A stretch of DNA of 64,000 nt from the NCBI GenBank assembly GCA_021810905.1, contig JAJZQH010000004.1, positions 124,001 through 188,000 of the forward strand. Reading direction: 5' to 3'. The position numbers and the translations under genes are program-made. Below the pieces are notes generated by a model. It did not search any database and had not been told where the DNA came from. It worked only from the letters and a program-made list of their open reading frames with translations. Positions within the stretch are counted from its first letter, which is position 1. Every line of letters starts with the position of its first letter. Below, in pieces: positions 1 to 64,000 of the stretch. This stretch comes from a bacterium. Lineage in GTDB: Bacteria; UBA10199; 2-02-FULL-44-16; JAAZCA01.

Positions 1-34
1 CGAAAATTTTTTGGAGCGACACAAGTGTGAGATA

Positions 35-787
35 ATGAGCATAAGCCAGGAGGAAGTGACGCCCGAAGTGCTCCTGGAGGGTTTAGGATGCTCTCTTGAG
101 TTTACAAAATTTGTAGCGATGCACGATACCCTCATGTATTCACAGATGATAGAAGTAATTTTGACATGCAATTTGCCTTCATCGAGCGCCAGATTTATCG
201 ATTTATGTGCGGGGAGCAGTGTGCCCACAATCCGAGCGCTGCTGAGAAATCCTGCGTATAAAGATCTCACCGTCGTATCGGTAGATGTCGATGCTGACGC
301 GATAACCATCAGTCGGAGGAATGTAGCGCTCGCCGGTCTGCAGAGCAGATTCATAATTATGCAGTCAGATATGCTTGCCTATCTCGACAATGTGTCTATA
401 GGCGAAAATGAAATTCTAGTATCGAACCCTCCATACATGCCAATTCCCGCTACTGCGAAGAGCGACTTTTTCTTGCCGGTTGATGGGGGTGCGGATGGAA
501 CGAAATACCTGGAACAAATTCTCACGAAAGATATGCCTGCTGGTTCAATAGTCGGAATTAGATGGTGTTCGCTTACAAATCCAGTGAGATTAGTCAAACT
601 CATCGAAGATCGGTTCGATGTTGTGGACGTCAGAGCGCATAGAGCTCCATTTGGAACATATGCGAAGATGACTCAGGAATACCTGCAGAAACAACGAGAG
701 GCCGGTAAGTCGGTATTTTATCAAGATGCCGCTGGTAATAAAAATTTTGTTTTTATGAGTACGGTGTTACGCCGAAAAGAGGGTTAA
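35..787 (+). CDS. SAM-dependent methyltransferase with NPPY motif, possibly 5'-partial
   Basis: Class I methyltransferase fold of about 250 residues. A SAM-binding region (Asp-Leu-Cys-Ala-Gly-Ser, then Val-Asp-Val-Asp about 30 residues on) is followed by N131-P-P-Y134, the signature of N-methyltransferases of the HemK/PrmC/RsmC/small-domain type acting on an amide or exocyclic amine. The substrate cannot be read from sequence. I use ATG at 35; a TTG at 11 is in frame, and the frame stays open to the window edge, so a longer upstream protein is possible. It ends 2 bp before the periplasmic binding protein gene and shares its AT-rich composition, so the two are probably co-transcribed. The neighbours suggest modification of a product linked to signalling, but that is only inference. 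Confidence 0.75.
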   Translation: MSISQEEVTPEVLLEGLGCSLEFTKFVAMHDTLMYSQMIEVILTCNLPSSSARFIDLCAGSSVPTIRALLRNPAYKDLTVVSVDVDADAITISRRNVALAGLQSRFIIMQSDMLAYLDNVSIGENEILVSNPPYMPIPATAKSDFFLPVDGGADGTKYLEQILTKDMPAGSIVGIRWCSLTNPVRLVKLIEDRFDVVDVRAHRAPFGTYAKMTQEYLQKQREAGKSVFYQDAAGNKNFVFMSTVLRRKEG

Positions 788-789
788 TA

Positions 790-2016
790 ATGCGTCATGT
801 CGGATATATAAGAATAATATTGGCGCTGGTTACCTTGATGGCAATGTTTGTGAACATTGCTGACGCAATTTCATCAGAATCCAAGTCAATCGTCAAAATA
901 GGGGCCCTTCTTCCTTTATCAGGGCCTCTCGCCAGGATTGGAAAGACGCACATGCGAGGGCACGAATTTGCCGTGTCTGAAATTAATGCCCTTGGGGGTA
1001 TCCATTCACTGGGAGGGGCAAAAATTAAGATGATATATGCCGATACTATGGGGGATCCAGTACGTGGAATGGAAGAAACCAAACATCTTATAGAGACAGG
1101 TGTTATCAGTATCATGGGTGCATATCAATCTGCCGTTGTGATTCCATCGTCTGAAATAGCTGAAAAGGAGCGTGTTCCCTATATAGTGACAACGGCGCTT
1201 TCAGACAAAATCACTCAGCGGAAAATGCACTATCTCTTCAGACCCGAAGCTAATATTTCAGACTTTGTCAGGGATGAAATTCGGTTTATTGAATATCTGT
1301 TCAACAGGAAGTTGGCCGGTAATAGGCTCACTTTATTATACGAGGATTCACTGTTTGGTCAATTTACAGCGATGCTACAACGACGATTAGCAAGAGAGAA
1401 TAATTTAGCAATTGTAGCGGATATTTCATATTCAAGTAACTCGCATGATTTGACCGAGGTCTGTCATGCTCTGCAAGCAGCCAGGCCGGATGTCGTGTTG
1501 CAGACTTCATATTTGCTTGATTCGATCCAAATCGCGCGCCTTATGGACCAACAGAAGATACATCCTTCGGTTATTATTGCGACTGGAGCGGGTCCAAAGG
1601 ATCCGGAATTTATCAGATCTCTCGGATCTGCATCTGATTATTGGTTCGTAGTAAATGAATGGAACTATGACATGATGAGACCTGGGGCAAAGGAATTAAA
1701 TGAAAGATATAGAGCGAGGTATGGTGTTGATATGGACGGCATAGCTGCCATGTCATACATGTCAACTTGGCTTGTAAAAGAAGCGCTTGAGAATGCGGGC
1801 ACAACTCAAAGGGAGGATCTTGCTAGAGTGTTGCGGGATATCGATCTTGATTATGGACCAGGTGCGATTTTGCCTTTGGGTGGCGTGGCGTTCGATGAGA
1901 ACGGACAAAATCGATTTCAAACAATTATGACACAGATCATTGATGGAAAACATCGTACGGTCTGGCCTCCTGAATTGGCTTCCTCCGAGCCAATACCCAG
2001 GAAGGCTTCGTGGTGA
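790..2016 (+). CDS. Periplasmic type I substrate-binding protein (LivJ-like)
   Basis: Exported ligand-binding protein of the branched-chain-amino-acid/amide type I family, 408 residues, the usual length. An N-terminal signal peptide (hydrophobic stretch about residues 8-24, cleavage after Ala-Asp-Ala near 27) is followed by the family opening Ile-Gly-Ala-Leu-Leu-Pro-Leu-Ser-Gly-Pro near residue 37. Two lobes are recognisable, with a conserved YED-type segment mid-protein. No permease or ATPase genes are adjacent; the next gene, 9 bp downstream, is a membrane histidine kinase. I infer that it works as a sensory receptor feeding the kinase rather than as a transporter subunit. The ligand is unknown. 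Confidence 0.88.
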   Translation: MRHVGYIRIILALVTLMAMFVNIADAISSESKSIVKIGALLPLSGPLARIGKTHMRGHEFAVSEINALGGIHSLGGAKIKMIYADTMGDPVRGMEETKHLIETGVISIMGAYQSAVVIPSSEIAEKERVPYIVTTALSDKITQRKMHYLFRPEANISDFVRDEIRFIEYLFNRKLAGNRLTLLYEDSLFGQFTAMLQRRLARENNLAIVADISYSSNSHDLTEVCHALQAARPDVVLQTSYLLDSIQIARLMDQQKIHPSVIIATGAGPKDPEFIRSLGSASDYWFVVNEWNYDMMRPGAKELNERYRARYGVDMDGIAAMSYMSTWLVKEALENAGTTQREDLARVLRDIDLDYGPGAILPLGGVAFDENGQNRFQTIMTQIIDGKHRTVWPPELASSEPIPRKASW

Positions 2017-2025
2017 GGTGATAGA

Positions 2026-4122
2026 TTGAAGAGAGAATTTCAAAAAACTTTCAGGCACTATTTTTCGATATTGTTTTGCATGCTTGCCGTACCTTTGATG
2101 CTTATTGTTTCTTTGCTGATGTGGTATCAGGCAAAAGAATATCGCACCAACCATGATCGGCTCATGATGTCGAGATTGCAAATCATTTTGAATGAAGAAA
2201 TATCTCGAATTGAAGATGCTCTCACCTCGTTTCAGATCTTTGCCAAGTCCAGTTATCCTATGGCGATACTGTCTGGTGGTGATGGCAGTGAACTGAACAA
2301 GATCACAAGCGATCTTGAATTGATCAAGAGAGGAATGGACGGGATATATTTGTTTGGTTCCTCTGGAGAACTGATCACGCAGGAGGGAAATGCGCTGACA
2401 CGCTCTGAACGAGAGCGCGTTTTCGATTCTTTAGAACCTGTAAACATCATTGATGGTCGCCGTATGATGGTAAGCGAGGCGATTAAGGACAGTTTTGGAA
2501 ATGTTCGAGGCTATCTAGCAGCGGTAATTGTTCCATCGATCGAACAAGGGACTGATGATATCAATGCATTCAAATTATCCGGTACAAACCATGCACGTTC
2601 TCATCGGCCTGAATGTGTCGTTTCCGATATTGCATATAGGCGTCAAACGTTAAGTTTGGAAATCTGCGCTAAACCTGCGGGTGCTTTCATTGCCAGCTAT
2701 GATATTCTCTATATCGCAGCTGCGATGCTGTTAGCCGGGTTTGTCATTTCGGCCTTGATCGCGCGATTCATCGCAATCAGTTTGCAGAAACCTATAATGC
2801 AGTTGGTCTGGCTTTCTCAGATCCTTTATCTTCCGCAGAATATTGATGAGAGAGATGTTATTGCGCTTAAACTCGCTAAGCGCACCGATGAATTCGGTGC
2901 TCTGACAAGAGCTCTGTTAAGATCGCATGAATCGGCTAAAATTCTTCAAGATGAAAAGCAAAAAACGGTTACCATGGTTGCTATGGGTGAAATCGCTTCT
3001 CATATCGCCCATGATATGCGTTCTCCGCTTTCGGTTCTGCGCGCATACGTGCATATGGAGGAGGGTGACTCCACGCTGACCAAGTCTGAGTTTGACGAAA
3101 CCAAGGCTGCGTCAAAGCGCAGCATTGATAAGCTCTTGCGTATGGCGAATGACCTTGTGGATTATTCCAAGGCCTCCCACCTCAATAAAAAAGTCGCAAT
3201 AATAAATGACATCGTTAATGAAGAAGTCATGGCCGAAGTGCAATGCGACGGACGCGAGCATAATGTCATTCTGTGTCCTACTGTCGATAAGAAGATATCT
3301 GCCTGTGTCGATTCGGATAAGATCGCTCGTGCCATAGTGAATCTGACAAACAATGCAATTCATGCTGTCGGTGGCGGTGGAATAATACAGATCGGTGCGG
3401 ATATTTCAGGTAGCAATGATCTGATCATTTGGGTAGCAGATAATGGTAAAGGCATTGAGCCAGAGTATCTTCCAAAGATATTCGATAGCTTCTTCACCAA
3501 AGGGAAAAAAGGCGGCACCGGCCTCGGGCTTGCCTATTGCAAACAGGTCGTGGAAGCGCATGGGGGCACGATCGGGGTCGAGAGCGAAGTGGGTAAGGGA
3601 ACCACGTTCACGATCAGGATACCGGATTGTGTAGTGAACGAAAATACGGAACCTGGGACCAGGAACCTGGAACCCGGAAAAGCCTTTCCCGGTGCCCTGT
3701 CCCCGGTTCCCGGTCCGGTTTCAGCCACTCGTTTTCTCATCGTCGAAGACGATCCAGATATCAGGGCTCAATGGCAGCGGATCGTCTGTGAGAGCGGCGG
3801 ACGCGTCGTATACTCCGCTGCGTCCGCTGACGAGATGATCCTGAAGAAGGGATTCAATTACAAAGAGGTGGACACTGCTATAGTCGACTACCACTACGAG
3901 GGGTTTGAGACAAACGGCGTGGATCTTATTCTGTATCTCAAGTCCAAGGGCGTTCCACGGGTGCACCTCTGCACGGGCTTTCACGACGACCCGGAGATCC
4001 AACGCCGCGCGCATGATGCGGGCGCGGATTCCGTGATCGGGAAGCCGGTTGATCTCGCCTCAGCTGCGGGCCTCTTTGATCGTCCGCCTGATATCAGTCC
4101 TTCTACAAAAGGCGGTGCATGA
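2026..4122 (+). CDS. Hybrid sensor histidine kinase with C-terminal receiver domain
   Basis: Membrane sensor kinase of 698 residues. Order: TM helix about 14-34, periplasmic sensor region to about 220, second TM about 225-247, HAMP-like linker, HisKA domain with phospho-acceptor H329 (Ala-His-Asp-Met-Arg-Ser-Pro), HATPase_c with N box (Asn-Leu-Thr-Asn-Asn-Ala) and two glycine boxes, then a receiver domain from about 565 with acidic pair Glu-Asp-Asp, phospho-acceptor D621 and the conserved Lys of Gly-Lys-Pro. A TTG start at 2026 follows GAGGTGAT. The linker between kinase and receiver (about residues 540-566) is encoded by a GC-rich inverted-repeat insertion. No separate response regulator is adjacent; the fused receiver may pass phosphate to one elsewhere. 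Confidence 0.92.
3646..3722 (+). repeat. GC-rich inverted-repeat insertion inside the histidine kinase linker
   Basis: A stretch built from short repeated and inverted words (ggaacctggga / aggaacctgg / ccggttcccgg, and cccggaaaa facing tttcccgg) sits in frame between the kinase and receiver domains. It encodes a Gly/Pro-rich, low-complexity linker unlike the flanking domains. It resembles mobile palindromic elements that enter coding sequence without breaking the frame. Confidence 0.6.
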
Positions 4123-4241
4123 TGAAGATGTCGCGCGTGAAATACGCAGCAGTCCTTTTGCTAGGAGCCGCACTCGGCGTGCTCGCTGTGCAGGGGATGC
4201 ACTCTTCGAATCGCTCCACATTTACGACCTCGGATCTTTAA
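4119..4241 (+). CDS. 40-residue hydrophobic micro-ORF (possible small membrane protein)
   Basis: An ORF of 40 codons whose ATG (4119-4121) overlaps the kinase stop TGA (4120-4122) and whose TAA (4239-4241) shares a base with the next ATG (4241-4243). A purine-rich AAAAGGCGGT lies just upstream of the start. The product begins with a short basic segment, has one hydrophobic helix at about residues 9-25, and ends in a polar Ser/Thr-rich tail, so it could be a single-pass membrane peptide or carry an uncleaved signal sequence. The overlap at both ends suggests translational coupling between the kinase and RecQ. No family is recognised. Confidence 0.5.
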
Positions 4242-6682
4242 TGAATGAACCCTCAAACAAGGCGTGCGAGGACATTACTGAAAACCTCGCAGAGATCGAA
4301 CGCCTGCTCGCGCTTCCGGAAAACTGCCGCGACCGCTCGCTCATTTTCTCGCGCGTCAAACTCCTGGAAAAAACCGGCAGGATGCAGGAGGCCGTGGAGG
4401 CGGGCAGAAAGGCCGCGGAACTATTTCCCGACGACGCGCGCGTGCAGGCCGCACTCGCAAATCTCGTAGAGCGTGCAAGGCTTCACCATCTGAGAGAAAT
4501 GTACTGTGGAGCCCGTTGCGCAGATCAAATTGAGTGTCATTGCGAGGAGCGCAGCGACGAAGCAATCCCCTGTGGCCCGCCGATTTCAGGGGATCGCCAC
4601 GTCGGCCTGCGGCCTCCTCGCGATGACACGCATTGCAATGCAGATTTTTCATCTTCACTCGCGCCCCGAAACGGGAATCTCACCGCGGAACTAGAGCGCC
4701 ACTTTGGATTCACGGAGTTTCGTCCCGGGCAGGAAGAGGTGGTGCGCTCCATCGTCGAGGGCCGCAACACGCTCGCCGTGATGCCCACGGGCCGCGGCAA
4801 GTCGCTCTGCTTTCAGCTCCCCGCACTCATGCACGGCGGGCTCTCCATCGTCGTGAGCCCTCTCATCGCTCTCATGAAGGATCAGGTGGACGAGCTCTCC
4901 CGCCGCGGCTACCCGGCCGCTGCTATAAATAGTTCCATGCTGCCTCGCGAGCAGGCAGAGGCGATGCGCGCCGCCGAGAATGGCGCACTTCGATTTCTCT
5001 ACGTAGCGCCCGAACGCTTCAAGGTAGCATCATTTATGGAGTCCCTGCCGAGGCTGAACCCCAGCCACTTTGTCGTGGACGAGGCGCACTGCATATCCCA
5101 GTGGGGCCACGACTTCAGGCCGGATTATCTGCGGCTCGGCAGCGCCATCCACGCGAGCGGCGCGCGGCAGGTCGTGGCCATGACCGCCACTGCAACTCCG
5201 GACGTGCAGCGCGACATAGTGAAACAACTCGCAGTTCCAGGCATGGCGACGTTCGTCGCAGGTTTCGAGCGGCCGAATCTCTACTTCGGTGTCACGCGCG
5301 TATCAGGCGACACCGAGCGCGAGAGGCGGCTTTTAGAACTCATGCGCGCCGCCCGCGGACCTGCCATCATCTATACTGCGTCGCGCAAGGCAGCGGCCGA
5401 GGTCGGCAGGATTCTCGCGAGCGAGGGCGTGGCCGCGGGCGTGTATCACGCGGGGCTCGAGCACGACCAGCGCATCGATGTGCAGGAGGCCTTCATGCAG
5501 GGGAGGCTATCCGCCATCGCGGCGACCAACGCGTTTGGCATGGGGATCGACAAGGCCGACATCCGGCTCGTCGTGCACTATCAGATGCCGGGCTCGATAG
5601 AGGCGTACTATCAGGAGGCGGGCCGCGCGGGCCGAGACGGCAAACCCTCGCGCTGCGAGCTTCTATTTTCGTTTGCTGACATGCACATCCAGCAGTTCTT
5701 CATCGACGGCTCGAACCCCACGCCTTCGGAGGTGCGCGAGGTGTATCAGGTGCTCCTCGATGAGGAGACGAATGCGGTCGAGCTCTCCGCGCGCGCGATA
5801 GCGGCCCGCGTGCACGGCGCAACGGACATGTCGGTGGGGAGCGCACTGAGCCTGCTCGAACGGCTCGACGTGCTGGAGCGACGATCCGCGGGAGACTCGC
5901 TCGGCCGCATCGAACTCACCAGCGCGTTCCTGACGAAGCCACCGCCCGCGCGCGCGGCGATACGTCACCGTCTCTGGCAGTGGATAAAGGAATCGACGGA
6001 AAAAGCGGGAGGCGATGCCATCTCCGTCTCCCCGGCGAGTGCGGCCGATGAACTCGCGCTGGATTTGGAGCAGGTCCAGCGGGGCTTAAGGGCGCTCGTC
6101 GAGGACGGGCTGATCTCGTATCGCGCGCCGTTTTCCGGCCGCGCCGTGGTCGTGCGTCGCCGCATCAAGCCGCGAGAACTCCCTATAGATGAAGCAGCGC
6201 TCGCGGAGAAGAGGCGGCGCGATGAGCTCAAGCTCTCCGCCATCCTCGACTACGGCAGCTCGCGCTGCTGCCGCCAGCTCCACCTGATCCGCTACTTCGG
6301 AGGGCGTGCGGAACCGTGCGGGCACTGCGACCTCTGTACGGGCGAGACAAGGGCAGAGGAGGGTCGGCCGGCGCGGGGCGTCGCAAAGGACGGGCGCAAG
6401 CGCCGTAAAAAAGCACCCGCGTACGACACCACGCCCGACGGCACTCTGTTCGAGAAGCTGCGCGCATGGCGACTGGAGCGCGCGTTGAAGGACGGCGTTC
6501 CTGCATTTGTAGTCGCCAGCGACCGCGCGCTCCGTGCGCTCGTGGCGCAGCGCCCCCGTTCATTAGATGCGCTCGAGGACTGCTTCGGCTTCGGCGAGGT
6601 AAAGGTGGCTCGCTACGGGCAGGAGATAGTCGCCCTGGTCAATGAGAGAGAAGATACGAATGAGTCTAAAAAAACCATATAA
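4241..6682 (+). CDS. recQ: RecQ-family ATP-dependent DNA helicase with TPR-like N-terminal extension
   Basis: 3'-5' superfamily 2 DNA helicase for recombination and repair. From ATG 4241 it is 813 residues, longer than usual RecQ (about 600-720). Residues about 10-85 look like a TPR/helical repeat; about 99-130 come from an in-frame palindromic repeat; the helicase core starts near 150. Walker A is Met-Pro-Thr-Gly-Arg-Gly-Lys-Ser (181-188), with Arg where Gly is usual; the DEAH box is D280-H283. Further on are the Gln-Glu-Ala-Gly-Arg-Ala-Gly-Arg motif VI, a RecQ-C zinc site (Cys-Cys ... Cys-Gly-His-Cys-Asp-Leu-Cys) and a C-terminal HRDC domain. The open frame extends upstream to 4049 inside the kinase, but the overlap with the micro-ORF favours 4241. 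The gene is markedly GC-rich compared with the kinase. Confidence 0.93.
4534..4629 (+). repeat. 96-bp palindromic repeat element inserted in frame in recQ
   Basis: The outer arms gtgtcattgcgaggag (4534-4549) and ctcctcgcgatgacac (4614-4629) are reverse complements with one mismatch, and internal segments (ggcccgccga, tcaggggatcgcc) also pair. This is the widespread dispersed repeat whose other frames read [12 protein letters not shown]. Its length is a multiple of three and it has no stop in the recQ frame, so 32 residues are added between the TPR-like part and the helicase core. Confidence 0.85.
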
Positions 6683-6722
6683 AATGCTTAGTTAAACCAT
6701 TACAACCCAGCCAAATATTCAC

Positions 6723-6751
6723 TTGACCTTTCATCATCCAGCACGTAAAAG
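6723..6751 (+). promoter_or_regulatory. Possible sigma70-type promoter
   Basis: TTGACC at 6723-6728 (5 of 6 to TTGACA), a 17-bp spacer and TAAAAG at 6746-6751 (4 of 6 to TATAAT), in the only sizeable gap between recQ and the downstream genes. Such matches occur by chance, so support is positional only. Confidence 0.3.
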
Positions 6752-6933
6752 CGCTCAATCACTGAACGTTCAAACCCTGAGCGTTCATCTTCTGAGCAGC
6801 AGCTTTCAAGTTTTGCCGTTTGTTCCATGTATATCCAAACGGCGGGGATCAAGACGTCAGAACTCTCTTCCATGGTGCCGCCAATTGCAGCGCCCCGGCG
6901 GTAGCCTGTAAAAAAACCGAAAATCGTGCGTTG

Positions 6934-6960
6934 GTGCGATCGTACTCTAGTGCGATCGTA
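6934..6960 (+). repeat. 11-bp direct repeat GTGCGATCGTA, candidate operator
   Basis: Two identical copies of GTGCGATCGTA (6934-6944 and 6950-6960) are separated by 5 bp, each containing the palindrome CGATCG. They lie 38 bp before the ATG at 6999. The 16-bp spacing and position suit an operator for an autoregulated small-protein/nucleotidyltransferase pair or for the winged-helix protein further on. Function is inferred. Confidence 0.45.
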
Positions 6961-6998
6961 AAATCTTGGACGGTGTAACGAGCGCACGAACGTACAAC

Positions 6999-7205
6999 AT
7001 GTCATCTCCCGCGAAAACAAAATGGCAGCAGGCTGCAGATTACGGCATCGATATGACCATAATCGCAGCCAATCTCCGCAGGACGCCTACGGAACGAGCA
7101 ATCAACCTCCAGAGAGCGGTTGAAACAGTTCAGGCTTTGCGTGCCGCCGGACGAGCATATTATGCAGGACTTTCAAAGACTCATAGGACTGCTGGCAGAA
7201 AATGA
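6999..7205 (+). CDS. Small protein paired with nucleotidyltransferase (antitoxin-like)
   Basis: A 68-residue, mostly helical, basic protein (start ATG 6999; an in-frame ATG at 6966 would add 11 residues). It overlaps the nucleotidyltransferase gene by 44 bp, the arrangement typical of two-gene modules in which a short partner precedes a MNT/AbiEii-like nucleotidyltransferase. Similar short proteins containing the words Ile-Asp-x-Thr and Arg-Thr-Pro-Thr-Glu-Arg sit beside such enzymes in other genomes; I know of no established function for them. It could be an antitoxin or a regulatory partner. Confidence 0.6.
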   Translation: MSSPAKTKWQQAADYGIDMTIIAANLRRTPTERAINLQRAVETVQALRAAGRAYYAGLSKTHRTAGRK

Positions 7206-7650
7206 AGTCCGCTTCGTGATCATCGGTGGATTTGCAGCGTCGCTGTATGGCTCATCCTGTGTCACCGAAGATATCGATCTTTGCATTCCATTTGATGCAG
7301 AGAACATGCAATCGCTCCTCAATGCCTTTAGAGATATCCATCCCGCACATCGACTTATCGGGAAGAGCCGTCCCCTCGATGAAGGCGCCGACCAACTCTC
7401 GCGATTCAAGAATCTCTATCTGCAGACCGACCTCGGCTCTATTGATCTTCTCTCGGAAGTGGCAGGCGTTGGGCGCTTCAACGACGTCATGGAACATTCC
7501 GTGGAGATCGAATTGTACGGTATGCCCTGCTGCGTACTCGATATCGAATCGCTGATCAGGACAAAAAGAGAGATGGCGCGCCCCAAGGATCAAGAGGCGA
7601 TCCGTCAGCTCGAGGCGATAAAAGAGATATCCAACCGTACCGAGCATTAG
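7162..7650 (+). CDS. Nucleotidyltransferase-fold protein (MNT/AbiEii-like)
   Basis: A 162-residue protein with the minimal nucleotidyltransferase core: Gly-Gly followed by a helix and then Thr-Glu-Asp-Ile-Asp-Leu, the Asp-x-Asp metal-binding pair, and a later Asp in a beta strand (Ser-Ile-Asp-Leu-Leu). Family members are often toxins or tRNA/protein-modifying enzymes in toxin-antitoxin systems, or standalone proteins of unknown role. The ATG at 7162 removes an unlikely N-terminal extension present from 7120 and keeps the 44-bp overlap with the upstream partner. Target unknown. Confidence 0.75.
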   Translation: MQDFQRLIGLLAENEVRFVIIGGFAASLYGSSCVTEDIDLCIPFDAENMQSLLNAFRDIHPAHRLIGKSRPLDEGADQLSRFKNLYLQTDLGSIDLLSEVAGVGRFNDVMEHSVEIELYGMPCCVLDIESLIRTKREMARPKDQEAIRQLEAIKEISNRTEH

Positions 7651-7678
7651 GGTTTTGAAATGAGTTCAATACACCAAG

Positions 7679-8368
7679 ATGCCCTCCTCACCTGAACTTA
7701 CATCCAGCGAACTCGCCGTCCTCGAATCGCTCCACGATGCCACGGAGTCTGTTTCGCAGCGCGAGCTCGCGCGCAGAGCGGGGATCTCGGTGGGGCTCGT
7801 GAACGCGGTGCTCAAGAGGCTCGTGCACACGGGCTACGTGAAGACGAGCCGCCTAAACCGGCGCTCGCTCGAATATCTCCTGACCCCCGAGGGATTTGCC
7901 CAGACAGCGCTCCGCTCTTATCGTTATATTGTCAACACCGTGCGCGGGTTCCGCGATATCCAGGAGCGGCTCGTTGCGCTCGTGGCAAAGCTTAATTCAG
8001 AGGGCGTTGCCGAGCTGTGGCTGCACGGCGACGGCGAGCTGGCCGATCTCGTGGCGCTGTTTCTGGACGAGGAGGGTCTGGGGCCGATCAGCCGCGGCAT
8101 TCCAACTCCAGACGCGCGCAAGCGCGGAGTTGTTGCCGTGCTCAACGCGGAGCCGAAACCGCTCCGAGCCAAAGGGATGCGCGTTGTAGATCTCCTTCAC
8201 GAGTTCAGCCGCGCACAGCCCAAAACAGTTCAGAAGAACGGACGCAGCGCAAAATCTCCCGGCGCAGATGGCGGGAGCGGAAAATCCGCTTGCCGCGAGA
8301 CTGCAACCCGCGGCATCGAGCGGATCGAAGAGTTCTACGGTCAATCGCGTAAAGAAGATGCCGATTGA
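7679..8368 (+). CDS. Winged-helix transcriptional regulator (MarR/EPS-associated type)
   Basis: 229 residues. The N-terminal 75 form a winged helix-turn-helix ([12 protein letters not shown], then a recognition helix and wing ending in Leu-Thr-Pro-Glu-Gly). A C-terminal region of about 70-185 resembles a Rossmann-like nucleotide-binding fold ([11 protein letters not shown]). The tail is polar and probably disordered. Regulators of this kind commonly open exopolysaccharide and O-antigen clusters, and this one directly precedes the locus, its stop lying 20 bp before the next start. I infer local control of the polysaccharide genes; ligand and operator are unknown. Confidence 0.8.
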
Positions 8369-8388
8369 ATAATTCCAGGGGACGAAGA

Positions 8389-9585
8389 GTGAATATACTT
8401 ATTACAGGATGTGCAGGTTTTATCGGTTTCCATCTCGCCAAGCGATTCGTAGAGCGCGGCGATGAGGTCGTTGGTATCGACAACCTCAACGACTACTACG
8501 ACGTCTCCCTGAAGGAAGCGCGCCTTGCACAACTGCGTGCCTTTTCCGGTGATTCGCCGGTCACGGGTCACGGTTGTTTTCGTTTCATCCGCATGGATAT
8601 CTCGGATCGCTCGGCAATGGAGGGCCTCTTCTCCGAGAACCGCTTCGATAGAGTAGTCCACATGGCGGCGCAAGCCGGCGTGCGCTACAGTCTCACAAAT
8701 CCGCACGCATACGTGCAGTCGAACGTCGTAGGTTTTCTCAACGTGCTCGAATGCTGCCGGCATCAGTGGAGCACTTCTCCCCTCCTTTGTAAGGAGGGGA
8801 AAAGGGAGGTAGATCCGTCCACGCACGCCGGTCACGGGTCACGGGTCACGGGTCACGATTCACGACATCTCGTCTACGCTAGCTCCTCGTCGGTTTACGG
8901 CATCAACACCAAGATGCCTTTCTCGGTCCACGACAACGTCGACCATCCGATTTCGCTCTACGCCGCTACGAAGAAGGCAAACGAGCTGATGGCGCATACG
9001 TACAGCCACCTCTACGGTATTCCGACGACTGGTCTGCGGTTTTTCACGGTCTACGGACCGTGGGGCCGGCCCGACATGGCGCTCTTCAAGTTCACGCGCT
9101 CGATCCTGAAGGGTGAGCCTATCGACGTATATAATGAAGGAAAGATGCGCCGCGACTTCACATATATAGATGATATCGCGGAGGGAGTCGTGCGCGTCAC
9201 TGATAAGATTCCCTCTCCCCTTGCGGGAGAGGGTCAGGGTGAGGGGGGGGCGGGGGAGGCAGACCCTGCTGGCAACCGCGGGTCACGGGTCACGGGTCAC
9301 GGGTCACGAAACCCCTATCCAGGCTCCAGCCCCACCGCTCCTTACAAGATCTACAACATCGGCAACCACAGCCCAGTGGAGCTCATGGATTTCATCAAGG
9401 CGCTTGAAGAGGCACTCGGAAAAAAAGCGAAACTCAATCTCCTGCCCATGCAGCCCGGCGACGTGCCCGCCACATACGCCGACGTGGACGACCTGATGCG
9501 AGACGTAGGATTTGCACCGAAGACTTCGATCAATGACGGGATTCGTAATTTTGTCGACTGGTATCAATCATTTTACAAAGAATAG
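8389..9585 (+). CDS. UDP-glucuronate 4-epimerase-like SDR with repeat insertions
   Basis: Extended short-chain dehydrogenase interconverting UDP-glucuronate and UDP-galacturonate or a similar pair. It has the NAD-binding Gly-x-x-Gly-x-x-Gly (Thr-Gly-Cys-Ala-Gly-Phe-Ile-Gly), the CapI/LpsL-family words Asp-Asn-Leu-Asn-Asp-Tyr-Tyr-Asp and Ala-Gln-Ala-Gly-Val-Arg-Tyr-Ser, Ser-Ser-Ser-Ser-Val-Tyr-Gly, and the catalytic pair Y191/K195. The GTG at 8389 has AGGGGA upstream; a TTG at 8365 overlapping the regulator stop is less likely. At 398 residues it is about 60 longer than the family because three GC-rich repeats interrupt the frame without stopping it (near residues 57-61, 126-160 and 274-312). 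It may still fold if these lie in surface loops. Confidence 0.88.
8558..8571 (+). repeat. Two-unit GGGTCAC-type heptamer repeat in the epimerase gene
   Basis: Two tandem heptamers (cggtcac, gggtcac) of the same family as the longer arrays at 8829-8863 and 9280-9307, lying in frame in the same gene. Confidence 0.6.
8764..8866 (+). repeat. Composite repeat insertion: hairpin plus heptamer array
   Basis: It contains a perfect inverted repeat TCCCCTCCTT-TGT-AAGGAGGGGA (8778-8800), then five tandem heptamers of GGGTCAC type (8829-8863). It is in frame within the epimerase, between the strand ending Leu-Glu-Cys-Cys-Arg-His and the strand carrying the catalytic Ser. Confidence 0.8.
9209..9312 (+). 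repeat. Composite repeat insertion: hairpin plus heptamer array, second copy type
   Basis: It opens with an inverted repeat CCCTCTCCCC-TTGC-GGGAGAGGG (9211-9233), a common dispersed bacterial repeat type, then a poly-G-rich stretch and four perfect GGGTCAC units (9280-9307). It is in frame in the C-terminal third of the epimerase. Confidence 0.8.
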
Positions 9586-9600
9586 GGGCATGCCATTATT

Positions 9601-10887
9601 ATGATGAAGCGAAAAATTGCAGTGGTCGGCCTCGGCTATGTCGGTCTCCCTGTCGCAGTCGCATTTGGCAAACGCGATGAAGTTATCGGATTCGATATCA
9701 GCCAGCGACGCATCGAGGATCTGAAGAACGGACATGACTCAACCGGCGAAGTGCTTGACGAGGATCTTCGCTCTTCCAGAATATTTTACACTGCCGATCC
9801 GACACATTTGAAAAAATGCGACTTCATCATCGTAGCCGTGCCCACGCCTATCGACGATGCCAAGCGCCCCGACCTCACACCTGTAATCAAGGCGAGTGAG
9901 ACCGTCGGCAAAAATCTTAAAAAAGGAGCTATCGTAGTCTACGAATCCACGGTCTACCCCGGCGTCACGGAGGACATCTGCGTTCCGATCCTGGAGAAGG
10001 AATCGAGATTGAAGGGCGGTGTTGATTTCAAGGTAGGGTATTCGCCGGAGCGCATAAATCCGGGCGATCGCGAGCATACGTTCACAAAAATAAAAAAGGT
10101 CGTTTCAGGGCAGGACGCGGAATCGCTGGAGATAATCGCCCAGATCTATGCGAGCGTCGTTACAGCTGGCGTTCATCGCGCGAGCTCCATTAAGGTGGCC
10201 GAAGCCGCTAAGGTCATCGAGAACACGCAGCGCGATCTCAATCTGGCGCTGATGAACGAGCTCTCGGTGCTCTTCAACAAGATGGATATCGACACGCGTG
10301 AGGTGCTCGAAGCCGCAGGAACCAAGTGGAACTTCCTGCCGTTTGAGCCCGGCCTCGTCGGTGGCCACTGTATCGGAGTGGATCCTTATTACCTCACGTT
10401 TCGCGCTGAACAGATCGGCTATCACCCGCAGGTGATCCTCGCGGGCCGCCGCATAAACGACTCGATGGGCAAACATGTCGCGGAACAGACGGTGAAGCAC
10501 TTGATCCACGCCGGCAAATCAGTGAAGGGCAGCAAGGTACTGGTGCTGGGGCTCACGTTCAAAGAGGACATCCCCGACATCCGCAATACTCGGGTAGTGG
10601 ACATCATCAGTGAGCTCACCGACTATGGTTGCGAAGTTCACGTCTACGACCCGCATGCGGATCACGAGGAGGTTCATCAGGAATATGGGCTACAGCTTCT
10701 GACCAACCCTTCGGCCAGCGCTCCTTACGATGGCGTAGTAGTAGCGGTAAAACACCGGCAGTTCAAGGAGCTTGGGATTGAGGGACTGCGGCGCCTCACA
10801 GGAAATCCCGCTGTGATCGCGGATGTCAAGGGGCTTTACGATCCTGAGCAGGCTCGGAAAGCCGGATTCTCTTATTGGAGGTTGTGA
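9601..10887 (+). CDS. tviB: Nucleotide-sugar 6-dehydrogenase (UDP-HexNAc type, TviB/WbpO-like)
   Basis: NAD-dependent four-electron oxidation of a UDP-hexose or UDP-N-acetylhexosamine to the uronic acid. 428 residues, matching the TviB/WbpO subgroup. The N-terminal Rossmann motif is Gly-Leu-Gly-Tyr-Val-Gly-Leu-Pro; the middle domain has Glu-Ser-Thr-Val-Tyr-Pro-Gly and Ser-Pro-Glu-Arg-Ile-Asn-Pro-Gly; the catalytic cysteine is C257 in Gly-Gly-His-Cys-Ile-Gly-Val-Asp-Pro-Tyr-Tyr-Leu; the C-terminal domain carries Gly-Leu-Thr-Phe-Lys-Glu-Asp. Two ATGs in a row open the gene (9601, 9604). With the upstream 4-epimerase it can supply HexNAcA-type building blocks. The exact substrate (GlcNAc or GalNAc) is not determinable here. 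Confidence 0.92.
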   Translation: MMKRKIAVVGLGYVGLPVAVAFGKRDEVIGFDISQRRIEDLKNGHDSTGEVLDEDLRSSRIFYTADPTHLKKCDFIIVAVPTPIDDAKRPDLTPVIKASETVGKNLKKGAIVVYESTVYPGVTEDICVPILEKESRLKGGVDFKVGYSPERINPGDREHTFTKIKKVVSGQDAESLEIIAQIYASVVTAGVHRASSIKVAEAAKVIENTQRDLNLALMNELSVLFNKMDIDTREVLEAAGTKWNFLPFEPGLVGGHCIGVDPYYLTFRAEQIGYHPQVILAGRRINDSMGKHVAEQTVKHLIHAGKSVKGSKVLVLGLTFKEDIPDIRNTRVVDIISELTDYGCEVHVYDPHADHEEVHQEYGLQLLTNPSASAPYDGVVVAVKHRQFKELGIEGLRRLTGNPAVIADVKGLYDPEQARKAGFSYWRL

Positions 10888-10910
10888 TTTCTGTGCGAAC
10901 AGGAGTGAAC

Positions 10911-11999
10911 ATGAGTCTTGGTAATAATGCGGACAGGCTGTGGCTGGTCACGGGCGGATGCGGATTCATAGGTTCCAATTTCATCAGGATTGCTCTGCAG
11001 AACAAATGGGCTCGGATTGTGAATTTGGATAAACTTACTTATGCCGGCAATCCGCAGAATTTGGCAGATCTTCAGGACAACGCGAGGTATCGTTTTGCCA
11101 AGGGTTGTATCGGAGATGGAGGATTCGTCCGGGACGTGTTGCGCGAATACAGCCCAGATGCAATCATTAACTTCGCCGCGGAAAGTCACGTGGACCGCTC
11201 CATTCATGGTCCCGAAGATTTTGTGAAGACGAATGTATTCGGGACGTTCAGATTGTTGGATGAGGTGAGGGGATATTGGAGCGAATTGTCAGTGAATCGA
11301 CGCGAGGGTTTTAGATTTCTGCATGTCTCCACGGATGAGGTCTACGGCTCGTTGACCTCTGACGCGCCACCGTTCTCCGAGCTGACACCCTATGCTCCGA
11401 ACAGTCCCTATTCCGCTTCAAAGGCTTCCAGCGATCATTTCGTACGCGCCTATCATCATACGTACGGGTTGCCGGTGCTCACCACGAACTGTTCCAACAA
11501 TTATGGGCCGTATCAATTTCCGGAAAAACTGATACCGCTGATGATCCAGAACGCGCTGGAGGGAAAGTCGCTTCCGATCTATGGTGACGGGCAGAATATT
11601 CGGGATTGGCTCTATGTGGAAGATCACTGCCGGGCGATCCAGACTGTCATGGATAGCGGCCGCGTGGGCGAGACCTACAACATCGGCGGTCGATGCGAGC
11701 GGACGAATCTTGAACTCGTGAAGAGACTCTGCGCGATCCTGGATCAACTACATCCAGCTTCCGATGGGAAGCCCTACGAACGCCTCATCACCTATGTGAA
11801 GGATCGACCGGGCCACGATCGCCGTTACGCGATCGACGATACCAAGATTTCTCACGAATTGGGCTGGAAGCCGGTGGAGACCTTTGAAAGCGGTCTGCAC
11901 AAGACCATTCAATGGTATCTGGAAAATCGTCGCTGGTCCGAAGCTGTGCGCGATGGGAGTTATCGCGCTTGGCTAGCCAAAAATTATGAAGGTCGCTGA
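10911..11999 (+). CDS. rmlB: dTDP-glucose 4,6-dehydratase
   Basis: Converts dTDP-glucose to dTDP-4-keto-6-deoxyglucose. Extended SDR of 362 residues with Thr-Gly-Gly-Cys-Gly-Phe-Ile-Gly-Ser-Asn-Phe, Asp-Lys-Leu-Thr-Tyr-Ala-Gly, Ala-Glu-Ser-His-Val-Asp-Arg-Ser, the catalytic Ser-Thr-Asp-Glu-Val-Tyr-Gly, and Y167/K171 (Tyr-Ser-Ala-Ser-Lys). AGGAG sits 5 bp before ATG 10911, which is preferred over an in-frame start inside the previous gene at 10875. No rmlD follows, so the product is channelled to the 3-amino branch (21754-23789) rather than to rhamnose by genes in this window. Confidence 0.95.
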   Translation: MSLGNNADRLWLVTGGCGFIGSNFIRIALQNKWARIVNLDKLTYAGNPQNLADLQDNARYRFAKGCIGDGGFVRDVLREYSPDAIINFAAESHVDRSIHGPEDFVKTNVFGTFRLLDEVRGYWSELSVNRREGFRFLHVSTDEVYGSLTSDAPPFSELTPYAPNSPYSASKASSDHFVRAYHHTYGLPVLTTNCSNNYGPYQFPEKLIPLMIQNALEGKSLPIYGDGQNIRDWLYVEDHCRAIQTVMDSGRVGETYNIGGRCERTNLELVKRLCAILDQLHPASDGKPYERLITYVKDRPGHDRRYAIDDTKISHELGWKPVETFESGLHKTIQWYLENRRWSEAVRDGSYRAWLAKNYEGR

Positions 12000-12014
12000 G
12001 GAAAGGGAGGCCCC

Positions 12015-12887
12015 GTGAGAAAAGGCATCATTTTGGCTGGCGGCTCAGGAACTCGTCTCTTTCCGCTGACGCGGGTCATCAGCAAGCAGCTGCTTCCGAT
12101 CTACGATAAGCCGATGATCTATTATCCGCTTTCGACGCTGATGCTTGCAGATATCAGGGAGGTTCTCATTATTTCCACGCCTACCGACCTTCCGCTCTAC
12201 CGCGAACTTTTGGGCGATGGCAGCAAGTTTGGCATTTCATTGGAATATCGCGAACAGCCTCGTCCAGAGGGGTTGGCACAGGCCTTCATCATCGGGCGAC
12301 AATTCATCGGAAAATCTCCATCCTGTCTTATTCTTGGTGACAATATTCTTTATGGCCATGGTCTGAAGCAGGTATTGAAAGAGGCTGGGGCGAACGAGGT
12401 GGGAGCTACAATCTTTGGATATCCGGTGCGGGATCCTGAGCGATATGGGGTTGTGGAATTCGACGATCAGGGCCGTGCTGTGGGTCTTGAAGAGAAGCCG
12501 CTACAGCCAAAATCCAATTATGCAGTTCCCGGTATCTATTATTATGATGCCCAGGTCACGGAGATAGCCTCTTCTCTTGAGCCTTCTCCAAGAGGAGAAC
12601 TTGAGATCACGGATCTTAATAAAGTTTATCTGCGTCGGGGACAGCTCCATGTCCAAAAACTCGGGCGCGGCTTCGCTTGGCTCGATACGGGAACACATGA
12701 GGCAATGATGCAGGCATCCAGCTTTATCGAGGCTGTTGAAAAGCGCCAGGGGCTTAAGATTGCCTGCCCCGAGGAGATCGCCTATCGTATGGGTTTCATC
12801 AATGAGGCGGGGGTCTTAAAGGCTGCGGAGGAAATGAAGAATAACGGTTATGGTGAATATTTGAAAAATATTGTGACAGGTATCTGA
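12015..12887 (+). CDS. rmlA: Glucose-1-phosphate thymidylyltransferase
   Basis: Forms dTDP-glucose from glucose-1-phosphate and dTTP, feeding RmlB. 290 residues, standard for RmlA. Signature Gly-Gly-Ser-Gly-Thr-Arg-Leu near residue 10, then [11 protein letters not shown], Gly-Asp-Asn-Ile-Leu-Tyr-Gly and Glu-Glu-Lys-Pro. GTG start with GGGAGG 5 bp upstream. Gene order rmlB-rmlA without rmlC/rmlD adjacent matches loci making dTDP-amino sugars. Confidence 0.95.
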
Positions 12888-12914
12888 ACTCATTCTAGTA
12901 TCCGGACGGTAACC

Positions 12915-14393
12915 GTGGCTGAAAAGAGCCTATTACAGAAAATCAAGGAGGCAGGTAGTCACACCTTAATATATGGCGTTGGCTCCGTTCTGCAGACTTT
13001 ACTGAGCTTCGTTTTGCTTCCTGTCTATACACGCTATTATACAACTGAGGTGTACGGAATACTTACTCTGCTGACGCTCTGTTCTACTCTGACCGGATCC
13101 GTATTCTATCTTGGAGCGTCATCTGCTCTTTCCAGATCGTATTTCGATTACGCAGACGAAAATGATCGAAAAAAAGTAATCAGCACATCCCTCTATATAA
13201 CGCTCGCTGGCGCAGTGATGCAGATTGCATTCGGTGTGCTTTCTGGAGGCCTGCTCTCGCGATATTTATTTGGTACTGATAAATATGCAGTTGCCGTGAT
13301 GATAATCCTGATTTCGTCCGCTGTAGCGTTTGTAAACACGCTTTTATATCTAATCCTGCGTTTTCAAAGGCATTCGTTGCGGGTAATATTTGTAAACCTG
13401 ATTTCACTGCTGGTAAATGCATCGCTCATTCTTTATTTTCTGCTCATTCTCAAGATTGGCGTTATGGCTCCAGTTCTCGGCACGTGCATCTCACAGGTGC
13501 TCGTGCTTTTCATTCTCTTCTGGAGCGTCAGGAAGTGTATAGTTAAGGATTATTCAAGAAAAGAAATCAGTATACAGCTTCGTTTCGGTATTCCTCAAAT
13601 CATCATTGGCTTAGCCACATATGTGCTCGTCTGGACAGATAGCTTCTTCATCAATAAATATCTTGGTTTGAATGACGTGGGAGTCTACGGTGCGGCATAT
13701 AAGCTAGGAATGATGATACAAGCTTTGTTTGTAGTTCCATTCTCACAGATCTGGGCGCCCATGCGCATGGAATACCGGCATGACAACAATGCGACAGAAT
13801 TCACGCGATTGATCATAACCTATTATTTTTTCATAGGGATGGCCATAACTACCGTCGTTTCGATATTTTCTCGAGAACTCATAATGCTCGTAACAGGCAA
13901 GGCGGCATATTTTGCTGCGTTCCCGGTGATATCAATCGTAATGTTTGCGTATCTTTTGTACGGCGTAGTTAACATTATCGACAATGGCATTCTCTTTTCA
14001 CGTAAGGTTATATATCACGTCTATATTTTCTGGTCGGTCATAGCGATAAAAGTCGTTCTCTGTATGTTGTTTATTCCCAGATATGGTTATATGGCCGCGG
14101 CGTATATCACCTTGATTACATACGGCTTAATGGTTACTCTCGTCTATGTCGTTTCGAATCACCTTCATAAAATCGAGTTCGAAAATTTCAGATTGTTCAA
14201 GATAATGGTTTGTGGCCTCGTCGCTTACGCTATCGCCTTGTTGCTGCCTTCTGAAATTAATCTATTCTCCTGTCTAGGAAAAATCAGCATTCTAAGTGCG
14301 TCATTTGTTTTCATGTATCTATTTGTCTTGAATCATAGGGAAAAGGGGAAAATTTCAGCGATATTGAGAGCAACAAGAATGGAGGACAATTGA
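12915..14393 (+). CDS. wzx: Wzx-type lipid-linked oligosaccharide flippase
   Basis: Polytopic inner-membrane protein of 492 residues with about 12-14 hydrophobic helices and the family N-terminus (helix with Gly-Val-Gly-Ser-Val-Leu-Gln, then Leu-Leu-Pro-Val-Tyr-Thr-Arg). It is predicted to move undecaprenyl-linked repeat units to the periplasm. The gene is visibly more AT-rich than its neighbours, as is usual for flippase genes and consistent with separate ancestry. GTG start. Its stop overlaps the next gene's TTG start. Confidence 0.88.
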   Translation: MAEKSLLQKIKEAGSHTLIYGVGSVLQTLLSFVLLPVYTRYYTTEVYGILTLLTLCSTLTGSVFYLGASSALSRSYFDYADENDRKKVISTSLYITLAGAVMQIAFGVLSGGLLSRYLFGTDKYAVAVMIILISSAVAFVNTLLYLILRFQRHSLRVIFVNLISLLVNASLILYFLLILKIGVMAPVLGTCISQVLVLFILFWSVRKCIVKDYSRKEISIQLRFGIPQIIIGLATYVLVWTDSFFINKYLGLNDVGVYGAAYKLGMMIQALFVVPFSQIWAPMRMEYRHDNNATEFTRLIITYYFFIGMAITTVVSIFSRELIMLVTGKAAYFAAFPVISIVMFAYLLYGVVNIIDNGILFSRKVIYHVYIFWSVIAIKVVLCMLFIPRYGYMAAAYITLITYGLMVTLVYVVSNHLHKIEFENFRLFKIMVCGLVAYAIALLLPSEINLFSCLGKISILSASFVFMYLFVLNHREKGKISAILRATRMEDN

Positions 14394-15166
14394 CGGTCTC
14401 ATCAGCGCTTCGTAACAAAATTCGTTCACGGATTCTAACCCTCGGTTCATGGATCACGTTGGGCCACGCGGGGATCGCCGAAATCATGGCCAATGCTGGA
14501 TTTGACTGGTTGGTAGTCGATCTTGAACACAGCGTTGTAAGCATCGAGGTTGCAGGCGATCTAATACGCACCATCGATCTTTGCGGCGTTGCACCCCTGG
14601 TCAGGCTCACTTCCAATGATCCTGATCAGATCAAGCGCGTTATGGATGCAGGTGCTCACGGTATCGTTGTGCCGATGGTCAATTGCCCAACCGATGCCGA
14701 AAGAGCGGTTGCAGCCACTCGATATGCCCCACGCGGATCCCGAGGTGTCGGTTTGGCAAGGGCGCAGGGGTATGGCGCCGCATTCAAGGAGTATTTGCAA
14801 TGGCAGGGCGATGGCCCGATTGTGATCGTGCAGATCGAGCATAAGGACGCAATTGATCAATTGGAAAAAATACTGAAAGTTCCGGGGGTCGATGGATTCA
14901 TTATCGGTCCCTACGATCTCTCCTGTTCCATGGGTATTCCCGGTCAATTTGAGAATCAAGATTTCATCAATGCGATGAATTGTATTCGCGAGACAGGGAG
15001 ACGACTCGGTTGTTCGGCGGGAATTCATATCGTCGAACCGGATCCGCAACAGCTTGAACAATCGATTCGCGATGGATACACATTCATCGCATACAGCGTC
15101 GATATCAGGATGCTTGATGTCAGCGTGCGGCAGGGGATTGAAAAAATGAGGGGGATCAAATTATGA
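14390..15166 (+). CDS. HpcH/HpaI-family aldolase
   Basis: Class II metal-dependent pyruvate aldolase family (HpaI, 2-keto-3-deoxyglucarate aldolase), 258 residues. Visible: Val-Asp-Leu-Glu-His-Ser near 43, Arg-Leu-Thr-Ser-Asn-Asp, the metal-binding Glu in Val-Gln-Ile-Glu-His-Lys and Asp in Ile-Gly-Pro-Tyr-Asp-Leu-Ser. Such enzymes make or cleave C-C bonds between pyruvate and an aldehyde, giving 3-deoxy-2-ulosonic acids. TTG start at 14390 with GGAGG at 14381-14385, overlapping the flippase stop. Directly followed (ATGA overlap) by a CMP-sugar-acid transferase, so I infer it makes, rather than degrades, a ketoacid sugar. Confidence 0.85.
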   Translation: MTVSSALRNKIRSRILTLGSWITLGHAGIAEIMANAGFDWLVVDLEHSVVSIEVAGDLIRTIDLCGVAPLVRLTSNDPDQIKRVMDAGAHGIVVPMVNCPTDAERAVAATRYAPRGSRGVGLARAQGYGAAFKEYLQWQGDGPIVIVQIEHKDAIDQLEKILKVPGVDGFIIGPYDLSCSMGIPGQFENQDFINAMNCIRETGRRLGCSAGIHIVEPDPQQLEQSIRDGYTFIAYSVDIRMLDVSVRQGIEKMRGIKL

Positions 15167-15936
15167 ACGCGATCGGCATTATTCCTGCACGAATGGGTTC
15201 CAGCAGGTTTCCGAACAAGCCCATGGCTAAGATTCTTGGCATGCCGATGATCGGACATGTGTATCAGAGGAGCCTTCTGGCGAAACATCTTGATGAGGTA
15301 TGGGTTGCCACCTGCGATCGGGAGATTTATGACTACATTAAGTCATCAGGCGGAAACGCCGTGATGACTGCCGACTCGCACGAACGCGCGTCCGAGCGTG
15401 TTGCCGAGGCGGTTGTTAAGATCGAAAAGGAAAATAATGAAACGATTGAGTATGCGCTCATGATCCAGGGAGATGAACCAATGCTGGATCCGTCGATGCT
15501 GGATCAATTGTCTGTTGAGGCCGTCAATACGCCGGAAGTCGGCGTAATCAACTTGATGGCGCGCATCGGCAGTGCTGAGGAATTCGCAAGTCCGAACGTC
15601 GTCAAAGTCGTGGTAGATCGAAATGGTTTTGCCCTGTACTATTCCCGCGAACCCATACCTTCGAAAAAGAAGTATCGTGCGGACGACTTACCCATGTGGA
15701 AGCAGCTGGGCCTCATCATGTTCCGACGAGATGCCCTTCTTGGCTATGTCCGCATGGAACCGACGCGGCTCGAGATCATTGAGTCGGTTGACATGAATCG
15801 ATATCTTGAAAATAACGTCAGGATCAAAATGGCTGTTGCCGATTTTGAATCTCAGGCGGTCGATACCGAAGAAGATCTTCGTAAAGTTGACGCGTTGATG
15901 AAGGCGGATAAGTACGTCCGCCTGTACATGAGGTGA
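15163..15936 (+). CDS. KdsB-like CTP:ulosonate cytidylyltransferase
   Basis: Related to CMP-Kdo synthetase (about 250 residues; this is 257). It has Ile-Pro-Ala-Arg-Met-Gly-Ser-Ser-Arg-Phe-Pro-Asn-Lys-Pro, Gln-Gly-Asp-Glu-Pro and Ser-Arg-Glu-Pro-Ile-Pro, all typical. The usual Ser-Gly-Thr-Asp-Arg segment reads Ala-Ser-Glu-Arg-Val, so the substrate pocket may differ from Kdo. No KdsA or Kdo-8-P phosphatase gene is nearby; the upstream aldolase is the likely source of substrate. Predicted product: CMP-activated 3-deoxy-2-ulosonic or similar acid. Confidence 0.82.
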   Translation: MNAIGIIPARMGSSRFPNKPMAKILGMPMIGHVYQRSLLAKHLDEVWVATCDREIYDYIKSSGGNAVMTADSHERASERVAEAVVKIEKENNETIEYALMIQGDEPMLDPSMLDQLSVEAVNTPEVGVINLMARIGSAEEFASPNVVKVVVDRNGFALYYSREPIPSKKKYRADDLPMWKQLGLIMFRRDALLGYVRMEPTRLEIIESVDMNRYLENNVRIKMAVADFESQAVDTEEDLRKVDALMKADKYVRLYMR

Positions 15937-15944
15937 ATGGGATC

Positions 15945-16928
15945 ATGAAAGAATCCGATATTCGAAAACGCGATGTGCTTAACAGGTATCTGGAGCTGGT
16001 CGAGGCGGATGCACGTGAGATATTTCGAGATCGATCCGGTTTTCAGCAGATCGCATGCCCCGCCTGCCTCGCAAACAATGCCGAACCCCAATTCGAAAAA
16101 TCAGGTTTTCAGTATGTCCAGTGCCGTCAGTGTAATACGCTCTATCTCAGCCCTCGACCGACCTACGAACATCTGATGCAGATCTATACGGATTCGCCGT
16201 CAACGCGATACTGGGTTGAGGAATTTTTCATGCCCATGGTCGAGGCTCGGAGGGAGAAAATCTTTCGCCCGCGTGCGGAGTTTATCACGTTGCAATTTCC
16301 GCAAGTGCGAACGGGCGCAATAGCCGATATCGGCGCGGGCTTCGGCCTTTTTCTGGAGGAGGTCCGTAAGTTGTGGCCTGAGGCGAACCTTACGGCAATC
16401 GAGCCCTCTCAGGATATGGCGGGCATTTGCAGAAAAGGTGGTTTCCGCGTCATAGAGGAAATGCTGGAGGACGTGGATGAAGCGACGGGGAAATACGAGC
16501 TCCTTACCGCCTTCGAATTGTTCGAACATCTCCATGATCCGGAGCGTTTCCTGAATAACGTAGGCCGACTGCTGGTCAAGGGAGGTTATGTCTACTTGAC
16601 TACGCTCAATGGGCTGGGGTTTGATATTCAACTGCTATGGGATCGATCCAAGAGCGTTTCGCCCCCTCACCATATCAATTTTTTCAATCCATCATCGATG
16701 CAGAAGCTTCTCGAAAGAACAGGTTATCAGGTGATCGGCATTTCGACGCCTGGCGAACTTGATTGGGATATTGTCGAAGGCGCATGGCGTCATGAAGGAA
16801 AGAATCCTGGAAGGTTCTTCTGCACATTTTCAGAAAATGGGTCGGCTGAATCAAAAAAAGAATTACAGGCATGGATAAGGAAATATAACTTCAGTTCTCA
16901 CATGCGAGTCGTAGCGAGGAAGCTCTGA
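15945..16928 (+). CDS. SAM-dependent methyltransferase with N-terminal zinc-ribbon-like motif
   Basis: 327 residues. The N-terminus has two Cys pairs (Cys-Pro-Ala-Cys near 43 and Cys-Arg-Gln-Cys about 25 residues later) followed by Tyr-Leu-Ser-Pro-Arg-Pro, a layout common in sugar C- and O-methyltransferases of polysaccharide and antibiotic clusters. The class I SAM fold follows (Ile-Gly-Ala-Gly-Phe-Gly near 131; Phe-Glu-His-Leu-His-Asp-Pro). ATG 15945 has AGGTGA 8 bp upstream; a GTG at 15933 overlapping the previous stop is an alternative. It may methylate the sugar made by this module; the site is unknown. Confidence 0.82.
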   Translation: MKESDIRKRDVLNRYLELVEADAREIFRDRSGFQQIACPACLANNAEPQFEKSGFQYVQCRQCNTLYLSPRPTYEHLMQIYTDSPSTRYWVEEFFMPMVEARREKIFRPRAEFITLQFPQVRTGAIADIGAGFGLFLEEVRKLWPEANLTAIEPSQDMAGICRKGGFRVIEEMLEDVDEATGKYELLTAFELFEHLHDPERFLNNVGRLLVKGGYVYLTTLNGLGFDIQLLWDRSKSVSPPHHINFFNPSSMQKLLERTGYQVIGISTPGELDWDIVEGAWRHEGKNPGRFFCTFSENGSAESKKELQAWIRKYNFSSHMRVVARKL

Positions 16929-16929
16929 C

Positions 16930-17970
16930 ATGACTGGAAAAAAACAACTTAGAGTTGGGATCGCAGGATACGGTGTGGTTGGCAAGCGTCGCCACCATTA
17001 CATAGATCAGAATCCGGCATTTCGCACCATCGCTGTGAGCGATGTGACTACGGAGAGGGAGGGTGAAGGTCCCGATGGAGTCGTCTATTTCAAGGATTTC
17101 GAAAAATTGTATGATTGCGGCTTGGATGTTCTGTTTGTGAGCCTGCCAAATTACCTGGCGGCGGATGCGACGATCAGGGCCCTTGAGCGCGACATCCACG
17201 TGTTCTGCGAAAAACCGCCTGCGTGTAACGTCAGCGATGTACGGCGCGTAATCGAGGTGGAAAAGAATCATCCGAGGATCAGGTTGAAATATGGATTCAA
17301 TCACCGCTATCATTACTCCGTCATTGAAGCGAAGCGTGTCATTGATTCGGGCGCCTTCGGAAAGGTCACCAATATCCGCGGCGTCTATGGAAAGAGCAGC
17401 ATCATTCCGTTTTCAGGCGGATGGCGCTCCGAGCGAAAATTGGCGGGCGGAGGCATCCTGCTGGATCAGGGAATTCATATGCTCGACATGATTCGCTATT
17501 TCACGGGCGACTATGACGAAATCAAGAGTTTTGTCTCGAACGACTATTGGTGCCACGACGTCGAGGATAATGCCTACGCGATCATGAGAAACAAAGAAGG
17601 ATGCGTGGCCATGATCCACTCAACGGCTACGCAGTGGCAGCATAAGTTCAGGCTTGAAATTACCCTGAACGAGGCGCTCATGGAGTTGACCGGTATCCTC
17701 TCCGGGTCGAAGAGTTATGGAGAGGAGAAGCTCCGGTTGATTCCGCGCAAGGAAGGGTGCGTGGTGGGATCCTTCGAGGAACAGACGACGTCATATCTTG
17801 ACGATCATTCTTGGCGCGATGAGGTGAATGAGTTCGCCGATATCGTGGTGCAGGGAAAACCGGTTGAAAACGGCAACAGCACCGATGCGCTCAAGGTAAT
17901 GGAGATGGTCTTTAAGATCTACAATGCGGACAACAGGTGGAGAGAGACCTATAACATTGAGAAAGCCTAA
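16930..17970 (+). CDS. Gfo/Idh/MocA-family oxidoreductase
   Basis: NAD(P)-dependent sugar or cyclitol dehydrogenase, 346 residues. N-terminal Rossmann motif Gly-Ile-Ala-Gly-Tyr-Gly-Val-Val-Gly, the family catalytic Glu-Lys-Pro-Pro near 100, Gly-Phe-Asn-His-Arg-Tyr and Gly-Gly-Gly-Ile-Leu-Leu-Asp-Gln-Gly-Ile-His with the active-site Asp/His. Members oxidise hydroxyls of nucleotide sugars or inositols. It begins 1 bp after the methyltransferase stop and precedes the SIS isomerase. Confidence 0.88.
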   Translation: MTGKKQLRVGIAGYGVVGKRRHHYIDQNPAFRTIAVSDVTTEREGEGPDGVVYFKDFEKLYDCGLDVLFVSLPNYLAADATIRALERDIHVFCEKPPACNVSDVRRVIEVEKNHPRIRLKYGFNHRYHYSVIEAKRVIDSGAFGKVTNIRGVYGKSSIIPFSGGWRSERKLAGGGILLDQGIHMLDMIRYFTGDYDEIKSFVSNDYWCHDVEDNAYAIMRNKEGCVAMIHSTATQWQHKFRLEITLNEALMELTGILSGSKSYGEEKLRLIPRKEGCVVGSFEEQTTSYLDDHSWRDEVNEFADIVVQGKPVENGNSTDALKVMEMVFKIYNADNRWRETYNIEKA

Positions 17971-17984
17971 GAGAGGAGTGTACC

Positions 17985-18596
17985 ATGAACAACATCGATA
18001 CGCTGTTTACGAAAACGGAAAACCTGGGTGATTTTGCTCAAGGGTATTTTACCTACCTTAAGAAGGTGCTCGACGGCATCGAAACTGCTTCGATCAATGC
18101 CCTCGAATCTGAACTTGAAGCAGCCAGGGCGGACGGGCAGACGATTTTTGTCGTCGGCAATGGGGGTTCTGCTGCGACCGCCACGACAATGGCCAACGAT
18201 ATCGGCTTTGACATCATCAAGAAGACCGGTGTGAAGAAGCCGTTCAAGGTCTTCTCGCTGACAGATAACAGCTCTGTGATGACCGCGATCGCTAATGACG
18301 TAGGCTACGAAAATTTGTTTATCAATCAGCTCAGGATACACTACCAACCCGGTGACAGGCTGCTCGTGATCTCTGCAGGCGGCAATTCACCGAACGTGGT
18401 GAATGCTGCGGAGTGGGTCAGATCGCGGGGCGGGCGAGTCATTGGATTCCTGGGATTCGACGGCGGCAAACTCCGGAATATGTGCGATGTCGTCATCCAC
18501 GTGCCGACGGTCAAGGGCGAGTACGGCCCCGTCGAAGACGCACACCTTATCATGAACCACATCCTTGCACACTGGTTCCAGTGCAAGTTGAAATAG
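17985..18596 (+). CDS. SIS-domain phosphosugar isomerase (GmhA-like)
   Basis: 203 residues. SIS fold with phosphate-binding Gly-Asn-Gly-Gly-Ser-Ala-Ala near 57-63 and Ser-Ala-Gly-Gly-Asn-Ser-Pro. Its architecture is that of sedoheptulose-7-phosphate isomerase GmhA. Strong GAGGAG ribosome site. No heptose kinase (HddA) or phosphatase (GmhB) is adjacent, so it may supply a ketose or aldose phosphate to the aldolase/cyclase instead of making ADP- or GDP-heptose. Confidence 0.88.
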   Translation: MNNIDTLFTKTENLGDFAQGYFTYLKKVLDGIETASINALESELEAARADGQTIFVVGNGGSAATATTMANDIGFDIIKKTGVKKPFKVFSLTDNSSVMTAIANDVGYENLFINQLRIHYQPGDRLLVISAGGNSPNVVNAAEWVRSRGGRVIGFLGFDGGKLRNMCDVVIHVPTVKGEYGPVEDAHLIMNHILAHWFQCKLK

Positions 18597-18637
18597 GATC
18601 AGCGAAAAGTTTCAAACTACATCGGAGAGTGAAAGAT

Positions 18638-19558
18638 ATGGTCGCGCAAAGAATATTGATCGGCCCATCGTCGTTCGCGGAAATCGATAAGGGACCGCTG
18701 AAGAAACTTACCGGGGCTGGATTTCAGGTTATCGATAACCCGTACAAGAGGAAGTTGACGCGCGAGGAGTTGAAGGAACTTCTGCGCGATGACGTCTGCG
18801 GGATCGTCGCGGGCCTTGAGCCGCTGGATCGCGACGTGCTTCAGGGCAGGAAGCTAAAGGTGATTTCGCGTGTCGGCTCCGGCCTCTCCAACGTCGATCT
18901 CGATGCGTGCCGTGAACTCGGCATCAAGGTATGTTCGACTCCGAATGGTCCTACTGAAGCAGTTGCTGAATTGACGATGGGCTCTTTGCTCGCCATGCTC
19001 CGCATGATACCGCAGATGAGCGAAGCCCTTCATGGGGGAAGGTGGGAGAAACGCATCGGAACGCAGTTGCAGGGCAAGACAGTTGTTATCGTTGGGTATG
19101 GGCGGATTGGTCGGCGGGTCGGCGAGCTCTTGCGTCCATTTGGAGTGCAGCTTGTGGTCGTGGACCCGAAAATCGATGCCTCATCTCTCGCGGATGAGCA
19201 GCTGATGACGCTTCAGGGCGCGCTGCCGATAGCCGATATAGTCACGCTGCACAATAGCGGTGAAGCATGCCTTATCGGTGAAGAAGAGATATCGCGCATG
19301 AAAACGGGTGTTTTTCTGCTGAACGTAGCCAGGGGCGGGGTCATTTCGGAAGCGGCATTGGCCGATGGGATAAAGAAGGGAAGCGTTGCCGGCGCTTGGC
19401 TGGATACCTTCGCCAAGGAACCATATCGTGGAGTTCTTGAAGGACTTCCGCAGGTGATCCTCACACCTCATGTCGGTTCATACACGACTGAATGCCGGAT
19501 CGGCATGGAGAATGAGGCCGTTTCCAATCTGCTCAGCGCGTTGAACATTAACGGATAG
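18638..19558 (+). CDS. D-2-hydroxyacid dehydrogenase (phosphoglycerate-dehydrogenase-like)
   Basis: 306 residues, the catalytic and NAD domains of the SerA family without the C-terminal ACT domain, so not a complete biosynthetic SerA. Motifs: Arg-Val-Gly-Ser-Gly-Leu-Ser-Asn-Val-Asp (substrate Arg), Gly-Tyr-Gly-Arg-Ile-Gly-Arg (NAD), Asn-Val-Ala-Arg-Gly-Gly, Lys-Glu-Pro and His-Val-Gly-Ser (catalytic pair). Start ATG 18638 with a GGAGAG site; the open frame reaches back to 18413 inside the SIS gene and is rejected there. It may reduce or oxidise a 2-keto/2-hydroxy acid in the module. Confidence 0.87.
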   Translation: MVAQRILIGPSSFAEIDKGPLKKLTGAGFQVIDNPYKRKLTREELKELLRDDVCGIVAGLEPLDRDVLQGRKLKVISRVGSGLSNVDLDACRELGIKVCSTPNGPTEAVAELTMGSLLAMLRMIPQMSEALHGGRWEKRIGTQLQGKTVVIVGYGRIGRRVGELLRPFGVQLVVVDPKIDASSLADEQLMTLQGALPIADIVTLHNSGEACLIGEEEISRMKTGVFLLNVARGGVISEAALADGIKKGSVAGAWLDTFAKEPYRGVLEGLPQVILTPHVGSYTTECRIGMENEAVSNLLSALNING

Positions 19559-19562
19559 GATT

Positions 19563-20312
19563 ATGAAGATCGATTTTTCAGACAAGGTTGTGCTGATAAC
19601 CGGCGCTACTCGCGGCATCGGACGGCAGATTGCCGATGACATGGAGGAATGCGGCGCCAGTTTGTTGTTGGTGGGTTCTGATCAGAAACGCGCGGATGAG
19701 CTCAATGTCGACGCGGAGAAAAGAAAATTGAGGCGCCGGTATTATGCCGCGAATTTTACCAACGGGACGGCGGTCGAGGAACTGATAGATGAGATCTGCA
19801 GCAGTAACCGCGTTGACGCGTGCATCAACAATGCGGGGATCAACAAGCTCAACTCGATTGATGAAATCAAGAATGAAAATTGGGACGATATCATTTCCGT
19901 GAATCTCCAGGCGCCCATGATCATCACCCGGCGCGTCAGCCAGGGAATGAAGGAACGTCGGTACGGGCGGATTGTCAATATTTCGTCCATCTTCGGCACG
20001 ATCAGCAAGGCGAAGCGATCTCTCTACAGTGTCTCTAAATTTGGCCTTCGCGGTTTGACAGTCGCGAGTGCCCTGGATCTGGCACCCTATAATGTACTGG
20101 TTAATACGGTGTCTCCCGGGTTCGTGCAGACGGAGCTCACCGAGCGCATCCTTAAGAAAGATGAGATGGAGCAGCTGGCCTTGCAGGTTCCGCTCGGCCG
20201 TTTTTCAAGACCGGAGGAGATTTCGAAGGCGGTTTTATTTCTTGCGAGCGACTTGAACACGTATATTACGGCACACAATCTTGTTGTTGACGGAGGCTAT
20301 GTCAATGTCTGA
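19563..20312 (+). CDS. Classical short-chain dehydrogenase/reductase (FabG-like)
   Basis: 249 residues with Thr-Gly-Ala-Thr-Arg-Gly-Ile-Gly (NADP site near 15), Asn-Asn-Ala-Gly-Ile, the catalytic Ser of Asn-Ile-Ser-Ser, and Y155/K159 (Tyr-Ser-Val-Ser-Lys). The C-terminal Val-Asp-Gly-Gly-Tyr is standard. The substrate is unknown. It overlaps the cyclase gene by 8 bp, which suggests coupled expression and a role on a cyclic or open-chain intermediate. Confidence 0.9.
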   Translation: MKIDFSDKVVLITGATRGIGRQIADDMEECGASLLLVGSDQKRADELNVDAEKRKLRRRYYAANFTNGTAVEELIDEICSSNRVDACINNAGINKLNSIDEIKNENWDDIISVNLQAPMIITRRVSQGMKERRYGRIVNISSIFGTISKAKRSLYSVSKFGLRGLTVASALDLAPYNVLVNTVSPGFVQTELTERILKKDEMEQLALQVPLGRFSRPEEISKAVLFLASDLNTYITAHNLVVDGGYVNV

Positions 20313-21369
20313 CACGATTTCGATTCAATCAAGGATGCGAGACTATGCCGTATACTTCCGTGATAATGTTGCGGCTGATATCGAGAGCGCCTGCGGGGAG
20401 CGAGCCTTCTTCGTTATCGATTCCCATGTCTGGAAATTATATGGGAATCTCTTTTCGGGGATGCCGGAAGAGAGAGTCGTCGTCATGGAGCCGACGGAGG
20501 AGAATAAGTCACTCGATAAATCCAAAGAGCTGATCGAATGTCTGGTCGAAAAGCGGATCAGGAAGAACAACGCTCTTGTTGCAGTCGGCGGCGGAATTAC
20601 GCAGGATGTCACCGCGTTCACCGCATCTGTCCTTTACAGGGGCATCGAGTGGAAATTCGTTCCCACGACGTTGCTGGCGCAGGGCGACAGCTGTATAGGG
20701 AGCAAGACCTCGATCAATCTTGGCATGAACAAAAATCTCGTTGGAAATTTCTATCCTCCATCCGCGGTCTTCATCGACCTGAACTTCCTGAGTTCCCTGG
20801 AATTAAGGGACATTCAGTCAGGTATGGGAGAGATGATGCATTTCTTTGTTTATGCCGGAAGCCCTTATCTCGAAAAGATGGTCGGGCACTACAAGGAGCT
20901 GATCGCCGACAGATCTAAGCTGCGCGAGTATATCAGGGAAAGCTTGCTGATTAAGAAAAGCGTCGCTGAAGTCGATGAATACGATAAAGGCGAACGAAAT
21001 AAATTCAATTACGGACATACCTTCGGGCACGCCCTGGAGGCGATCTCGAATTACGAGTTGCGGCACGGCCAAGCCGTTACCGTCGGAATGGATCTTGCGA
21101 ACTATATAGCGACCAATTACGGCATGATGGATCGCGATACGTTCGGAACATTGCATAACCTCTTGAAGGTCAATATTCCTCAATATGATTACCGCGGAAT
21201 CAATATGGATGCCTATCTAAAGGCACTGTCAAAGGATAAGAAGAATCTTGGCAATGACCTTGTTTGCATTTTGGCGGAGAGGCCTGGAAGGTTGGTCAAA
21301 CATCGCATGGCGATGGACGATCGGTTCCAGGCGCTCGTTCGCGAATATTTTCAAGGCGTGATGAACTAA
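20305..21369 (+). CDS. 3-dehydroquinate-synthase-like sugar phosphate cyclase
   Basis: 354 residues, length and fold of the AroB superfamily (dehydroquinate synthase, 2-deoxy-scyllo-inosose synthase, valiolone-type synthases). NAD-binding Gly-Gly-Gly-Ile-Thr-Gln-Asp-Val (95-102), Lys-Thr-Ser-Ile-Asn ... Lys-Asn-Leu-Val-Gly, presumed metal ligands E176, H238 (Asn-Tyr-Gly-His-Thr-Phe-Gly-His) and a His in Arg-His-Gly-Gln-Ala-Val. The Lys normally three residues after the first ligand is His here (Gly-Met-Gly-Glu-Met-Met-His179), and Gly-Asp is Gln-Asp in the NAD loop, so a substrate other than DAHP is likely. Start ATG 20305, CGGAGG 8 bp upstream. Nothing else around it belongs to aromatic amino-acid synthesis. 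Confidence 0.85.
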   Translation: MSDTISIQSRMRDYAVYFRDNVAADIESACGERAFFVIDSHVWKLYGNLFSGMPEERVVVMEPTEENKSLDKSKELIECLVEKRIRKNNALVAVGGGITQDVTAFTASVLYRGIEWKFVPTTLLAQGDSCIGSKTSINLGMNKNLVGNFYPPSAVFIDLNFLSSLELRDIQSGMGEMMHFFVYAGSPYLEKMVGHYKELIADRSKLREYIRESLLIKKSVAEVDEYDKGERNKFNYGHTFGHALEAISNYELRHGQAVTVGMDLANYIATNYGMMDRDTFGTLHNLLKVNIPQYDYRGINMDAYLKALSKDKKNLGNDLVCILAERPGRLVKHRMAMDDRFQALVREYFQGVMN

Positions 21370-21395
21370 GTACCATTATTCGAGGGAGGATCAAG

Positions 21396-21746
21396 ATGAG
21401 TGCGCGGTTTGATCATATAGAAGTGCATGTCGATGACATCAACCGGTATTGCAGCTTTCTGAGCCGGCTTTTCGAAGGCGGAAATTATGAGGTGATCTCC
21501 ACGACCGGCACGTCGATGTATACCTCCCCGGATGGAATTCGCTTTGAGGTCAAGAAAAAGAAAGTTAGCGACGCGTCGATTGCGAGCGGTTTCTGCAACC
21601 CGTGCCTGAGGCGCCCGCATGCCAAGGCATTTATTGAAATGCTGGAGTTGGAAATAGACAGCGTCCGCGAAACGCCTTCCGGTCCCGTGTTTTTCTTCAA
21701 GGATCATGAAAATATCCTCTGGCACATGAAGGATCTCCCGCTGTAA
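21396..21746 (+). CDS. VOC/glyoxalase-fold small protein
   Basis: 116 residues. The opening Phe-Asp-His-Ile-Glu-Val-His-Val-Asp-Asp and ending (Pro-Val-Phe-Phe-Phe-Lys-Asp-His-Glu-Asn) match one vicinal-oxygen-chelate module, a metal-dependent fold used by epimerases, lyases and dioxygenases. Two cysteines lie in the middle (Cys-Asn-Pro-Cys). GGGAGGA ribosome site before ATG 21396. It may isomerise an intermediate of the upstream module; function not established. Confidence 0.72.
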   Translation: MSARFDHIEVHVDDINRYCSFLSRLFEGGNYEVISTTGTSMYTSPDGIRFEVKKKKVSDASIASGFCNPCLRRPHAKAFIEMLELEIDSVRETPSGPVFFFKDHENILWHMKDLPL

Positions 21747-21753
21747 AAATCGT

Positions 21754-22689
21754 ATGAACTATTTCGTACACGAAAAAGCGATTGTGGAATCGAACCAGAT
21801 TGGAAAGGGCACGCGCATTTGGGCGTTCGCTCATATCCTTCCGAAGGCCAAAATCGGCGCTGACTGCAACATTTGTGACCATGTTTTTATCGAGAATGAT
21901 GTGAGTGTTGGTGATCGCGTTACGATAAAATGTGGCGTGCAGCTCTGGGACGGTATCGATATTCATGACGACGTCTTCATAGGTCCGAACGTTACGTTTA
22001 CCAATGATCGTTTTCCTCGAAGCAAGCGGCATCTATCTAAGTATCCCATAATTACGGTTCGGCGAGGGGCTTCAATTGGTGCAAATGCCACGATTCTGCC
22101 TGGAATTAGTGTAGGGGAGAGGGCGATGGTTGGGGCTGGGAGTGTTGTGACCAGGGACGTTCCCTCGAACGCGGTTGTCCTTGGCAACCCCGCCAGGATA
22201 TACGGCCATGTCGATAAGGACGATAATATCGTTACCATGCAGAAGGAGAGCGGGATGCTTTCAGCCGATCGCGTTCAAAGCTGTTCCGTTGGAGGTTGTC
22301 GCCTTGTCAACATGCCGGTAGTGGATGAATCTCGGGGCACACTCAGCTTTGCTGAATACGGTGAGCATTTTTTCTTTGTTCCGAAAAGATATTTTCTGGT
22401 TTATAACGTTCCACACGGAGTATCCCGCGGAAACCATGCACATTATTCCCTCGAAGAGTTGTTGGTCTGCGTGAAGGGGAGTTGTACCGTACTGCTCGAT
22501 GACGGGAAGAACCGGGAAGAAGTCGAGCTCAGCAATCCCTATACTGGCCTGTACATTCCGCCACTTGTTTGGCGCATACAGTTCGGGCATACTCCCGATG
22601 CCGTGCTGCTCGTGTTGGCATCCGATTCGTATGATCCAGACGACTATATCAATGATTATGAAGCTTTTCAGAAAAGAGTCTCGAAGTGA
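21754..22689 (+). CDS. Fused N-acetyltransferase / dTDP-4-keto-6-deoxyhexose 3,4-ketoisomerase (WxcM-like)
   Basis: Two domains in 311 residues. Residues 1-150 form a left-handed beta-helix acyltransferase with hexapeptide repeats, like FdtC/WbpD-type enzymes. Residues about 175-305 form a cupin of the FdtA/QdtA ketoisomerase family (Arg-Gly-Asn-His-Ala-His, then Leu-Leu-Val-Cys-Val-Lys-Gly, and Pro-Pro-Leu-Val-Trp). The same fusion is described as WxcM. It catalyses the third and fifth steps to dTDP-3-acetamido-3,6-dideoxyhexose, after RmlA and RmlB. Fuc3NAc versus Qui3NAc cannot be told from sequence by eye. GTGA overlap with the aminotransferase. Confidence 0.88.
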
Positions 22690-23789
22690 TTCCATTCCTC
22701 GATCTAAAATCGATTAATAACCGTTATCGCTCGCAGTTGCTTGAGGCGGTTGCCAAAGTGATTGACTCAGGATCGTATATCAAGGGCAGAGAGGTTGAGG
22801 AATTCGAACGTGAATTTGCCGCATATTGTGGAACGAAACGCGCCGTCGGAGTTGCCAATGGCCTGGATGCCCTTCGTCTGATACTCCGGGCTTATATCGA
22901 ACAGGGAGTGATGAACGAGGGTGACGAGATTATCGTTCCGGCAAATACTTATATTGCGACTATTTTGGCTGTGACAGAAAATAGGCTTGTGCCGGTTTTG
23001 GTGGAACCTGCACTCGGCACTTTCAACATCGATATTGACCGCATTGAAGAAAAGCTGACAAACCGGACGAAGGCGATTTTGATCGTTCATCTGTATGGAC
23101 GGATTGCGTATGCGCCTCGCCTAAAGAACCTTGCGCAGAAGCATGGATTGAAGATTATCGAGGATGCCGCACAATCTCATGGAGCCGCATTTGAAGGAAA
23201 ACGATCTGGATCGCTTGGCGATGCCGCTGGATTCAGTTTTTATCCCGGTAAGAATTTGGGAGCGCTTGGGGATGCCGGTGCAGTGACAACAAATGACGCT
23301 CAGCTTGCTGAATTGGTGAGTGCGCTTGGCAACTACGGCTCTCGCGAAAAGTACTGCAATCTCTACAAGGGTCTGAACAGCCGTCTCGATGAATTGCAGG
23401 CGGCAGTTCTCAGGGTCAAGCTCCCTTATCTCGATGAGGAAAATGAGCGCCGCAGAGAAATCGCTAGAGTGTATCTCGACGGTATCCGGAATCCCCTCAT
23501 TTATCTTCCGCAGTGGAATCGAGGCACGTCGCATGTCTGGCATCTCTTCATAGTTCGGTGCGCGAAGAGGGATCGATTGGCCGCGCATCTCAAGGAAGAG
23601 GGGATCGGGACGCTGATTCACTATCCTATCCCGCCGCATCAGCAGAAGGCCTACGCAGAATGGAATGCAAATTCCTATCCAGTGACCGAAGAAATCCATC
23701 AGACTGTCCTGAGCCTTCCCCTGGATATTTCCATGGACGATGAAGATGTTGCCCGAATCGTAGAAGCATGCAATCGTTTTCAATTCTGA
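22686..23789 (+). CDS. fdtB: dTDP-3-amino-3,6-dideoxyhexose aminotransferase (FdtB/QdtB-like)
   Basis: PLP-dependent DegT/DnrJ/EryC1 transaminase, 367 residues. Opening Ile-Pro-Phe-Leu-Asp-Leu, Asp-Ala-Leu-Arg-Leu, Pro-Ala-Asn-Thr-Tyr-Ile-Ala-Thr, Glu-Asp-Ala-Ala-Gln-Ser-His-Gly and the Schiff-base lysine K189 in [12 protein letters not shown] are diagnostic of the 3-aminating subgroup (FdtB, QdtB, DesV). Acts on the ketoisomerase product of the upstream gene. GTG start overlapping the previous stop. Confidence 0.9.
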
Positions 23790-23791
23790 CG

Positions 23792-24811
23792 ATGTCAGCC
23801 GCTATGGAAAAAATTAAATCGTACAAATATCTGGATCTTTCCGGCTACGCTTTCACCGGCAAGCATGCGGTAATCGATCTGATACGGGAATTTAGAGGCT
23901 ATCACGTCCCTCACTTTGAGTGTGAATTCAACTTGCTGCGCGTTCAAGGCGGTATTCGCGATCTCGAGACGGCATTGGTGGATGACTGGTCACCGGTTCG
24001 AGCCGATGCTGCAATTCGTAGATTCAAGAAGCTCGTTCGCCGTATTGGAGGCAGGAACAGCATTTCGGATGTGCGGAGCTGGTTTCGGGCCGTAGGATGG
24101 AATTACGATGCCATCTATGGCGGGAAATTTATCGCATTGTCCGAAGAATACATCAATCGCCTGGTGGAGGCGCAGTGGAAGACGGATTGGCCCTATCCGA
24201 TGACCGATCTGAGCGACGTGGAACTCTTTCTAAGGAAAATACTCCGCAAACTAGTACGGATAAAGACCGCATATGATTTCACGGTCTATCTGCCGCGCGG
24301 AGAAAATTTTTATGAGCACACGAAAAGGTATCTGAACGCCTTGTTATCCGCGAATGTTTCGGACGACACGACGACTATAGTGATGCATAATGCGTTCGAA
24401 CCCTTCAATCCTTCGAGGGCTCTGAGGTACTTTGATTCGGCAAAATCGATTATCGTCGACCGCGATCCGAGGGATAATTACGTTGCAGGATTGTGGTACA
24501 AGCCGACCGCCCTTCCTCCGGCGGAGTTCGTAAAGCGCTACCGACTGTATCGGGATGTCGCGAAGAGGAACATAGACAGCTCTGGAAAAATTCTCAGGAT
24601 TCAATACGAGGAACTGGTGTTGGATTATGAGAATACGCTGTCGCGCATTCTTGCGTTCCTAGGTGAGGATGCGTCGGTCCACGTGGACAAGCGCAGGTAC
24701 TTCGATCCTGCAATATCGATAAAAAACGTCGGCATATGGCGAAATCATCCGAAGCAGGATGAAATTGCGTATATACGTGAGGCCCTTCCGGAATACTGTC
24801 GGATATCATGA
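23792..24811 (+). CDS. Sulfotransferase-like protein
   Basis: 339 residues. A 5'-phosphosulfate-binding-like loop (Gly-Tyr-Ala-Phe-Thr-Gly-Lys-His) near the N-terminus and a 3'-phosphate-binding region Val-Asp-Arg-Asp-Pro-Arg-Asp-Asn-Tyr-Val-Ala-Gly near 220-231, then Tyr-Glu-Glu-Leu-Val-Leu-Asp-Tyr-Glu, all arranged as in PAPS-dependent carbohydrate sulfotransferases. It would sulfate the glycan or an intermediate. Start uncertain: ATG 23792 chosen, ATG 23804 possible. Overlaps the next glycosyltransferase by ATGA. No cysD/N/C genes occur here, so PAPS would come from elsewhere. Confidence 0.72.
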   Translation: MSAAMEKIKSYKYLDLSGYAFTGKHAVIDLIREFRGYHVPHFECEFNLLRVQGGIRDLETALVDDWSPVRADAAIRRFKKLVRRIGGRNSISDVRSWFRAVGWNYDAIYGGKFIALSEEYINRLVEAQWKTDWPYPMTDLSDVELFLRKILRKLVRIKTAYDFTVYLPRGENFYEHTKRYLNALLSANVSDDTTTIVMHNAFEPFNPSRALRYFDSAKSIIVDRDPRDNYVAGLWYKPTALPPAEFVKRYRLYRDVAKRNIDSSGKILRIQYEELVLDYENTLSRILAFLGEDASVHVDKRRYFDPAISIKNVGIWRNHPKQDEIAYIREALPEYCRIS

Positions 24812-26073
24812 ACCTTACGTTCTTTTTTCCCTACAAAGAAGTGAGCGGCGTTCCGGTGCTGTTCCGTCGCATGGCGGAGACGCTCTCCGCGCGCCATGGC
24901 TTACGGACGACGGTGGTGGATTACGCTGACGGTTATATGGCTAAATCGGTCCGACCGGAGTTTGGAGTGCGAGTCCGTGTCTTCGAAAAAGGCGTCTCGT
25001 TTCCAGTAGATGATGATACTATCTTGGTGATGCAGTCGCTTCTGCCTTCGACGATACGCCCCGAACTGCGCATTGCTCCGTCGACGAGGATCCTGTTCTG
25101 GACGCTGCATCCCCAGAATCTTATCCAGAACGTTATACCACTGAGACGGATTCGAGACTATCAGGCTCGTTCTGCTGCTTTTCACCATGCTGCCATGAAT
25201 ACCGTGTTGTTCGGTGTTCGAAACCGTCTGCGCCGCATGGTGAGCTTGATGGCTGATAAGAAATCAATCTTCTTCATGGATGGTTCGACGCTGCGTTTTA
25301 CGGAAGAACGTCTAGGGGCATGCATTGAGGATCCGATTTTTATGCCGGTTCCCGCGAACGACGCTTTGGTGGATGGGAGACAACGCGGCCAAAAGAGCCT
25401 GCTCGATAAAACTCTGTCAGTCGCCTGGGTGGGAAGGCTTTGTGATTTTAAGATATGGATTCTTATGCATACCATCCAACGGATCGCGGACTATGCACGG
25501 CAAAAAAATATCCGTGTGATATTTCATATCATAGGTGATGGACCTGAGGCTCGGCGGCTTGACCGCCTTCATCTTTCGGGCCACTCAGTTACGCTGGTTC
25601 GCCCCGGAGTTATAGCGGGCGAGGATCTGAATGACTATCTGCTTAAGCACGTGGACATACTATTCGCGATGGGCGCTTCGGCTTTGGAGGGCGCCAGGCT
25701 TGGAATACCGACCGTTCTTCTCGATGCATCATATGGACCTCTTTCGAAGCCTTATAGATTCAAGTGGCTTACTGAGAGCGATAAATATTCGCTCGGGGAG
25801 ATGATTTCCGACAGCCATTTTGAAGCAGGATGCGATTCGATGGCGGCGATTATCGAGGATGCGGAGCGGCGCTATGATGAGATTTCGCAGGCGACGCAGG
25901 CGTATTATGCCAAACATCATTCAATCGATTCGGTATGCCATAAATTCAATGATCGGATTGAACAGGTTGAGTTCCGGTATCGTGATTTCGAACCCGACAT
26001 TCTGAAAAGAGGCGTTGTGCGGAAATCATACGAATTTGTTCGAGACCGGCTTGCTGGCAACGGCGCCCATTAG
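24808..26073 (+). CDS. Glycosyltransferase, GT-B fold (GT4-like)
   Basis: 421 residues. N-terminal opening Phe-Phe-Pro-Tyr with Gly-Val-Pro-Val-Leu-Phe-Arg in the acceptor loop, then Val-Ala-Trp-Val-Gly-Arg-Leu near 206, Ile-Gly-Asp-Gly-Pro-Glu in the donor domain, and a Gly-Ala-Ser-Ala-Leu-Glu-Gly-Ala segment in place of the usual Glu-x7-Glu region. Divergent but recognisable retaining group 1 transferase. Donor and acceptor unknown; it lies between the sulfotransferase and an aminotransferase. Confidence 0.75.
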   Translation: MNLTFFFPYKEVSGVPVLFRRMAETLSARHGLRTTVVDYADGYMAKSVRPEFGVRVRVFEKGVSFPVDDDTILVMQSLLPSTIRPELRIAPSTRILFWTLHPQNLIQNVIPLRRIRDYQARSAAFHHAAMNTVLFGVRNRLRRMVSLMADKKSIFFMDGSTLRFTEERLGACIEDPIFMPVPANDALVDGRQRGQKSLLDKTLSVAWVGRLCDFKIWILMHTIQRIADYARQKNIRVIFHIIGDGPEARRLDRLHLSGHSVTLVRPGVIAGEDLNDYLLKHVDILFAMGASALEGARLGIPTVLLDASYGPLSKPYRFKWLTESDKYSLGEMISDSHFEAGCDSMAAIIEDAERRYDEISQATQAYYAKHHSIDSVCHKFNDRIEQVEFRYRDFEPDILKRGVVRKSYEFVRDRLAGNGAH

Positions 26074-26089
26074 CAGGCGAGGAGGGGTG

Positions 26090-27232
26090 ATGCGAAAAAC
26101 GATGATCCGGTTATCAAAATCGGTTGTCGGAGAGCTTGAAGCCGAGGCTGTCAAAAGCGTAATCATGGATGACGGGTATCTCGGTATGGGAAAAGAAGTG
26201 CAGAGATTTGAAGCGGATGTGGCGGCTTTCCTCGGAGTTCCGCCGAGAAACGTCGTGTGCGTGAGCACCGGAACAGCCGCCCTGCATCTTGCTACGGAAG
26301 CACTTCTATCGTCTGAAGATGAAGTGCTCGTTCAATCGCTTACTTATGTGGCCAGTTTTCAGGCGATATCAGCTGCCGGAGCGATTCCCGTTCCATGTGA
26401 AGTGAAGCCGGAGACTCTTACGATAGATCTCGATGATGCTGAACGGCGTCTTACCGAAAGAACCCGTGCGATCATGCCGGTGCATTACGCGAGCAACCCG
26501 GGGAATTTGGATGCAGTCTACGCATTTGCGCGACGCCATGACCTGCGGGTGATCGAGGACGCGGCCCACGCTTTCGGATGCACTTATCAAGGAAAGCGCG
26601 TGGGGAGCGCTGGAGACGTGTGTTGCTTCAGTTTTGACGGGATTAAGAATATTACATCCGGTGAAGGGGGCGCAATCGTAACTCAGGATGAAACCGTCCT
26701 TGGCCGTGTCAAGGATGCGCGTCTGCTGGGCGTTGAGAAGGATACGGACAAACGTTTTGCTGGCGAACGAAGCTGGGATTTCGATGCAAGCCGTCGAGGA
26801 TATCGCTATCACATGAGCAACATCATGGCGGCCATCGGTCGCGTGCAGCTACGGAGATTTGCGGATGAATTCGCGCCCAAACGAGTTGCGCTTGCAAGAC
26901 GTTACCGTGAGCGACTCCAGTGTGAGAGAGGAATTCGGCTTCTGGACACGGAACTGGGAGCTGTAGTTCCGCATATACAGCCCGTCTGCATTTTGGATGG
27001 AAAGCGGGATGCAGTCAGAGAGGCGCTTGCGGAGCAAGATGTCCAGACGGGAGTCCATTTCAAGCCAAATCATATGTTGACTCTCTACGGAGGCGGCAAA
27101 CCGACGCTGCCTCGTACTGAGGCAATCTATCGAGAGTTGCTTTCGCTTCCGCTGCATCCGGAACTGGAAATGGCAGACGTCGATCGCGTCTGTGATGTTG
27201 TCATTGCGGCGCTTCATGGAGGTCACTCATGA
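26090..27232 (+). CDS. DegT/DnrJ/EryC1-family sugar aminotransferase
   Basis: 380 residues, PLP-dependent. Ser-Thr-Gly-Thr-Ala-Ala-Leu-His-Leu-Ala, Glu-Asp-Ala-Ala-His-Ala-Phe-Gly, and K186 in Ser-Phe-Asp-Gly-Ile-Lys-Asn-Ile-Thr-Ser-Gly-Glu-Gly-Gly. The lysine is present, so it is not an RfbH-type 3-dehydrase. GGAGGGG precedes ATG 26090 (the open frame from 26015 is not needed). It overlaps rfbF by ATGA, so it may aminate CDP-4-keto-6-deoxyglucose or serve another keto sugar. Confidence 0.87.
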   Translation: MRKTMIRLSKSVVGELEAEAVKSVIMDDGYLGMGKEVQRFEADVAAFLGVPPRNVVCVSTGTAALHLATEALLSSEDEVLVQSLTYVASFQAISAAGAIPVPCEVKPETLTIDLDDAERRLTERTRAIMPVHYASNPGNLDAVYAFARRHDLRVIEDAAHAFGCTYQGKRVGSAGDVCCFSFDGIKNITSGEGGAIVTQDETVLGRVKDARLLGVEKDTDKRFAGERSWDFDASRRGYRYHMSNIMAAIGRVQLRRFADEFAPKRVALARRYRERLQCERGIRLLDTELGAVVPHIQPVCILDGKRDAVREALAEQDVQTGVHFKPNHMLTLYGGGKPTLPRTEAIYRELLSLPLHPELEMADVDRVCDVVIAALHGGHS

Positions 27233-28008
27233 AAACGGTCATTCTTGCCGGCGGTCTAGGATCGCGGCTCAGCGAAGAGACGCAGATAAAACCGAAGCCG
27301 ATGGTGGAAATCGGGGGCGTTCCGATACTGCTTCATATAATGAAGATCTATCATCACTATCGATTCAACGATTTCGTCGTGGCCCTGGGCTACAAGGGCG
27401 AGATCATCAAGGACTTCTTCATCAACTATCATCCGTTCAACAGCGACGTCACCGTGCATCTGAAGAGCGGACAGGTGAAGTACGAAAATACGGATGTGGA
27501 TGACTGGACCGTGCGCATGGTGGATACGGGAAAGGACAGCATGACAGGTGGACGCCTGCATCGCCTGGAATCTATCTTGCGTCCGCACGGGACCTTCCTG
27601 TTGACCTATGGCGACGGAGTCGCGAACGTCGACGTAGACGCACTGGTCAAATTTCACAAACGTCATGGGAAGCTCGCGACGGTGACAGCCGTTCGCCCGC
27701 CGGCGCGTTTCGGTACAATGGCGTTCGATGGAGATATGGTGCTCAACTTCAAAGAGAAACCCCAGATGGGCGAGGGGTGGATCAACGGAGGTTTTTTTGT
27801 CTTCGAGCCCGGTATTTTCGATTACCTCCACGGCGACGACACGATCCTTGAGAGAGAACCTCTTGAAAACATGGCTCGCGACGGACAGCTGATGTCATTT
27901 AGACACGATGGATTCTGGCATCCGATGGATACGATCCGAGATCGGGACTATCTGGACGAACAGTGGAAGTCAGGAAAGGCTCCATGGAAAGTTTGGGGAG
28001 GTGAATGA
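27229..28008 (+). CDS. rfbF: Glucose-1-phosphate cytidylyltransferase
   Basis: Makes CDP-glucose. 259 residues, the family length. Leu-Ala-Gly-Gly-Leu-Gly-Ser-Arg-Leu-Ser-Glu-Glu-Thr near the N-terminus (typical RfbF, distinct from RmlA), Lys-Pro-Lys-Pro-Met-Val-Glu-Ile-Gly, Tyr-Gly-Asp-Gly-Val, and Trp-His-Pro-Met-Asp-Thr-Xaa-Arg-Asp near the C-terminus. It overlaps both neighbours by 4 bp. Confidence 0.95.
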   Translation: MKTVILAGGLGSRLSEETQIKPKPMVEIGGVPILLHIMKIYHHYRFNDFVVALGYKGEIIKDFFINYHPFNSDVTVHLKSGQVKYENTDVDDWTVRMVDTGKDSMTGGRLHRLESILRPHGTFLLTYGDGVANVDVDALVKFHKRHGKLATVTAVRPPARFGTMAFDGDMVLNFKEKPQMGEGWINGGFFVFEPGIFDYLHGDDTILEREPLENMARDGQLMSFRHDGFWHPMDTIRDRDYLDEQWKSGKAPWKVWGGE

Positions 28009-29108
28009 TGTTTTTGAAAGCGTATGCAGGCAAGAAAGTCATGGTTACCGGCAATACCGGATTCAAGGGCTCCTGGCTTACTGCCTGGTTGCTGGAACTC
28101 GGTGCACAGGTCGCCGGCTATTCCGTGGATGTTCCCAGCGCCCCTTCAAATTTCGAAGTGTTGGGTCTTGAAAAAAGGATCAAACAATACTGGGCGGATG
28201 TCCGCGATCGCAATGCGCTTGAAAAGGCGATGGATGATTTCAGGCCGGATATCGTCTTTCATCTTGCAGCGCAGGCTCTCGTGCGGCGTTCCTATGCGGA
28301 CCCGACGCGCACATTCGAAGTCAACGCCATGGGCACGATGAATGTGCTCGAATGCGTTAGGAATCGTCCGTGGGTCCAGGCTTGTGTGATGATCACGAGC
28401 GATAAGTGTTATCGAAACGTGGAGTGGCACTGGGGTTATCGTGAAAATGATGCTTTGGGAGGAGAAGATCCCTACAGCGGGTCGAAGGGTTGCGCTGAGT
28501 TGATCTCCTATTCCTATATTCATTCGTATTTCAAAAAAAACGGCGAGGGACCGAAGGTAGCGACGGCGCGCGCGGGTAATGTGATCGGCGGCGGTGACTG
28601 GGCGGAAGATCGCATTGTTCCAGACTGCGTGCGCAGCTGGTCCAGGGGCGAAACGGTCGTCATCCGCAGTCCATATGCCACGCGTCCCTGGCAGCACGTG
28701 CTTGAGCCCCTCAGCGGATATCTGTGGCTCGGGGCCCAGCTGCTTAAGGGAAATAGCAGGGCATCGGGATCGTCCTATAATTTCGGGCCGGATGCGACGG
28801 TCAACCAGCCCGTGGAGACGCTGATTTCGCATATCGGCAAGTACTGGTCTGATGCCCGGTGGGCAGTGGACGCTGATGCATCGAAGCATCGGCCTGAGGC
28901 CACGTTGTTGAAGCTGTCCTGCGACAAGGCGCTGGCGGAACTGAGCTGGCGTGCGGTCCTGAAATTCGATGAGACGGTTCGGTTTACGAGCGAATGGTAT
29001 AAGGCGTACTACGCTTCAACAAAAAAAGACATGGGTGCAATAACGTGCCAGCAGATTAGAGAATATTGTGGCCTTGCGGTGGAACGGGGATTGCCATGGT
29101 GCAGCTGA
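28005..29108 (+). CDS. rfbG: CDP-glucose 4,6-dehydratase
   Basis: Converts CDP-glucose to CDP-4-keto-6-deoxyglucose. 367 residues, extended SDR with Thr-Gly-Asn-Thr-Gly-Phe-Lys-Gly-Ser-Trp, the RfbG hallmark, Ala-Ala-Gln-Ala-Leu-Val-Arg-Arg-Ser, Thr-Ser-Asp-Lys-Cys-Tyr, Tyr-Ser-Gly-Ser-Lys and Ala-Arg-Ala-Gly-Asn-Val-Ile-Gly-Gly-Gly-Asp-Trp. The downstream RmlC-like epimerase gene starts inside its last 13 bp. No rfbH/ascC-type 3-dehydrase is present, so a 3,6-dideoxyhexose is not made by genes here. Confidence 0.95.
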   Translation: MMFLKAYAGKKVMVTGNTGFKGSWLTAWLLELGAQVAGYSVDVPSAPSNFEVLGLEKRIKQYWADVRDRNALEKAMDDFRPDIVFHLAAQALVRRSYADPTRTFEVNAMGTMNVLECVRNRPWVQACVMITSDKCYRNVEWHWGYRENDALGGEDPYSGSKGCAELISYSYIHSYFKKNGEGPKVATARAGNVIGGGDWAEDRIVPDCVRSWSRGETVVIRSPYATRPWQHVLEPLSGYLWLGAQLLKGNSRASGSSYNFGPDATVNQPVETLISHIGKYWSDARWAVDADASKHRPEATLLKLSCDKALAELSWRAVLKFDETVRFTSEWYKAYYASTKKDMGAITCQQIREYCGLAVERGLPWCS

Positions 29109-29554
29109 ACGATCGGGTGATCGAAGGTGTGATCTCAGTGCCGCTGAAAGTGATCGAAGACGATCGAGGCGCGGTGCTGCACATGCTGCGCGCGGATTCG
29201 CAGCATTTCAATGGATTCGGGGAGGTCTACTTTTCCCAGGTGAATCCGGGGGCCGTTAAGGGATGGAAGCGCCATCGGCTGATGACCCAGCGTTTTGCGG
29301 TTCCCATGGGACGGATCAAGATAGTGATCCATGACGATCGAGAGGGATCTCCGACGCGCGGCCGGACGGAAGAGCACATCCTCGGCCGCCCGGATGCGTA
29401 TCGGCTCCTCATCATTCCGCCGATGCTGTGGTACGGTTTTCAAGGTCTTGGGAAGGCCCCATCTGTCATGACCAATTGTTCCGATATTCCGCATGACCCG
29501 GGTGAATCAGACCAGATGAGCCTTGAAACGGAGACGATTCCCTATGCATGGTGA
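29096..29554 (+). CDS. RmlC-like CDP-4-keto-6-deoxyhexose epimerase (predicted)
   Basis: 152-residue cupin of the dTDP-4-dehydrorhamnose 3,5-epimerase superfamily, shorter than RmlC (about 180). Visible: Asp-Asp-Arg-Gly-Ala-Val near 21, Phe-Ser-Gln-Val-Asn-Pro-Gly-Ala-Val-Lys-Gly-Trp, and Leu-Ile-Ile-Pro-Pro-Met-Leu-Trp-Tyr-Gly-Phe-Gln. It begins inside rfbG, so the expected substrate is a CDP-4-keto-6-deoxyhexose. 3-, 5- or 3,5-specificity is unknown. Start ATG 29096 rather than 29066. Confidence 0.82.
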   Translation: MVQLNDRVIEGVISVPLKVIEDDRGAVLHMLRADSQHFNGFGEVYFSQVNPGAVKGWKRHRLMTQRFAVPMGRIKIVIHDDREGSPTRGRTEEHILGRPDAYRLLIIPPMLWYGFQGLGKAPSVMTNCSDIPHDPGESDQMSLETETIPYAW

Positions 29555-29561
29555 AGGGACA

Positions 29562-30518
29562 ATGGCGTTGCCGCGGAAAAACGCTGAAAGCAAGCCGCTC
29601 GTGAGCGTCATCATGAACTGCTTTAACGGCGACCGCTACCTGCGGGAGGCGATTGACTCGGTAATGGCGCAGTCGTACGGCAATTGGGAAATCGTCTTCT
29701 GGGATAATCGATCGACGGATAAAAGCGTCTCGATCGTTCGTGGTTACGAAGACCCTCGCCTGAACTATTGCCTGGCGCCCGAACATACCACATTGGGCCA
29801 GGCGCGGAACCTGGCGCTCGAGCATGCAAGGGGAGAGCTGATTGCATTCCTCGACTGCGACGATCGATGGCTCGAAGCAAAGCTGGAACAGCAGGTGAGG
29901 CTTTTTGCCGCGGACCCGAAACTCGATTTTGTCTATGGGAATTGTTTTTTCATTAATGAGGAAGGCAAAAGGCGGGAATTGGCTTATAGAAAGCCGCAAC
30001 CGCGAGGAGATGTCTTTAGAAGCTTCCTGAGATACTATCCCGTCAATTTGCAGACTGTAATGCTGCGTAAGAGTTCTCTCGCTAGATTAAGTCACGTGTT
30101 CGATCCTGAGCTGGAGATGTCGGAAGAATACGATCTCTTCATGCGGTTTCTCTTCGATGGGAAGGCTGATTATCTCGATACCCCGATAGCGGAATACCGA
30201 ATCCATAATGCCATGAGCAGCATTCAAAAGATCGAACGTTATCCGCTGGAAAATAAATATATATTAAACAAGCTCGGTAAGACCATACAGCATTTCGAAG
30301 ATGAATACTCCGATGAGCTGAAAGACCTCCGAGCGAAAATCGCCTATTGGCATGCGACCGCCGAAATGCGCAAGGGATCTCGACAGAGGGCAAGGAATTA
30401 TCTCGCGCCGTATAAATGGCACAGCTCCGTTTTCTTCGCTCTTCATTTTCTAACTTTCTGTCCGCGCAGTCTTTGGGTATTCCTGCAGGAAAATCGCAGA
30501 AAATTCCAATCATACTGA
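29562..30518 (+). CDS. Glycosyltransferase family 2
   Basis: 318 residues, GT-A fold, inverting. Val-Ser-Val-Ile-Met-Asn-Cys-Phe-Asn-Gly, Trp-Asp-Asn-Arg-Ser-Thr-Asp, the metal-binding Asp-Cys-Asp-Asp-Arg-Trp, and Glu-Glu-Tyr-Asp-Leu (catalytic-base region). ATG 29562 follows GAAGGGA; ATG 29544 is possible. It is very similar in its first half to the GT2 at 50151, suggesting duplication within the locus. Confidence 0.9.
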   Translation: MALPRKNAESKPLVSVIMNCFNGDRYLREAIDSVMAQSYGNWEIVFWDNRSTDKSVSIVRGYEDPRLNYCLAPEHTTLGQARNLALEHARGELIAFLDCDDRWLEAKLEQQVRLFAADPKLDFVYGNCFFINEEGKRRELAYRKPQPRGDVFRSFLRYYPVNLQTVMLRKSSLARLSHVFDPELEMSEEYDLFMRFLFDGKADYLDTPIAEYRIHNAMSSIQKIERYPLENKYILNKLGKTIQHFEDEYSDELKDLRAKIAYWHATAEMRKGSRQRARNYLAPYKWHSSVFFALHFLTFCPRSLWVFLQENRRKFQSY

Positions 30519-30543
30519 ATGGACTGCAATAATCGTGGCCGCT

Positions 30544-31806
30544 ATGAACGCGACTAGCACCGATATTCAATCAACCGTGCAGGGAACCGATAGCCCAGGG
30601 CATCATCGCCGCGTATGTATCGTTGCGACCGTTCCAATTGTCCTCCACTGGTTTATGGCGCCCCATATTAGAGAACTTGGGAAGCTCTATGATGTGACGA
30701 TCGTATCGAATGGAACCGTATCGGAAGTGGATGCGCTGATGGGCGAGCATGTCCGTTTCATTCCGATCGGGATTGAACGTAAGATTTCCCTTATGAAGGA
30801 TCTTCGCACGCTGTTGGATCTGTGGAAAATCTTTCGGCGCGAGCGATTCGATTGCGTTCATTCTCTGATGCCGAAGGCCGGTTTACTGGGAATGCTTGCG
30901 GCGAAGTTCGCAGGAGTTCCAATTCGGATCCATTGGTTTATGGGGCAGGTATGGGCCACTCGTAGTGGTAGCGCACGGCTGCTTCTGAAATCATTGGATA
31001 AACTCTTGGCTGCATGTGCGACTCATCTTCTTGCCGTGAGTTTTTCGGAGCGGGATCATCTCCTGGCACACCAAATTACACGTCCGAATAAACTTCAAGT
31101 ACTCGCTCAAGGATCTGTCTGCGGCGTGGATACGACGCGATTTATGCCCGATCCGGCCCGGCGGAAAGCGACGCGGCTCGAGTGCTCTATCCCCGAAGGC
31201 GCAACAGTCGCTCTGTATCTTGGACGACTCAACCGTGACAAGGGGATGCACGAGCTGGCCGCTGCTTATTCTTTAGCCTCGAGCCGATGCAAAGATTTGC
31301 ATTTGCTGGTAGTCGGCCCGGATGAGGCCGATATGACCGGGTCGATGATTCGTGCCGTCGGTGATGCAGCGGATCGTCTTCGTTTTGTGGGTTTTGCCAG
31401 CAATCCAGAGGCATATATGGCTGCCGCCGATTATTTTGTACTGCCGAGCCATCGAGAAGGATTTGGACTGACTGTCATAGAAGCGGCCGCTTGCGGTATT
31501 CCGAGCATAGGAAGCCGCATATATGGTCTGACGGACGCAATTGTTGACGGTCAGACGGGGCTCCTCGTGCCGGCCGGGGATGTGAATGCCTTGGCAGATG
31601 CGATGACGTGCCTTGCAACCGACGCCGATGTACGTCGTAAGCTTGGTGCGCAGGCATTGGACCGGGTCACGAGGGACTTTCAATCAAAACATCTGACGGA
31701 TCAACTCAGCAGGTATTACGATAATTTGTTGAATACTCAGTGCCGCTCGCCGAACTCCTGCGGCATTCATCGTAACGAAATATGTGCAGACAGCGAGGCG
31801 CCCTAA
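30544..31806 (+). CDS. Glycosyltransferase family 4
   Basis: 420 residues, GT-B. N-terminal domain with His-Ser-Leu-Met-Pro-Lys-Ala-Gly, a segment typical of WbnK/PglA-like transferases; donor domain with Leu-Gly-Arg-Leu-Asn-Arg-Asp-Lys-Gly near 217-225, Val-Val-Gly-Pro-Asp, and Ser-His-Arg-Glu-Gly-Phe-Gly-Leu-Thr-Val-Ile-Glu-Ala (Glu-x7-Glu motif). A GTG at 30535 is an alternative start. A retaining transferase, donor unknown. Precedes the pseudaminic acid genes by 15 bp. Confidence 0.9.
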   Translation: MNATSTDIQSTVQGTDSPGHHRRVCIVATVPIVLHWFMAPHIRELGKLYDVTIVSNGTVSEVDALMGEHVRFIPIGIERKISLMKDLRTLLDLWKIFRRERFDCVHSLMPKAGLLGMLAAKFAGVPIRIHWFMGQVWATRSGSARLLLKSLDKLLAACATHLLAVSFSERDHLLAHQITRPNKLQVLAQGSVCGVDTTRFMPDPARRKATRLECSIPEGATVALYLGRLNRDKGMHELAAAYSLASSRCKDLHLLVVGPDEADMTGSMIRAVGDAADRLRFVGFASNPEAYMAAADYFVLPSHREGFGLTVIEAAACGIPSIGSRIYGLTDAIVDGQTGLLVPAGDVNALADAMTCLATDADVRRKLGAQALDRVTRDFQSKHLTDQLSRYYDNLLNTQCRSPNSCGIHRNEICADSEAP

Positions 31807-31821
31807 AAGGCGGAAGGAGAT

Positions 31822-32817
31822 ATGCCTATGCAGTGGAATCAGATGTCGGTACTGGTGACGGGTGGCACGGGTTCTTTCGGGAGAAAGTTCACGGAGATCA
31901 TGCTGAAGAAGCATCATCCGAAGCGTCTCGTGATCTTCAGCCGCGACGAACTCAAGCAGCACGAGATGCGGCAGATATTTGCAGATGACCCTAATTCTCC
32001 GATTCGATATTTTATCGGCGACGTCCGCGACCGCGAGAGACTCTCCCGCGCTTTTCAGGGCATCGATATCGTCGTCCATGCCGCGGCCCTCAAACAAGTT
32101 CCCGCATGCGAATATAACCCCTTTGAAGCGGTTCAGACCAATATCGTCGGCGCGAAGAATGTGATCGACGCGGCGATCGATTGCGGCGTCAAGCGAGTGC
32201 TGGCCATCAGCACGGACAAGGCTGTAAATCCAGTCAACCTTTACGGCGCGACGAAGCTCTGTGCGGAAAAATTATTTGTTCAGGGGAATGCCTATGCCGG
32301 ATCAAGGGAAACGCGCCTGAGCTGCACTCGCTATGGCAACGTGGTGGGGAGCAGGGGCAGCGTCGTTCCTCTCTTTCTCACCCAGAAAAATCAGGGAAGC
32401 GTCACGGTGACAGACCCCCGGATGACGCGTTTCTGGCTTACGGTCGATCAGGGAGCCGAATTCGTCGTGAGGTGCATCGAAAGAATGCACGGCGGCGAGG
32501 TCTTTGTTCCAAAGATACCTACGATGAATATCATGGATCTGGTGAAGGTGCTGGCTCCGGAATGCCAGGTGGAACATATCGGGATCAGGCCGGGAGAGAA
32601 GCTGCATGAGGTCATGGTCTCCGAAGACGAGGCGAGACATACGGTGGAAATGGAGGATATGTATATCATTAAACCCGTGCATCCATGGTGGGGCAATAGC
32701 CAATGGCAGGGTGCCACACCTGTTCGCGAAGGGTTTACTTATGCAAGTAATCTGAACCCGCAATCTTTGACGATGGTTGAACTCAAACGCATGGTCGAAA
32801 CGCTTGATCTCCCATGA
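31822..32817 (+). CDS. pseB: UDP-GlcNAc 4,6-dehydratase (inverting)
   Basis: First step of CMP-pseudaminic acid synthesis: C4/C6 dehydration with C5 inversion. 331 residues. Thr-Gly-Gly-Thr-Gly-Ser-Phe-Gly at the N-terminus, Ser-Arg-Asp-Glu-Leu-Lys-Gln, Ala-Ala-Ala-Leu-Lys-Gln-Val-Pro, and Ser-Thr-Asp-Lys-Ala followed by Asn-Leu-Tyr-Gly-Ala-Thr-Lys, typical of PseB. GGAAGGAGA ribosome site. Overlaps pseC by ATGA. Confidence 0.95.
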   Translation: MPMQWNQMSVLVTGGTGSFGRKFTEIMLKKHHPKRLVIFSRDELKQHEMRQIFADDPNSPIRYFIGDVRDRERLSRAFQGIDIVVHAAALKQVPACEYNPFEAVQTNIVGAKNVIDAAIDCGVKRVLAISTDKAVNPVNLYGATKLCAEKLFVQGNAYAGSRETRLSCTRYGNVVGSRGSVVPLFLTQKNQGSVTVTDPRMTRFWLTVDQGAEFVVRCIERMHGGEVFVPKIPTMNIMDLVKVLAPECQVEHIGIRPGEKLHEVMVSEDEARHTVEMEDMYIIKPVHPWWGNSQWQGATPVREGFTYASNLNPQSLTMVELKRMVETLDLP

Positions 32818-33950
32818 TCCCTTACGGCCGGCAGACAATTGACGATGATGATGTGCAGGCGGTAGTCGCGGCGCTTAGGTCCGATTGGCTGACGACCGGG
32901 CCTGCGGTCGATGAATTCGAACGTGCATTCGCGGCGTCTGTCGGCGCGAAGCATGCCGTCGCGGTTTCTAACGGTACGGCGGCTCTGCATACGGCTATGC
33001 ACGCCATCGGCATAGGGCCTGGAGACGAAGTCATCGTCCCTTCGATGACATTTGCGGCTACGGCGAACTGCGTCGTATTCTGCGGTGGAACGCCCGTGTT
33101 TGCGGACGTAAATTCCGACACTCTTCTGCTCGATCCTGGCGCGGCCGAGGCAAAAATTACGCCCCGCACCAAAGCGATCATCGCTGTCGATTATGCGGGG
33201 CAACCGTGTGATTATGGTGCCTTGCGGTTGATTGCCGAGAGGCATCATTTGGCGCTCGTCGATGATGCCTGCCATGCCCTCGGTGGCGCGTTGGGTGATA
33301 AGAAGGTCGGGACGCTCGCGGATCTGAATACCTTCAGCCTGCATCCGGTGAAAAACATGACGACAGGCGAGGGCGGCGTCATCACGACGGACCATCCCGA
33401 GTTGGCGGGTAGTATGCGTCTGTTTCGTAACCACGGCATCACAAGCGATCACCGGCAGCGCAATGCTCAGGGGTCGTGGTTCTATGAGATGGTCGATCTT
33501 GGTTTTAATTATAGGGTGACGGATTTTCAGTGCGCCCTCGGCATTTCGCAGCTCAAGAAGCTGGATGGTTGGATTGCCAGACGGCGACAGATCGCCGCGC
33601 GCTATGAAGAGGCTTTTCACGGGCAATCGACAGTCTGTCCGTTGGGCGTGCGACCCGGCGTCCTCCATGCATATCATCTCTTCGTCGTTCAACTGCAGGG
33701 TGAAAACGCCAGCGAGATGCGAGCCCGGATGTTTGCAGAGCTTCGCGAGAGGGGCGTCGGGGCCAATGTTCACTACATCCCCGTGCATCTGCATCCTTTC
33801 TATCTCAAGAGATTCTCAACGCGGGTCGGACAGTGCCCCATCGCTGAACGAGCCTACGAGAGAATTTTATCTTTGCCGATGTTTCCGACCATGCGTGACT
33901 GCGACGTGGATAAAGTTGTTACGGCGGTACGCGAAGTCGAGGGTATATGA
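32814..33950 (+). CDS. pseC: UDP-4-keto-6-deoxy-AltNAc 4-aminotransferase
   Basis: Second Pse step: transamination at C4. 378 residues. It starts Ile-Pro-Tyr-Gly-Arg-Gln and has Ser-Asn-Gly-Thr-Ala-Ala-Leu-His, Asp-Asp-Ala-Cys-His-Ala-Leu-Gly-Gly, and PLP lysine K180 in Leu-His-Pro-Val-Lys-Asn-Met-Thr-Thr-Gly-Glu-Gly-Gly, all PseC features. Coupled to pseB. Confidence 0.94.
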   Translation: MIPYGRQTIDDDDVQAVVAALRSDWLTTGPAVDEFERAFAASVGAKHAVAVSNGTAALHTAMHAIGIGPGDEVIVPSMTFAATANCVVFCGGTPVFADVNSDTLLLDPGAAEAKITPRTKAIIAVDYAGQPCDYGALRLIAERHHLALVDDACHALGGALGDKKVGTLADLNTFSLHPVKNMTTGEGGVITTDHPELAGSMRLFRNHGITSDHRQRNAQGSWFYEMVDLGFNYRVTDFQCALGISQLKKLDGWIARRRQIAARYEEAFHGQSTVCPLGVRPGVLHAYHLFVVQLQGENASEMRARMFAELRERGVGANVHYIPVHLHPFYLKRFSTRVGQCPIAERAYERILSLPMFPTMRDCDVDKVVTAVREVEGI

Positions 33951-33984
33951 AATTGTGGCGTGAAGGTGCCTCGTATAGATCATA

Positions 33985-34917
33985 ATGACAGCGGCCTCTC
34001 TTAAATGTCGTGAACCAGTTCCGGACGCGTGTCGCTTCTTGGTTCTTGGGACCGCGCAGCTCGGTATGGTCTATGGTGTTGCCAATAGGATGGGCCGACC
34101 GGACGCTGTGCTTTCTTCAGAAATAGTCCAGGCTGCTTGGGAAGGCGGGATTCGGGAATTCGATACTGCGCAGGCGTATGGCGATAGTGAGGCAGTCCTG
34201 GGAAAATCGCTTCGAAAGTTCGGTATTGAACATGAGGCGAAAATCATCAGTAAACTCCATCCGGAGATCGATCACACGAATCAAATGGCGGTTGTTGCGG
34301 CAGTACAAAATAGTCTTGAACGTCTCGGTATTCCGCAACTTTCATGTCTTATGATACACCGGGAGGAACATCTTCGGTGCCTCGACCAGGGCCTTCAGGA
34401 AATTCTCCTAAATCTGGTCCAGGAGAGTATGACGGGATGCGTCGGCGCTTCGGTATATGCGCCTCATCGCGCCTTGGAAGTGATCAAGTCTTCTGCCTTT
34501 CAGGCGGTCCAGGTGCCTGCGAACGTCATGGATCGCGGTATGGAGAGAGCTGGGGTTTTTGAAGAGGCAAAAAAATTTGGGAAGAAGATCTACATTCGGA
34601 GCGTTTTTCTTCAGGGACTTCTGCTTATGCCTCTGGAGGAACTCTCCGAAGTTATGGCCTTTGCGCGGCCAGCCCTTGAATTGTTTGTGGAACTTGCGCG
34701 AGAGTGTGGCTTGACGACGCAACAGGCGGCTATCGGATACGTCCGCAGTAGGCACGATGGCGCCCGCGCAGTTATAGGAGCGGAGTCGCCCGAACAGGTA
34801 CGTGCAAATTGCGAAACATGGGCGGCTGACGTTCCGGAGGCATTGTTGATAAAAGCGGATGAGTTGTTCGGCGAAGTTGAGGAGCGTGTGATCAATCCGC
34901 GTCTTTGGCCGTCATAA
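33985..34917 (+). CDS. Aldo/keto reductase family protein
   Basis: 310 residues. Leu-Gly-Thr-Ala-Gln-Leu-Gly-Met-Val-Tyr-Gly opening, Glu-Phe-Asp-Thr-Ala-Gln-Ala-Tyr-Gly (catalytic Asp and Tyr), Ser-Lys-Leu-His (Lys) and a late Val-Ile-Gly-Ala-Glu cofactor region. Genes of this type occur in many pseudaminic and legionaminic acid loci; the reaction is not established. NADPH-dependent reduction of a keto sugar is an inference. Confidence 0.85.
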   Translation: MTAASLKCREPVPDACRFLVLGTAQLGMVYGVANRMGRPDAVLSSEIVQAAWEGGIREFDTAQAYGDSEAVLGKSLRKFGIEHEAKIISKLHPEIDHTNQMAVVAAVQNSLERLGIPQLSCLMIHREEHLRCLDQGLQEILLNLVQESMTGCVGASVYAPHRALEVIKSSAFQAVQVPANVMDRGMERAGVFEEAKKFGKKIYIRSVFLQGLLLMPLEELSEVMAFARPALELFVELARECGLTTQQAAIGYVRSRHDGARAVIGAESPEQVRANCETWAADVPEALLIKADELFGEVEERVINPRLWPS

Positions 34918-34957
34918 ACGATAAATGGAGTTCGCGATCGATGATGGAAAGGAAACC

Positions 34958-37036
34958 ATGAAGATTATCGGGATACTGCAGGCTCGAATTTCGTCAAGCC
35001 GTCTCCCAGGCAAGGTTCTGAAGCCGATTCTCGGGCGCCCGATGCTCGAACGCCAACTTGAGCGCCTTGCGAGGGTCACACGCATCGACAAACTCATCGT
35101 TGCGACTAGCGATGACAAAAGCGATGATGCTTTGGCGGCGCTCTGTCAGTCCCTCGGCATAACTGCGTTTCGGGGAAGCCTCGACGATGTGTTGGACCGA
35201 TTTTACCGCGCTGCCCTCATGCACGATCCCGTGCACGTGGTCCGATTGACCGGCGACTGTCCGCTCTGCGATCCGAAGCTCATAGATGAGATGATCCAGT
35301 TCTACCTCGAAGGCAACTTTGATTACCTGAGCAACGCCTTGGAGCCCACTTATCCGGATGGACTCGATGTCGAGATCTTTCGATTTTCGGCGCTGAAGAC
35401 GGCATGGAAAGAGGCTGGTCTCGTGTCGGAGCGCGAACACGTGACGCCTTTCCTCTACAAACACCGCGAAAAGTTCAATGTGGGTTCGTACAAAGGGAAG
35501 ATCGATCTTTCGCGGTTTCGCTGGACGGTCGATGAAGCCGAGGATCTTGAGCTCGTTCAAAAAATCTATGAGACGCTTTATCCGAGAAATCCAGCCTTCA
35601 CGACCGCGGACATATTGTCCCTTTTGGAGGAAAAATCGGAATGGAACACCTTCAATATGAAGTTCGAACGCAATGAAGGTTATAAAAAATCAGTTAGGGA
35701 AGATAGTATGACAGCTTGTACGACAATGGAGCGGTCTATGTCCGTACAGGCACGAGCGAGGAGTCGCATTCCCGGAATGACGCAGCTCCTTTCGAAGAGG
35801 CCGGACCAGTTCTCGCTCGGCGTGTGGCCGGGTTATTTCAGCAGGGCAAAGGGAGCTGAAGTGTGGGATCTGGACGACAACCGGTATTTGGATATGAGCA
35901 TCGGAGGGATTGGTGCGAACGTGCTTGGTTATGCGGATCCCGATGTCGATGCAGCCGTGATGAGTGCTGTTCGCTCTGGCAATAGCTCGTCTCTTAACTG
36001 TCCCGAAGATGTCGAGCTGGCCGAATTGCTCTGCGAAATCCATCCTTGGGCCGACAAGGTGCGCTATGCGAGGACGGGCGGCGAATCGATGACGGTTGCC
36101 GTGCGGATCGCAAGGGCGCATACTGGGCGTGATAAGGTGGCTTTTTGCGGATATCATGGTTGGCATGACTGGTATCTTGCAGCGAACGTCGGTTCGGAGA
36201 ACGCGCTGGGAGAACATTTGCTCGCAGGGCTTGACCCCGCCGGTGTTCCGAAATGCCTTGCCGGGACTTCGCTGCCATTTAGGTACAACAGAATCGACGA
36301 ACTAGAAAAAATCGTTTCGGCGCACGGCCTGGAACTCGCTGCGATAGTTATGGAGCCGATACGCAACGATCCGCCATTGCCCGGTTTTCTGGAGTCTGTC
36401 AGGGCGATCGCGTCAGAGATTGGTGCTGTCTTCATCATTGATGAAATTTCCGCGGGCTTCCGCATGAATACGGGCGGTGCGCATCTGATGCTCGGAGTGA
36501 GTCCGGACATTGCGGTGTTTTCGAAGGCGCTGGGAAACGGTTATCCGATAGGCGCCATCATCGGCCGTGCCGCCGTCATGGATTCGGCGCAAAGCACCTT
36601 TATCAGCAGCACATACTGGACGGAGCGTATTGGGCCTGCAGCGGCGATTGCGACGATTCGGAAACACATGGCAGTCGATGCCGGGAAACATCTCATGAAA
36701 GTAGGCAGCTCGATTCAGGAAGGGTGGAAACGCCTTGCGGCAAAACAGGGATTACCTATACACGTCGGAGGCATTCCGCCGCTGAGCCATTATTCATTCG
36801 ATGGAACGGATGGAACTGTTTTTAAAGCCCTCTTTGTACAGATGATGCTTGAACGCGGATTTCTTGCTTCGACGAGCTTTTATTCAATGTATACGCATAC
36901 AGAAGACCATGTACAGCGATACCTTCAGGCGGTTGATGAGGTGTTTGGCGAGATTGTTAAGGCGAAAGAGACCAAGTCCGTGGGCCGTCTCCTCAGAGGG
37001 CAACCCGCATCGTCGGGATTCAAAAGGCTCATATAG
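34958..37036 (+). CDS. Fusion: PseF/SpsF-like cytidylyltransferase + class III (GSA-type) aminotransferase
   Basis: 692 residues. Residues 1 to about 240: nucleotidyltransferase with Leu-Gln-Ala-Arg-Ile-Ser-Ser-Ser-Arg-Leu-Pro-Gly-Lys-Val and Arg-Leu-Thr-Gly-Asp-Cys-Pro-Leu, the SpsF/PseF family. Residues about 255-692: glutamate-1-semialdehyde-aminotransferase-like domain with Met-Glu-Pro-Ile near 468, Asp-Glu-Ile-Ser and PLP lysine K523 (Phe-Ser-Lys-Ala-Leu-Gly-Asn-Gly). The linker is Met-rich and carries an in-frame ATG at 35708 preceded by AGGGA, so a separate aminotransferase might also be made. CTP:Pse transfer is predicted for the first domain; the second is likely to aminate or isomerise a sugar of the same locus. 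ATG 34958 follows AAAGGA; 34925 is an alternative. Confidence 0.88.
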   Translation: MKIIGILQARISSSRLPGKVLKPILGRPMLERQLERLARVTRIDKLIVATSDDKSDDALAALCQSLGITAFRGSLDDVLDRFYRAALMHDPVHVVRLTGDCPLCDPKLIDEMIQFYLEGNFDYLSNALEPTYPDGLDVEIFRFSALKTAWKEAGLVSEREHVTPFLYKHREKFNVGSYKGKIDLSRFRWTVDEAEDLELVQKIYETLYPRNPAFTTADILSLLEEKSEWNTFNMKFERNEGYKKSVREDSMTACTTMERSMSVQARARSRIPGMTQLLSKRPDQFSLGVWPGYFSRAKGAEVWDLDDNRYLDMSIGGIGANVLGYADPDVDAAVMSAVRSGNSSSLNCPEDVELAELLCEIHPWADKVRYARTGGESMTVAVRIARAHTGRDKVAFCGYHGWHDWYLAANVGSENALGEHLLAGLDPAGVPKCLAGTSLPFRYNRIDELEKIVSAHGLELAAIVMEPIRNDPPLPGFLESVRAIASEIGAVFIIDEISAGFRMNTGGAHLMLGVSPDIAVFSKALGNGYPIGAIIGRAAVMDSAQSTFISSTYWTERIGPAAAIATIRKHMAVDAGKHLMKVGSSIQEGWKRLAAKQGLPIHVGGIPPLSHYSFDGTDGTVFKALFVQMMLERGFLASTSFYSMYTHTEDHVQRYLQAVDEVFGEIVKAKETKSVGRLLRGQPASSGFKRLI

Positions 37037-38535
37037 TGAATCTTCTTGTCAGGGCTGATTCGAACTCTGAAATTGGAACGGGACATGTAATGCGGTGCCT
37101 CGCCATTGCCCAGCGATGGGTTGGCGTTGGGGGAAGAGCATTCCTTTTTACTGCGGCGGTGTCGGAGGACCTGCGGAGGAGATATGTAGCGGAGGGGGTC
37201 GATGTCCTGATCATGCCGGCGCTGAACGCCGATCATGACGATGCGGCAAGAACTGCCGAGATGGCCTCCCTAGTGAATGCGAGCTGGGTTGTCGTCGATG
37301 GGTACCAGTTTGGTTCGGAATATCAGGAGAGGATGCGGGCGCATGGATGCAGTCTTCTGTTTATTGATGATTATGGACACGCACGACAGTATTTTGCGGA
37401 CATAGTTGTAAATCAAAATATATCGGCTAATGAACTGATTTATGAGAGACGGTCCGCCGAAACTCGTCTGCTCATCGGTTCGAAATACGTTCTCCTGCGA
37501 AAGGAGTTTAGACGTTGGGACTCGTGGAAAAGAGCGTTTCCGGAGATTGCCCGTAAAATCCTCATCACGATGGGCGGAGGCGATCCGTTAAATGTGACCG
37601 AAAAGGTCGTTAGTGCTCTGAAACAACTTCGGGTATCCCTCGTAGAAGTGAGAGTGATAGTAGGGCACTGCAACCAGCATCGCTCCACGATCGAACGATC
37701 GCTGGCGTCTTCGCAGTTTGCAGGCGAATTGTGCTCCGACGTCGCCGCTATGCCGGAGCTGATGGCATGGGCCGATCTGGCAATGACCGCCGGTGGCAGC
37801 ACTACTTTGGAAACCGCCTTCATGGGGCTTCCAACTATTGCTATAGTTACGGCAGAGAATCAGAGACAGGTTGCCGACTGTATGCATGCAAAAGGGACGT
37901 TGGTGAATCTAGGTTGGCATGAAACGGTATCAATGCAGGATATTGCCTCGGCTCTCTCCTCGGTCATCGATAACCGAAAACTTCGCGCCGATATGTCAGC
38001 AAAAGGCAGGGCCCTTGTGGATGGTTTGGGAACGCATCGCGTTGTGTCGGAGATGATGGGGTCGGCGTTGACTCTCCGGAATATTGAGGCGACAGACGCG
38101 GATTTCCTGTTCCTCTGGGCCAACGATTCCGATGTTCGCAAGGCATCGTTCAACTCAAATCCGATAAATCCGGAGGAACATCGAAAATGGTTTTGTTCGA
38201 AGCTGCGTGATTCGGAGTGTCTTTTCTTTATAGCGCACGAACCCGCGGGAAAGCCCGTAGGACAGGTACGATTTGATTGCAGCGACGGCGTTGCGGAGGT
38301 CGACGTTAGCGTTGCACGTGAGTATAGAAGAAAAGGATTCGGATGTGCGATAGTCAGCAACGGAATTAAACGTCTCCAGAAATTTCGAAAAATCGGGTGT
38401 GTGCGTGCATATGTGAAGATAGACAACGAAAGATCTATAAAGACATTTTTGCAAGCCGGATTCGTCAACAAGGGAACGGCTCGGATGTATGGTTGCGAAG
38501 CGGTACGGATGGAATGGAGAGCGGATGACCGATAG
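37036..38535 (+). CDS. Fusion: PseG UDP-sugar hydrolase + PseH-like GNAT acetyltransferase
   Basis: 499 residues. Residues 1 to about 330 match PseG, the hydrolase releasing UDP from UDP-2,4-diacetamido-2,4,6-trideoxy-L-altrose: Arg-Ala-Asp-Ser-Asn, Gly-Thr-Gly-His17-Val-Met-Arg (catalytic His), Asp-Gly-Tyr-Gln and a GT28-like Thr-Ala-Gly-Gly-Ser-Thr-Thr-Leu-Glu. Residues about 336-495 form a GNAT domain (Leu-Arg-Asn-Ile-Glu start, Arg-Glu-Tyr-Arg-Arg-Lys-Gly-Phe-Gly acetyl-CoA site), expected to do the PseH C4 N-acetylation. GTG start overlapping the previous TAG. Confidence 0.92.
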   Translation: MNLLVRADSNSEIGTGHVMRCLAIAQRWVGVGGRAFLFTAAVSEDLRRRYVAEGVDVLIMPALNADHDDAARTAEMASLVNASWVVVDGYQFGSEYQERMRAHGCSLLFIDDYGHARQYFADIVVNQNISANELIYERRSAETRLLIGSKYVLLRKEFRRWDSWKRAFPEIARKILITMGGGDPLNVTEKVVSALKQLRVSLVEVRVIVGHCNQHRSTIERSLASSQFAGELCSDVAAMPELMAWADLAMTAGGSTTLETAFMGLPTIAIVTAENQRQVADCMHAKGTLVNLGWHETVSMQDIASALSSVIDNRKLRADMSAKGRALVDGLGTHRVVSEMMGSALTLRNIEATDADFLFLWANDSDVRKASFNSNPINPEEHRKWFCSKLRDSECLFFIAHEPAGKPVGQVRFDCSDGVAEVDVSVAREYRRKGFGCAIVSNGIKRLQKFRKIGCVRAYVKIDNERSIKTFLQAGFVNKGTARMYGCEAVRMEWRADDR

Positions 38536-39232
38536 CAAACCTGGACGAAGATATATTGTCGCCGGGTGCAGGCCATGGAATCGTGCCGTGTTTGAGTCCG
38601 CGATAGCCCATTATCCCGGTGAGTGGAGTTTCGTCAGCGAGAAGGAGGAGTTGAGCGCGTCGAACGTAAGACGGGTCGACCCTCGCTATATATTTTTTCT
38701 GCACTGGTCGTGGTTGGTGCCCGACGAAGTTGTGAATAATTATGAATGTGTTTGCTTTCATATGACTGATCTTCCGTATGGGAGGGGCGGCAGCCCTCTG
38801 CAGAATTTAATAATCAGGGGACACGCGGAAACGAAATTGACGGCCTTTCGGATGGTTCCCGAACTTGATGCGGGTCCCATCTATTGTAAGGAATCAATGT
38901 CGCTCAAGGGGTCGGCGGGCGAAATCTATCGACGTGCTTCTGAGCTTTCTGCCGGGATGATCAAAAAAATCCTTCAGGAGGAGCCGGTGCCCATCCCGCA
39001 ACAGGGAGAAATAGTGGAATTCAAGCGGCGCCGACCGGACGAAAGTCGCATTGAACGTCCGGAATCGACTATGGCGCTCCACGATTTTATACGGATGCTG
39101 GACGCGGAAGGATATCCAAGGGCGTATCTGGTGCACGCGGGATTGCGGTTCGAATTTTCGAATTCCAGGCTTGTGAATGGCAAGGTCGAAGCTGATGTGA
39201 CGATTCAAACTTCAGATGAGGACACTTTATGA
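38525..39232 (+). CDS. Formyltransferase-family protein (PseJ-like candidate)
   Basis: 235 residues, formyl-tetrahydrofolate-dependent formyltransferase fold. Phe-His-Met-Thr-Asp-Leu-Pro-Tyr-Gly-Arg-Gly-Gly-Ser-Pro-Leu contains the catalytic His, and Glu-Leu-Asp-Ala-Gly-Pro-Ile-Tyr the Asp; the usual Asn two residues before the His is Cys here, which seems normal for this sugar-associated subgroup. Formyltransferases in Pse loci can put an N-formyl group on pseudaminic acid. It overlaps the GNAT fusion gene by 11 bp and the next gene by 4 bp. Confidence 0.8.
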   Translation: MTDSKPGRRYIVAGCRPWNRAVFESAIAHYPGEWSFVSEKEELSASNVRRVDPRYIFFLHWSWLVPDEVVNNYECVCFHMTDLPYGRGGSPLQNLIIRGHAETKLTAFRMVPELDAGPIYCKESMSLKGSAGEIYRRASELSAGMIKKILQEEPVPIPQQGEIVEFKRRRPDESRIERPESTMALHDFIRMLDAEGYPRAYLVHAGLRFEFSNSRLVNGKVEADVTIQTSDEDTL

Positions 39233-39909
39233 CGACGCTTGTTATTGCGGCTCATCCAGACGACGAGGTTCTCGGCTGCGCTGGCACAATCGCGAAACTG
39301 ACTGGCGAAGGCGAGGCCGTGCACGTTGCAATTCTCGGGGAAGGCCTCACGGCGCGTTATGGCAACCGATCCGACGCTGACAAGACGGCGCTCGGCTTTC
39401 TTGCTGAGACGAGCAAGAGAGTGGCAGGTCGTCTGGGCGTGAAAGAAGTTGTGCATTATTCGCTTCCTGATAATCGATTTGATTCGGTGCCTTTGCTCGA
39501 TGTGATCAAGATAGTAGAGGAACTTGTGGATAGATTGAAACCTTGCCGCGTATTTACCCACCATGGCGGCGATTTGAATATCGATCACTCGATCACCTTC
39601 CGCGCCACTGTTACAGCGCTGCGTCCGTTCAATGGATCCCCCGTGAAATCGATTTACATGTATGAGGTCCCATCGTCCACGGATTGGGCATTTGGCAAGG
39701 TAGCGCGCGGTTTCTCACCGAACGCCTTCGTCGATGTGAGCGGAACCCTCGAAGCTAAGCTGGAGGCCATGCGAATGTATGAGACGGAAATGAGGGTTTT
39801 TCCACATCCCAGATCCGAAGAAGCCCTGCGTGCAACGGCGATCCGGTGGGGAAGCGTGGCTGGACTTAACGCCGCCGAGGCCTTTGAGATCTTTCGGGAG
39901 ATTCTGTGA
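39229..39909 (+). CDS. PIG-L/LmbE-family deacetylase
   Basis: 226 residues. Zinc-site motif Ala-Ala-His-Pro-Asp-Asp-Glu (7-13) and second His cluster Thr-His-His-Gly-Gly-Asp-Leu-Asn-Ile-Asp-His. Hydrolyses N-acetyl groups of sugars. Located directly between the formyltransferase and PseI, so it could expose an amine that is then formylated. Substrate not proven. Confidence 0.9.
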   Translation: MTTLVIAAHPDDEVLGCAGTIAKLTGEGEAVHVAILGEGLTARYGNRSDADKTALGFLAETSKRVAGRLGVKEVVHYSLPDNRFDSVPLLDVIKIVEELVDRLKPCRVFTHHGGDLNIDHSITFRATVTALRPFNGSPVKSIYMYEVPSSTDWAFGKVARGFSPNAFVDVSGTLEAKLEAMRMYETEMRVFPHPRSEEALRATAIRWGSVAGLNAAEAFEIFREIL

Positions 39910-40982
39910 AGATGATAATGCCAGAGCATGGATGCGTCAGGATAAATGACAGGTGCATCGGCGCAGGCTGTCCCGTCTATATTATCGCGGAGCTTTCGGC
40001 AAATCATAATAATGATTTCGATCGAGCCGTAAGAATCATTCATGCCGCAAAAACTGCGGGGGCTGATGCTGTTAAACTTCAAACCTATACCGCGGATACG
40101 ATGACGATCGATTGCGATAAAGAATATTTTCGAATCGGAAAAGGAACCGTTTGGGAAGGGAGAGATCTCTACGAGCTCTATGCCGAGGCCTGTATGCCCT
40201 GGGAATGGCAGCCCAAACTCAAGGCTGTCGCGAACGCGCTTGGCATGGATTGTTTTTCTACGCCCTTCGATGAGTCTTCAGTTGACTATCTTGAGAGTAT
40301 GGATGTCCCTGCGTATAAGATCGCATCGTTTGAACTCGTTGATATTCCACTCATACGCAGAGTTGCTGAGACTGGAAGACCGATGATTATGTCGACCGGT
40401 ATGGCGAGCCGGCAAGAAATCGAGGAGGCGGTAAGCACTGCCAGGATGTGCTCATGTAATCAGATCGCCCTGCTGAAATGCACAAGCGGTTATCCGGCCC
40501 TTCCCGAGGAGATGAATCTTCGAACGATCCAGTATATGGCGGAGACATATTGTGCTCCCGTTGGATTATCGGATCACAGTATGACGACGGCGATTTCCGT
40601 GGCGGCGGTGGCACTCGGGGCATGCATTATTGAGAAACATCTGACGTTGTCCAGATCGGACAAGGGACCAGACTCCCACTTTTCGCTCGAACCCGACGAA
40701 TTTAAAGCCATGGTTGATGCGGTGCGAACCGCTGAGAAGGCATTGGGAATTATCAGCTATGCGGCGGGCGAGAAGGAATCGGAAAGCAGGGTATTCCGGC
40801 GTTCTCTCTTTGTCGTAAAAGACATCAAGGCCGGGGAGGTGTTCACTCGCGATAATATACGCGCGATTCGGCCGGGGTATGGTCTACATACACGGCATTT
40901 GGGCGCCGTTCTCGGGCAAAAAGCGAGCCGTGATATAGAACGTGGCACGCCGTTTTCTTTGGACCTTGTCCGGATGCCATAA
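39906..40982 (+). CDS. pseI: Pseudaminic acid synthase (NeuB family)
   Basis: Condenses the 6-deoxy-AltdiNAc sugar with PEP. 358 residues. TIM-barrel NeuB domain with Ile-Ala-Glu-Leu-Ser-Ala-Asn-His, Lys-Leu-Gln-Thr-Tyr, Lys-Ile-Ala-Ser-Phe-Glu (Ser-Phe-Glu is the PseI version), Lys-Cys-Thr-Ser-Gly-Tyr-Pro and Gly-Leu-Ser-Asp-His, followed by a C-terminal SAF domain from about 295. Completes PseB, C, G, H and I in one gene run. GTG 39906 (ATG 39912 alternative) overlaps the previous stop. Confidence 0.93.
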   Translation: MKMIMPEHGCVRINDRCIGAGCPVYIIAELSANHNNDFDRAVRIIHAAKTAGADAVKLQTYTADTMTIDCDKEYFRIGKGTVWEGRDLYELYAEACMPWEWQPKLKAVANALGMDCFSTPFDESSVDYLESMDVPAYKIASFELVDIPLIRRVAETGRPMIMSTGMASRQEIEEAVSTARMCSCNQIALLKCTSGYPALPEEMNLRTIQYMAETYCAPVGLSDHSMTTAISVAAVALGACIIEKHLTLSRSDKGPDSHFSLEPDEFKAMVDAVRTAEKALGIISYAAGEKESESRVFRRSLFVVKDIKAGEVFTRDNIRAIRPGYGLHTRHLGAVLGQKASRDIERGTPFSLDLVRMP

Positions 40983-40993
40983 TAGGGAGGCGC

Positions 40994-41968
40994 ATGAAGC
41001 AAAATATGAAGCAACTCGTTGTCAATGATCCCTATCAGTTGAATTTCGCAAGGGCCGGGAAGGAATATGCCCGTTATCGAGAGTTGTGGGCATTGGCCGG
41101 ACAAAAAAAATACAGTGGAAGAGTCCCCCTGCATTTGGATTTCGATACCGTGGACGCATGTAACCTTCGCTGTTCTATCTGTCATGAACGTGGTCGGGTT
41201 CGCACCGGTACGAAGATGCCGCTTCAAATGGCTATGGAGGCGATCAGCCAGGGGGCGGGACGGGGACTTTATTCAGTCAATATCGGCGGCGTAGGCGAAC
41301 CGTATCTCCAGAAGCAAGCTCTTTATGAACTTGCTTCTTTTTCGGTAAAAAAGGGAATGTTGGATATCTTTGTGCACACAAATTTTCTTTTGCTCAAAGA
41401 TGATGATATCCATGCGACCATGGAATGCGGAATTACTTGCCTTTGTATTTCCGTAGATGCGATTACGCCTGAGACATACAAGAAGATCCGGGGTGGTGAT
41501 TTTGAAGCCGTGATGGAAAACGTCAGGAGGTTGAATGAGTACAAGAAACGGCGCTCGTTGCATTTTCCACTTGTGAGAGTCTCTGCCGTTCCCTGTGACG
41601 AAAACAACTATGAGCTCCCGCGTTTCTTTGATTATTGGGCTCCATATGCGGACGTGGTCGAGATACAGAGCTACAGATATGACAAGTCGCATGAAAACAA
41701 GCGGATGGTCGCTACTCATCCGGTTACAACATGTTCGTCGCCTTGGATGCGGCTGATGTATTGGCCTAACGGGGATGTCACTGCCTGTTGTTGCAAGGAT
41801 GGGCTCGGCAGGGATATTATTCTGGGCAACGTTTTGACGGAGAAAAAAGCGCTGGATGACTACTGGAACGGCCCCACCCTCAGCGGGATTCGTGAAGCCA
41901 TTTCGGACAACAATTGGGATGCTATTCCGTCGTGCAAGTCGTGTCTTTCCCGGACATTCAGCTATTAA
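40994..41968 (+). CDS. Radical SAM protein with SPASM-like C-terminus
   Basis: 324 residues. [4Fe-4S] motif C56-x3-C60-x2-C63 (Ala-Cys-Asn-Leu-Arg-Cys-Ser-Ile-Cys), a glycine-rich strand Gly-Gly-Val-Gly-Glu-Pro, and a C-terminal cysteine cluster (Thr-Cys-Ser-Ser, Ala-Cys-Cys-Cys, Cys-Lys-Ser-Cys) as in SPASM/twitch enzymes. Radical SAM enzymes of this type in O-antigen loci may epimerise, oxidise or dehydrate sugars. Reaction unknown. No B12 domain. Confidence 0.88.
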   Translation: MKQNMKQLVVNDPYQLNFARAGKEYARYRELWALAGQKKYSGRVPLHLDFDTVDACNLRCSICHERGRVRTGTKMPLQMAMEAISQGAGRGLYSVNIGGVGEPYLQKQALYELASFSVKKGMLDIFVHTNFLLLKDDDIHATMECGITCLCISVDAITPETYKKIRGGDFEAVMENVRRLNEYKKRRSLHFPLVRVSAVPCDENNYELPRFFDYWAPYADVVEIQSYRYDKSHENKRMVATHPVTTCSSPWMRLMYWPNGDVTACCCKDGLGRDIILGNVLTEKKALDDYWNGPTLSGIREAISDNNWDAIPSCKSCLSRTFSY

Positions 41969-41981
41969 GAGGGTAGCGGGC

Positions 41982-43751
41982 GTGCGTGACGTATCTCTCG
42001 TGACAACTGCGTTGGAAGAGTTCTGGGACACTTCTAAGCCGGTGGTTTTCCTGGGGGAGTGGTGCAGGCGTTACAGCCGCCGCGTTGCCTGGGGCTCTCT
42101 TGGCGATGAGGTGCTCCCGGCCCTGTGGAATGACAGGGCGGCTTTTCTCAAGGCATATGCATACGTCAACGATGTCTATGAAAATTATTTGCGTCTTCTG
42201 TCTGATACATTGAATGCCATCCATGGAAGGCGCTGCAGCGACCGATATTGGAGAATAGTGGCTGGCCCCTGGCTCTTTCATTATATACATATCCTCTACG
42301 ATCGATACTGTTCCATAGTGCAGGCGGAGAAACTCTATCCAGCTTTTACTTCAGTAGGACTGTCCACGGAGAACCACGTCACTCCAGAAAGTACACTTAA
42401 TTTTATCGAACTTGTCGGAGACGATCTTTATAACCTTCAATTATATACGAATATTCTGAAGTTTCAAGGGAACGACATTGCATGTATGAAGTATGATTTT
42501 AAGAAATGCCCGCTCCCTCGAACGAAGGCCGGTAGATCAATATGCTCTGCGCTCAAAAATGGCACGAGTATCCTCGCCTGCAACGTTATCTCCTCTTTGC
42601 GAAAAAAACGACCGATAGTGCTCCGCGAAGTGTATTTGCCAAGGCGGGAGCAGATGAAACTGTTCCTGAAAACGGGATTTAGGATGTGGCCGCATCATGG
42701 CCGAACGGATGAATATTCGAGTCGGCCTACGGATCATGCCGTCAGGGATTCGATTGTATTGAATGCAGGTTCGGAAGATCGGTTTGCGCGGTTGCTGTCT
42801 CGCATGCTTCCAGGCGACATTCCGAAGAGCCTTGTCGAAGATTATATCGCCATCGAAGACGGCGTCGGCAAAGCATATCCGCGAGACGTGTCGGCTATCG
42901 TAAGTGCCGTGTCTTGGTACTTTGATGAAAGTTTCAAATGCTGGGCCGCCGGCGAGTCTGAGAGGGGTGCGAAGCTGATCGGAATTCAGCATGGTGGCAA
43001 CTATGGAATCGATGAGCCATTTCAGTGCGAGGAGCATGAGCTTAAAATATCGGATTATTACAGTACATGGGGGTGGAAAAAATCAGCGGGCGGTGCGACA
43101 ACGATTTCCAGTGTGGCGACGAAGTTGGCTGGAAGAAAAAAAATACATGCGAGCAATGCCGAGGAGGGCCTACTCTATGTGGGGACGAGCTCTTTGCGCT
43201 ACCTCATCAGATTTCAAAATATGACCAGCTGTAAATATTCGGCATATATTGAATGGCAGCTGCGCTTCCTGGCTACCCTGACAGGCGATCTCCGTTCGAA
43301 ACTTCGAGTTCGTCTGCATCACAACGATTACGGTTGGGACATGAGGGAGCGTTTGTTATCTCAGTACCCTGATTTAAATATAGAGTCGTGGTCTCAATCC
43401 TATGAAGGAAGCCTCAGAAAATCTCGCATATGTATTATTAATAATTTGTCGACGACGTATACCGAGGCGTTGTCGGTGAACAAGCCGACGATTCTGTTCT
43501 GGGACCCCGAGACGTATCGACTGCGGGACGAAGCGAAACCATACTTCAAAGAGCTGTATGATAATGGACTATTGTATGAGAGTCCGGAGTCAGCTGCTTA
43601 TGCGCTCAAATCAGTCTACGACGATGTGGAGGGTTGGTGGAATGAAAATGCGCGTCAGGCGGCGGTGAAACGGTTTTGCGGCATATTTGCCAGGACTTCG
43701 CCTGATGCCGTCGATTTGTGGGCAAAGGAAATAATCCGATGCGTTCAGTGA
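41982..43751 (+). CDS. LIC12162-family transferase (putative)
   Basis: 589 residues. The start (Leu-Val-Thr-Thr-Ala-Leu-Glu-Glu-Phe-Trp), Phe-Leu-Gly-Glu-Trp-Cys-Arg-Arg-Tyr-Ser, and Arg-Tyr-Trp-Arg-Ile with Gly-Pro-Trp-Leu near 90 are hallmarks of the LIC12162 family, named from Leptospira O-antigen loci and often found beside NeuB-type genes. The C-terminal half has a GT-B/CMP-sugar-transferase-like look. GTG 41982 follows AGAGGG; an open frame back to 41856 is rejected because it runs through the radical SAM gene. Possibly the pseudaminyl transferase. Confidence 0.8.
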   Translation: MRDVSLVTTALEEFWDTSKPVVFLGEWCRRYSRRVAWGSLGDEVLPALWNDRAAFLKAYAYVNDVYENYLRLLSDTLNAIHGRRCSDRYWRIVAGPWLFHYIHILYDRYCSIVQAEKLYPAFTSVGLSTENHVTPESTLNFIELVGDDLYNLQLYTNILKFQGNDIACMKYDFKKCPLPRTKAGRSICSALKNGTSILACNVISSLRKKRPIVLREVYLPRREQMKLFLKTGFRMWPHHGRTDEYSSRPTDHAVRDSIVLNAGSEDRFARLLSRMLPGDIPKSLVEDYIAIEDGVGKAYPRDVSAIVSAVSWYFDESFKCWAAGESERGAKLIGIQHGGNYGIDEPFQCEEHELKISDYYSTWGWKKSAGGATTISSVATKLAGRKKIHASNAEEGLLYVGTSSLRYLIRFQNMTSCKYSAYIEWQLRFLATLTGDLRSKLRVRLHHNDYGWDMRERLLSQYPDLNIESWSQSYEGSLRKSRICIINNLSTTYTEALSVNKPTILFWDPETYRLRDEAKPYFKELYDNGLLYESPESAAYALKSVYDDVEGWWNENARQAAVKRFCGIFARTSPDAVDLWAKEIIRCVQ

Positions 43752-43764
43752 TTGATGTGACAGC

Positions 43765-45315
43765 GTGGTATCTCGATTGAAAACCGAAGACTCCCTCAAC
43801 AAGCGATATACTTATAAGCTCGGTACGAACCTTATCGGCCTTGCGATCGGGGCCGTTACCTTGGGTATCGTGCCCAGGGGCCTTGGTCCGGTTGCATACG
43901 GAAACTTCAATTTTCTTTCGAATTTCTTCACGCAAACCGTAGGATTCCTCGAAATGGGTACGTCTCTCTGTTTCTTTACGAAACTTTCGCAGCGGCAGGG
44001 AGATCACGGGATCGTGTCCTTTTATTTCCGGTTTTCGCTGCTGATCATGATGGTCGTGACGATTTTTCTGCTTTTGGCCAGGGTGTTGGGGGTCTCCGGC
44101 AGAATCTGGCCGGATCAGCAAGTCAGCTTCGTTTTCGTTGCGGCATTGCTGGCCTTCCTCATGTGGTTTTCTCAGGTGCTGGGGAACATGAGCGACGCCT
44201 ATGGTATTACGACGTCGGCCGAAAAGATGAAGGTGCTGCAGAAAGCGCTAGGTGCCGTGGCGGTAGCGGCACTTTTTCTCTCTGGAACGCTGAATCTGGC
44301 CACGTATTTCTCGTGTCAGCTCGCCATCGTGGCGCTCCTGATAGGTGCGTTCTTTGCGGTGCTGCGGAAGTCCTCGCCTTTTAGGGGGATGAGCTGGCGT
44401 CTCGATTCCGCGGCGACGAAGTCCTACGTCAGGGAATTTTCGAAATACAGCCACCCGCTCATCGTCTACGCCTTCTTCAGCTCTTTTTTGCCGGGCATTG
44501 CCGATAGATGGCTCCTGCAGGTTTTTGGAGGCAGTATCCAACAGGGATTCTTCGGCCTCTCATATCAGATTTGCGGAGTGTGCCTCATCTTCACGACCGC
44601 TATGACTCCGTTACTGATGAGGGAGTTCTCCATCGCGCACGGCAGAAATGATCTGAATCATATGGCGGTCCTATTCCGCCGCTATATCCCCATGCTCTTC
44701 GCTGTCGCAGCCTTCTTTTCCTGCTTCATCGCGGTTCAGGCGGACAAGGTCGTAGCCCTCTTCGGAGGCGCGAAGTATGCGGGTGCGGGGATGGCGGTTG
44801 CGATCATGGCTTTTTATCCGATGTGCCAGACATACGGACAGTTGAGCGGTTCCGTATTTTTCGCGACCGGCCAGACGGGCCTCTATCGCAATATCGGTGT
44901 ATTATTCAACCTGATCGGTCTTCCTGTTACGTATTTTTTGATTGCACCAGCCGGAAAGTTTGGACTGGACGCTGGAGCTATGGGGCTCGCGGTAAAGACG
45001 GTCGGACTCTCATTTGTGGTCGTGAACGTCCAGCTGTGGTTCAATGCCCGCCTGCTGAGTCTGCCATTCAGGAAATTCGTCGCACATCAACTGGGTACGA
45101 TACTGATACTGGTTTTGACCGCCGCCGCCGTAGCCAAGTGTGCAGATCTGCTCACAAGTTCGCTGCTTGTCTCGTTTGTAGTGAGCGGCATATTCTATCT
45201 GCTGGGGAGCGCCGGCATATTATTCCTGCTGCCGTCTATGTTCTCAATGACACGGCGGGAGTTGCTGTCCAATGTTGGCCGGTGCGGACTCTATGTGAAG
45301 CAGTGCTTTGCATAA
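43765..45315 (+). CDS. Second oligosaccharide flippase (Wzx/MATE superfamily)
   Basis: 516 residues with about 12-14 TM helices and the polysaccharide-flippase N-terminus (Gly-Thr-Asn-Leu-Ile-Gly-Leu-Ala, Pro-Arg-Gly-Leu-Gly-Pro-Val-Ala-Tyr-Gly). It differs clearly from the flippase at 12915, so it is not a recent duplicate. GTG start at 43765. A second flippase within one locus suggests two glycans, or two loci that have merged. Confidence 0.88.
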   Translation: MVSRLKTEDSLNKRYTYKLGTNLIGLAIGAVTLGIVPRGLGPVAYGNFNFLSNFFTQTVGFLEMGTSLCFFTKLSQRQGDHGIVSFYFRFSLLIMMVVTIFLLLARVLGVSGRIWPDQQVSFVFVAALLAFLMWFSQVLGNMSDAYGITTSAEKMKVLQKALGAVAVAALFLSGTLNLATYFSCQLAIVALLIGAFFAVLRKSSPFRGMSWRLDSAATKSYVREFSKYSHPLIVYAFFSSFLPGIADRWLLQVFGGSIQQGFFGLSYQICGVCLIFTTAMTPLLMREFSIAHGRNDLNHMAVLFRRYIPMLFAVAAFFSCFIAVQADKVVALFGGAKYAGAGMAVAIMAFYPMCQTYGQLSGSVFFATGQTGLYRNIGVLFNLIGLPVTYFLIAPAGKFGLDAGAMGLAVKTVGLSFVVVNVQLWFNARLLSLPFRKFVAHQLGTILILVLTAAAVAKCADLLTSSLLVSFVVSGIFYLLGSAGILFLLPSMFSMTRRELLSNVGRCGLYVKQCFA

Positions 45316-45324
45316 GAAACATCG

Positions 45325-46155
45325 ATGATTGCGACTATAAAAAAAACGCTATCCATCTATTACCAGCGGCTGCTGACTCATTCACTCCGCTGTGCAATGA
45401 ATGAACAAGGCTTGTCCGATCTTGTGCGAAGACTCGAAGAACTTGTACCTGATATTACCGATCAATATTCTTCGTTCAAGATCGACACGCCCTATTTGAA
45501 TGCAAATGTTCGAAATATTCATGCATTTCAAATAGCGCTGGTAAATGAGGTGATCGACGAATTCAATCAGCCGACGATTGTTGATATAGGCGATTCGTCG
45601 GGAACTCATCTTGAGTATATCCTGAAACTTCATCAGGATATGAAAAAGATCAGGTGTCTCAGCGTTAATCTGGACTCCAACGCAGTTGAAAAAATACGAA
45701 AAAAGGGGATGGAAGCCGTTCACGCTAGAGCTGAAGAATTACAGAATTACAATATCAACGCCGACATCTTTCTCTGTTTTGCAACTCTCGAACATTTGTC
45801 GGACCCTTGCAGGTTTCTCCACGAGCTTTCTTCAAAGACCAATGCCAAATATCTCATTGTCACGATTCCGTATCAACGCCACACGAGGGTGGGTATGTAT
45901 CATATCCGCAATGATCGAGCAGGTGACGTCTCTGCGGAAAATACGCATATCGTTGAGTTCTGCCCTGAGGATTTCAGGCTGATTGCGCAACATTCCGGAT
46001 GGAAGATACAAAAAGAACGAATTTATTATCAGTATCCGAGAAGGCATTTCCTGCGCTTGACTCGGAGTATCTGGAAGAGAAGCGATTTTGAAGGTTTTTA
46101 TGGCGTCATATTGGCGAAGGATTCCAGGTGGTCATCACGGTACACGGATTGGTGA
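45325..46155 (+). CDS. Class I SAM-dependent methyltransferase
   Basis: 276 residues. SAM-binding Val-Asp-Ile-Gly-Asp-Ser-Ser-Gly-Thr-His near 84-93, an Asp ending the next strand, and Phe-Ala-Thr-Leu-Glu-His-Leu-Ser-Asp-Pro. The first Gly of the usual GxGxG is Asp. Similar proteins act on sugars or on lipid/protein substrates in polysaccharide loci. Its 3' end is 13 bp before the next gene. Confidence 0.82.
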   Translation: MIATIKKTLSIYYQRLLTHSLRCAMNEQGLSDLVRRLEELVPDITDQYSSFKIDTPYLNANVRNIHAFQIALVNEVIDEFNQPTIVDIGDSSGTHLEYILKLHQDMKKIRCLSVNLDSNAVEKIRKKGMEAVHARAEELQNYNINADIFLCFATLEHLSDPCRFLHELSSKTNAKYLIVTIPYQRHTRVGMYHIRNDRAGDVSAENTHIVEFCPEDFRLIAQHSGWKIQKERIYYQYPRRHFLRLTRSIWKRSDFEGFYGVILAKDSRWSSRYTDW

Positions 46156-46168
46156 GAAGCGAAAAGAC

Positions 46169-48031
46169 ATGAATGACGTTCTGATTACATTTCCCGGTAG
46201 AAGCGTCGCAAAAGCCAGAAGGCATCTGGCGAATGAGGGTGCTGTCCGGTGGCTCTATCTGGGGACGAGCTATGTAAGGCTTCGCGTTCTTGAGGAGATG
46301 CTGGGAAATGGATTCACGCGCATCGACATTGCAAGGCTTCACGAGGACGTCGCGCATGATCTGAAAACGGACTATGTGCGCTGGATCGACGCCTTGAACA
46401 GGAAATACGGCGGCGACCCGGACTGGTGGTACGGCCCTGTGTCGTCGAGAAACGTCTATTACACCAAGCTCTTTCAGTGTCTCTGTTACCTGGAAGTGCT
46501 CGATAGGTTGGCCGATGGCAACGGCGGGGCGCCGCAACTGATCGTGGTGGAGTCGTTGGGGCTGGCACGTGCCGTTCAGAGATGGGCGCGGGCAAAACAC
46601 GTTGCTGCGAAGATCGTCAGCCCGGCAACAGGTCAATGGCTGTTTATGAAGAACGTGGCAATAAGTTTTCTGCAGTGGTTCCAGTCGTGTTGCGTGATGG
46701 CACTACGGTGGATATCGGCGCGCGGATCGATGCTTCTCTTTGGCAAGGGCATGTCGACGAGGCCGCTCGACGTCATCGTCGATATGTACGCGCACAGGGA
46801 TAGCTTTGTCGACGACGGGTCTTTCAAAGATCGATATTTTCCAGGGCTGCTTGCGTATTTGGATCGACAGGGCGCTGAAATATGCGTCCATCCCAATATC
46901 TGCAAAGTTGGATATTCTTATTGGAACATTTACAAGAAAATTCGCAGGAGCAGCACGCCGTTCATAGTGATGGACGATTATCTTCGTCCGACTGACTATC
47001 TGAAGGCGATGCTGTATCCGTTGAGGGCTGTTTTTAAGAAGTGGACTGTGCCGCCCCTGCGAGGGCACGATCTTCAGGAGTTGGCCAGAGAGGAAACGTG
47101 GGAAACGCTCTCCAGTAGTGGACCTGACGCTGTCCTGATGAATCGATTCTATGCGCGCCTGGGAAAAAAGGGAATGTTACCGAAGACCATCATAAGGTGG
47201 TATGAGAATCAGACCTTGGACAAGGCGATGATCGCCGGAGTGCGTTCCGCTCCCGAGGCGTCGAAGATCGTCGGGGTGCAGATGTTCGTGCATTCGGCCA
47301 ATTATCTGAGTCTTTACCCGATATCGTCAGAAGTCGAAGCGAGGTTGGCCCCAGACGTCCTCCTGGAGACCAGCGAATATCAGTGTCAGAGAGCGGCCTC
47401 TTATACGCATACGATCGTGTGTAAGCCCGCCGCGGCCTTGAGATATGCGTATCTGTTTGAGAAGGGCGAAGCGGCTCGTGATCTTGTGAAAAGGGGAATG
47501 ACTATACTTGTCGTTCCGCCATACGGCATCGATGAGGGGATCGAGATGCTGGACATGGTCCGTGCCTGGTTGAGGCAATCACCGGAGAATGTCAGCGTGA
47601 AAATCAAAGTACATCCCGATCATGTTGTGGAAGACTATGCGCGAAGATGCGGGGTAGGTGTCAAGGATGATGCTGTCAGTATTACGCACATGAATATGAG
47701 GGATGCTCTGGACTCAGCTTCGATCGTGATCTCTTCCAATTCCAGCGCTATGGTCGAAGCTGCAGCGCGCGGTGTGCCTTTGATCATTATGGGAAGGCAG
47801 ACCACGCTCAATATGAACCCTCTTGAGGATGCGGAATCTCCGACGATCACGCAGTGTTATTCAGCGGACGAGTTGTCGAAGGCTATCGAAACGTACAGGG
47901 TGATGCTGGAACGCACATCGAATGAGGACCTTCAAAAGATCGGAGCATCTCTTCGAAATAGATATTTCACCGAAACCAACGAGCTGACGTTGCGTCCTTT
48001 TTTGGACTCCGCACATGCAATCATCCATTAG
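46169..48031 (+). CDS. Large predicted glycosyltransferase-like surface-carbohydrate protein
   Basis: 620 residues; no confident family. The C-terminal third shows a GT-B-like donor domain: Ile-Lys-Val-His-Pro-Asp-His, then Ser-Ser-Asn-Ser-Ser-Ala-Met-Val-Glu-Ala-Ala-Ala-Arg-Gly-Val-Pro, the pattern of CDP-glycerol/capsule-type transferases. A hydrophobic stretch near 160-185 might anchor it. It recalls the TIGR04326 (LIC13510-type) surface carbohydrate proteins of Leptospira, with low certainty. ATG 46169 chosen, after GAGAAG; 46088 lies inside the methyltransferase gene. Confidence 0.65.
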   Translation: MNDVLITFPGRSVAKARRHLANEGAVRWLYLGTSYVRLRVLEEMLGNGFTRIDIARLHEDVAHDLKTDYVRWIDALNRKYGGDPDWWYGPVSSRNVYYTKLFQCLCYLEVLDRLADGNGGAPQLIVVESLGLARAVQRWARAKHVAAKIVSPATGQWLFMKNVAISFLQWFQSCCVMALRWISARGSMLLFGKGMSTRPLDVIVDMYAHRDSFVDDGSFKDRYFPGLLAYLDRQGAEICVHPNICKVGYSYWNIYKKIRRSSTPFIVMDDYLRPTDYLKAMLYPLRAVFKKWTVPPLRGHDLQELAREETWETLSSSGPDAVLMNRFYARLGKKGMLPKTIIRWYENQTLDKAMIAGVRSAPEASKIVGVQMFVHSANYLSLYPISSEVEARLAPDVLLETSEYQCQRAASYTHTIVCKPAAALRYAYLFEKGEAARDLVKRGMTILVVPPYGIDEGIEMLDMVRAWLRQSPENVSVKIKVHPDHVVEDYARRCGVGVKDDAVSITHMNMRDALDSASIVISSNSSAMVEAAARGVPLIIMGRQTTLNMNPLEDAESPTITQCYSADELSKAIETYRVMLERTSNEDLQKIGASLRNRYFTETNELTLRPFLDSAHAIIH

Positions 48032-48038
48032 GCCGACT

Positions 48039-49514
48039 ATGAAGCAGATACGCCGAGTGTTGCTCATCGCGCCGCCAGTGATGACATTCAGGCAGAACAG
48101 AGACATCAACCCGATGCCACCGATGGGACTGGGATATTTGGCCTCGTCCATAGAAGGGATGGGCATTGAGGTCGAGATCCTCGATTGCCTGATGGAAGGG
48201 TGGACATGCGAAGAGCGCATCGGCGAGCATCTCATTCGTGTTGGGCTTTGCGACGACGATATTGCGTCCCGTGTGGCGAAGTATAATGCGGATGTTATTG
48301 GAATCGCCTGTCAGTTCAGTCGCCAGAACCAGATTTATCATGATCTGTTGCGCCTTGTTAAGGCGGTGAAACCGGAGACGATTACGATTGCTGGCGGCGC
48401 GCACGCGACGGTGTGTCCGGAAGAGATGCTGAAAAACGAGGCGTGTGATTATGTGCTTTGCGGGGAGGCTGAACAATCGTTACGGGACCTGCTTGAACGG
48501 CTGACGCGAGAGGAGGGTCTGTCGGAGGTCGACGGGCTCGGCTGGAAATCAGGAGGCGAGCTGCACCTGAATCCGAAGACAGGGTGGGTGGAACAATTGG
48601 ATGATATTGCGTTTCCTGCCTATCATATAATGAAGCTCGAGCGCTATTATGGTCTCCCCGCGTCACATGGAATGCGGCACCGTGAGCGTTTCAGCCCCGT
48701 AGTTACCTCGCGCGGCTGCCCCGCGCGTTGCACCTTCTGTAGCGCTCACCGTGTTTGGGGTAGAAAGTATCGGGTGAGATCCGTCGGAAACGTTATCGAG
48801 GAAATGCGCTTGTTGCGCGATAGGTACGGCGTCCAGGAGATCATGTTCGAGGACGACAATGTGACGGCGAACCGGAAACGGGCGATGGAGTTATTCTCGC
48901 GTATTAAGGAGGAACGTCTCGGATTTGTGTGGGATACGCCGAACGGCGTGGGCGCGTGGTCGATCGACGAGGGGATGCTGGAGGCGATGAAGGCATCGGG
49001 GTGTCTCAGGGTGAATTTTCCGGTCGAGAGCGGCTCGCAGCGGGTGCTTGATACCATCATAAAGAAACCCCTCAAGCTCGATCATGTTCGGCGTCTGATC
49101 GTGTATTGTCAAAAGATTGGACTTGATTGCGGTATGTTTCTCGTCGTCGGCATGCCCGGAGAAACGATCCCGGACATCTGGGCATCATTCAGATTTGCCG
49201 CCTCATGCCGATGCTTCGAACCTCATATTTCCGTGGCGACTCCTTATCCTGGAACCGATCTCTATGATACATGCAGGGAGAACGGCTACCTTTCACGCGA
49301 AGTTCGGATGGAGGATTACTACACCAGGAGTTTTCTCATTCGAACTCCGCATTGGTCGGTGCGGAAGCTGGCGAGGACGCTTTTTTGGGGGAGGGTCTAT
49401 CTGGCGATCCGGGCCGCGTTTGCGGAGCCGGCTTCTATGATGACTACCGTTAAAAAAATGTTTGCCGGGGGATTTCGACGAGCCAAATTCTTGTCTCAGC
49501 GTCTTACAAACTAA
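48039..49514 (+). CDS. B12-binding radical SAM protein
   Basis: 491 residues. N-terminal cobalamin-binding-like Rossmann domain (Leu-Leu-Ile-Ala-Pro-Pro opening, Gly-Gly-Ala-His-Ala-Thr near 125), radical SAM motif C227-x3-C231-x2-C234 (Gly-Cys-Pro-Ala-Arg-Cys-Thr-Phe-Cys) and Glu-Ser-Gly-Ser. The family includes C-, P- and sugar-ring methyltransferases, and enzymes of unknown reaction in O-antigen loci. An ATG at 48015 inside the previous gene is an alternative start. It is not closely alike to the radical SAM gene at 61258, though both have the same architecture. Confidence 0.9.
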   Translation: MKQIRRVLLIAPPVMTFRQNRDINPMPPMGLGYLASSIEGMGIEVEILDCLMEGWTCEERIGEHLIRVGLCDDDIASRVAKYNADVIGIACQFSRQNQIYHDLLRLVKAVKPETITIAGGAHATVCPEEMLKNEACDYVLCGEAEQSLRDLLERLTREEGLSEVDGLGWKSGGELHLNPKTGWVEQLDDIAFPAYHIMKLERYYGLPASHGMRHRERFSPVVTSRGCPARCTFCSAHRVWGRKYRVRSVGNVIEEMRLLRDRYGVQEIMFEDDNVTANRKRAMELFSRIKEERLGFVWDTPNGVGAWSIDEGMLEAMKASGCLRVNFPVESGSQRVLDTIIKKPLKLDHVRRLIVYCQKIGLDCGMFLVVGMPGETIPDIWASFRFAASCRCFEPHISVATPYPGTDLYDTCRENGYLSREVRMEDYYTRSFLIRTPHWSVRKLARTLFWGRVYLAIRAAFAEPASMMTTVKKMFAGGFRRAKFLSQRLTN

Positions 49515-49516
49515 TT

Positions 49517-50143
49517 ATGAGCACTATTACGGACTGTATCTGCAGATATCTTAACTGGTTTCAGGGGAAGAGTGCTTCCGTGACCGGCACGGCGCTGCTG
49601 CGTCTCAAGGCGCGATGCCTGGGTATCGAATTGGGCGAAGGCGTCCGGTGCTGGGGGAAGGTTCATCTCTCCCGACATTCCGGCAGCAGGATCGAAATTG
49701 GAAATAATGTCTCAGTCGTCTCTTCGTCGCAACGATGCACGTCTTCTTCCATCTACGCACCTACGAAGTTCAAGACTCTGTCGCGCCAAGCCTCCATTGT
49801 CGTAGACGATGGCGTTGGTCTGAATGGCACCTCCATTACAGCGCGAACGAAGAGCATCAAGATCGGCGCCGAGACGATGGTCGCGCCGAACGTCGTTATC
49901 ATGGATTCGGATTTTCACGTCCTGTGGCCGCCGGAGGGGAGGGTGCTGCATCCGGCGTTTGAAACTGATGCGGACGTCCTGATCGGCAAAAACGTCTGGA
50001 TCGGCAGCGGCTCGATGATCCTCAAGGGCTCTCGAGTCGGCGATAATTCTGTGATTGCAGCGGGCAGTGTGGTGACAGGCGACATCCCTGCCAATGTGCT
50101 TGCGGGCGGCGTCCCCGCCCGGGTGATTCGATCCCTTCCATGA
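49517..50143 (+). CDS. Left-handed beta-helix acyltransferase (CysE/LacA/WcaF-type)
   Basis: 208 residues. Hexapeptide repeats through about 45-200, a segment Asp-Ser-Asp-Phe-His (His is the likely base) followed by the Pro-rich loop typical of maltose/galactoside O-acetyltransferases, then Gly-Lys-Asn-Val-Trp-Ile-Gly and Ala-Gly-Ser-Val-Val-Thr. Expected to O- or N-acetylate a sugar residue. Starts 2 bp after the radical SAM gene. Confidence 0.88.
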   Translation: MSTITDCICRYLNWFQGKSASVTGTALLRLKARCLGIELGEGVRCWGKVHLSRHSGSRIEIGNNVSVVSSSQRCTSSSIYAPTKFKTLSRQASIVVDDGVGLNGTSITARTKSIKIGAETMVAPNVVIMDSDFHVLWPPEGRVLHPAFETDADVLIGKNVWIGSGSMILKGSRVGDNSVIAAGSVVTGDIPANVLAGGVPARVIRSLP

Positions 50144-50150
50144 TATATCG

Positions 50151-51089
50151 ATGAATCCTTCGAAACCGACCGTCAGCGTGATCATGAATTGCTTCAACGG
50201 CCAGCGCTATCTCCGCGAGGCCATCGACAGCGTCTATGCGCAGTCGTACCCTGATTGGGAAATCGTCTTCTTTGACAATGCCTCGACCGACGACTCGGCC
50301 GTCATCGCCCGGAGTTATGATGACAGGCTGCGCTATTTCAAAGGGGATCGGACAGTGCCTCTCGGCGCGGCTCGAAACTGCGCGATCGAACAGGCTCGCG
50401 GCGAATTCATCGCGTTTCTCGACTGCGACGATCGATGGTCGGCAAAGAAACTGGAGCGACAGATACCGCTGTTCCGGGATTCTCAGATCGGCATCGTTTA
50501 TTCCGACGCTGTCGTTTTCAACCAGGATGGCGATCGATCACGATTTTACGATCGCATGCCGTCCTCAACAGGGGAGTGCTTCAGGCAGCTGTTGAAGGAG
50601 TACTTCCTCTGTATGCCGACGGTGATGATCAGGCGAACGGCGCTCGATGAGGTGGGCGAGTGGTTTGATCCGCGATTCGAAATCAGCGAAGAGGCCGACC
50701 TTTTCATACGTCTTGCGCGGCGCTGGAGCCTGGCGATGGTGAAAGAGCCTTTGGCGGAGTACCGGGTTCACGCCCAGAGCTCCACATGGTCCAGGGGACA
50801 CCTGGTTGCCGAGGAGGCCGAGTTGCTGCTTTCGAAGCTCAAGAGCGCGACGCCTGATTTCTGGGAACGCTTTGGAGACGAAGCGGAATATTTCAGGATG
50901 ACCTCGCGCCTCAGGAAGGCGAGTTATTGTTTCAGGACCGGTGACTCCAGGGGAGCTCGGAACTGTGCCTTTCCATACGCGTTGAAGTCGCGGTACGCCT
51001 TGATGCTGCTGGTGGCGTCTTTTTTGCCGGAAGCGGTGATCCATCCCCTGCAGAAGTGGTATCTGCGGAAACGGGTAACGGCCAGTTGA
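50151..51089 (+). CDS. Glycosyltransferase family 2 (paralogue of 29562)
   Basis: 312 residues, GT-A. It shares with the gene at 29562 the words Val-Ser-Val-Ile-Met-Asn-Cys-Phe-Asn-Gly, Arg-Tyr-Leu-Arg-Glu-Ala-Ile-Asp-Ser-Val, Trp-Glu-Ile-Val-Phe and Ala-Phe-Leu-Asp-Cys-Asp-Asp-Arg-Trp, then diverges in the acceptor half. Inverting transferase, donor unknown. TTGA overlap with the next gene. Confidence 0.9.
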   Translation: MNPSKPTVSVIMNCFNGQRYLREAIDSVYAQSYPDWEIVFFDNASTDDSAVIARSYDDRLRYFKGDRTVPLGAARNCAIEQARGEFIAFLDCDDRWSAKKLERQIPLFRDSQIGIVYSDAVVFNQDGDRSRFYDRMPSSTGECFRQLLKEYFLCMPTVMIRRTALDEVGEWFDPRFEISEEADLFIRLARRWSLAMVKEPLAEYRVHAQSSTWSRGHLVAEEAELLLSKLKSATPDFWERFGDEAEYFRMTSRLRKASYCFRTGDSRGARNCAFPYALKSRYALMLLVASFLPEAVIHPLQKWYLRKRVTAS

Positions 51090-51874
51090 AGATCCTTTTT
51101 TCTCCGTACTTTCTCTGTCTGGCGCTTCTCTGGGCGCTCTGCCTTGTGCAGGCGATAGGTGCGTGGCGCATAGGGAGGGGCTTGAGAGCGTTGTCTGTTG
51201 CTTGTTTTCTGATAGTCATCGTGTTGACGCTGCTGAGTCTACCTCTGGTGGATGCGTATCTCAGCACTCGTTTGGAAATGAAGGACGCTTACGAAAATAT
51301 TTGCCCGGTCGATGCGGTCGTTGTCCTGGCAGGCGGCTATTATGGAAGCAGGAATCCGGAAGATAGAATGCTGGCCGGCGAATCCGCCGGTCGCGTGCTA
51401 AAGGGCGTCGAGATCTACAAAAGGTGCGACTCCAGGATTCTGATCATGAGCGGCGGGACGGATGGGGACGAAGGGCATGAGGAAAGCTTTCTCATGAGGG
51501 ATCTCGCGACCAGGCTGGGGGTCCCTTCGGAGCGGATCGTCACGGAGTCGGCATCCAGAAACACTCGAGAGCACGCCATCAACCTCTGCAGGGGCGATGC
51601 GGTCGGGCTGGACGATGTCATCGCGGTGGTGACCTCGCCATGGCACCTGAAGCGCGCGATGGTCGAGTTCAGGCGCTATTTCCGAAATGCCCGTCCGGTG
51701 GCTTCGTATGACAGAAGGACAGGCGTTATTTTTAGCGTCCAATCGTTAATTCCTCAGGCTTCCGTCCTGAGCGAGACACTGCTCATGATACATGAGTACA
51801 TGGGTTCACTTTGGTACTGGTTGTTAAACCGATACCCAGGCATTGTGAATGAATCAGGTTGTCAGCGAACGTAG
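51086..51874 (+). CDS. YdcF/ElyC (DUF218)-family membrane protein
   Basis: 262 residues. Two N-terminal hydrophobic helices (about 5-25 and 38-60), then the DUF218 domain: Val-Asp-Ala-Val-Val-Val-Leu-Ala-Gly-Gly, Ser-Gly-Gly-Thr near 128, Arg-Asn-Thr-Arg-Glu-His-Ala, and Val-Thr-Ser-Pro-Trp-His-Leu-Lys-Arg-Ala. The family is linked to envelope polysaccharide and peptidoglycan steps (ElyC, SanA), chemistry unsettled. TTG 51086 overlaps the previous stop; GTG 51056 is possible. Directly followed by a stem-loop. Confidence 0.85.
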   Translation: MKILFSPYFLCLALLWALCLVQAIGAWRIGRGLRALSVACFLIVIVLTLLSLPLVDAYLSTRLEMKDAYENICPVDAVVVLAGGYYGSRNPEDRMLAGESAGRVLKGVEIYKRCDSRILIMSGGTDGDEGHEESFLMRDLATRLGVPSERIVTESASRNTREHAINLCRGDAVGLDDVIAVVTSPWHLKRAMVEFRRYFRNARPVASYDRRTGVIFSVQSLIPQASVLSETLLMIHEYMGSLWYWLLNRYPGIVNESGCQRT

Positions 51875-51896
51875 CGCGGTCGCGATAGCGACCGCG
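51875..51896 (+). terminator. Strong stem-loop after the YdcF-family gene
   Basis: Perfect 9-bp stem cgcggtcgc (51875-51883) and gcgaccgcg (51888-51896) with loop GATA, immediately after the stop codon. No T-tract follows, so it may be a weak or Rho-type terminator, an mRNA-stabilising hairpin or an attenuator. It sits in one of the few gaps in the 55-kb locus. Confidence 0.5.
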
Positions 51897-51920
51897 TGAA
51901 GAGATTTAAGGAAGCGCAGC

Positions 51921-53006
51921 GTGGATCGAAGCCATCAAAAAACAGCTCTTGTTATCGGACCGCTGCCTCCGGCGATCGGAGGTATCGCAACGATCGTGGG
52001 AAGTATCCGGGACCATGCAGGAGGCGCCGAAGGTCTGGCGGTCATCGATTCGTCGAAACCTTCTACATTCATTGCGGCAGCGGCACATCCAGTGATGTTG
52101 GCGTGGAAATTGCTGATGGGTTCTCTTTCCCTGAACAGGGGAAAAGTCCTCATGTTCTCCGGAGCCTACCGTTCCTTCTGGGAGAAATGCATGTGGAGCA
52201 CGATTGTCCGCCTTTCGGGCTCGAAGCCCATCGTCGTCATGGTGGATGGTCATTTTCCCACGTTTTACAATCGATTGCCATCAGTGCTCAAAAAGGTGGC
52301 TGCGTATTTCATGTCGCATCTGGATATCCTGGGAGTCCAATCGGAGAGCTGGAAGGAATATTTCAGCGGTATATTCCCTCGCGCGAACATACGGATTGTA
52401 GCGGGGGGTGTAGATACAGAGTATTTCTCGCCAGCACCCGCGGCCCGCGAAAGTGGGGCGATCAGGATCTTGTATGTGGGCTGGATGATCGAACAGAAGG
52501 GGATTGATGATCTTCTGAAGGCTGCTCAGATTCTCCATCAGGAGGAGAGGGATTTCGCGATGCGTCTCGTGGGTCCGACGTTCGGTCGCGATGAGGCCAT
52601 GAGGTCGATGATAAGGGAGCTGGGCCTGGCTACAAAGGTGAAGCTGATCGGTGCGATAGCGTGTAGGGCGAAACTCCGGGAAGAATATCGTGCAGCCGAC
52701 ATGTTTGCATTCCCTTCGCATTATGAGGGGTTCCCGGTGGCGTTGCTGGAGGCGATCTCCTCCGGACTCCCGTGTCTCGGAACGACAGTTGGAGGAATCC
52801 CTGATATACTCGATCAGGGACGTTGCGGCATCCTGGTGCAGCCGCGGTCTCCGAAAGAGCTTGCAGGGGCTATGCGCACGCTCTTGGAGAATCCGGAACT
52901 CCGGAAGGAGTATGGACAGAGAGCTCGTCTCCGCGCTGTCGAAAACCATTCGCTTCACGAGAGTCTGCAGAGTTATTGCCGGCTCCTCTCCATCGGAAAC
53001 CCATGA
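51921..53006 (+). CDS. Glycosyltransferase family 4
   Basis: 361 residues, GT-B. Leu-Pro-Pro-Ala-Ile-Gly-Gly-Ile-Ala in the N-terminal acceptor loop, Tyr-Val-Gly-Trp-Met-Ile-Glu-Gln-Lys-Gly in the donor domain near 185-194, and Ser-His-Tyr-Glu-Gly-Phe-Pro-Val-Ala-Leu-Leu-Glu-Ala (Glu-x7-Glu). GTG start 51921. Begins a possible new transcription unit after the hairpin; overlaps the next gene by ATGA. Confidence 0.9.
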   Translation: MDRSHQKTALVIGPLPPAIGGIATIVGSIRDHAGGAEGLAVIDSSKPSTFIAAAAHPVMLAWKLLMGSLSLNRGKVLMFSGAYRSFWEKCMWSTIVRLSGSKPIVVMVDGHFPTFYNRLPSVLKKVAAYFMSHLDILGVQSESWKEYFSGIFPRANIRIVAGGVDTEYFSPAPAARESGAIRILYVGWMIEQKGIDDLLKAAQILHQEERDFAMRLVGPTFGRDEAMRSMIRELGLATKVKLIGAIACRAKLREEYRAADMFAFPSHYEGFPVALLEAISSGLPCLGTTVGGIPDILDQGRCGILVQPRSPKELAGAMRTLLENPELRKEYGQRARLRAVENHSLHESLQSYCRLLSIGNP

Positions 53007-53938
53007 CGATGACTCCGGCGATATTGGGAGCTGGATTTATCGGGCGGCATCTTCTGCGATCTTTGTTGTCGCAGGGCTGCGTAGTCAGCGTGCTCGATGA
53101 GGCGCTGTGCTCGGCTGAGTTTTCTTCCCGGACACGGTGGGTCCAAGGCTCGTTCATGAATCGCAAAGATGTTGCCCGCGCGATCGAGGGTGCTTCGGTG
53201 GTGTATCATCTGATATCCAGTACCGTTCCCGGCGATGCCGTGGACGAAAACGAAGAATTATTCAGCAATGTCGTTCAGACAATCAATCTGCTGAGGGAGT
53301 GCGTTCACCAGGGGGTCAGGAGAGTAGTTTTTATATCGTCGGCGTCCGTTTACGGACGTCGAAGGACGCTGCCCATACCAGAGGCAGCGGAAACCGATCC
53401 GATAAGCTCTCACGGCATTCATAAATTGACGATCGAAAAATATCTTCAGCTCTACAAATATGAATTCGGCATCGACTGCAAAATCATGAGATTGAGCAAT
53501 CCCTACGGCAGCGGGCAAAACCTCTACGGACGCCAGGGATTCATTTCCATTGTGATCGGGAAGCTGCTCTCGGGCGGGGACATCGAGATAAGGGGCGAAG
53601 GCACTGCAATACGGGACTTCGTTCACATCGACGACGTCGTGTGGGCCCTTCGGCGGCTTGCAGTGATCGAGTCCGACGAGTCCGTATTCAATATCGGCAG
53701 CGGCCAAGGTGTTTGTCTCAACGACGTCGTCGGCCTTGTGCAGGATATCCTTGGAAAAACCGTTCCCGTGAGGCGTACGGACGAACGGATGGCCGATATT
53801 CCCGCGAGCATATTGGATATTTCGAAGGCGCGCAGGATCATGGGTTTCGAGCCCAGGATATCATTGCGCGACGGATTGCAGGAACTTCTTGTGCATCATG
53901 GGCTTCTCGACGCGTCACATCCGAAGGGGAAGGACTGA
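53003..53938 (+). CDS. NAD-dependent epimerase/dehydratase-like SDR with His at the catalytic Tyr position
   Basis: 311 residues, extended SDR. Gly-Ala-Gly-Phe-Ile-Gly NAD motif, Ser-Ser-Ala-Ser-Val-Tyr-Gly with the catalytic Ser, then H137-x3-K141 where Tyr-x3-Lys is expected (Ser-Ser-His-Gly-Ile-His-Lys). The rest (Arg-Leu-Ser-Asn-Pro-Tyr-Gly, Arg-Asp-Phe-Val-His-Ile-Asp-Asp) is intact and resembles UDP-glucose 4-epimerase-like proteins. The codon is CAC, one transition from TAC, so either a real change in mechanism or a base error. The frame open from 52823 is rejected; ATG 53003 overlaps the previous stop. Confidence 0.85.
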   Translation: MTMTPAILGAGFIGRHLLRSLLSQGCVVSVLDEALCSAEFSSRTRWVQGSFMNRKDVARAIEGASVVYHLISSTVPGDAVDENEELFSNVVQTINLLRECVHQGVRRVVFISSASVYGRRRTLPIPEAAETDPISSHGIHKLTIEKYLQLYKYEFGIDCKIMRLSNPYGSGQNLYGRQGFISIVIGKLLSGGDIEIRGEGTAIRDFVHIDDVVWALRRLAVIESDESVFNIGSGQGVCLNDVVGLVQDILGKTVPVRRTDERMADIPASILDISKARRIMGFEPRISLRDGLQELLVHHGLLDASHPKGKD

Positions 53939-53941
53939 ATC

Positions 53942-55879
53942 ATGTGCGGTATTTCGGGATGCTTCGGCAAGTTTGAACCCGGCCTTGTGGACGCGATGAA
54001 TGCGGCTCAGGTGTACAGGGGGCCGGACGGGAAAGGCTCGTTCGTTGGGCCGGGGATTGCGCTCGGTCATGTGCGCCTGGCGATCCTCGATCTCTCGGAA
54101 GCCGCGGCGCAGCCCATGCGCTCGTCCGACGGGCGCTATGTGCTCACCTTCAATGGTGAAATCTACAACTTCAAGGAGCTGCGCGAAGATCTTGAGGCGC
54201 GCGGTCATCGCTTCGTTTCAACCGGCGACACCGAAGTCTTGCTGCGCGGGCTGATGGAATTCGGCTATCGGTTTGTCGAAAAACTGAACGGCATCTTTGC
54301 CTTCGCGCTGTGGGACGGCCTTGAGCGGGAGCTTTTCCTGGCGCGCGACGGCCTCGGGGTCAAGCCGCTGTATTACAGCACGGTTCCTTCGGGATTTTTG
54401 TTCGCTTCAGAGCTGAAGGCGCTGCTCGCCTGCCGGGAAGTTCGACGCGATCTCGACAAGCGAGCCCTTCATTATCATCTCGCGTACCTCTGGTGCCCGG
54501 CACCGGATACAGTGCTCGAGGCCGTCAAGAAGGTGGAGCCAGGGGAGGCGATCATCGTTCGTGGTGGCCGCATTGCACGGCGCTGGTACTTTTATGATCT
54601 CCCCTATGGAAAGCCTCCTTTGGAGGGGACGGAACGAAGCCTGTCCTCGGAGCTTTCCGTGAAGGTCGAGTCCGCCGTACGGCGTCAATTGGTTGCGGAT
54701 GTGCGCGTCGGCGCGTTCCTTTCGGGCGGACTTGATTCGAGCTCGATCGCGGCGATGATGCACAAGATCAATCCTGATGAAGCTGCCCGCTGCTACAGCA
54801 TTGGCTTTGGAGATGAGCGTGATGTCGAAGGGAATCCCGCGGACCTCCCTTACGCGCGAAAAGTTGCTTTGCATCTCGGCGCCGACCTGCAGGTCCTTGA
54901 GGTGCGGCCCGACATGATACGACACCTGGGGCGCATGCTATTTCATCTCGATGAGCCTCAGGCGGACCCTGCGCCGATCAATGCGCTGTTGATTGCCGAG
55001 AGGGCCAGGGCCGATGGAGTGAAGGTGCTGATGTCGGGAGCTGGAGGCGACGACGTCTTTTCGGGATATCGCAGACACTGGGCTTTGCAGCGCGAACGCC
55101 TCTGGTCGTGGCTGCCCCGTTCATGCAAAAGAAAACTGGCGACATTCGCGGGCCGTGCGATGGATGGCGACGTGCACGGGGCTTGGGCGACGCGAACGCT
55201 CGCGCGGCGCGCGGCGAAACTTTTTGCCTATGCCGACCTTCCCGACGATGAGCGTCTCATCAGCTACTTTTACTGGAGCACGGACGGTCTCCGCCGCTCC
55301 TTATACGCTCCGGCCCTGGCTGCAGAACTCGAAAACGTTGAGACCGCGGAGCCTCTCCTTCGGAGTTTGAGCCGAATCCCAGGGGAGCCTGGGCGCTTGA
55401 ACAGGATGCTATACCTGGAGGGAAAACATTTTCTGGCGGACCACAATTTGAATTACACGGACAAGGTCTCCATGGCCGCAGGTGTCGAAGTGAGGGTGCC
55501 GCTCGTGGATGTGGATTTGGTCGAGTACGCCGCCCGCATACCGATGAACCTCAAGCAAAAGGGCGGCATCGGCAAATCGATCTTCAAGAAGGCCATGGAA
55601 GCATATCTGCCGCGCGAGGTCATCTATCGGAAAAAATCCGGTTTTGGTGCGCCGCTTCGTCGCTGGTTGAGGCATGAATTGCGACCGATAGTGGATGACG
55701 TGTTGTCGCAGCCTTCCCTTCGCAAACGCGGTTTATTTGATCCGGCTGCGGTTTCCCGGCTGATTGAGCTCGATCGCTGCGGACGAGTGGACGGCGCGTA
55801 TACTATTTTTTCCCTGCTCTGCACGGAGATGTGGTGTCGCATGTTCGTCGATGTGCCTGTACCTCAGTTGCGATCGTAA
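53942..55879 (+). CDS. Asparagine synthase-type glutamine amidotransferase
   Basis: 645 residues. N-terminal Ntn-hydrolase glutaminase with nucleophile Cys2, Arg-Gly-Pro-Asp-Gly, Phe-Asn-Gly-Glu-Ile-Tyr-Asn and Gly-Asp-Thr-Glu; C-terminal synthetase with the ATP PP-loop Ser-Gly-Gly-Leu-Asp-Ser (261-266) and Gly-Ala-Gly-Gly-Asp-Asp. AsnB homologues in O-antigen loci (for example WbpS) are thought to amidate uronic acid carboxyls. With the uronate dehydrogenase at 9601, amidation of a hexuronic acid is the likely role; ordinary asparagine synthesis is the alternative. Confidence 0.92.
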   Translation: MCGISGCFGKFEPGLVDAMNAAQVYRGPDGKGSFVGPGIALGHVRLAILDLSEAAAQPMRSSDGRYVLTFNGEIYNFKELREDLEARGHRFVSTGDTEVLLRGLMEFGYRFVEKLNGIFAFALWDGLERELFLARDGLGVKPLYYSTVPSGFLFASELKALLACREVRRDLDKRALHYHLAYLWCPAPDTVLEAVKKVEPGEAIIVRGGRIARRWYFYDLPYGKPPLEGTERSLSSELSVKVESAVRRQLVADVRVGAFLSGGLDSSSIAAMMHKINPDEAARCYSIGFGDERDVEGNPADLPYARKVALHLGADLQVLEVRPDMIRHLGRMLFHLDEPQADPAPINALLIAERARADGVKVLMSGAGGDDVFSGYRRHWALQRERLWSWLPRSCKRKLATFAGRAMDGDVHGAWATRTLARRAAKLFAYADLPDDERLISYFYWSTDGLRRSLYAPALAAELENVETAEPLLRSLSRIPGEPGRLNRMLYLEGKHFLADHNLNYTDKVSMAAGVEVRVPLVDVDLVEYAARIPMNLKQKGGIGKSIFKKAMEAYLPREVIYRKKSGFGAPLRRWLRHELRPIVDDVLSQPSLRKRGLFDPAAVSRLIELDRCGRVDGAYTIFSLLCTEMWCRMFVDVPVPQLRS

Positions 55880-55885
55880 GGATCA

Positions 55886-57052
55886 ATGGATATTTCGAGG
55901 AAGAACAATTTCGATCTCATCAGGTTGATGGCGGCGCTGCAGGTTTTTTATGGGCATGCGCTGAAGCATCTCGATGTGCCGGTGCAGTCCTGGGCCTGGG
56001 CAAAGGTAAACTGGCTCATCGGTTGTTTTCACGGCGTTCCGATATTCTTTGTCATCAGCGGATTTCTCATCGCGAAATCCTGGGAGTCGAACAGAGACGA
56101 CGGCCGTCAGTATTTCGTCAATCGCTTTCTGAGGATTTATCCTGCGTTATGGTTGGGGCTCGGTCTGACGCTGACGTGCATGATCGTGAGCGGTTCCATC
56201 GATGGAACCGTATTGAGCAGCAATGGATTCTGGACCTGGCTTGTGGGTCAGGTGACGTTCTTCCAGTTCTTTACACCCGATTGCCTGCGAAGCTACGGTG
56301 TCGGGACCCCAAACGGGAGCCTGTGGACCATTCCCGTCGAGCTCCAGTTTTATCTCCTAGTCCCTCTAATCGCCTGGGCTGCAGGCCGATTCCGAGGCCG
56401 ATTGGGCGGCAACGTGTTCATCGGCGCCTGCGCCGTGTTCTCCTTCGTACTTTATGCCTTGTTTATCGATCAGAAGGAGACAGCGTCGGAGATGAAGCTC
56501 TTTTTCATGACGTTCGTGCCGCAGATCTGGATGTTCCTTTTTGGAATGCTGCTGTATCGGAACTATGACGTCCTTCAAAGGATGGTGAACGGAAAGGCGC
56601 TGTTCTGGTTTGGACTCTATTTAATAATGGCGATTGTTGAGAGCTCCGTCGGAAAGTGGGCGCCGTTGGAGTTTGTCTCAGGGGCTGTCATGGCCTTTTT
56701 TGTCGTGTCGGCAGCATTTACATGTAGCGGTGTAACATCGCTGCTGCTCAGGGGACAGGACCTTTCCTATGGCATGTACGTGTATCATATGATTATCATC
56801 AACCTCTTCGTCCATATCGGGTTTGGCGGCACCGTGGTTTCCATGGCGGCCGCATTTGCCTGTGTCCTTGCAGCATCGGCAGTGTCGTGGAACATGCTCG
56901 AGAAGAAGGTCCTGGCGTACAAGGAGATGCTGAGCAGTCGGCATGAACCTCGACGTTCGATGATTTGTGATATGGCAGCTGCGGATGTCGATGCGCCGCG
57001 TGCTACGGGAGATGGAGGAATTCGAGATGAAACAAGTGTTGCAATCGCTTAA
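55886..57052 (+). CDS. Acyltransferase 3 family membrane protein (OafA-like)
   Basis: 388 residues, about 10 TM helices. It starts with Asn-Asn-Phe-Asp-Leu-Ile-Arg-Leu-Met-Ala-Ala and has Gly-His-Ala near 22 (catalytic His region), Val-Pro-Ile-Phe-Phe-Val-Ile-Ser-Gly-Phe-Leu, and Trp-Thr-Ile-Pro-Val-Glu-Leu near 150. It transfers acyl groups to periplasmic or lipid-linked glycans. The last 26 bp overlap the next gene. Confidence 0.92.
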   Translation: MDISRKNNFDLIRLMAALQVFYGHALKHLDVPVQSWAWAKVNWLIGCFHGVPIFFVISGFLIAKSWESNRDDGRQYFVNRFLRIYPALWLGLGLTLTCMIVSGSIDGTVLSSNGFWTWLVGQVTFFQFFTPDCLRSYGVGTPNGSLWTIPVELQFYLLVPLIAWAAGRFRGRLGGNVFIGACAVFSFVLYALFIDQKETASEMKLFFMTFVPQIWMFLFGMLLYRNYDVLQRMVNGKALFWFGLYLIMAIVESSVGKWAPLEFVSGAVMAFFVVSAAFTCSGVTSLLLRGQDLSYGMYVYHMIIINLFVHIGFGGTVVSMAAAFACVLAASAVSWNMLEKKVLAYKEMLSSRHEPRRSMICDMAAADVDAPRATGDGGIRDETSVAIA

Positions 57053-59162
57053 ATCAGGAATGGTGGAGGTGGCGGAAATTCCTGTCCCGCGAGTTCGCCC
57101 GGGACATCTGCTTGTCCGCACAAAGGCAAGCGTCATTTCTCCTGGCACCGAGCGCATGCTCATCGAGTTCGGCAGGGCCGGTCTCGTGGCGAAGGCCCGC
57201 CAGCAACCGGAAAAGATGCGCCAGCTGTTCGACAAGGTCAGAGCGGATGGGCTGGGACTGGCGCTGGACGCTGTCCGAGACAAAATGGAACGTCCTCTTC
57301 CGCTCGGCTACTGCAATGCCGGTGAGGTTGTGGAAGTAGGCGCCGGCGTGGACGGGTTCCGTCCCGGAGACAGGGTGGCCTCGAACGGTAATCACGCGGA
57401 ATATGTTTGCGTCCCCCGTAATCTCTGTGCGTGCATCCCGGATGATGTTCCAGATGAGGAAGCTGCATTTACCGTCATGGGAGCCATTGCTCTGCAGGGA
57501 GTCCGTCTTGCGGAACCGACCCTGGGCGAATCTTTTGCCGTGGTGGGCCTCGGCCTGCTGGGACTACTCACGGTTCAGATCCTGCGGTCGAACGGTTGCC
57601 GCGTCCTCGGGGTCGACCTGGATCCCGCTCGGCTGGCGCTTGCGCGCGAGTGCGGTGCCGAGACGGTGGACCTCTCGTGCGGCGCAGACCCGGTCGGAGC
57701 AGCCGAGGTTTTTTCAAATCGTCAAGGCATCGATGGCGTCATCGTTACGGCTGCCACGGATGACAGCGAGCCGCTTCGGCAGGCAGCGCAGATGTGTCGG
57801 AAGAGAGGGCGCGTTATCCTTATCGGCGTGACGGGTATGGAACTGGACCGCAATCTTTTCTTCAAGAAAGAACTCACATTCAGGGTCTCCTGTTCCTATG
57901 GCCCGGGGAGATACGATCCCCTGTACGAAGAAAAGGGGCAGGACTATCCTCTTGGATATGTTCGCTGGACCGAGCAGCGCAATTTCGAGGCGATCCTGCA
58001 ATTGCTTGCCTCCGGAATGCTGAACGTGCGGCAGCTTATGAGCCATCGGTTTCCGGTCAATGAGGCCGTCAAGGCCTATGACGTCATCGTCGGCAAGGGT
58101 GAGCCATGCCTGGGAGTCGTGTTGAAATACGGTCCTGAGACGGCCGAGACAACGGTGACGCTCCCTCGGGCTGCGACGCACAACAAGGCTGCCACTACCG
58201 TCGGCCGTGCGAAGAAGACGACGGTGAGTTTCATCGGCGCTGGAAACTATGCGGGGAGGATACTGATCCCGGCATTCCAGAAGGCCGGCGCGGAGCTCAA
58301 ATCCCTGGCGACCTTCGGGGGAGTCAATGGCATCCATTTTGGAAAAAAATTCGGTTTTGACGAGACGACCACTGACGTCGAGCGACTCATGGCCGATGCG
58401 GGCACAAATGCAGTTGTCATCGCCACCCGCCATGATTCTCATGCCTCGCTCGTGCGGCAGGCGCTTGCGGCCGGAAAACATGTCTTTGTGGAGAAACCGC
58501 TCTGCCTGACGCATGAAGAGTTGAAAGATATATCGGAAGGGTATCGGGAGATAAACGATGCCGGAAGCAAATATATCCTGATGGTCGGTTTCAACCGCCG
58601 ATTCGCGCCGCAGGTTCTCAAACTCAAGTCCCTGATCGATGGCGTGGCCGAACCGAAATCGTTCATCATGACGGTCAACGCAGGGGCCATTCCGGCGGAG
58701 CATTGGACGCAGGATGACGCTGCCGGAGGCGGGAGGATCATCGGCGAGGCATGCCATTTCATCGATCTCCTGCGTCACCTCGCCGGGGCGGGGATTGAAG
58801 ATGCGCAATCGATATATCTGGGCGGGGATTCGCTGGGCGACAAGGCGACCATCACGCTCCGTTTTGAAGATGGTTCGGTGGGGACGATTCACTATCTTGC
58901 AAACGGACATCGATCTTTTCCGAAGGAACGGCTTGAGGTCTTTTGCGCAGGCAGGGTCTTGCAGCTGGATAATTATCGCCGGATGCAGGGATACGGATGG
59001 CCGCGTTTCAAGAAGATGAACCTCTGGCGACAGGATAAGGGGCAGGAGGCATGTGCCGCAGCCTTCGTCCGTGCGGTCCGAGCCGGCTCACCGAGCCCGA
59101 TTCCGTTCGAAGAACTCGAAGAAGTCGCCCGCGTCACTATTGAACTGGGTAATAAGAAATGA
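57027..59162 (+). CDS. Bi-domain oxidoreductase: zinc-ADH-like plus Gfo/Idh/MocA domain
   Basis: 711 residues. Residues 1 to about 370: medium-chain dehydrogenase (Gly-Thr-Glu-Arg, Gly-Tyr-Cys-Asn-Ala-Gly-Glu-Val, NAD motif Gly-Leu-Gly-Leu-Leu-Gly). Residues about 395-710: Gfo/Idh domain (Gly-Ala-Gly-Asn-Tyr-Ala-Gly, Glu-Lys-Pro-Leu-Cys, Asn-Arg-Arg-Phe, Gly-Glu-Ala-Cys-His-Phe-Ile-Asp). Such fusions recur in exopolysaccharide and O-antigen loci with uronate-related genes, function unproven. GGAGG 7 bp before ATG 57027. It overlaps the next gene by ATGA. Confidence 0.9.
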   Translation: MKQVLQSLKSGMVEVAEIPVPRVRPGHLLVRTKASVISPGTERMLIEFGRAGLVAKARQQPEKMRQLFDKVRADGLGLALDAVRDKMERPLPLGYCNAGEVVEVGAGVDGFRPGDRVASNGNHAEYVCVPRNLCACIPDDVPDEEAAFTVMGAIALQGVRLAEPTLGESFAVVGLGLLGLLTVQILRSNGCRVLGVDLDPARLALARECGAETVDLSCGADPVGAAEVFSNRQGIDGVIVTAATDDSEPLRQAAQMCRKRGRVILIGVTGMELDRNLFFKKELTFRVSCSYGPGRYDPLYEEKGQDYPLGYVRWTEQRNFEAILQLLASGMLNVRQLMSHRFPVNEAVKAYDVIVGKGEPCLGVVLKYGPETAETTVTLPRAATHNKAATTVGRAKKTTVSFIGAGNYAGRILIPAFQKAGAELKSLATFGGVNGIHFGKKFGFDETTTDVERLMADAGTNAVVIATRHDSHASLVRQALAAGKHVFVEKPLCLTHEELKDISEGYREINDAGSKYILMVGFNRRFAPQVLKLKSLIDGVAEPKSFIMTVNAGAIPAEHWTQDDAAGGGRIIGEACHFIDLLRHLAGAGIEDAQSIYLGGDSLGDKATITLRFEDGSVGTIHYLANGHRSFPKERLEVFCAGRVLQLDNYRRMQGYGWPRFKKMNLWRQDKGQEACAAAFVRAVRAGSPSPIPFEELEEVARVTIELGNKK

Positions 59163-60265
59163 TCAGACAACGATTGATAGCACATGTCGTCGGCGCACGC
59201 CCGAACTTCATGAAAGCCGCTCCGACCCATCGGGCATTGAAGCTTGCCGGCCTGCATCAGATGGTCGTGCATACGGGGCAGCATTACGATCATCTGATGT
59301 CCGAAATATTCTTCAATCAACTGGAGATGCCGGCGCCGGAAGTGAACCTCGACGTGGGGTCGGGAAGCCATTCAGTCCAGACGGCGTTGATCATGATGCG
59401 TCTCGAGGAGGCGTTTGCGGCGCGCCGTCCCGACGTCGTCATGGCCTACGGCGATGTCAATTCAACTCTGGCTGCGGCGCTCGTGTGCGCGAAACTTTCT
59501 ATTCCGGTTGCGCACGTCGAGGCCGGGTTGCGTTCCTTCGACCGGACCATGCCGGAAGAAATCAACCGGGTTGTAACAGATCAGCTTGCCGAATTATTGT
59601 TCACGCCGTCGGCGGACGGGGACGAAAACCTGCTTCGCGAAGGTGTGGCCGCCGCGCGCATACATCGCGTCGGAAATGTCATGATCGACACTTTGGTGCG
59701 TTTGCGTCCTTTGGCAGAGCGTGATGGATGTGTCGAGAACCTTGGTTTGCGCAAGGGCGGCTATGTCCTGGTGACGCTCCACCGTCCGTCGAACGTAGAT
59801 GATCCCGTTATCTTCGAGAGTCTCCTGCGCTCGTTGTCGGAAATTGCGCGTGAGGTCCCGATCGTGTTTCCGATCCATCCGAGGTCGCGTTCGCGCATGG
59901 AGCGGCTGGACATCGATAAGGCGGGGCTGTCGCGCATTCGTTTTATCGATCCAGTCGGATATCTCGCGTTCTTAAATTTGCAGATCAATGCCGCGGCACT
60001 GGTCACGGATTCGGGCGGCATCCAGGAGGAGACGACGTATCTCGGAATTCCGTGCCTCACTGTCAGAGAGAATACGGAACGCCCTGTGACTGTGTCCGCG
60101 GGTACGAATATATTGGTGGGCTCCGACGGTGATCAGCTTCGCTACGAACTCGAACGCGTGCTGGGCGGCCAGCGGAAACAAGGTACAATACCTCCGCTGT
60201 GGGATGGCCGTGCAGCGGAGAGAATTGCGGATATGCTCTCCCAATGGTTTGCCGCAGAAATGTGA
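59159..60265 (+). CDS. wecB: UDP-N-acetylglucosamine 2-epimerase (non-hydrolysing)
   Basis: 368 residues. Val-Gly-Ala-Arg-Pro-Asn-Phe-Met-Lys opening, His-Thr-Gly-Gln-His-Tyr-Asp, Tyr-Gly-Asp-Val-Asn-Ser-Thr, His-Val-Glu-Ala-Gly-Leu-Arg-Ser, Met-Pro-Glu-Glu-Ile-Asn-Arg and Thr-Leu-His-Arg-Pro carry the known catalytic Asp/Glu/His set. Supplies UDP-ManNAc; the dehydrogenase at 9601 could oxidise it or its GlcNAc partner. Confidence 0.93.
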   Translation: MIRQRLIAHVVGARPNFMKAAPTHRALKLAGLHQMVVHTGQHYDHLMSEIFFNQLEMPAPEVNLDVGSGSHSVQTALIMMRLEEAFAARRPDVVMAYGDVNSTLAAALVCAKLSIPVAHVEAGLRSFDRTMPEEINRVVTDQLAELLFTPSADGDENLLREGVAAARIHRVGNVMIDTLVRLRPLAERDGCVENLGLRKGGYVLVTLHRPSNVDDPVIFESLLRSLSEIAREVPIVFPIHPRSRSRMERLDIDKAGLSRIRFIDPVGYLAFLNLQINAAALVTDSGGIQEETTYLGIPCLTVRENTERPVTVSAGTNILVGSDGDQLRYELERVLGGQRKQGTIPPLWDGRAAERIADMLSQWFAAEM

Positions 60266-60278
60266 AGAAGGTGGGGCG

Positions 60279-61247
60279 ATGAAACGACTACAGTACTATC
60301 GAAGAATCATGTCATCGTATCTGTTGAGAAAAAACAGTCAGCTGACGTTTTGGCATGAGGAGCCCGAAATCAATCCGGATGCCTTTTCCGGAGAATTGGG
60401 ACCATATTACATGACTTTTCGGGGAAAGGCTTCCTATGAGGGGCCGTTCGATGACGCCGGCGTTCCACTCCTGGACTATCACGGTACCGTCGGACGGCAG
60501 TACAATCCGATCGCGATCGCGCAGTATGCCCTTGCCAATTACAATCTGGCAGTGAAGGGCGATGATGCGCGATGGGATGCTTTTTTGCGGAATGCTCGTT
60601 GGCTCTTGAACAGTCGTATGAGCAATGAGAGAGGGCTTAAGCTATGGCCGCATCATTTTGATTTTGAGTATTACCGGCCGTTAAAAGCCCCATGGTTTTC
60701 AGGTCTCGCTCAGGGACAGGGACTTTCAGTGCTTACGCGAGCCAGCGCGATTACCGGGGATGAAGCGTATCGGGTTGCTGCAGATGAAACATTTCATTCG
60801 ATAACGGCATCGATCGGGGACGGAGGCGTTCTATTTCACGATGCCCTTGGGCGTCCATGGATCGAGGAATACCTCGTCGAGCCGCCGACGCATATCCTCA
60901 ATGGATGTATGTGGGCGTTGTGGGGCGTATATGATTACGCGCTTTTGACCGGTCAGGATCGCGCTAAGGCATTGTTCACATCATGTTCAAAGGCGATAAC
61001 GGCTCAACTGAACGAATATGACAATGGCTTCTGGTCGCTCTACGAACAGACGCCGCAGCGTTTCAAGTCGGTTGCGAGCGGGTATTATCATCAATTACAC
61101 ATCGTTCAGCTGCGGATCATGCACAGATTGACGGGGGAGGATGTTTTCGCCGACGTCGCCGACCGTTGGGCTGGGTACGCGGAGAGGCCGTTGTACCGCG
61201 GGCTGGCGCTGGCCTCGAAAATTGCCTTCAAGCTCGCTTACTATTGA
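60279..61247 (+). CDS. D-glucuronyl C5-epimerase-like protein
   Basis: 322 residues, equal to the C-terminal catalytic domain of the heparan/heparosan glucuronyl C5-epimerase family, without the eukaryotic N-terminal beta domain. Visible: Pro-Tyr-Tyr-Met near 40, Leu-Asp-Tyr-His-Gly near 65, Gln-Tyr-Asn-Pro-Ile-Ala-Ile-Ala-Gln, Trp-Phe-Ser-Gly-Leu-Ala-Gln-Gly-Gln-Gly-Leu-Ser, and Ile-Leu-Asn-Gly-Cys-Met-Trp-Ala-Leu-Trp-Gly. It would invert C5 of a hexuronic acid in polymer or repeat unit. No signal peptide, so a cytoplasmic or lipid-linked substrate is likely. GTGGGGCG before ATG 60279; the open frame from 60129 is rejected. Confidence 0.82.
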   Translation: MKRLQYYRRIMSSYLLRKNSQLTFWHEEPEINPDAFSGELGPYYMTFRGKASYEGPFDDAGVPLLDYHGTVGRQYNPIAIAQYALANYNLAVKGDDARWDAFLRNARWLLNSRMSNERGLKLWPHHFDFEYYRPLKAPWFSGLAQGQGLSVLTRASAITGDEAYRVAADETFHSITASIGDGGVLFHDALGRPWIEEYLVEPPTHILNGCMWALWGVYDYALLTGQDRAKALFTSCSKAITAQLNEYDNGFWSLYEQTPQRFKSVASGYYHQLHIVQLRIMHRLTGEDVFADVADRWAGYAERPLYRGLALASKIAFKLAYY

Positions 61248-61257
61248 GAACGATGCC

Positions 61258-62745
61258 ATGAAAATATTGCTGATCGATCCGCCGACAAACTGCTTCACTG
61301 GACTCATCAAGAGAGGCTACCCTGTCGGGCTCTGCATGCTGGCAGCCGTTGTAAAGCGCGAAGGCCTTGCGGATATCGCGGTTTACGATGCCGATAAGGC
61401 CTTCCTTCATACAGTCGGATTGTCATTCACAAAACAGCGAATGCACATGGATCGTTTTTTAGCGGGAGTCAATGACGGCGATCATCCTGTCTGGGCTACG
61501 ATTACACGTGTCCTTCAGGAATTTCAGCCGGACATCGTGGGCATTACTACGATGACAATTCAATATGCCTCGGCGCTTCGTGTGGCGAAGCTGGTAAAGG
61601 CATGGCGATCCAACTGTCTTGTCGTGATGGGCGGCGCTCACGCAAATGTCATGCCCAGGGGGATGATCGACTGGCCATCGACTGACATTGTTGTGAAAGG
61701 GGAGGCGGAGGAGGCATTCGTCGAGCTTGTGCGTCGCTATAGCTCCGGATCGAGGGAGTTTGCGGATATCGATGGTGTAATCACGAAGGATCATAGGTCG
61801 CATCTTGATACGGCGCCGCTGGAAGTAAGGGATCTTGATCAGCTGCCGATGCCGGCAAGGGAAGCGCTATTGCACCCAGAGTCATTTTCAGCCGAGGATA
61901 TGGGGTTAATGATTACGTCTCGAGGGTGCCCGTATCGTTGCAGCTACTGCAGCAATTTTTCCAGGAAGACCCGTTTTCGCTCCGTAGAAAATATTTTTCG
62001 CGAGATATCAGAAGTCCGTTCCAAGTATGGAACAATTCAGTACATGTTCAAGGATGACACGTTTACGCTGAACCGGCGCAGGGTTGATACGTTCTGCAGC
62101 CGCCTTCCGAGCGAATGCGGCGGCGTTTTGTGGGAATGCGCCACACGCCTGGATCTTATCGACGATCCGTTGATACAAATGATGAAAAAAGCGGGCTGCA
62201 ATCGAATCGGAGCCGGTGTGGAATCTGGCGACGAGGAGATCCTGAAGATCTTCGACAAACAACTTACGCTCGAACAGATCAGGACGGGAGCTTCGGTACT
62301 CAATCGAAACAACATGTTCTGGACGGCATATTTCATGGTCGGGTTGCCCATGGAACGCGAAGAGCAAATACAGAAGACTGTCTCGCTGATGCGGGATATA
62401 GGTCCGAGCTATGCGGCGGTGGGAGTTTATAAGCCCTATCCAGGAACGCGTCTCTTCGAATACGCCAGGGTTCGGGGACTTGTTGATGAGCAGGTCACGA
62501 ACGAGCATTTTTTCAAGACGAATCCCGTCGACTATTTCTTTGTAGATCCTCGTAAGCGCAGCTTGTTCCTCAAGCAGGAGCGCATGGACGACATCATGCA
62601 ATCCGCTACAGCGGCTTTTGAAAAGTACAACCGCGGTTGGCGGCGCATTTTCAAAAGGGCAGTATCGCGCCGGTCCCTGTATGTCCGTCAGCCGAAAAGC
62701 TTTGTGACGGACGTCGTCCGTGCCGGCCGCTGGCTTATCGCATGA
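61258..62745 (+). CDS. B12-binding radical SAM protein
   Basis: 495 residues. N-terminal cobalamin-type domain (Leu-Leu-Ile-Asp-Pro-Pro-Thr, Gly-Gly-Ala-His-Ala-Asn-Val near 127), iron-sulfur motif C224-x3-C228-x2-C231 (Gly-Cys-Pro-Tyr-Arg-Cys-Ser-Tyr-Cys), Gly-Val-Glu-Ser-Gly, and a helical C-terminus. Follows the C5-epimerase by 10 bp and overlaps the next transferase by ATGA. Reaction unknown; glycan methylation or ring modification possible. Confidence 0.9.
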   Translation: MKILLIDPPTNCFTGLIKRGYPVGLCMLAAVVKREGLADIAVYDADKAFLHTVGLSFTKQRMHMDRFLAGVNDGDHPVWATITRVLQEFQPDIVGITTMTIQYASALRVAKLVKAWRSNCLVVMGGAHANVMPRGMIDWPSTDIVVKGEAEEAFVELVRRYSSGSREFADIDGVITKDHRSHLDTAPLEVRDLDQLPMPAREALLHPESFSAEDMGLMITSRGCPYRCSYCSNFSRKTRFRSVENIFREISEVRSKYGTIQYMFKDDTFTLNRRRVDTFCSRLPSECGGVLWECATRLDLIDDPLIQMMKKAGCNRIGAGVESGDEEILKIFDKQLTLEQIRTGASVLNRNNMFWTAYFMVGLPMEREEQIQKTVSLMRDIGPSYAAVGVYKPYPGTRLFEYARVRGLVDEQVTNEHFFKTNPVDYFFVDPRKRSLFLKQERMDDIMQSATAAFEKYNRGWRRIFKRAVSRRSLYVRQPKSFVTDVVRAGRWLIA

Positions 62746-63959
62746 AGATTCTTTTTTTTTCCGATCATTTCAAGCCGGAGCCGAGCGCTCCTGCGGCTCA
62801 CGTCTACGAGCGAGCTCAAATGTGGTGTGAGTCAGGCCACGATGTTACGGTCATCTGCGCCGCGCCCAATTTCCCAGAGGGGAAGGTTTATGAGGGCTAT
62901 AAGAACCGCTGGCGTTTTATCGAGAAACTTGATGGAATACGCGTCGTACGTGTCAAGACGTTGATCGTTCCCAATTCGGGATTCGCGCTGCGCATTCTCG
63001 ACTATCTGTCCTACGCAGTCTCTGCATTTGTGATAGCGCTATTTGAACCAAAGCCGGATGTAGTTGTCTCAACATCGCCTCACCTCTTTGTTCCCGTCGC
63101 GGCCGCGGCCTTTGCTGGAGTGAAGGGGTGTCCTCATGTCATGGAAGTACGCGATCTCTGGCCGGCATCAATTGTCGCCGTCGAGGCATTGAAGAAGGGG
63201 CTCGGTTATCGTCTGCTCGAACGGTTGGAATTGCACCTTTACAGAGTTGCCAAGAGGATCTTGGTCCTTACGGGTTCATTTAAAAAAGATCTTGAGCAAA
63301 GGGGCGTCGATCCGGCAAAAATTCATGTAGTTCTCGGCGGCGCGAATCTCGAGCTTTTCTCGCCGCGCTCCAAAGATCCCGGCATCGTGCACGCTCTGCA
63401 GATAGGAGATAGCTTTGTAGTCGGATATCTGGGAACTCTTGGCTTGGCGCATGGCCTGGAGAATGTACTCGCGGCTGCTGAACTTCTCCGGCAGGAGAAG
63501 GTTGTCTTCCTTATTGTTGGAGACGGGGCTGCGAGAGGCTATCTGGATGAAATCATCCGCCGGCGGCGTATTGATAACGTCTTGCTGCTGCCGCGGAAAT
63601 TGCGAGAGGAGATGCCCGCGTATCTGAGCGTTTGCGATGTTTCTCTTATACATCTGAAGGATCGCAAGGTTTTTTCCAAAGTGATTCCATCGAAGATATT
63701 CGAATCTATGGCGATGGGAATCCCGATCCTCTATGTGGGCCCCAGGGGAGAGGGCGTTGATATCGTTGAGGCGCATGGTGCCGGAGAGTGGGTGAGGCCG
63801 GAGGACCCCGCAGCCCTCGCCTCCGCTGTAGTGAAATTGCGAAACGATGGCACGCGTCGCAATTTGCTTGCGTGTAATGCGGAGAAAGCTGCGCCGCTTT
63901 ATTCCAGACGATTACAAGCTGAAGGCACGTTGTCTGTATTGAGTAAGGCGATTGGCTGA
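62742..63959 (+). CDS. Glycosyltransferase family 4 (WbuB-like)
   Basis: 405 residues, GT-B. Opening Phe-Phe-Ser-Asp-His-Phe-Lys-Pro-Glu with Ser-Ala-Pro-Ala-Ala, Val-Arg-Asp-Leu-Trp-Pro near 140 (WbuB/FucNAc-transferase signature), Gly-Tyr-Leu-Gly-Thr-Leu-Gly-Leu-Ala-His-Gly, and Lys-Ile-Phe-Glu-Ser-Met-Ala-Met-Gly. WbuB-type enzymes often add an N-acetyl-6-deoxyhexosamine. Last gene of the window; the 41 bp after it hold nothing recognisable. Confidence 0.9.
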   Translation: MKILFFSDHFKPEPSAPAAHVYERAQMWCESGHDVTVICAAPNFPEGKVYEGYKNRWRFIEKLDGIRVVRVKTLIVPNSGFALRILDYLSYAVSAFVIALFEPKPDVVVSTSPHLFVPVAAAAFAGVKGCPHVMEVRDLWPASIVAVEALKKGLGYRLLERLELHLYRVAKRILVLTGSFKKDLEQRGVDPAKIHVVLGGANLELFSPRSKDPGIVHALQIGDSFVVGYLGTLGLAHGLENVLAAAELLRQEKVVFLIVGDGAARGYLDEIIRRRRIDNVLLLPRKLREEMPAYLSVCDVSLIHLKDRKVFSKVIPSKIFESMAMGIPILYVGPRGEGVDIVEAHGAGEWVRPEDPAALASAVVKLRNDGTRRNLLACNAEKAAPLYSRRLQAEGTLSVLSKAIG

Positions 63960-64000
63960 ACGGGAAATTACGAACTGTATATGATACTGAAATCAAATAC

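Follow-up and report, generated by a model that had tools for sequence, protein, structure and literature searches.

A conserved cyclase and KdsB-homologue gene set as a candidate source of a CMP-activated ulosonic-acid-type surface sugar

Several described systems resemble parts of the operon reported here. The CMP-Kdo pathway (KdsD-KdsA-KdsC-KdsB-WaaA) shares with it a KdsB-family cytidylyltransferase and a SIS-type isomerase, and possibly the logic of a 3-deoxy-2-ulosonate. However, the operon has a pyruvate-type aldolase beside KdsB, a changed KdsB pocket and an added cyclase, Gfo/Idh oxidoreductase (Gfo), short-chain dehydrogenase (SDR) and 2-hydroxyacid dehydrogenase (2HADH), and its host genome carries neither KdsA nor WaaA. 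In Shewanella, the Kdo8N pathway uses KdnA, KdnB and KdsB. Relatives of the operon with an aminotransferase and a second Gfo beside KdsB recall its oxidation and transamination before CMP activation, although their HisC-like aminotransferase and Gfo are not of the KdnA/KdnB families, and the operon itself has the aldolase instead.

Other parallels concern the cyclase. Carbocyclic sugars have precedents in bacterial surface glycans, among them the O-antigen sugars caryose and bradyrhizose, and cyclitol pathways employ VOC epimerases, which the VOC-type protein beside the cyclase brings to mind. Bradyrhizose genes are not known apart from an 11-gene candidate cluster, and no dehydroquinate synthase, aldolase or cytidylyltransferase is named in the bradyrhizose text (PMC4743980). 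Sugar phosphate cyclases include EEVS, DOIS and aminoDHQS (PMC4426668). The operon's cyclase shares their fold and catalytic machinery, but its sequence is nearer dehydroquinate synthase (DHQS) than EEVS or DOIS and keeps DHQS active-site residues, and its gene is found among surface glycan genes that include CTP transferases. Its family in NCBIfam, TIGR04425 (AroB-related putative sugar phosphate phospholyase (cyclizing), a hypothetical equivalog), is a name without a pathway; the present analysis adds the family's genomic partners, its pocket and the kind of substrate that it probably takes.

Layout of the nine-gene set

The window is a 64,000-nucleotide stretch of a bacterial contig. A first, sequence-only reading had described nine consecutive, tightly coupled genes in it, and all nine open reading frames were found at the predicted place, co-directional on the plus strand, with successive gaps of -4, -4, +1, +14, +41, +4, -8 and +26 bases. 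A flippase gene lies directly upstream and overlaps the aldolase gene by 4 bases. The features are as follows, in window coordinates:

12915..14393, +, Wzx-like polysaccharide flippase (open reading frame; family read from the sequence alone)
14390..15166, +, HpcH/HpaI-type (class II) aldolase (PF03328, 2e-36)
15163..15936, +, KdsB-family cytidylyltransferase with a non-Kdo pocket of Q181, I185, D210 and M211 (CTP_transf_3, 2e-47; NF009905, 276.4 bits)
15933..16928, +, SAM methyltransferase, CxxC motifs at its N terminus (PF13489 Methyltransf_23, 7e-22)
16930..17970, +, Gfo/Idh/MocA oxidoreductase, core gene (PF22725/PF01408, 3e-24)
17985..18596, +, SIS-domain sugar-phosphate isomerase, GmhA-like, core gene (PF13580 SIS_2, 1e-16)
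18638..19558, +, D-2-hydroxyacid dehydrogenase, SerA/GhrB-like (PF02826, 4e-40)
19563..20312, +, short-chain dehydrogenase, core gene (PF13561, 2e-52)
20299..21369, +, AroB-related sugar-phosphate phospholyase/cyclase, core gene, start codon ATG at 20299 or 20305 (TIGR04425, 422.7 bits; DHQ synthase N- and C-domains, 4e-34 and 6e-30)
21396..21746, +, small protein, probably of the VOC superfamily, possible epimerase (partner in locus L035; weak glyoxalase fold)
41856..43751, +, TIGR04331 LIC12162-family transferase (520 bits, cut-off 225)
46088..48031, +, TIGR04326-like surface carbohydrate protein that may use the CMP-sugar (68.2 bits, E 5e-19; cut-off 250)

Pfam makes eight of the nine family assignments firm. 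Within these families, the SIS protein scores under the GmhA cut-off (TIGR00441, 89.7 against 209.45 bits) and has altered GmhA site residues, while the 2HADH reaches 191.7 bits against the PGDH model (cut-off 454). The closest solved structures to the Gfo protein are inositol dehydrogenase and glucose-fructose oxidoreductase. The SDR is almost always paired with the cyclase, which is its neighbour in most loci.

The ninth assignment, to VOC, is weaker. Searches with the protein against Pfam and PDB sequences gave nothing significant, VOC profiles included. A 70%-identical partner adjoins the cyclase in L035 and matches PF00903 Glyoxalase weakly (16.1 bits, E 0.015, below the cut-off of 20.6), and the structural model of the window protein, of low confidence (pLDDT 55), matches mainly VOC/glyoxalase folds (best E 1e-3). 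On this weak partner match and model, VOC membership is plausible.

As first described, the set contains no KdsA and no NeuB/PseI-type synthase by Pfam and NCBIfam profiles. Further downstream in the window, about 10 kb away, is a full pseudaminic-acid pathway (31822-40982), with PseI separate from the set at 39906-40982, and it is probably this neighbouring sugar that the TIGR04331 transferase serves. In five module loci, KdsB has TIGR04326-type genes nearby.

Recurrence across phyla and a proposed pathway

Whether the genes form a conserved unit had been left to a genome search. The core of Gfo, SIS, SDR and cyclase recurs together in at least 14 loci, spread over five or more phyla, which shows that the gene set is not a chance arrangement. 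Among the matches listed, from queries partly drawn from cyclase-family loci, 15 of 25 cyclase-family loci have a CTP transferase no more than 6 kb away, compared with 0 of 53 ordinary AroB loci.

The evidence leans towards an operon that makes a CMP-activated ulosonic-acid-type sugar, distinct from Kdo, Neu, Pse and Leg, which would enter the surface polysaccharide specified by the neighbouring genes. In the substrates and step order that we infer, the SIS protein would interconvert ketose and aldose phosphates, and Gfo and 2HADH would oxidise the sugar to a carboxylated keto form, supply a hydroxypyruvate-like donor, or both. The TIGR04425 enzyme would then carry out oxidation, phosphate elimination by the dehydroquinate-synthase mechanism and probably ring closure, with the SDR reducing the ketone of its product. 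The aldolase may join pyruvate (or hydroxypyruvate) to an aldehyde to give a 2-keto acid, which the KdsB homologue would couple to CMP. Tailoring would fall to the methyltransferase and the VOC protein, and the TIGR04326-like transferase would use the CMP-sugar.

The sequence-only reading had proposed a CMP-activated ulosonic acid or carbocycle made by an aldolase route outside the Kdo, Neu, Pse and Leg pathways. This stands in part, but a single linear route to a carbocyclic CMP-sugar is unproven, because its two halves also occur apart. Two loci (L145 and L146) carry sets of aldolase, SDR, KdsB and 2HADH, with the aldolase close to KdsB and with no cyclase or SIS, while in L054-L060 the SDR and cyclase are joined by an acetolactate-synthase-like enzyme, and no aldolase or KdsB is present. 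The cyclase and the aldolase-KdsB pair may therefore belong to different branches: aldolase, 2HADH and KdsB would yield a CMP-ulosonate with no carbocycle, and Gfo, SIS, SDR and cyclase a separate carbocyclic or deoxy acid for the same glycan. However, cyclase, SIS, Gfo and CTP transferase lie close together in loci of several phyla, and the 2HADH is common to both supposed branches, which makes two parallel branches possible but not probable.

As aldolase-KdsB sets also occur with no cyclase, the favoured CMP-sugar may or may not be carbocyclic. A dehydroquinate-type ring, moreover, has no anomeric keto group of the kind that KdsB normally activates. It seems rather doubtful that several phyla build a quinate-like carbocyclic ulosonate analogue, with a DHQS-type ring outside shikimate metabolism, into a CMP-activated surface sugar, or convert it into one.

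A cyclase with a near-intact dehydroquinate synthase site

By score, the cyclase is a member of TIGR04425 (422.7 bits, cut-off 400), so the enzyme had already been noticed. To call the whole module unrecognised was accordingly too strong for the cyclase. A literature search on the gene set, TIGR04425 and TIGR04326 found no description of the pathway and no mention of the cyclase family, and what such operons make appears not to have been worked out. In plasmid and phage collections, all matches were below 60% identity and, where annotated, were labelled AroB.

The structural model of the cyclase (pLDDT 92) has the DHQS fold, and a PDB search ranked DHQS (170 bits) above DOIS (117) and EEVS (93). 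It keeps 14 of the 16 scored DHQS active-site positions, K197 (to H) and L267 (to F) being the two that changed. In A. nidulans numbering, K250 and R264 are among those kept; both are assigned to carboxylate recognition, and this near-intact site points to a carboxylated sugar phosphate as the substrate. Conversely, a DHQS-like site would disfavour an EEVS-type C7-cyclitol made from sedoheptulose 7-phosphate.

The same residues bear on whether a ring is closed at all. The TIGR04425 enzyme might only eliminate phosphate, after which reduction by the SDR would leave an ulosonate that is branched or terminally deoxygenated. In favour of this, the otherwise similar locus L147 (Gfo-SIS-2HADH-aldolase) has no cyclase but a simple phosphatase of the inositol-monophosphatase type, as expected if the cyclase removes phosphate, and this removal may be what is essential. 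TIGR04425 also splits into K197 and H197 groups, with His in nine of 23 members compared, including the window cyclase. Against this, all other scored DHQS catalytic residues are kept in the DHQS fold, including the metal ligands and K356, and elimination with no ring closure appears distinctly improbable.

The KdsB homologue, the aldolase and the host genome

The KdsB homologue exceeds the NCBI KdsB cut-offs (TIGR00466, 174 against 155.2 bits; NF009905, 276.4 against 255), so the label 'divergent' given to it at first is right for the pocket and wrong for the family. Housekeeping KdsBs, in a reference set whose housekeeping status was inferred from score and location, conserve the pocket residues H181, Y185, E210 and Q211; module KdsBs have lost these four, and the window protein has Q, I, D and M in their place. 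The pocket type tracks the partner genes: a similar Q...DM set occurs in L046, which like the window has the aldolase, while six loci with a second Gfo have I-F-D-S.

The aldolase retains the D-x-E-H motif, R72, Q148/E150 and GPYDLS, with invariant residues in A4. Its scores of 174.5, 151.5 and 141.8 bits lie far under the HpaI, GarL and RhmA equivalog cut-offs (368.8, 406.75 and 441), suggesting by score that it is not one of the named catabolic types. The proposed aldolase-CTP transferase link is borne out: the two adjoin in all four cyclase loci with this aldolase type (the window, L046, L033 and L034), as well as lying near each other in the two cyclase-free sets.

These neighbours could still make ordinary Kdo, from pyruvate and D-arabinose or its phosphate, and then CMP-Kdo. 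In keeping with this, the KdsB homologue is above both family cut-offs, and a search of the host genome (99.5% complete) found no KdsA. However, WaaA was found neither there nor in relatives (20 genomes), the housekeeping pocket residues are lost, nine module- or cyclase-bearing genomes outside the host phylum have KdsA as well, and cyclase, SDR, Gfo and 2HADH would be left unexplained. An aldolase route to ordinary Kdo is thus very improbable, and, as first proposed, the KdsB homologue is unlikely to serve classical Kdo-lipid A.

The search also found no chorismate synthase and no second AroB in the host genome, whereas the same model found chorismate synthase in all 18 other genomes searched. 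Although the cyclase is the host's sole AroB homologue, the idea that it is the shikimate AroB, in the cluster by chance, can be dismissed, since chorismate synthase is missing, the AroB model fails (TIGR01357, 264.7 against 305 bits), the cyclase clade stands apart from true AroB with branch support of 100, as had been predicted, and two genomes (G041 and G001) have a TIGR04425 cyclase plus a second AroB homologue. The aldolase was also considered as a replacement DAHP supply in genomes with no shikimate pathway; this prediction failed, as three aldolase-bearing genomes (G036, G037 and G048) have chorismate synthase.

In summary, an NCBI 'putative' family, TIGR04425, is tied to a conserved pathway, and its function becomes testable. 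A likely misannotation is also corrected, as the names 'AroB' and 'KdsB' would imply shikimate and Kdo pathways that are apparently absent from the host genome. Should the product prove to be a carbocyclic or non-Kdo ulosonate, the operon would add both a class of acidic surface sugar and a CMP-sugar route via an aldolase and not a PEP-dependent synthase.

Gene content and surroundings of the module

In the window, which covers 124001-188000 of contig C15, nine plus-strand genes lie at 14390-21746, with intergenic gaps of -8 to +41 bases. All the open reading frames are present, as the sequence-only reading had described, and its family calls hold for the first eight genes, while its VOC assignment of the small ninth protein is weakly supported. 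In order, the features are:

Wzx-like flippase gene, directly before the module with a 4-base overlap
+, aldolase gene, HpcH/HpaI family
+, cytidylyltransferase gene, KdsB family
+, methyltransferase gene
+, oxidoreductase gene, Gfo/Idh
+, SIS protein gene, GmhA-like
+, 2-hydroxyacid dehydrogenase (2HADH) gene, best start ATG at 18638
+, SDR gene
+, cyclase gene, dehydroquinate synthase (DHQS)-like
+, ninth gene, small protein (VOC in the sequence-only reading)
WxcM/FdtA-type gene and DegT-type aminotransferase gene, after the module

RmlB-, RmlA-, WxcM/FdtA- and DegT-type genes occupy 10875-12887 and 21754-23789, suggesting a dTDP-3-amino-3,6-dideoxyhexose pathway that may have been interrupted by insertion of the nine-gene set.

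Other glycan genes are found in the window. Within a UDP-glucuronate-epimerase-like gene (8365-9585), the reading frame continues through two inserts at about 8770-8875 and 9205-9325. Both contain a short palindrome and, after it, a tandem repeat of the 7-base unit GGGTCAC, with a partial copy at 8555-8587. Two B12-binding radical SAM proteins are encoded in the glycan region (48015-49514 and 61141-62745), one of which has the Sden_1168 P-methyltransferase as its nearest family (305 bits, below cut-off). What looks like a complete pseudaminic-acid pathway, some of its genes fused, spans 31822-40982:

34925-37036, fused cytidylyltransferase and class III aminotransferase
37036-38535, fused PseG and GNAT acetyltransferase
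within 31822-40982, PseB-, PseC- and PseI-type genes, aldo/keto reductase, formyltransferase

Identity of the cyclase and the cytidylyltransferase

The earlier doubt about an AroB label for the cyclase proved justified. The protein scores 422.7 against NCBIfam TIGR04425 (cut-off 400) and 264.7 against true AroB, TIGR01357, below the cut-off of 305. This family is already named ('AroB-related putative sugar phosphate phospholyase (cyclizing)') but uncharacterised. A 60-sequence tree separates the window cyclase and 25 others from 34 ordinary AroBs at SH-aLRT 100, with three rows pre-labelled AroB grouping on the TIGR04425 side. The top structural matches of its AlphaFold model (pLDDT 92) are DHQS, and residues are identical to DHQS at 14 of 16 scored active-site positions (A. 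nidulans DHQS numbering, assigned via motif). The two changes are K197 to His, shared by nine of 23 family members (window, L035, L044-L048, L056 and L061, L numbers being loci in other genomes), and L267 to Phe. K250 and R264 presumably recognise the substrate carboxylate in DHQS. Our reading is that the cyclase would perform DHQS chemistry on a carboxylate-bearing substrate with a somewhat different sugar.

A shikimate role for the cyclase is ruled out: in the host genome (2.98 Mb, completeness 99.5%), neither chorismate synthase nor a DHQ synthase beyond the module cyclase was found. The identical model detected chorismate synthase in 18/18 other genomes, and its absence from the host suggests that the host may be an aromatic amino acid auxotroph. 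Our prediction that the aldolase marks genomes lacking the shikimate pathway failed in the chorismate synthase search.

A role for the module KdsB in classical Kdo metabolism is unlikely, as KdsA was not found in the host and a WaaA-type Kdo transferase was found in none of 20 genomes of the class (host and relatives), despite O-antigen-like clusters. The host encodes just one further strong CTP_transf_3 protein, the cytidylyltransferase-aminotransferase fusion of the pseudaminic-acid cluster, which is separate from the module. Kdo is bound by the C-terminal domain of KdsB (PMC3149649). Ten strong CTP_transf_3 homologues encoded in these genomes, most of them resembling housekeeping KdsB in sequence, served as the comparison set; relative to them, KdsBs of such modules have lost H181, Y185, E210 and Q211 (window numbering). 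The earlier suspicion of the KdsB label was correct, as was the proposed misfit with the Kdo, Neu, Pse and Leg pathways. The motif 'ES(V/I)DMNR' is common to the two KdsBs of the same type that are partnered with an aldolase (window and L046), and 'E(S/A)CDSNR' to six partnered with a second Gfo. KdsB pocket type tracks partner genes, which suggests at least two CMP products among modules.

Conservation and mosaic make-up

The gene set is a conserved unit, as the genome search proposed earlier establishes for its core. With window proteins alone as BLAST queries, Gfo, SIS, SDR and cyclase were found clustered in L032-L035, L044-L047, L049, L050, L052, L056 and L061. Including the window, this gives at least 14 loci across at least five phyla (its own, Thermodesulfobacteriota, Bacteroidota, Pseudomonadota and Bdellovibrionota). 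The order aldolase-KdsB-2HADH-Gfo-SIS-SDR-cyclase recurs in L046, from a Cytophagaceae bin, and in L033 and L034 a PseF-like CTP transferase adjoins an aldolase of the window type. In aldolase-free loci (L035, L044, L045, L049, L050, L056 and L061), KdsB is accompanied by a second Gfo, a HisC-like aminotransferase or both, frequently alongside a methyltransferase and a TIGR04326 protein. A different CTP-transferase cluster lies close to the cyclase in L047, L048, L051 and L053. Overall, a CTP transferase occurs within 6 kb of the cyclase at 15 of 25 family loci vs 0 of 53 ordinary AroB loci (Fisher p 7e-10, a descriptive figure because queries were partly drawn from family loci).

Parts of the module also occur separately. 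In genomes G036 and G037, a second set (L145, L146) comprises aldolase-SDR-KdsB-2HADH and lacks both cyclase and SIS, and G042 (L147) has Gfo-SIS-2HADH-phosphatase-aldolase without a TIGR04425 cyclase, the phosphatase being of the inositol-monophosphatase family. Lachnospiraceae-type loci combine SDR and cyclase with a kinase and with proteins resembling acetolactate synthase and 4-hydroxy-2-oxovalerate aldolase. These arrangements define three combinable sub-units: aldolase, KdsB and 2HADH; Gfo, SIS and 2HADH; and SDR and cyclase. Exchange of parts would fit the identities between window and L032, which are 80% for SIS and 41% for the cyclases.

The Lachnospiraceae-type loci fall under a second kind of TIGR04425-like locus (L054-L060; Lachnospiraceae, Ruminococcaceae, Methylacidiphilales), in which SDR and cyclase occur beside the acetolactate-synthase-like enzyme and, in most cases, an HMGL-type aldolase-like protein and an FGGY kinase. 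Such loci may represent a branched-sugar pathway.

A proposed CMP-sugar pathway

The module most likely encodes a CMP-ulosonate-type pathway. SIS, Gfo and 2HADH would produce a phosphorylated carboxylic sugar, from which the DHQS-type enzyme would remove phosphate, with ring formation likely. The SDR would reduce this product, the aldolase would extend it, and the KdsB homologue would activate the result with CMP for a TIGR04326-like transferase. Members of the aldolase family accept hydroxypyruvate besides pyruvate as donor, and matches to the window aldolase include PDB entries named hydroxyketoacid aldolase; 2HADH could provide the hydroxypyruvate. A comparable neighbourhood is known in Herbaspirillum: genes for a 'surface carbohydrate biosynthesis protein' and for a LIC12162-family transferase come after the sialic-acid genes (PMC6679464).

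The chemical weak point of this pathway is that a product of the dehydroquinate type lacks an anomeric keto group. Therefore, either KdsB acts on a tertiary hydroxyl adjoining the carboxylate, a group available on a quinate-like ring, or the carbocycle is a side part of the CMP-sugar, or the cyclase and CMP-sugar branches are separate. A carbocyclic end product is put forward as a hypothesis. The module itself is real and conserved, and its general kind, CMP-sugar biosynthesis, is already known.
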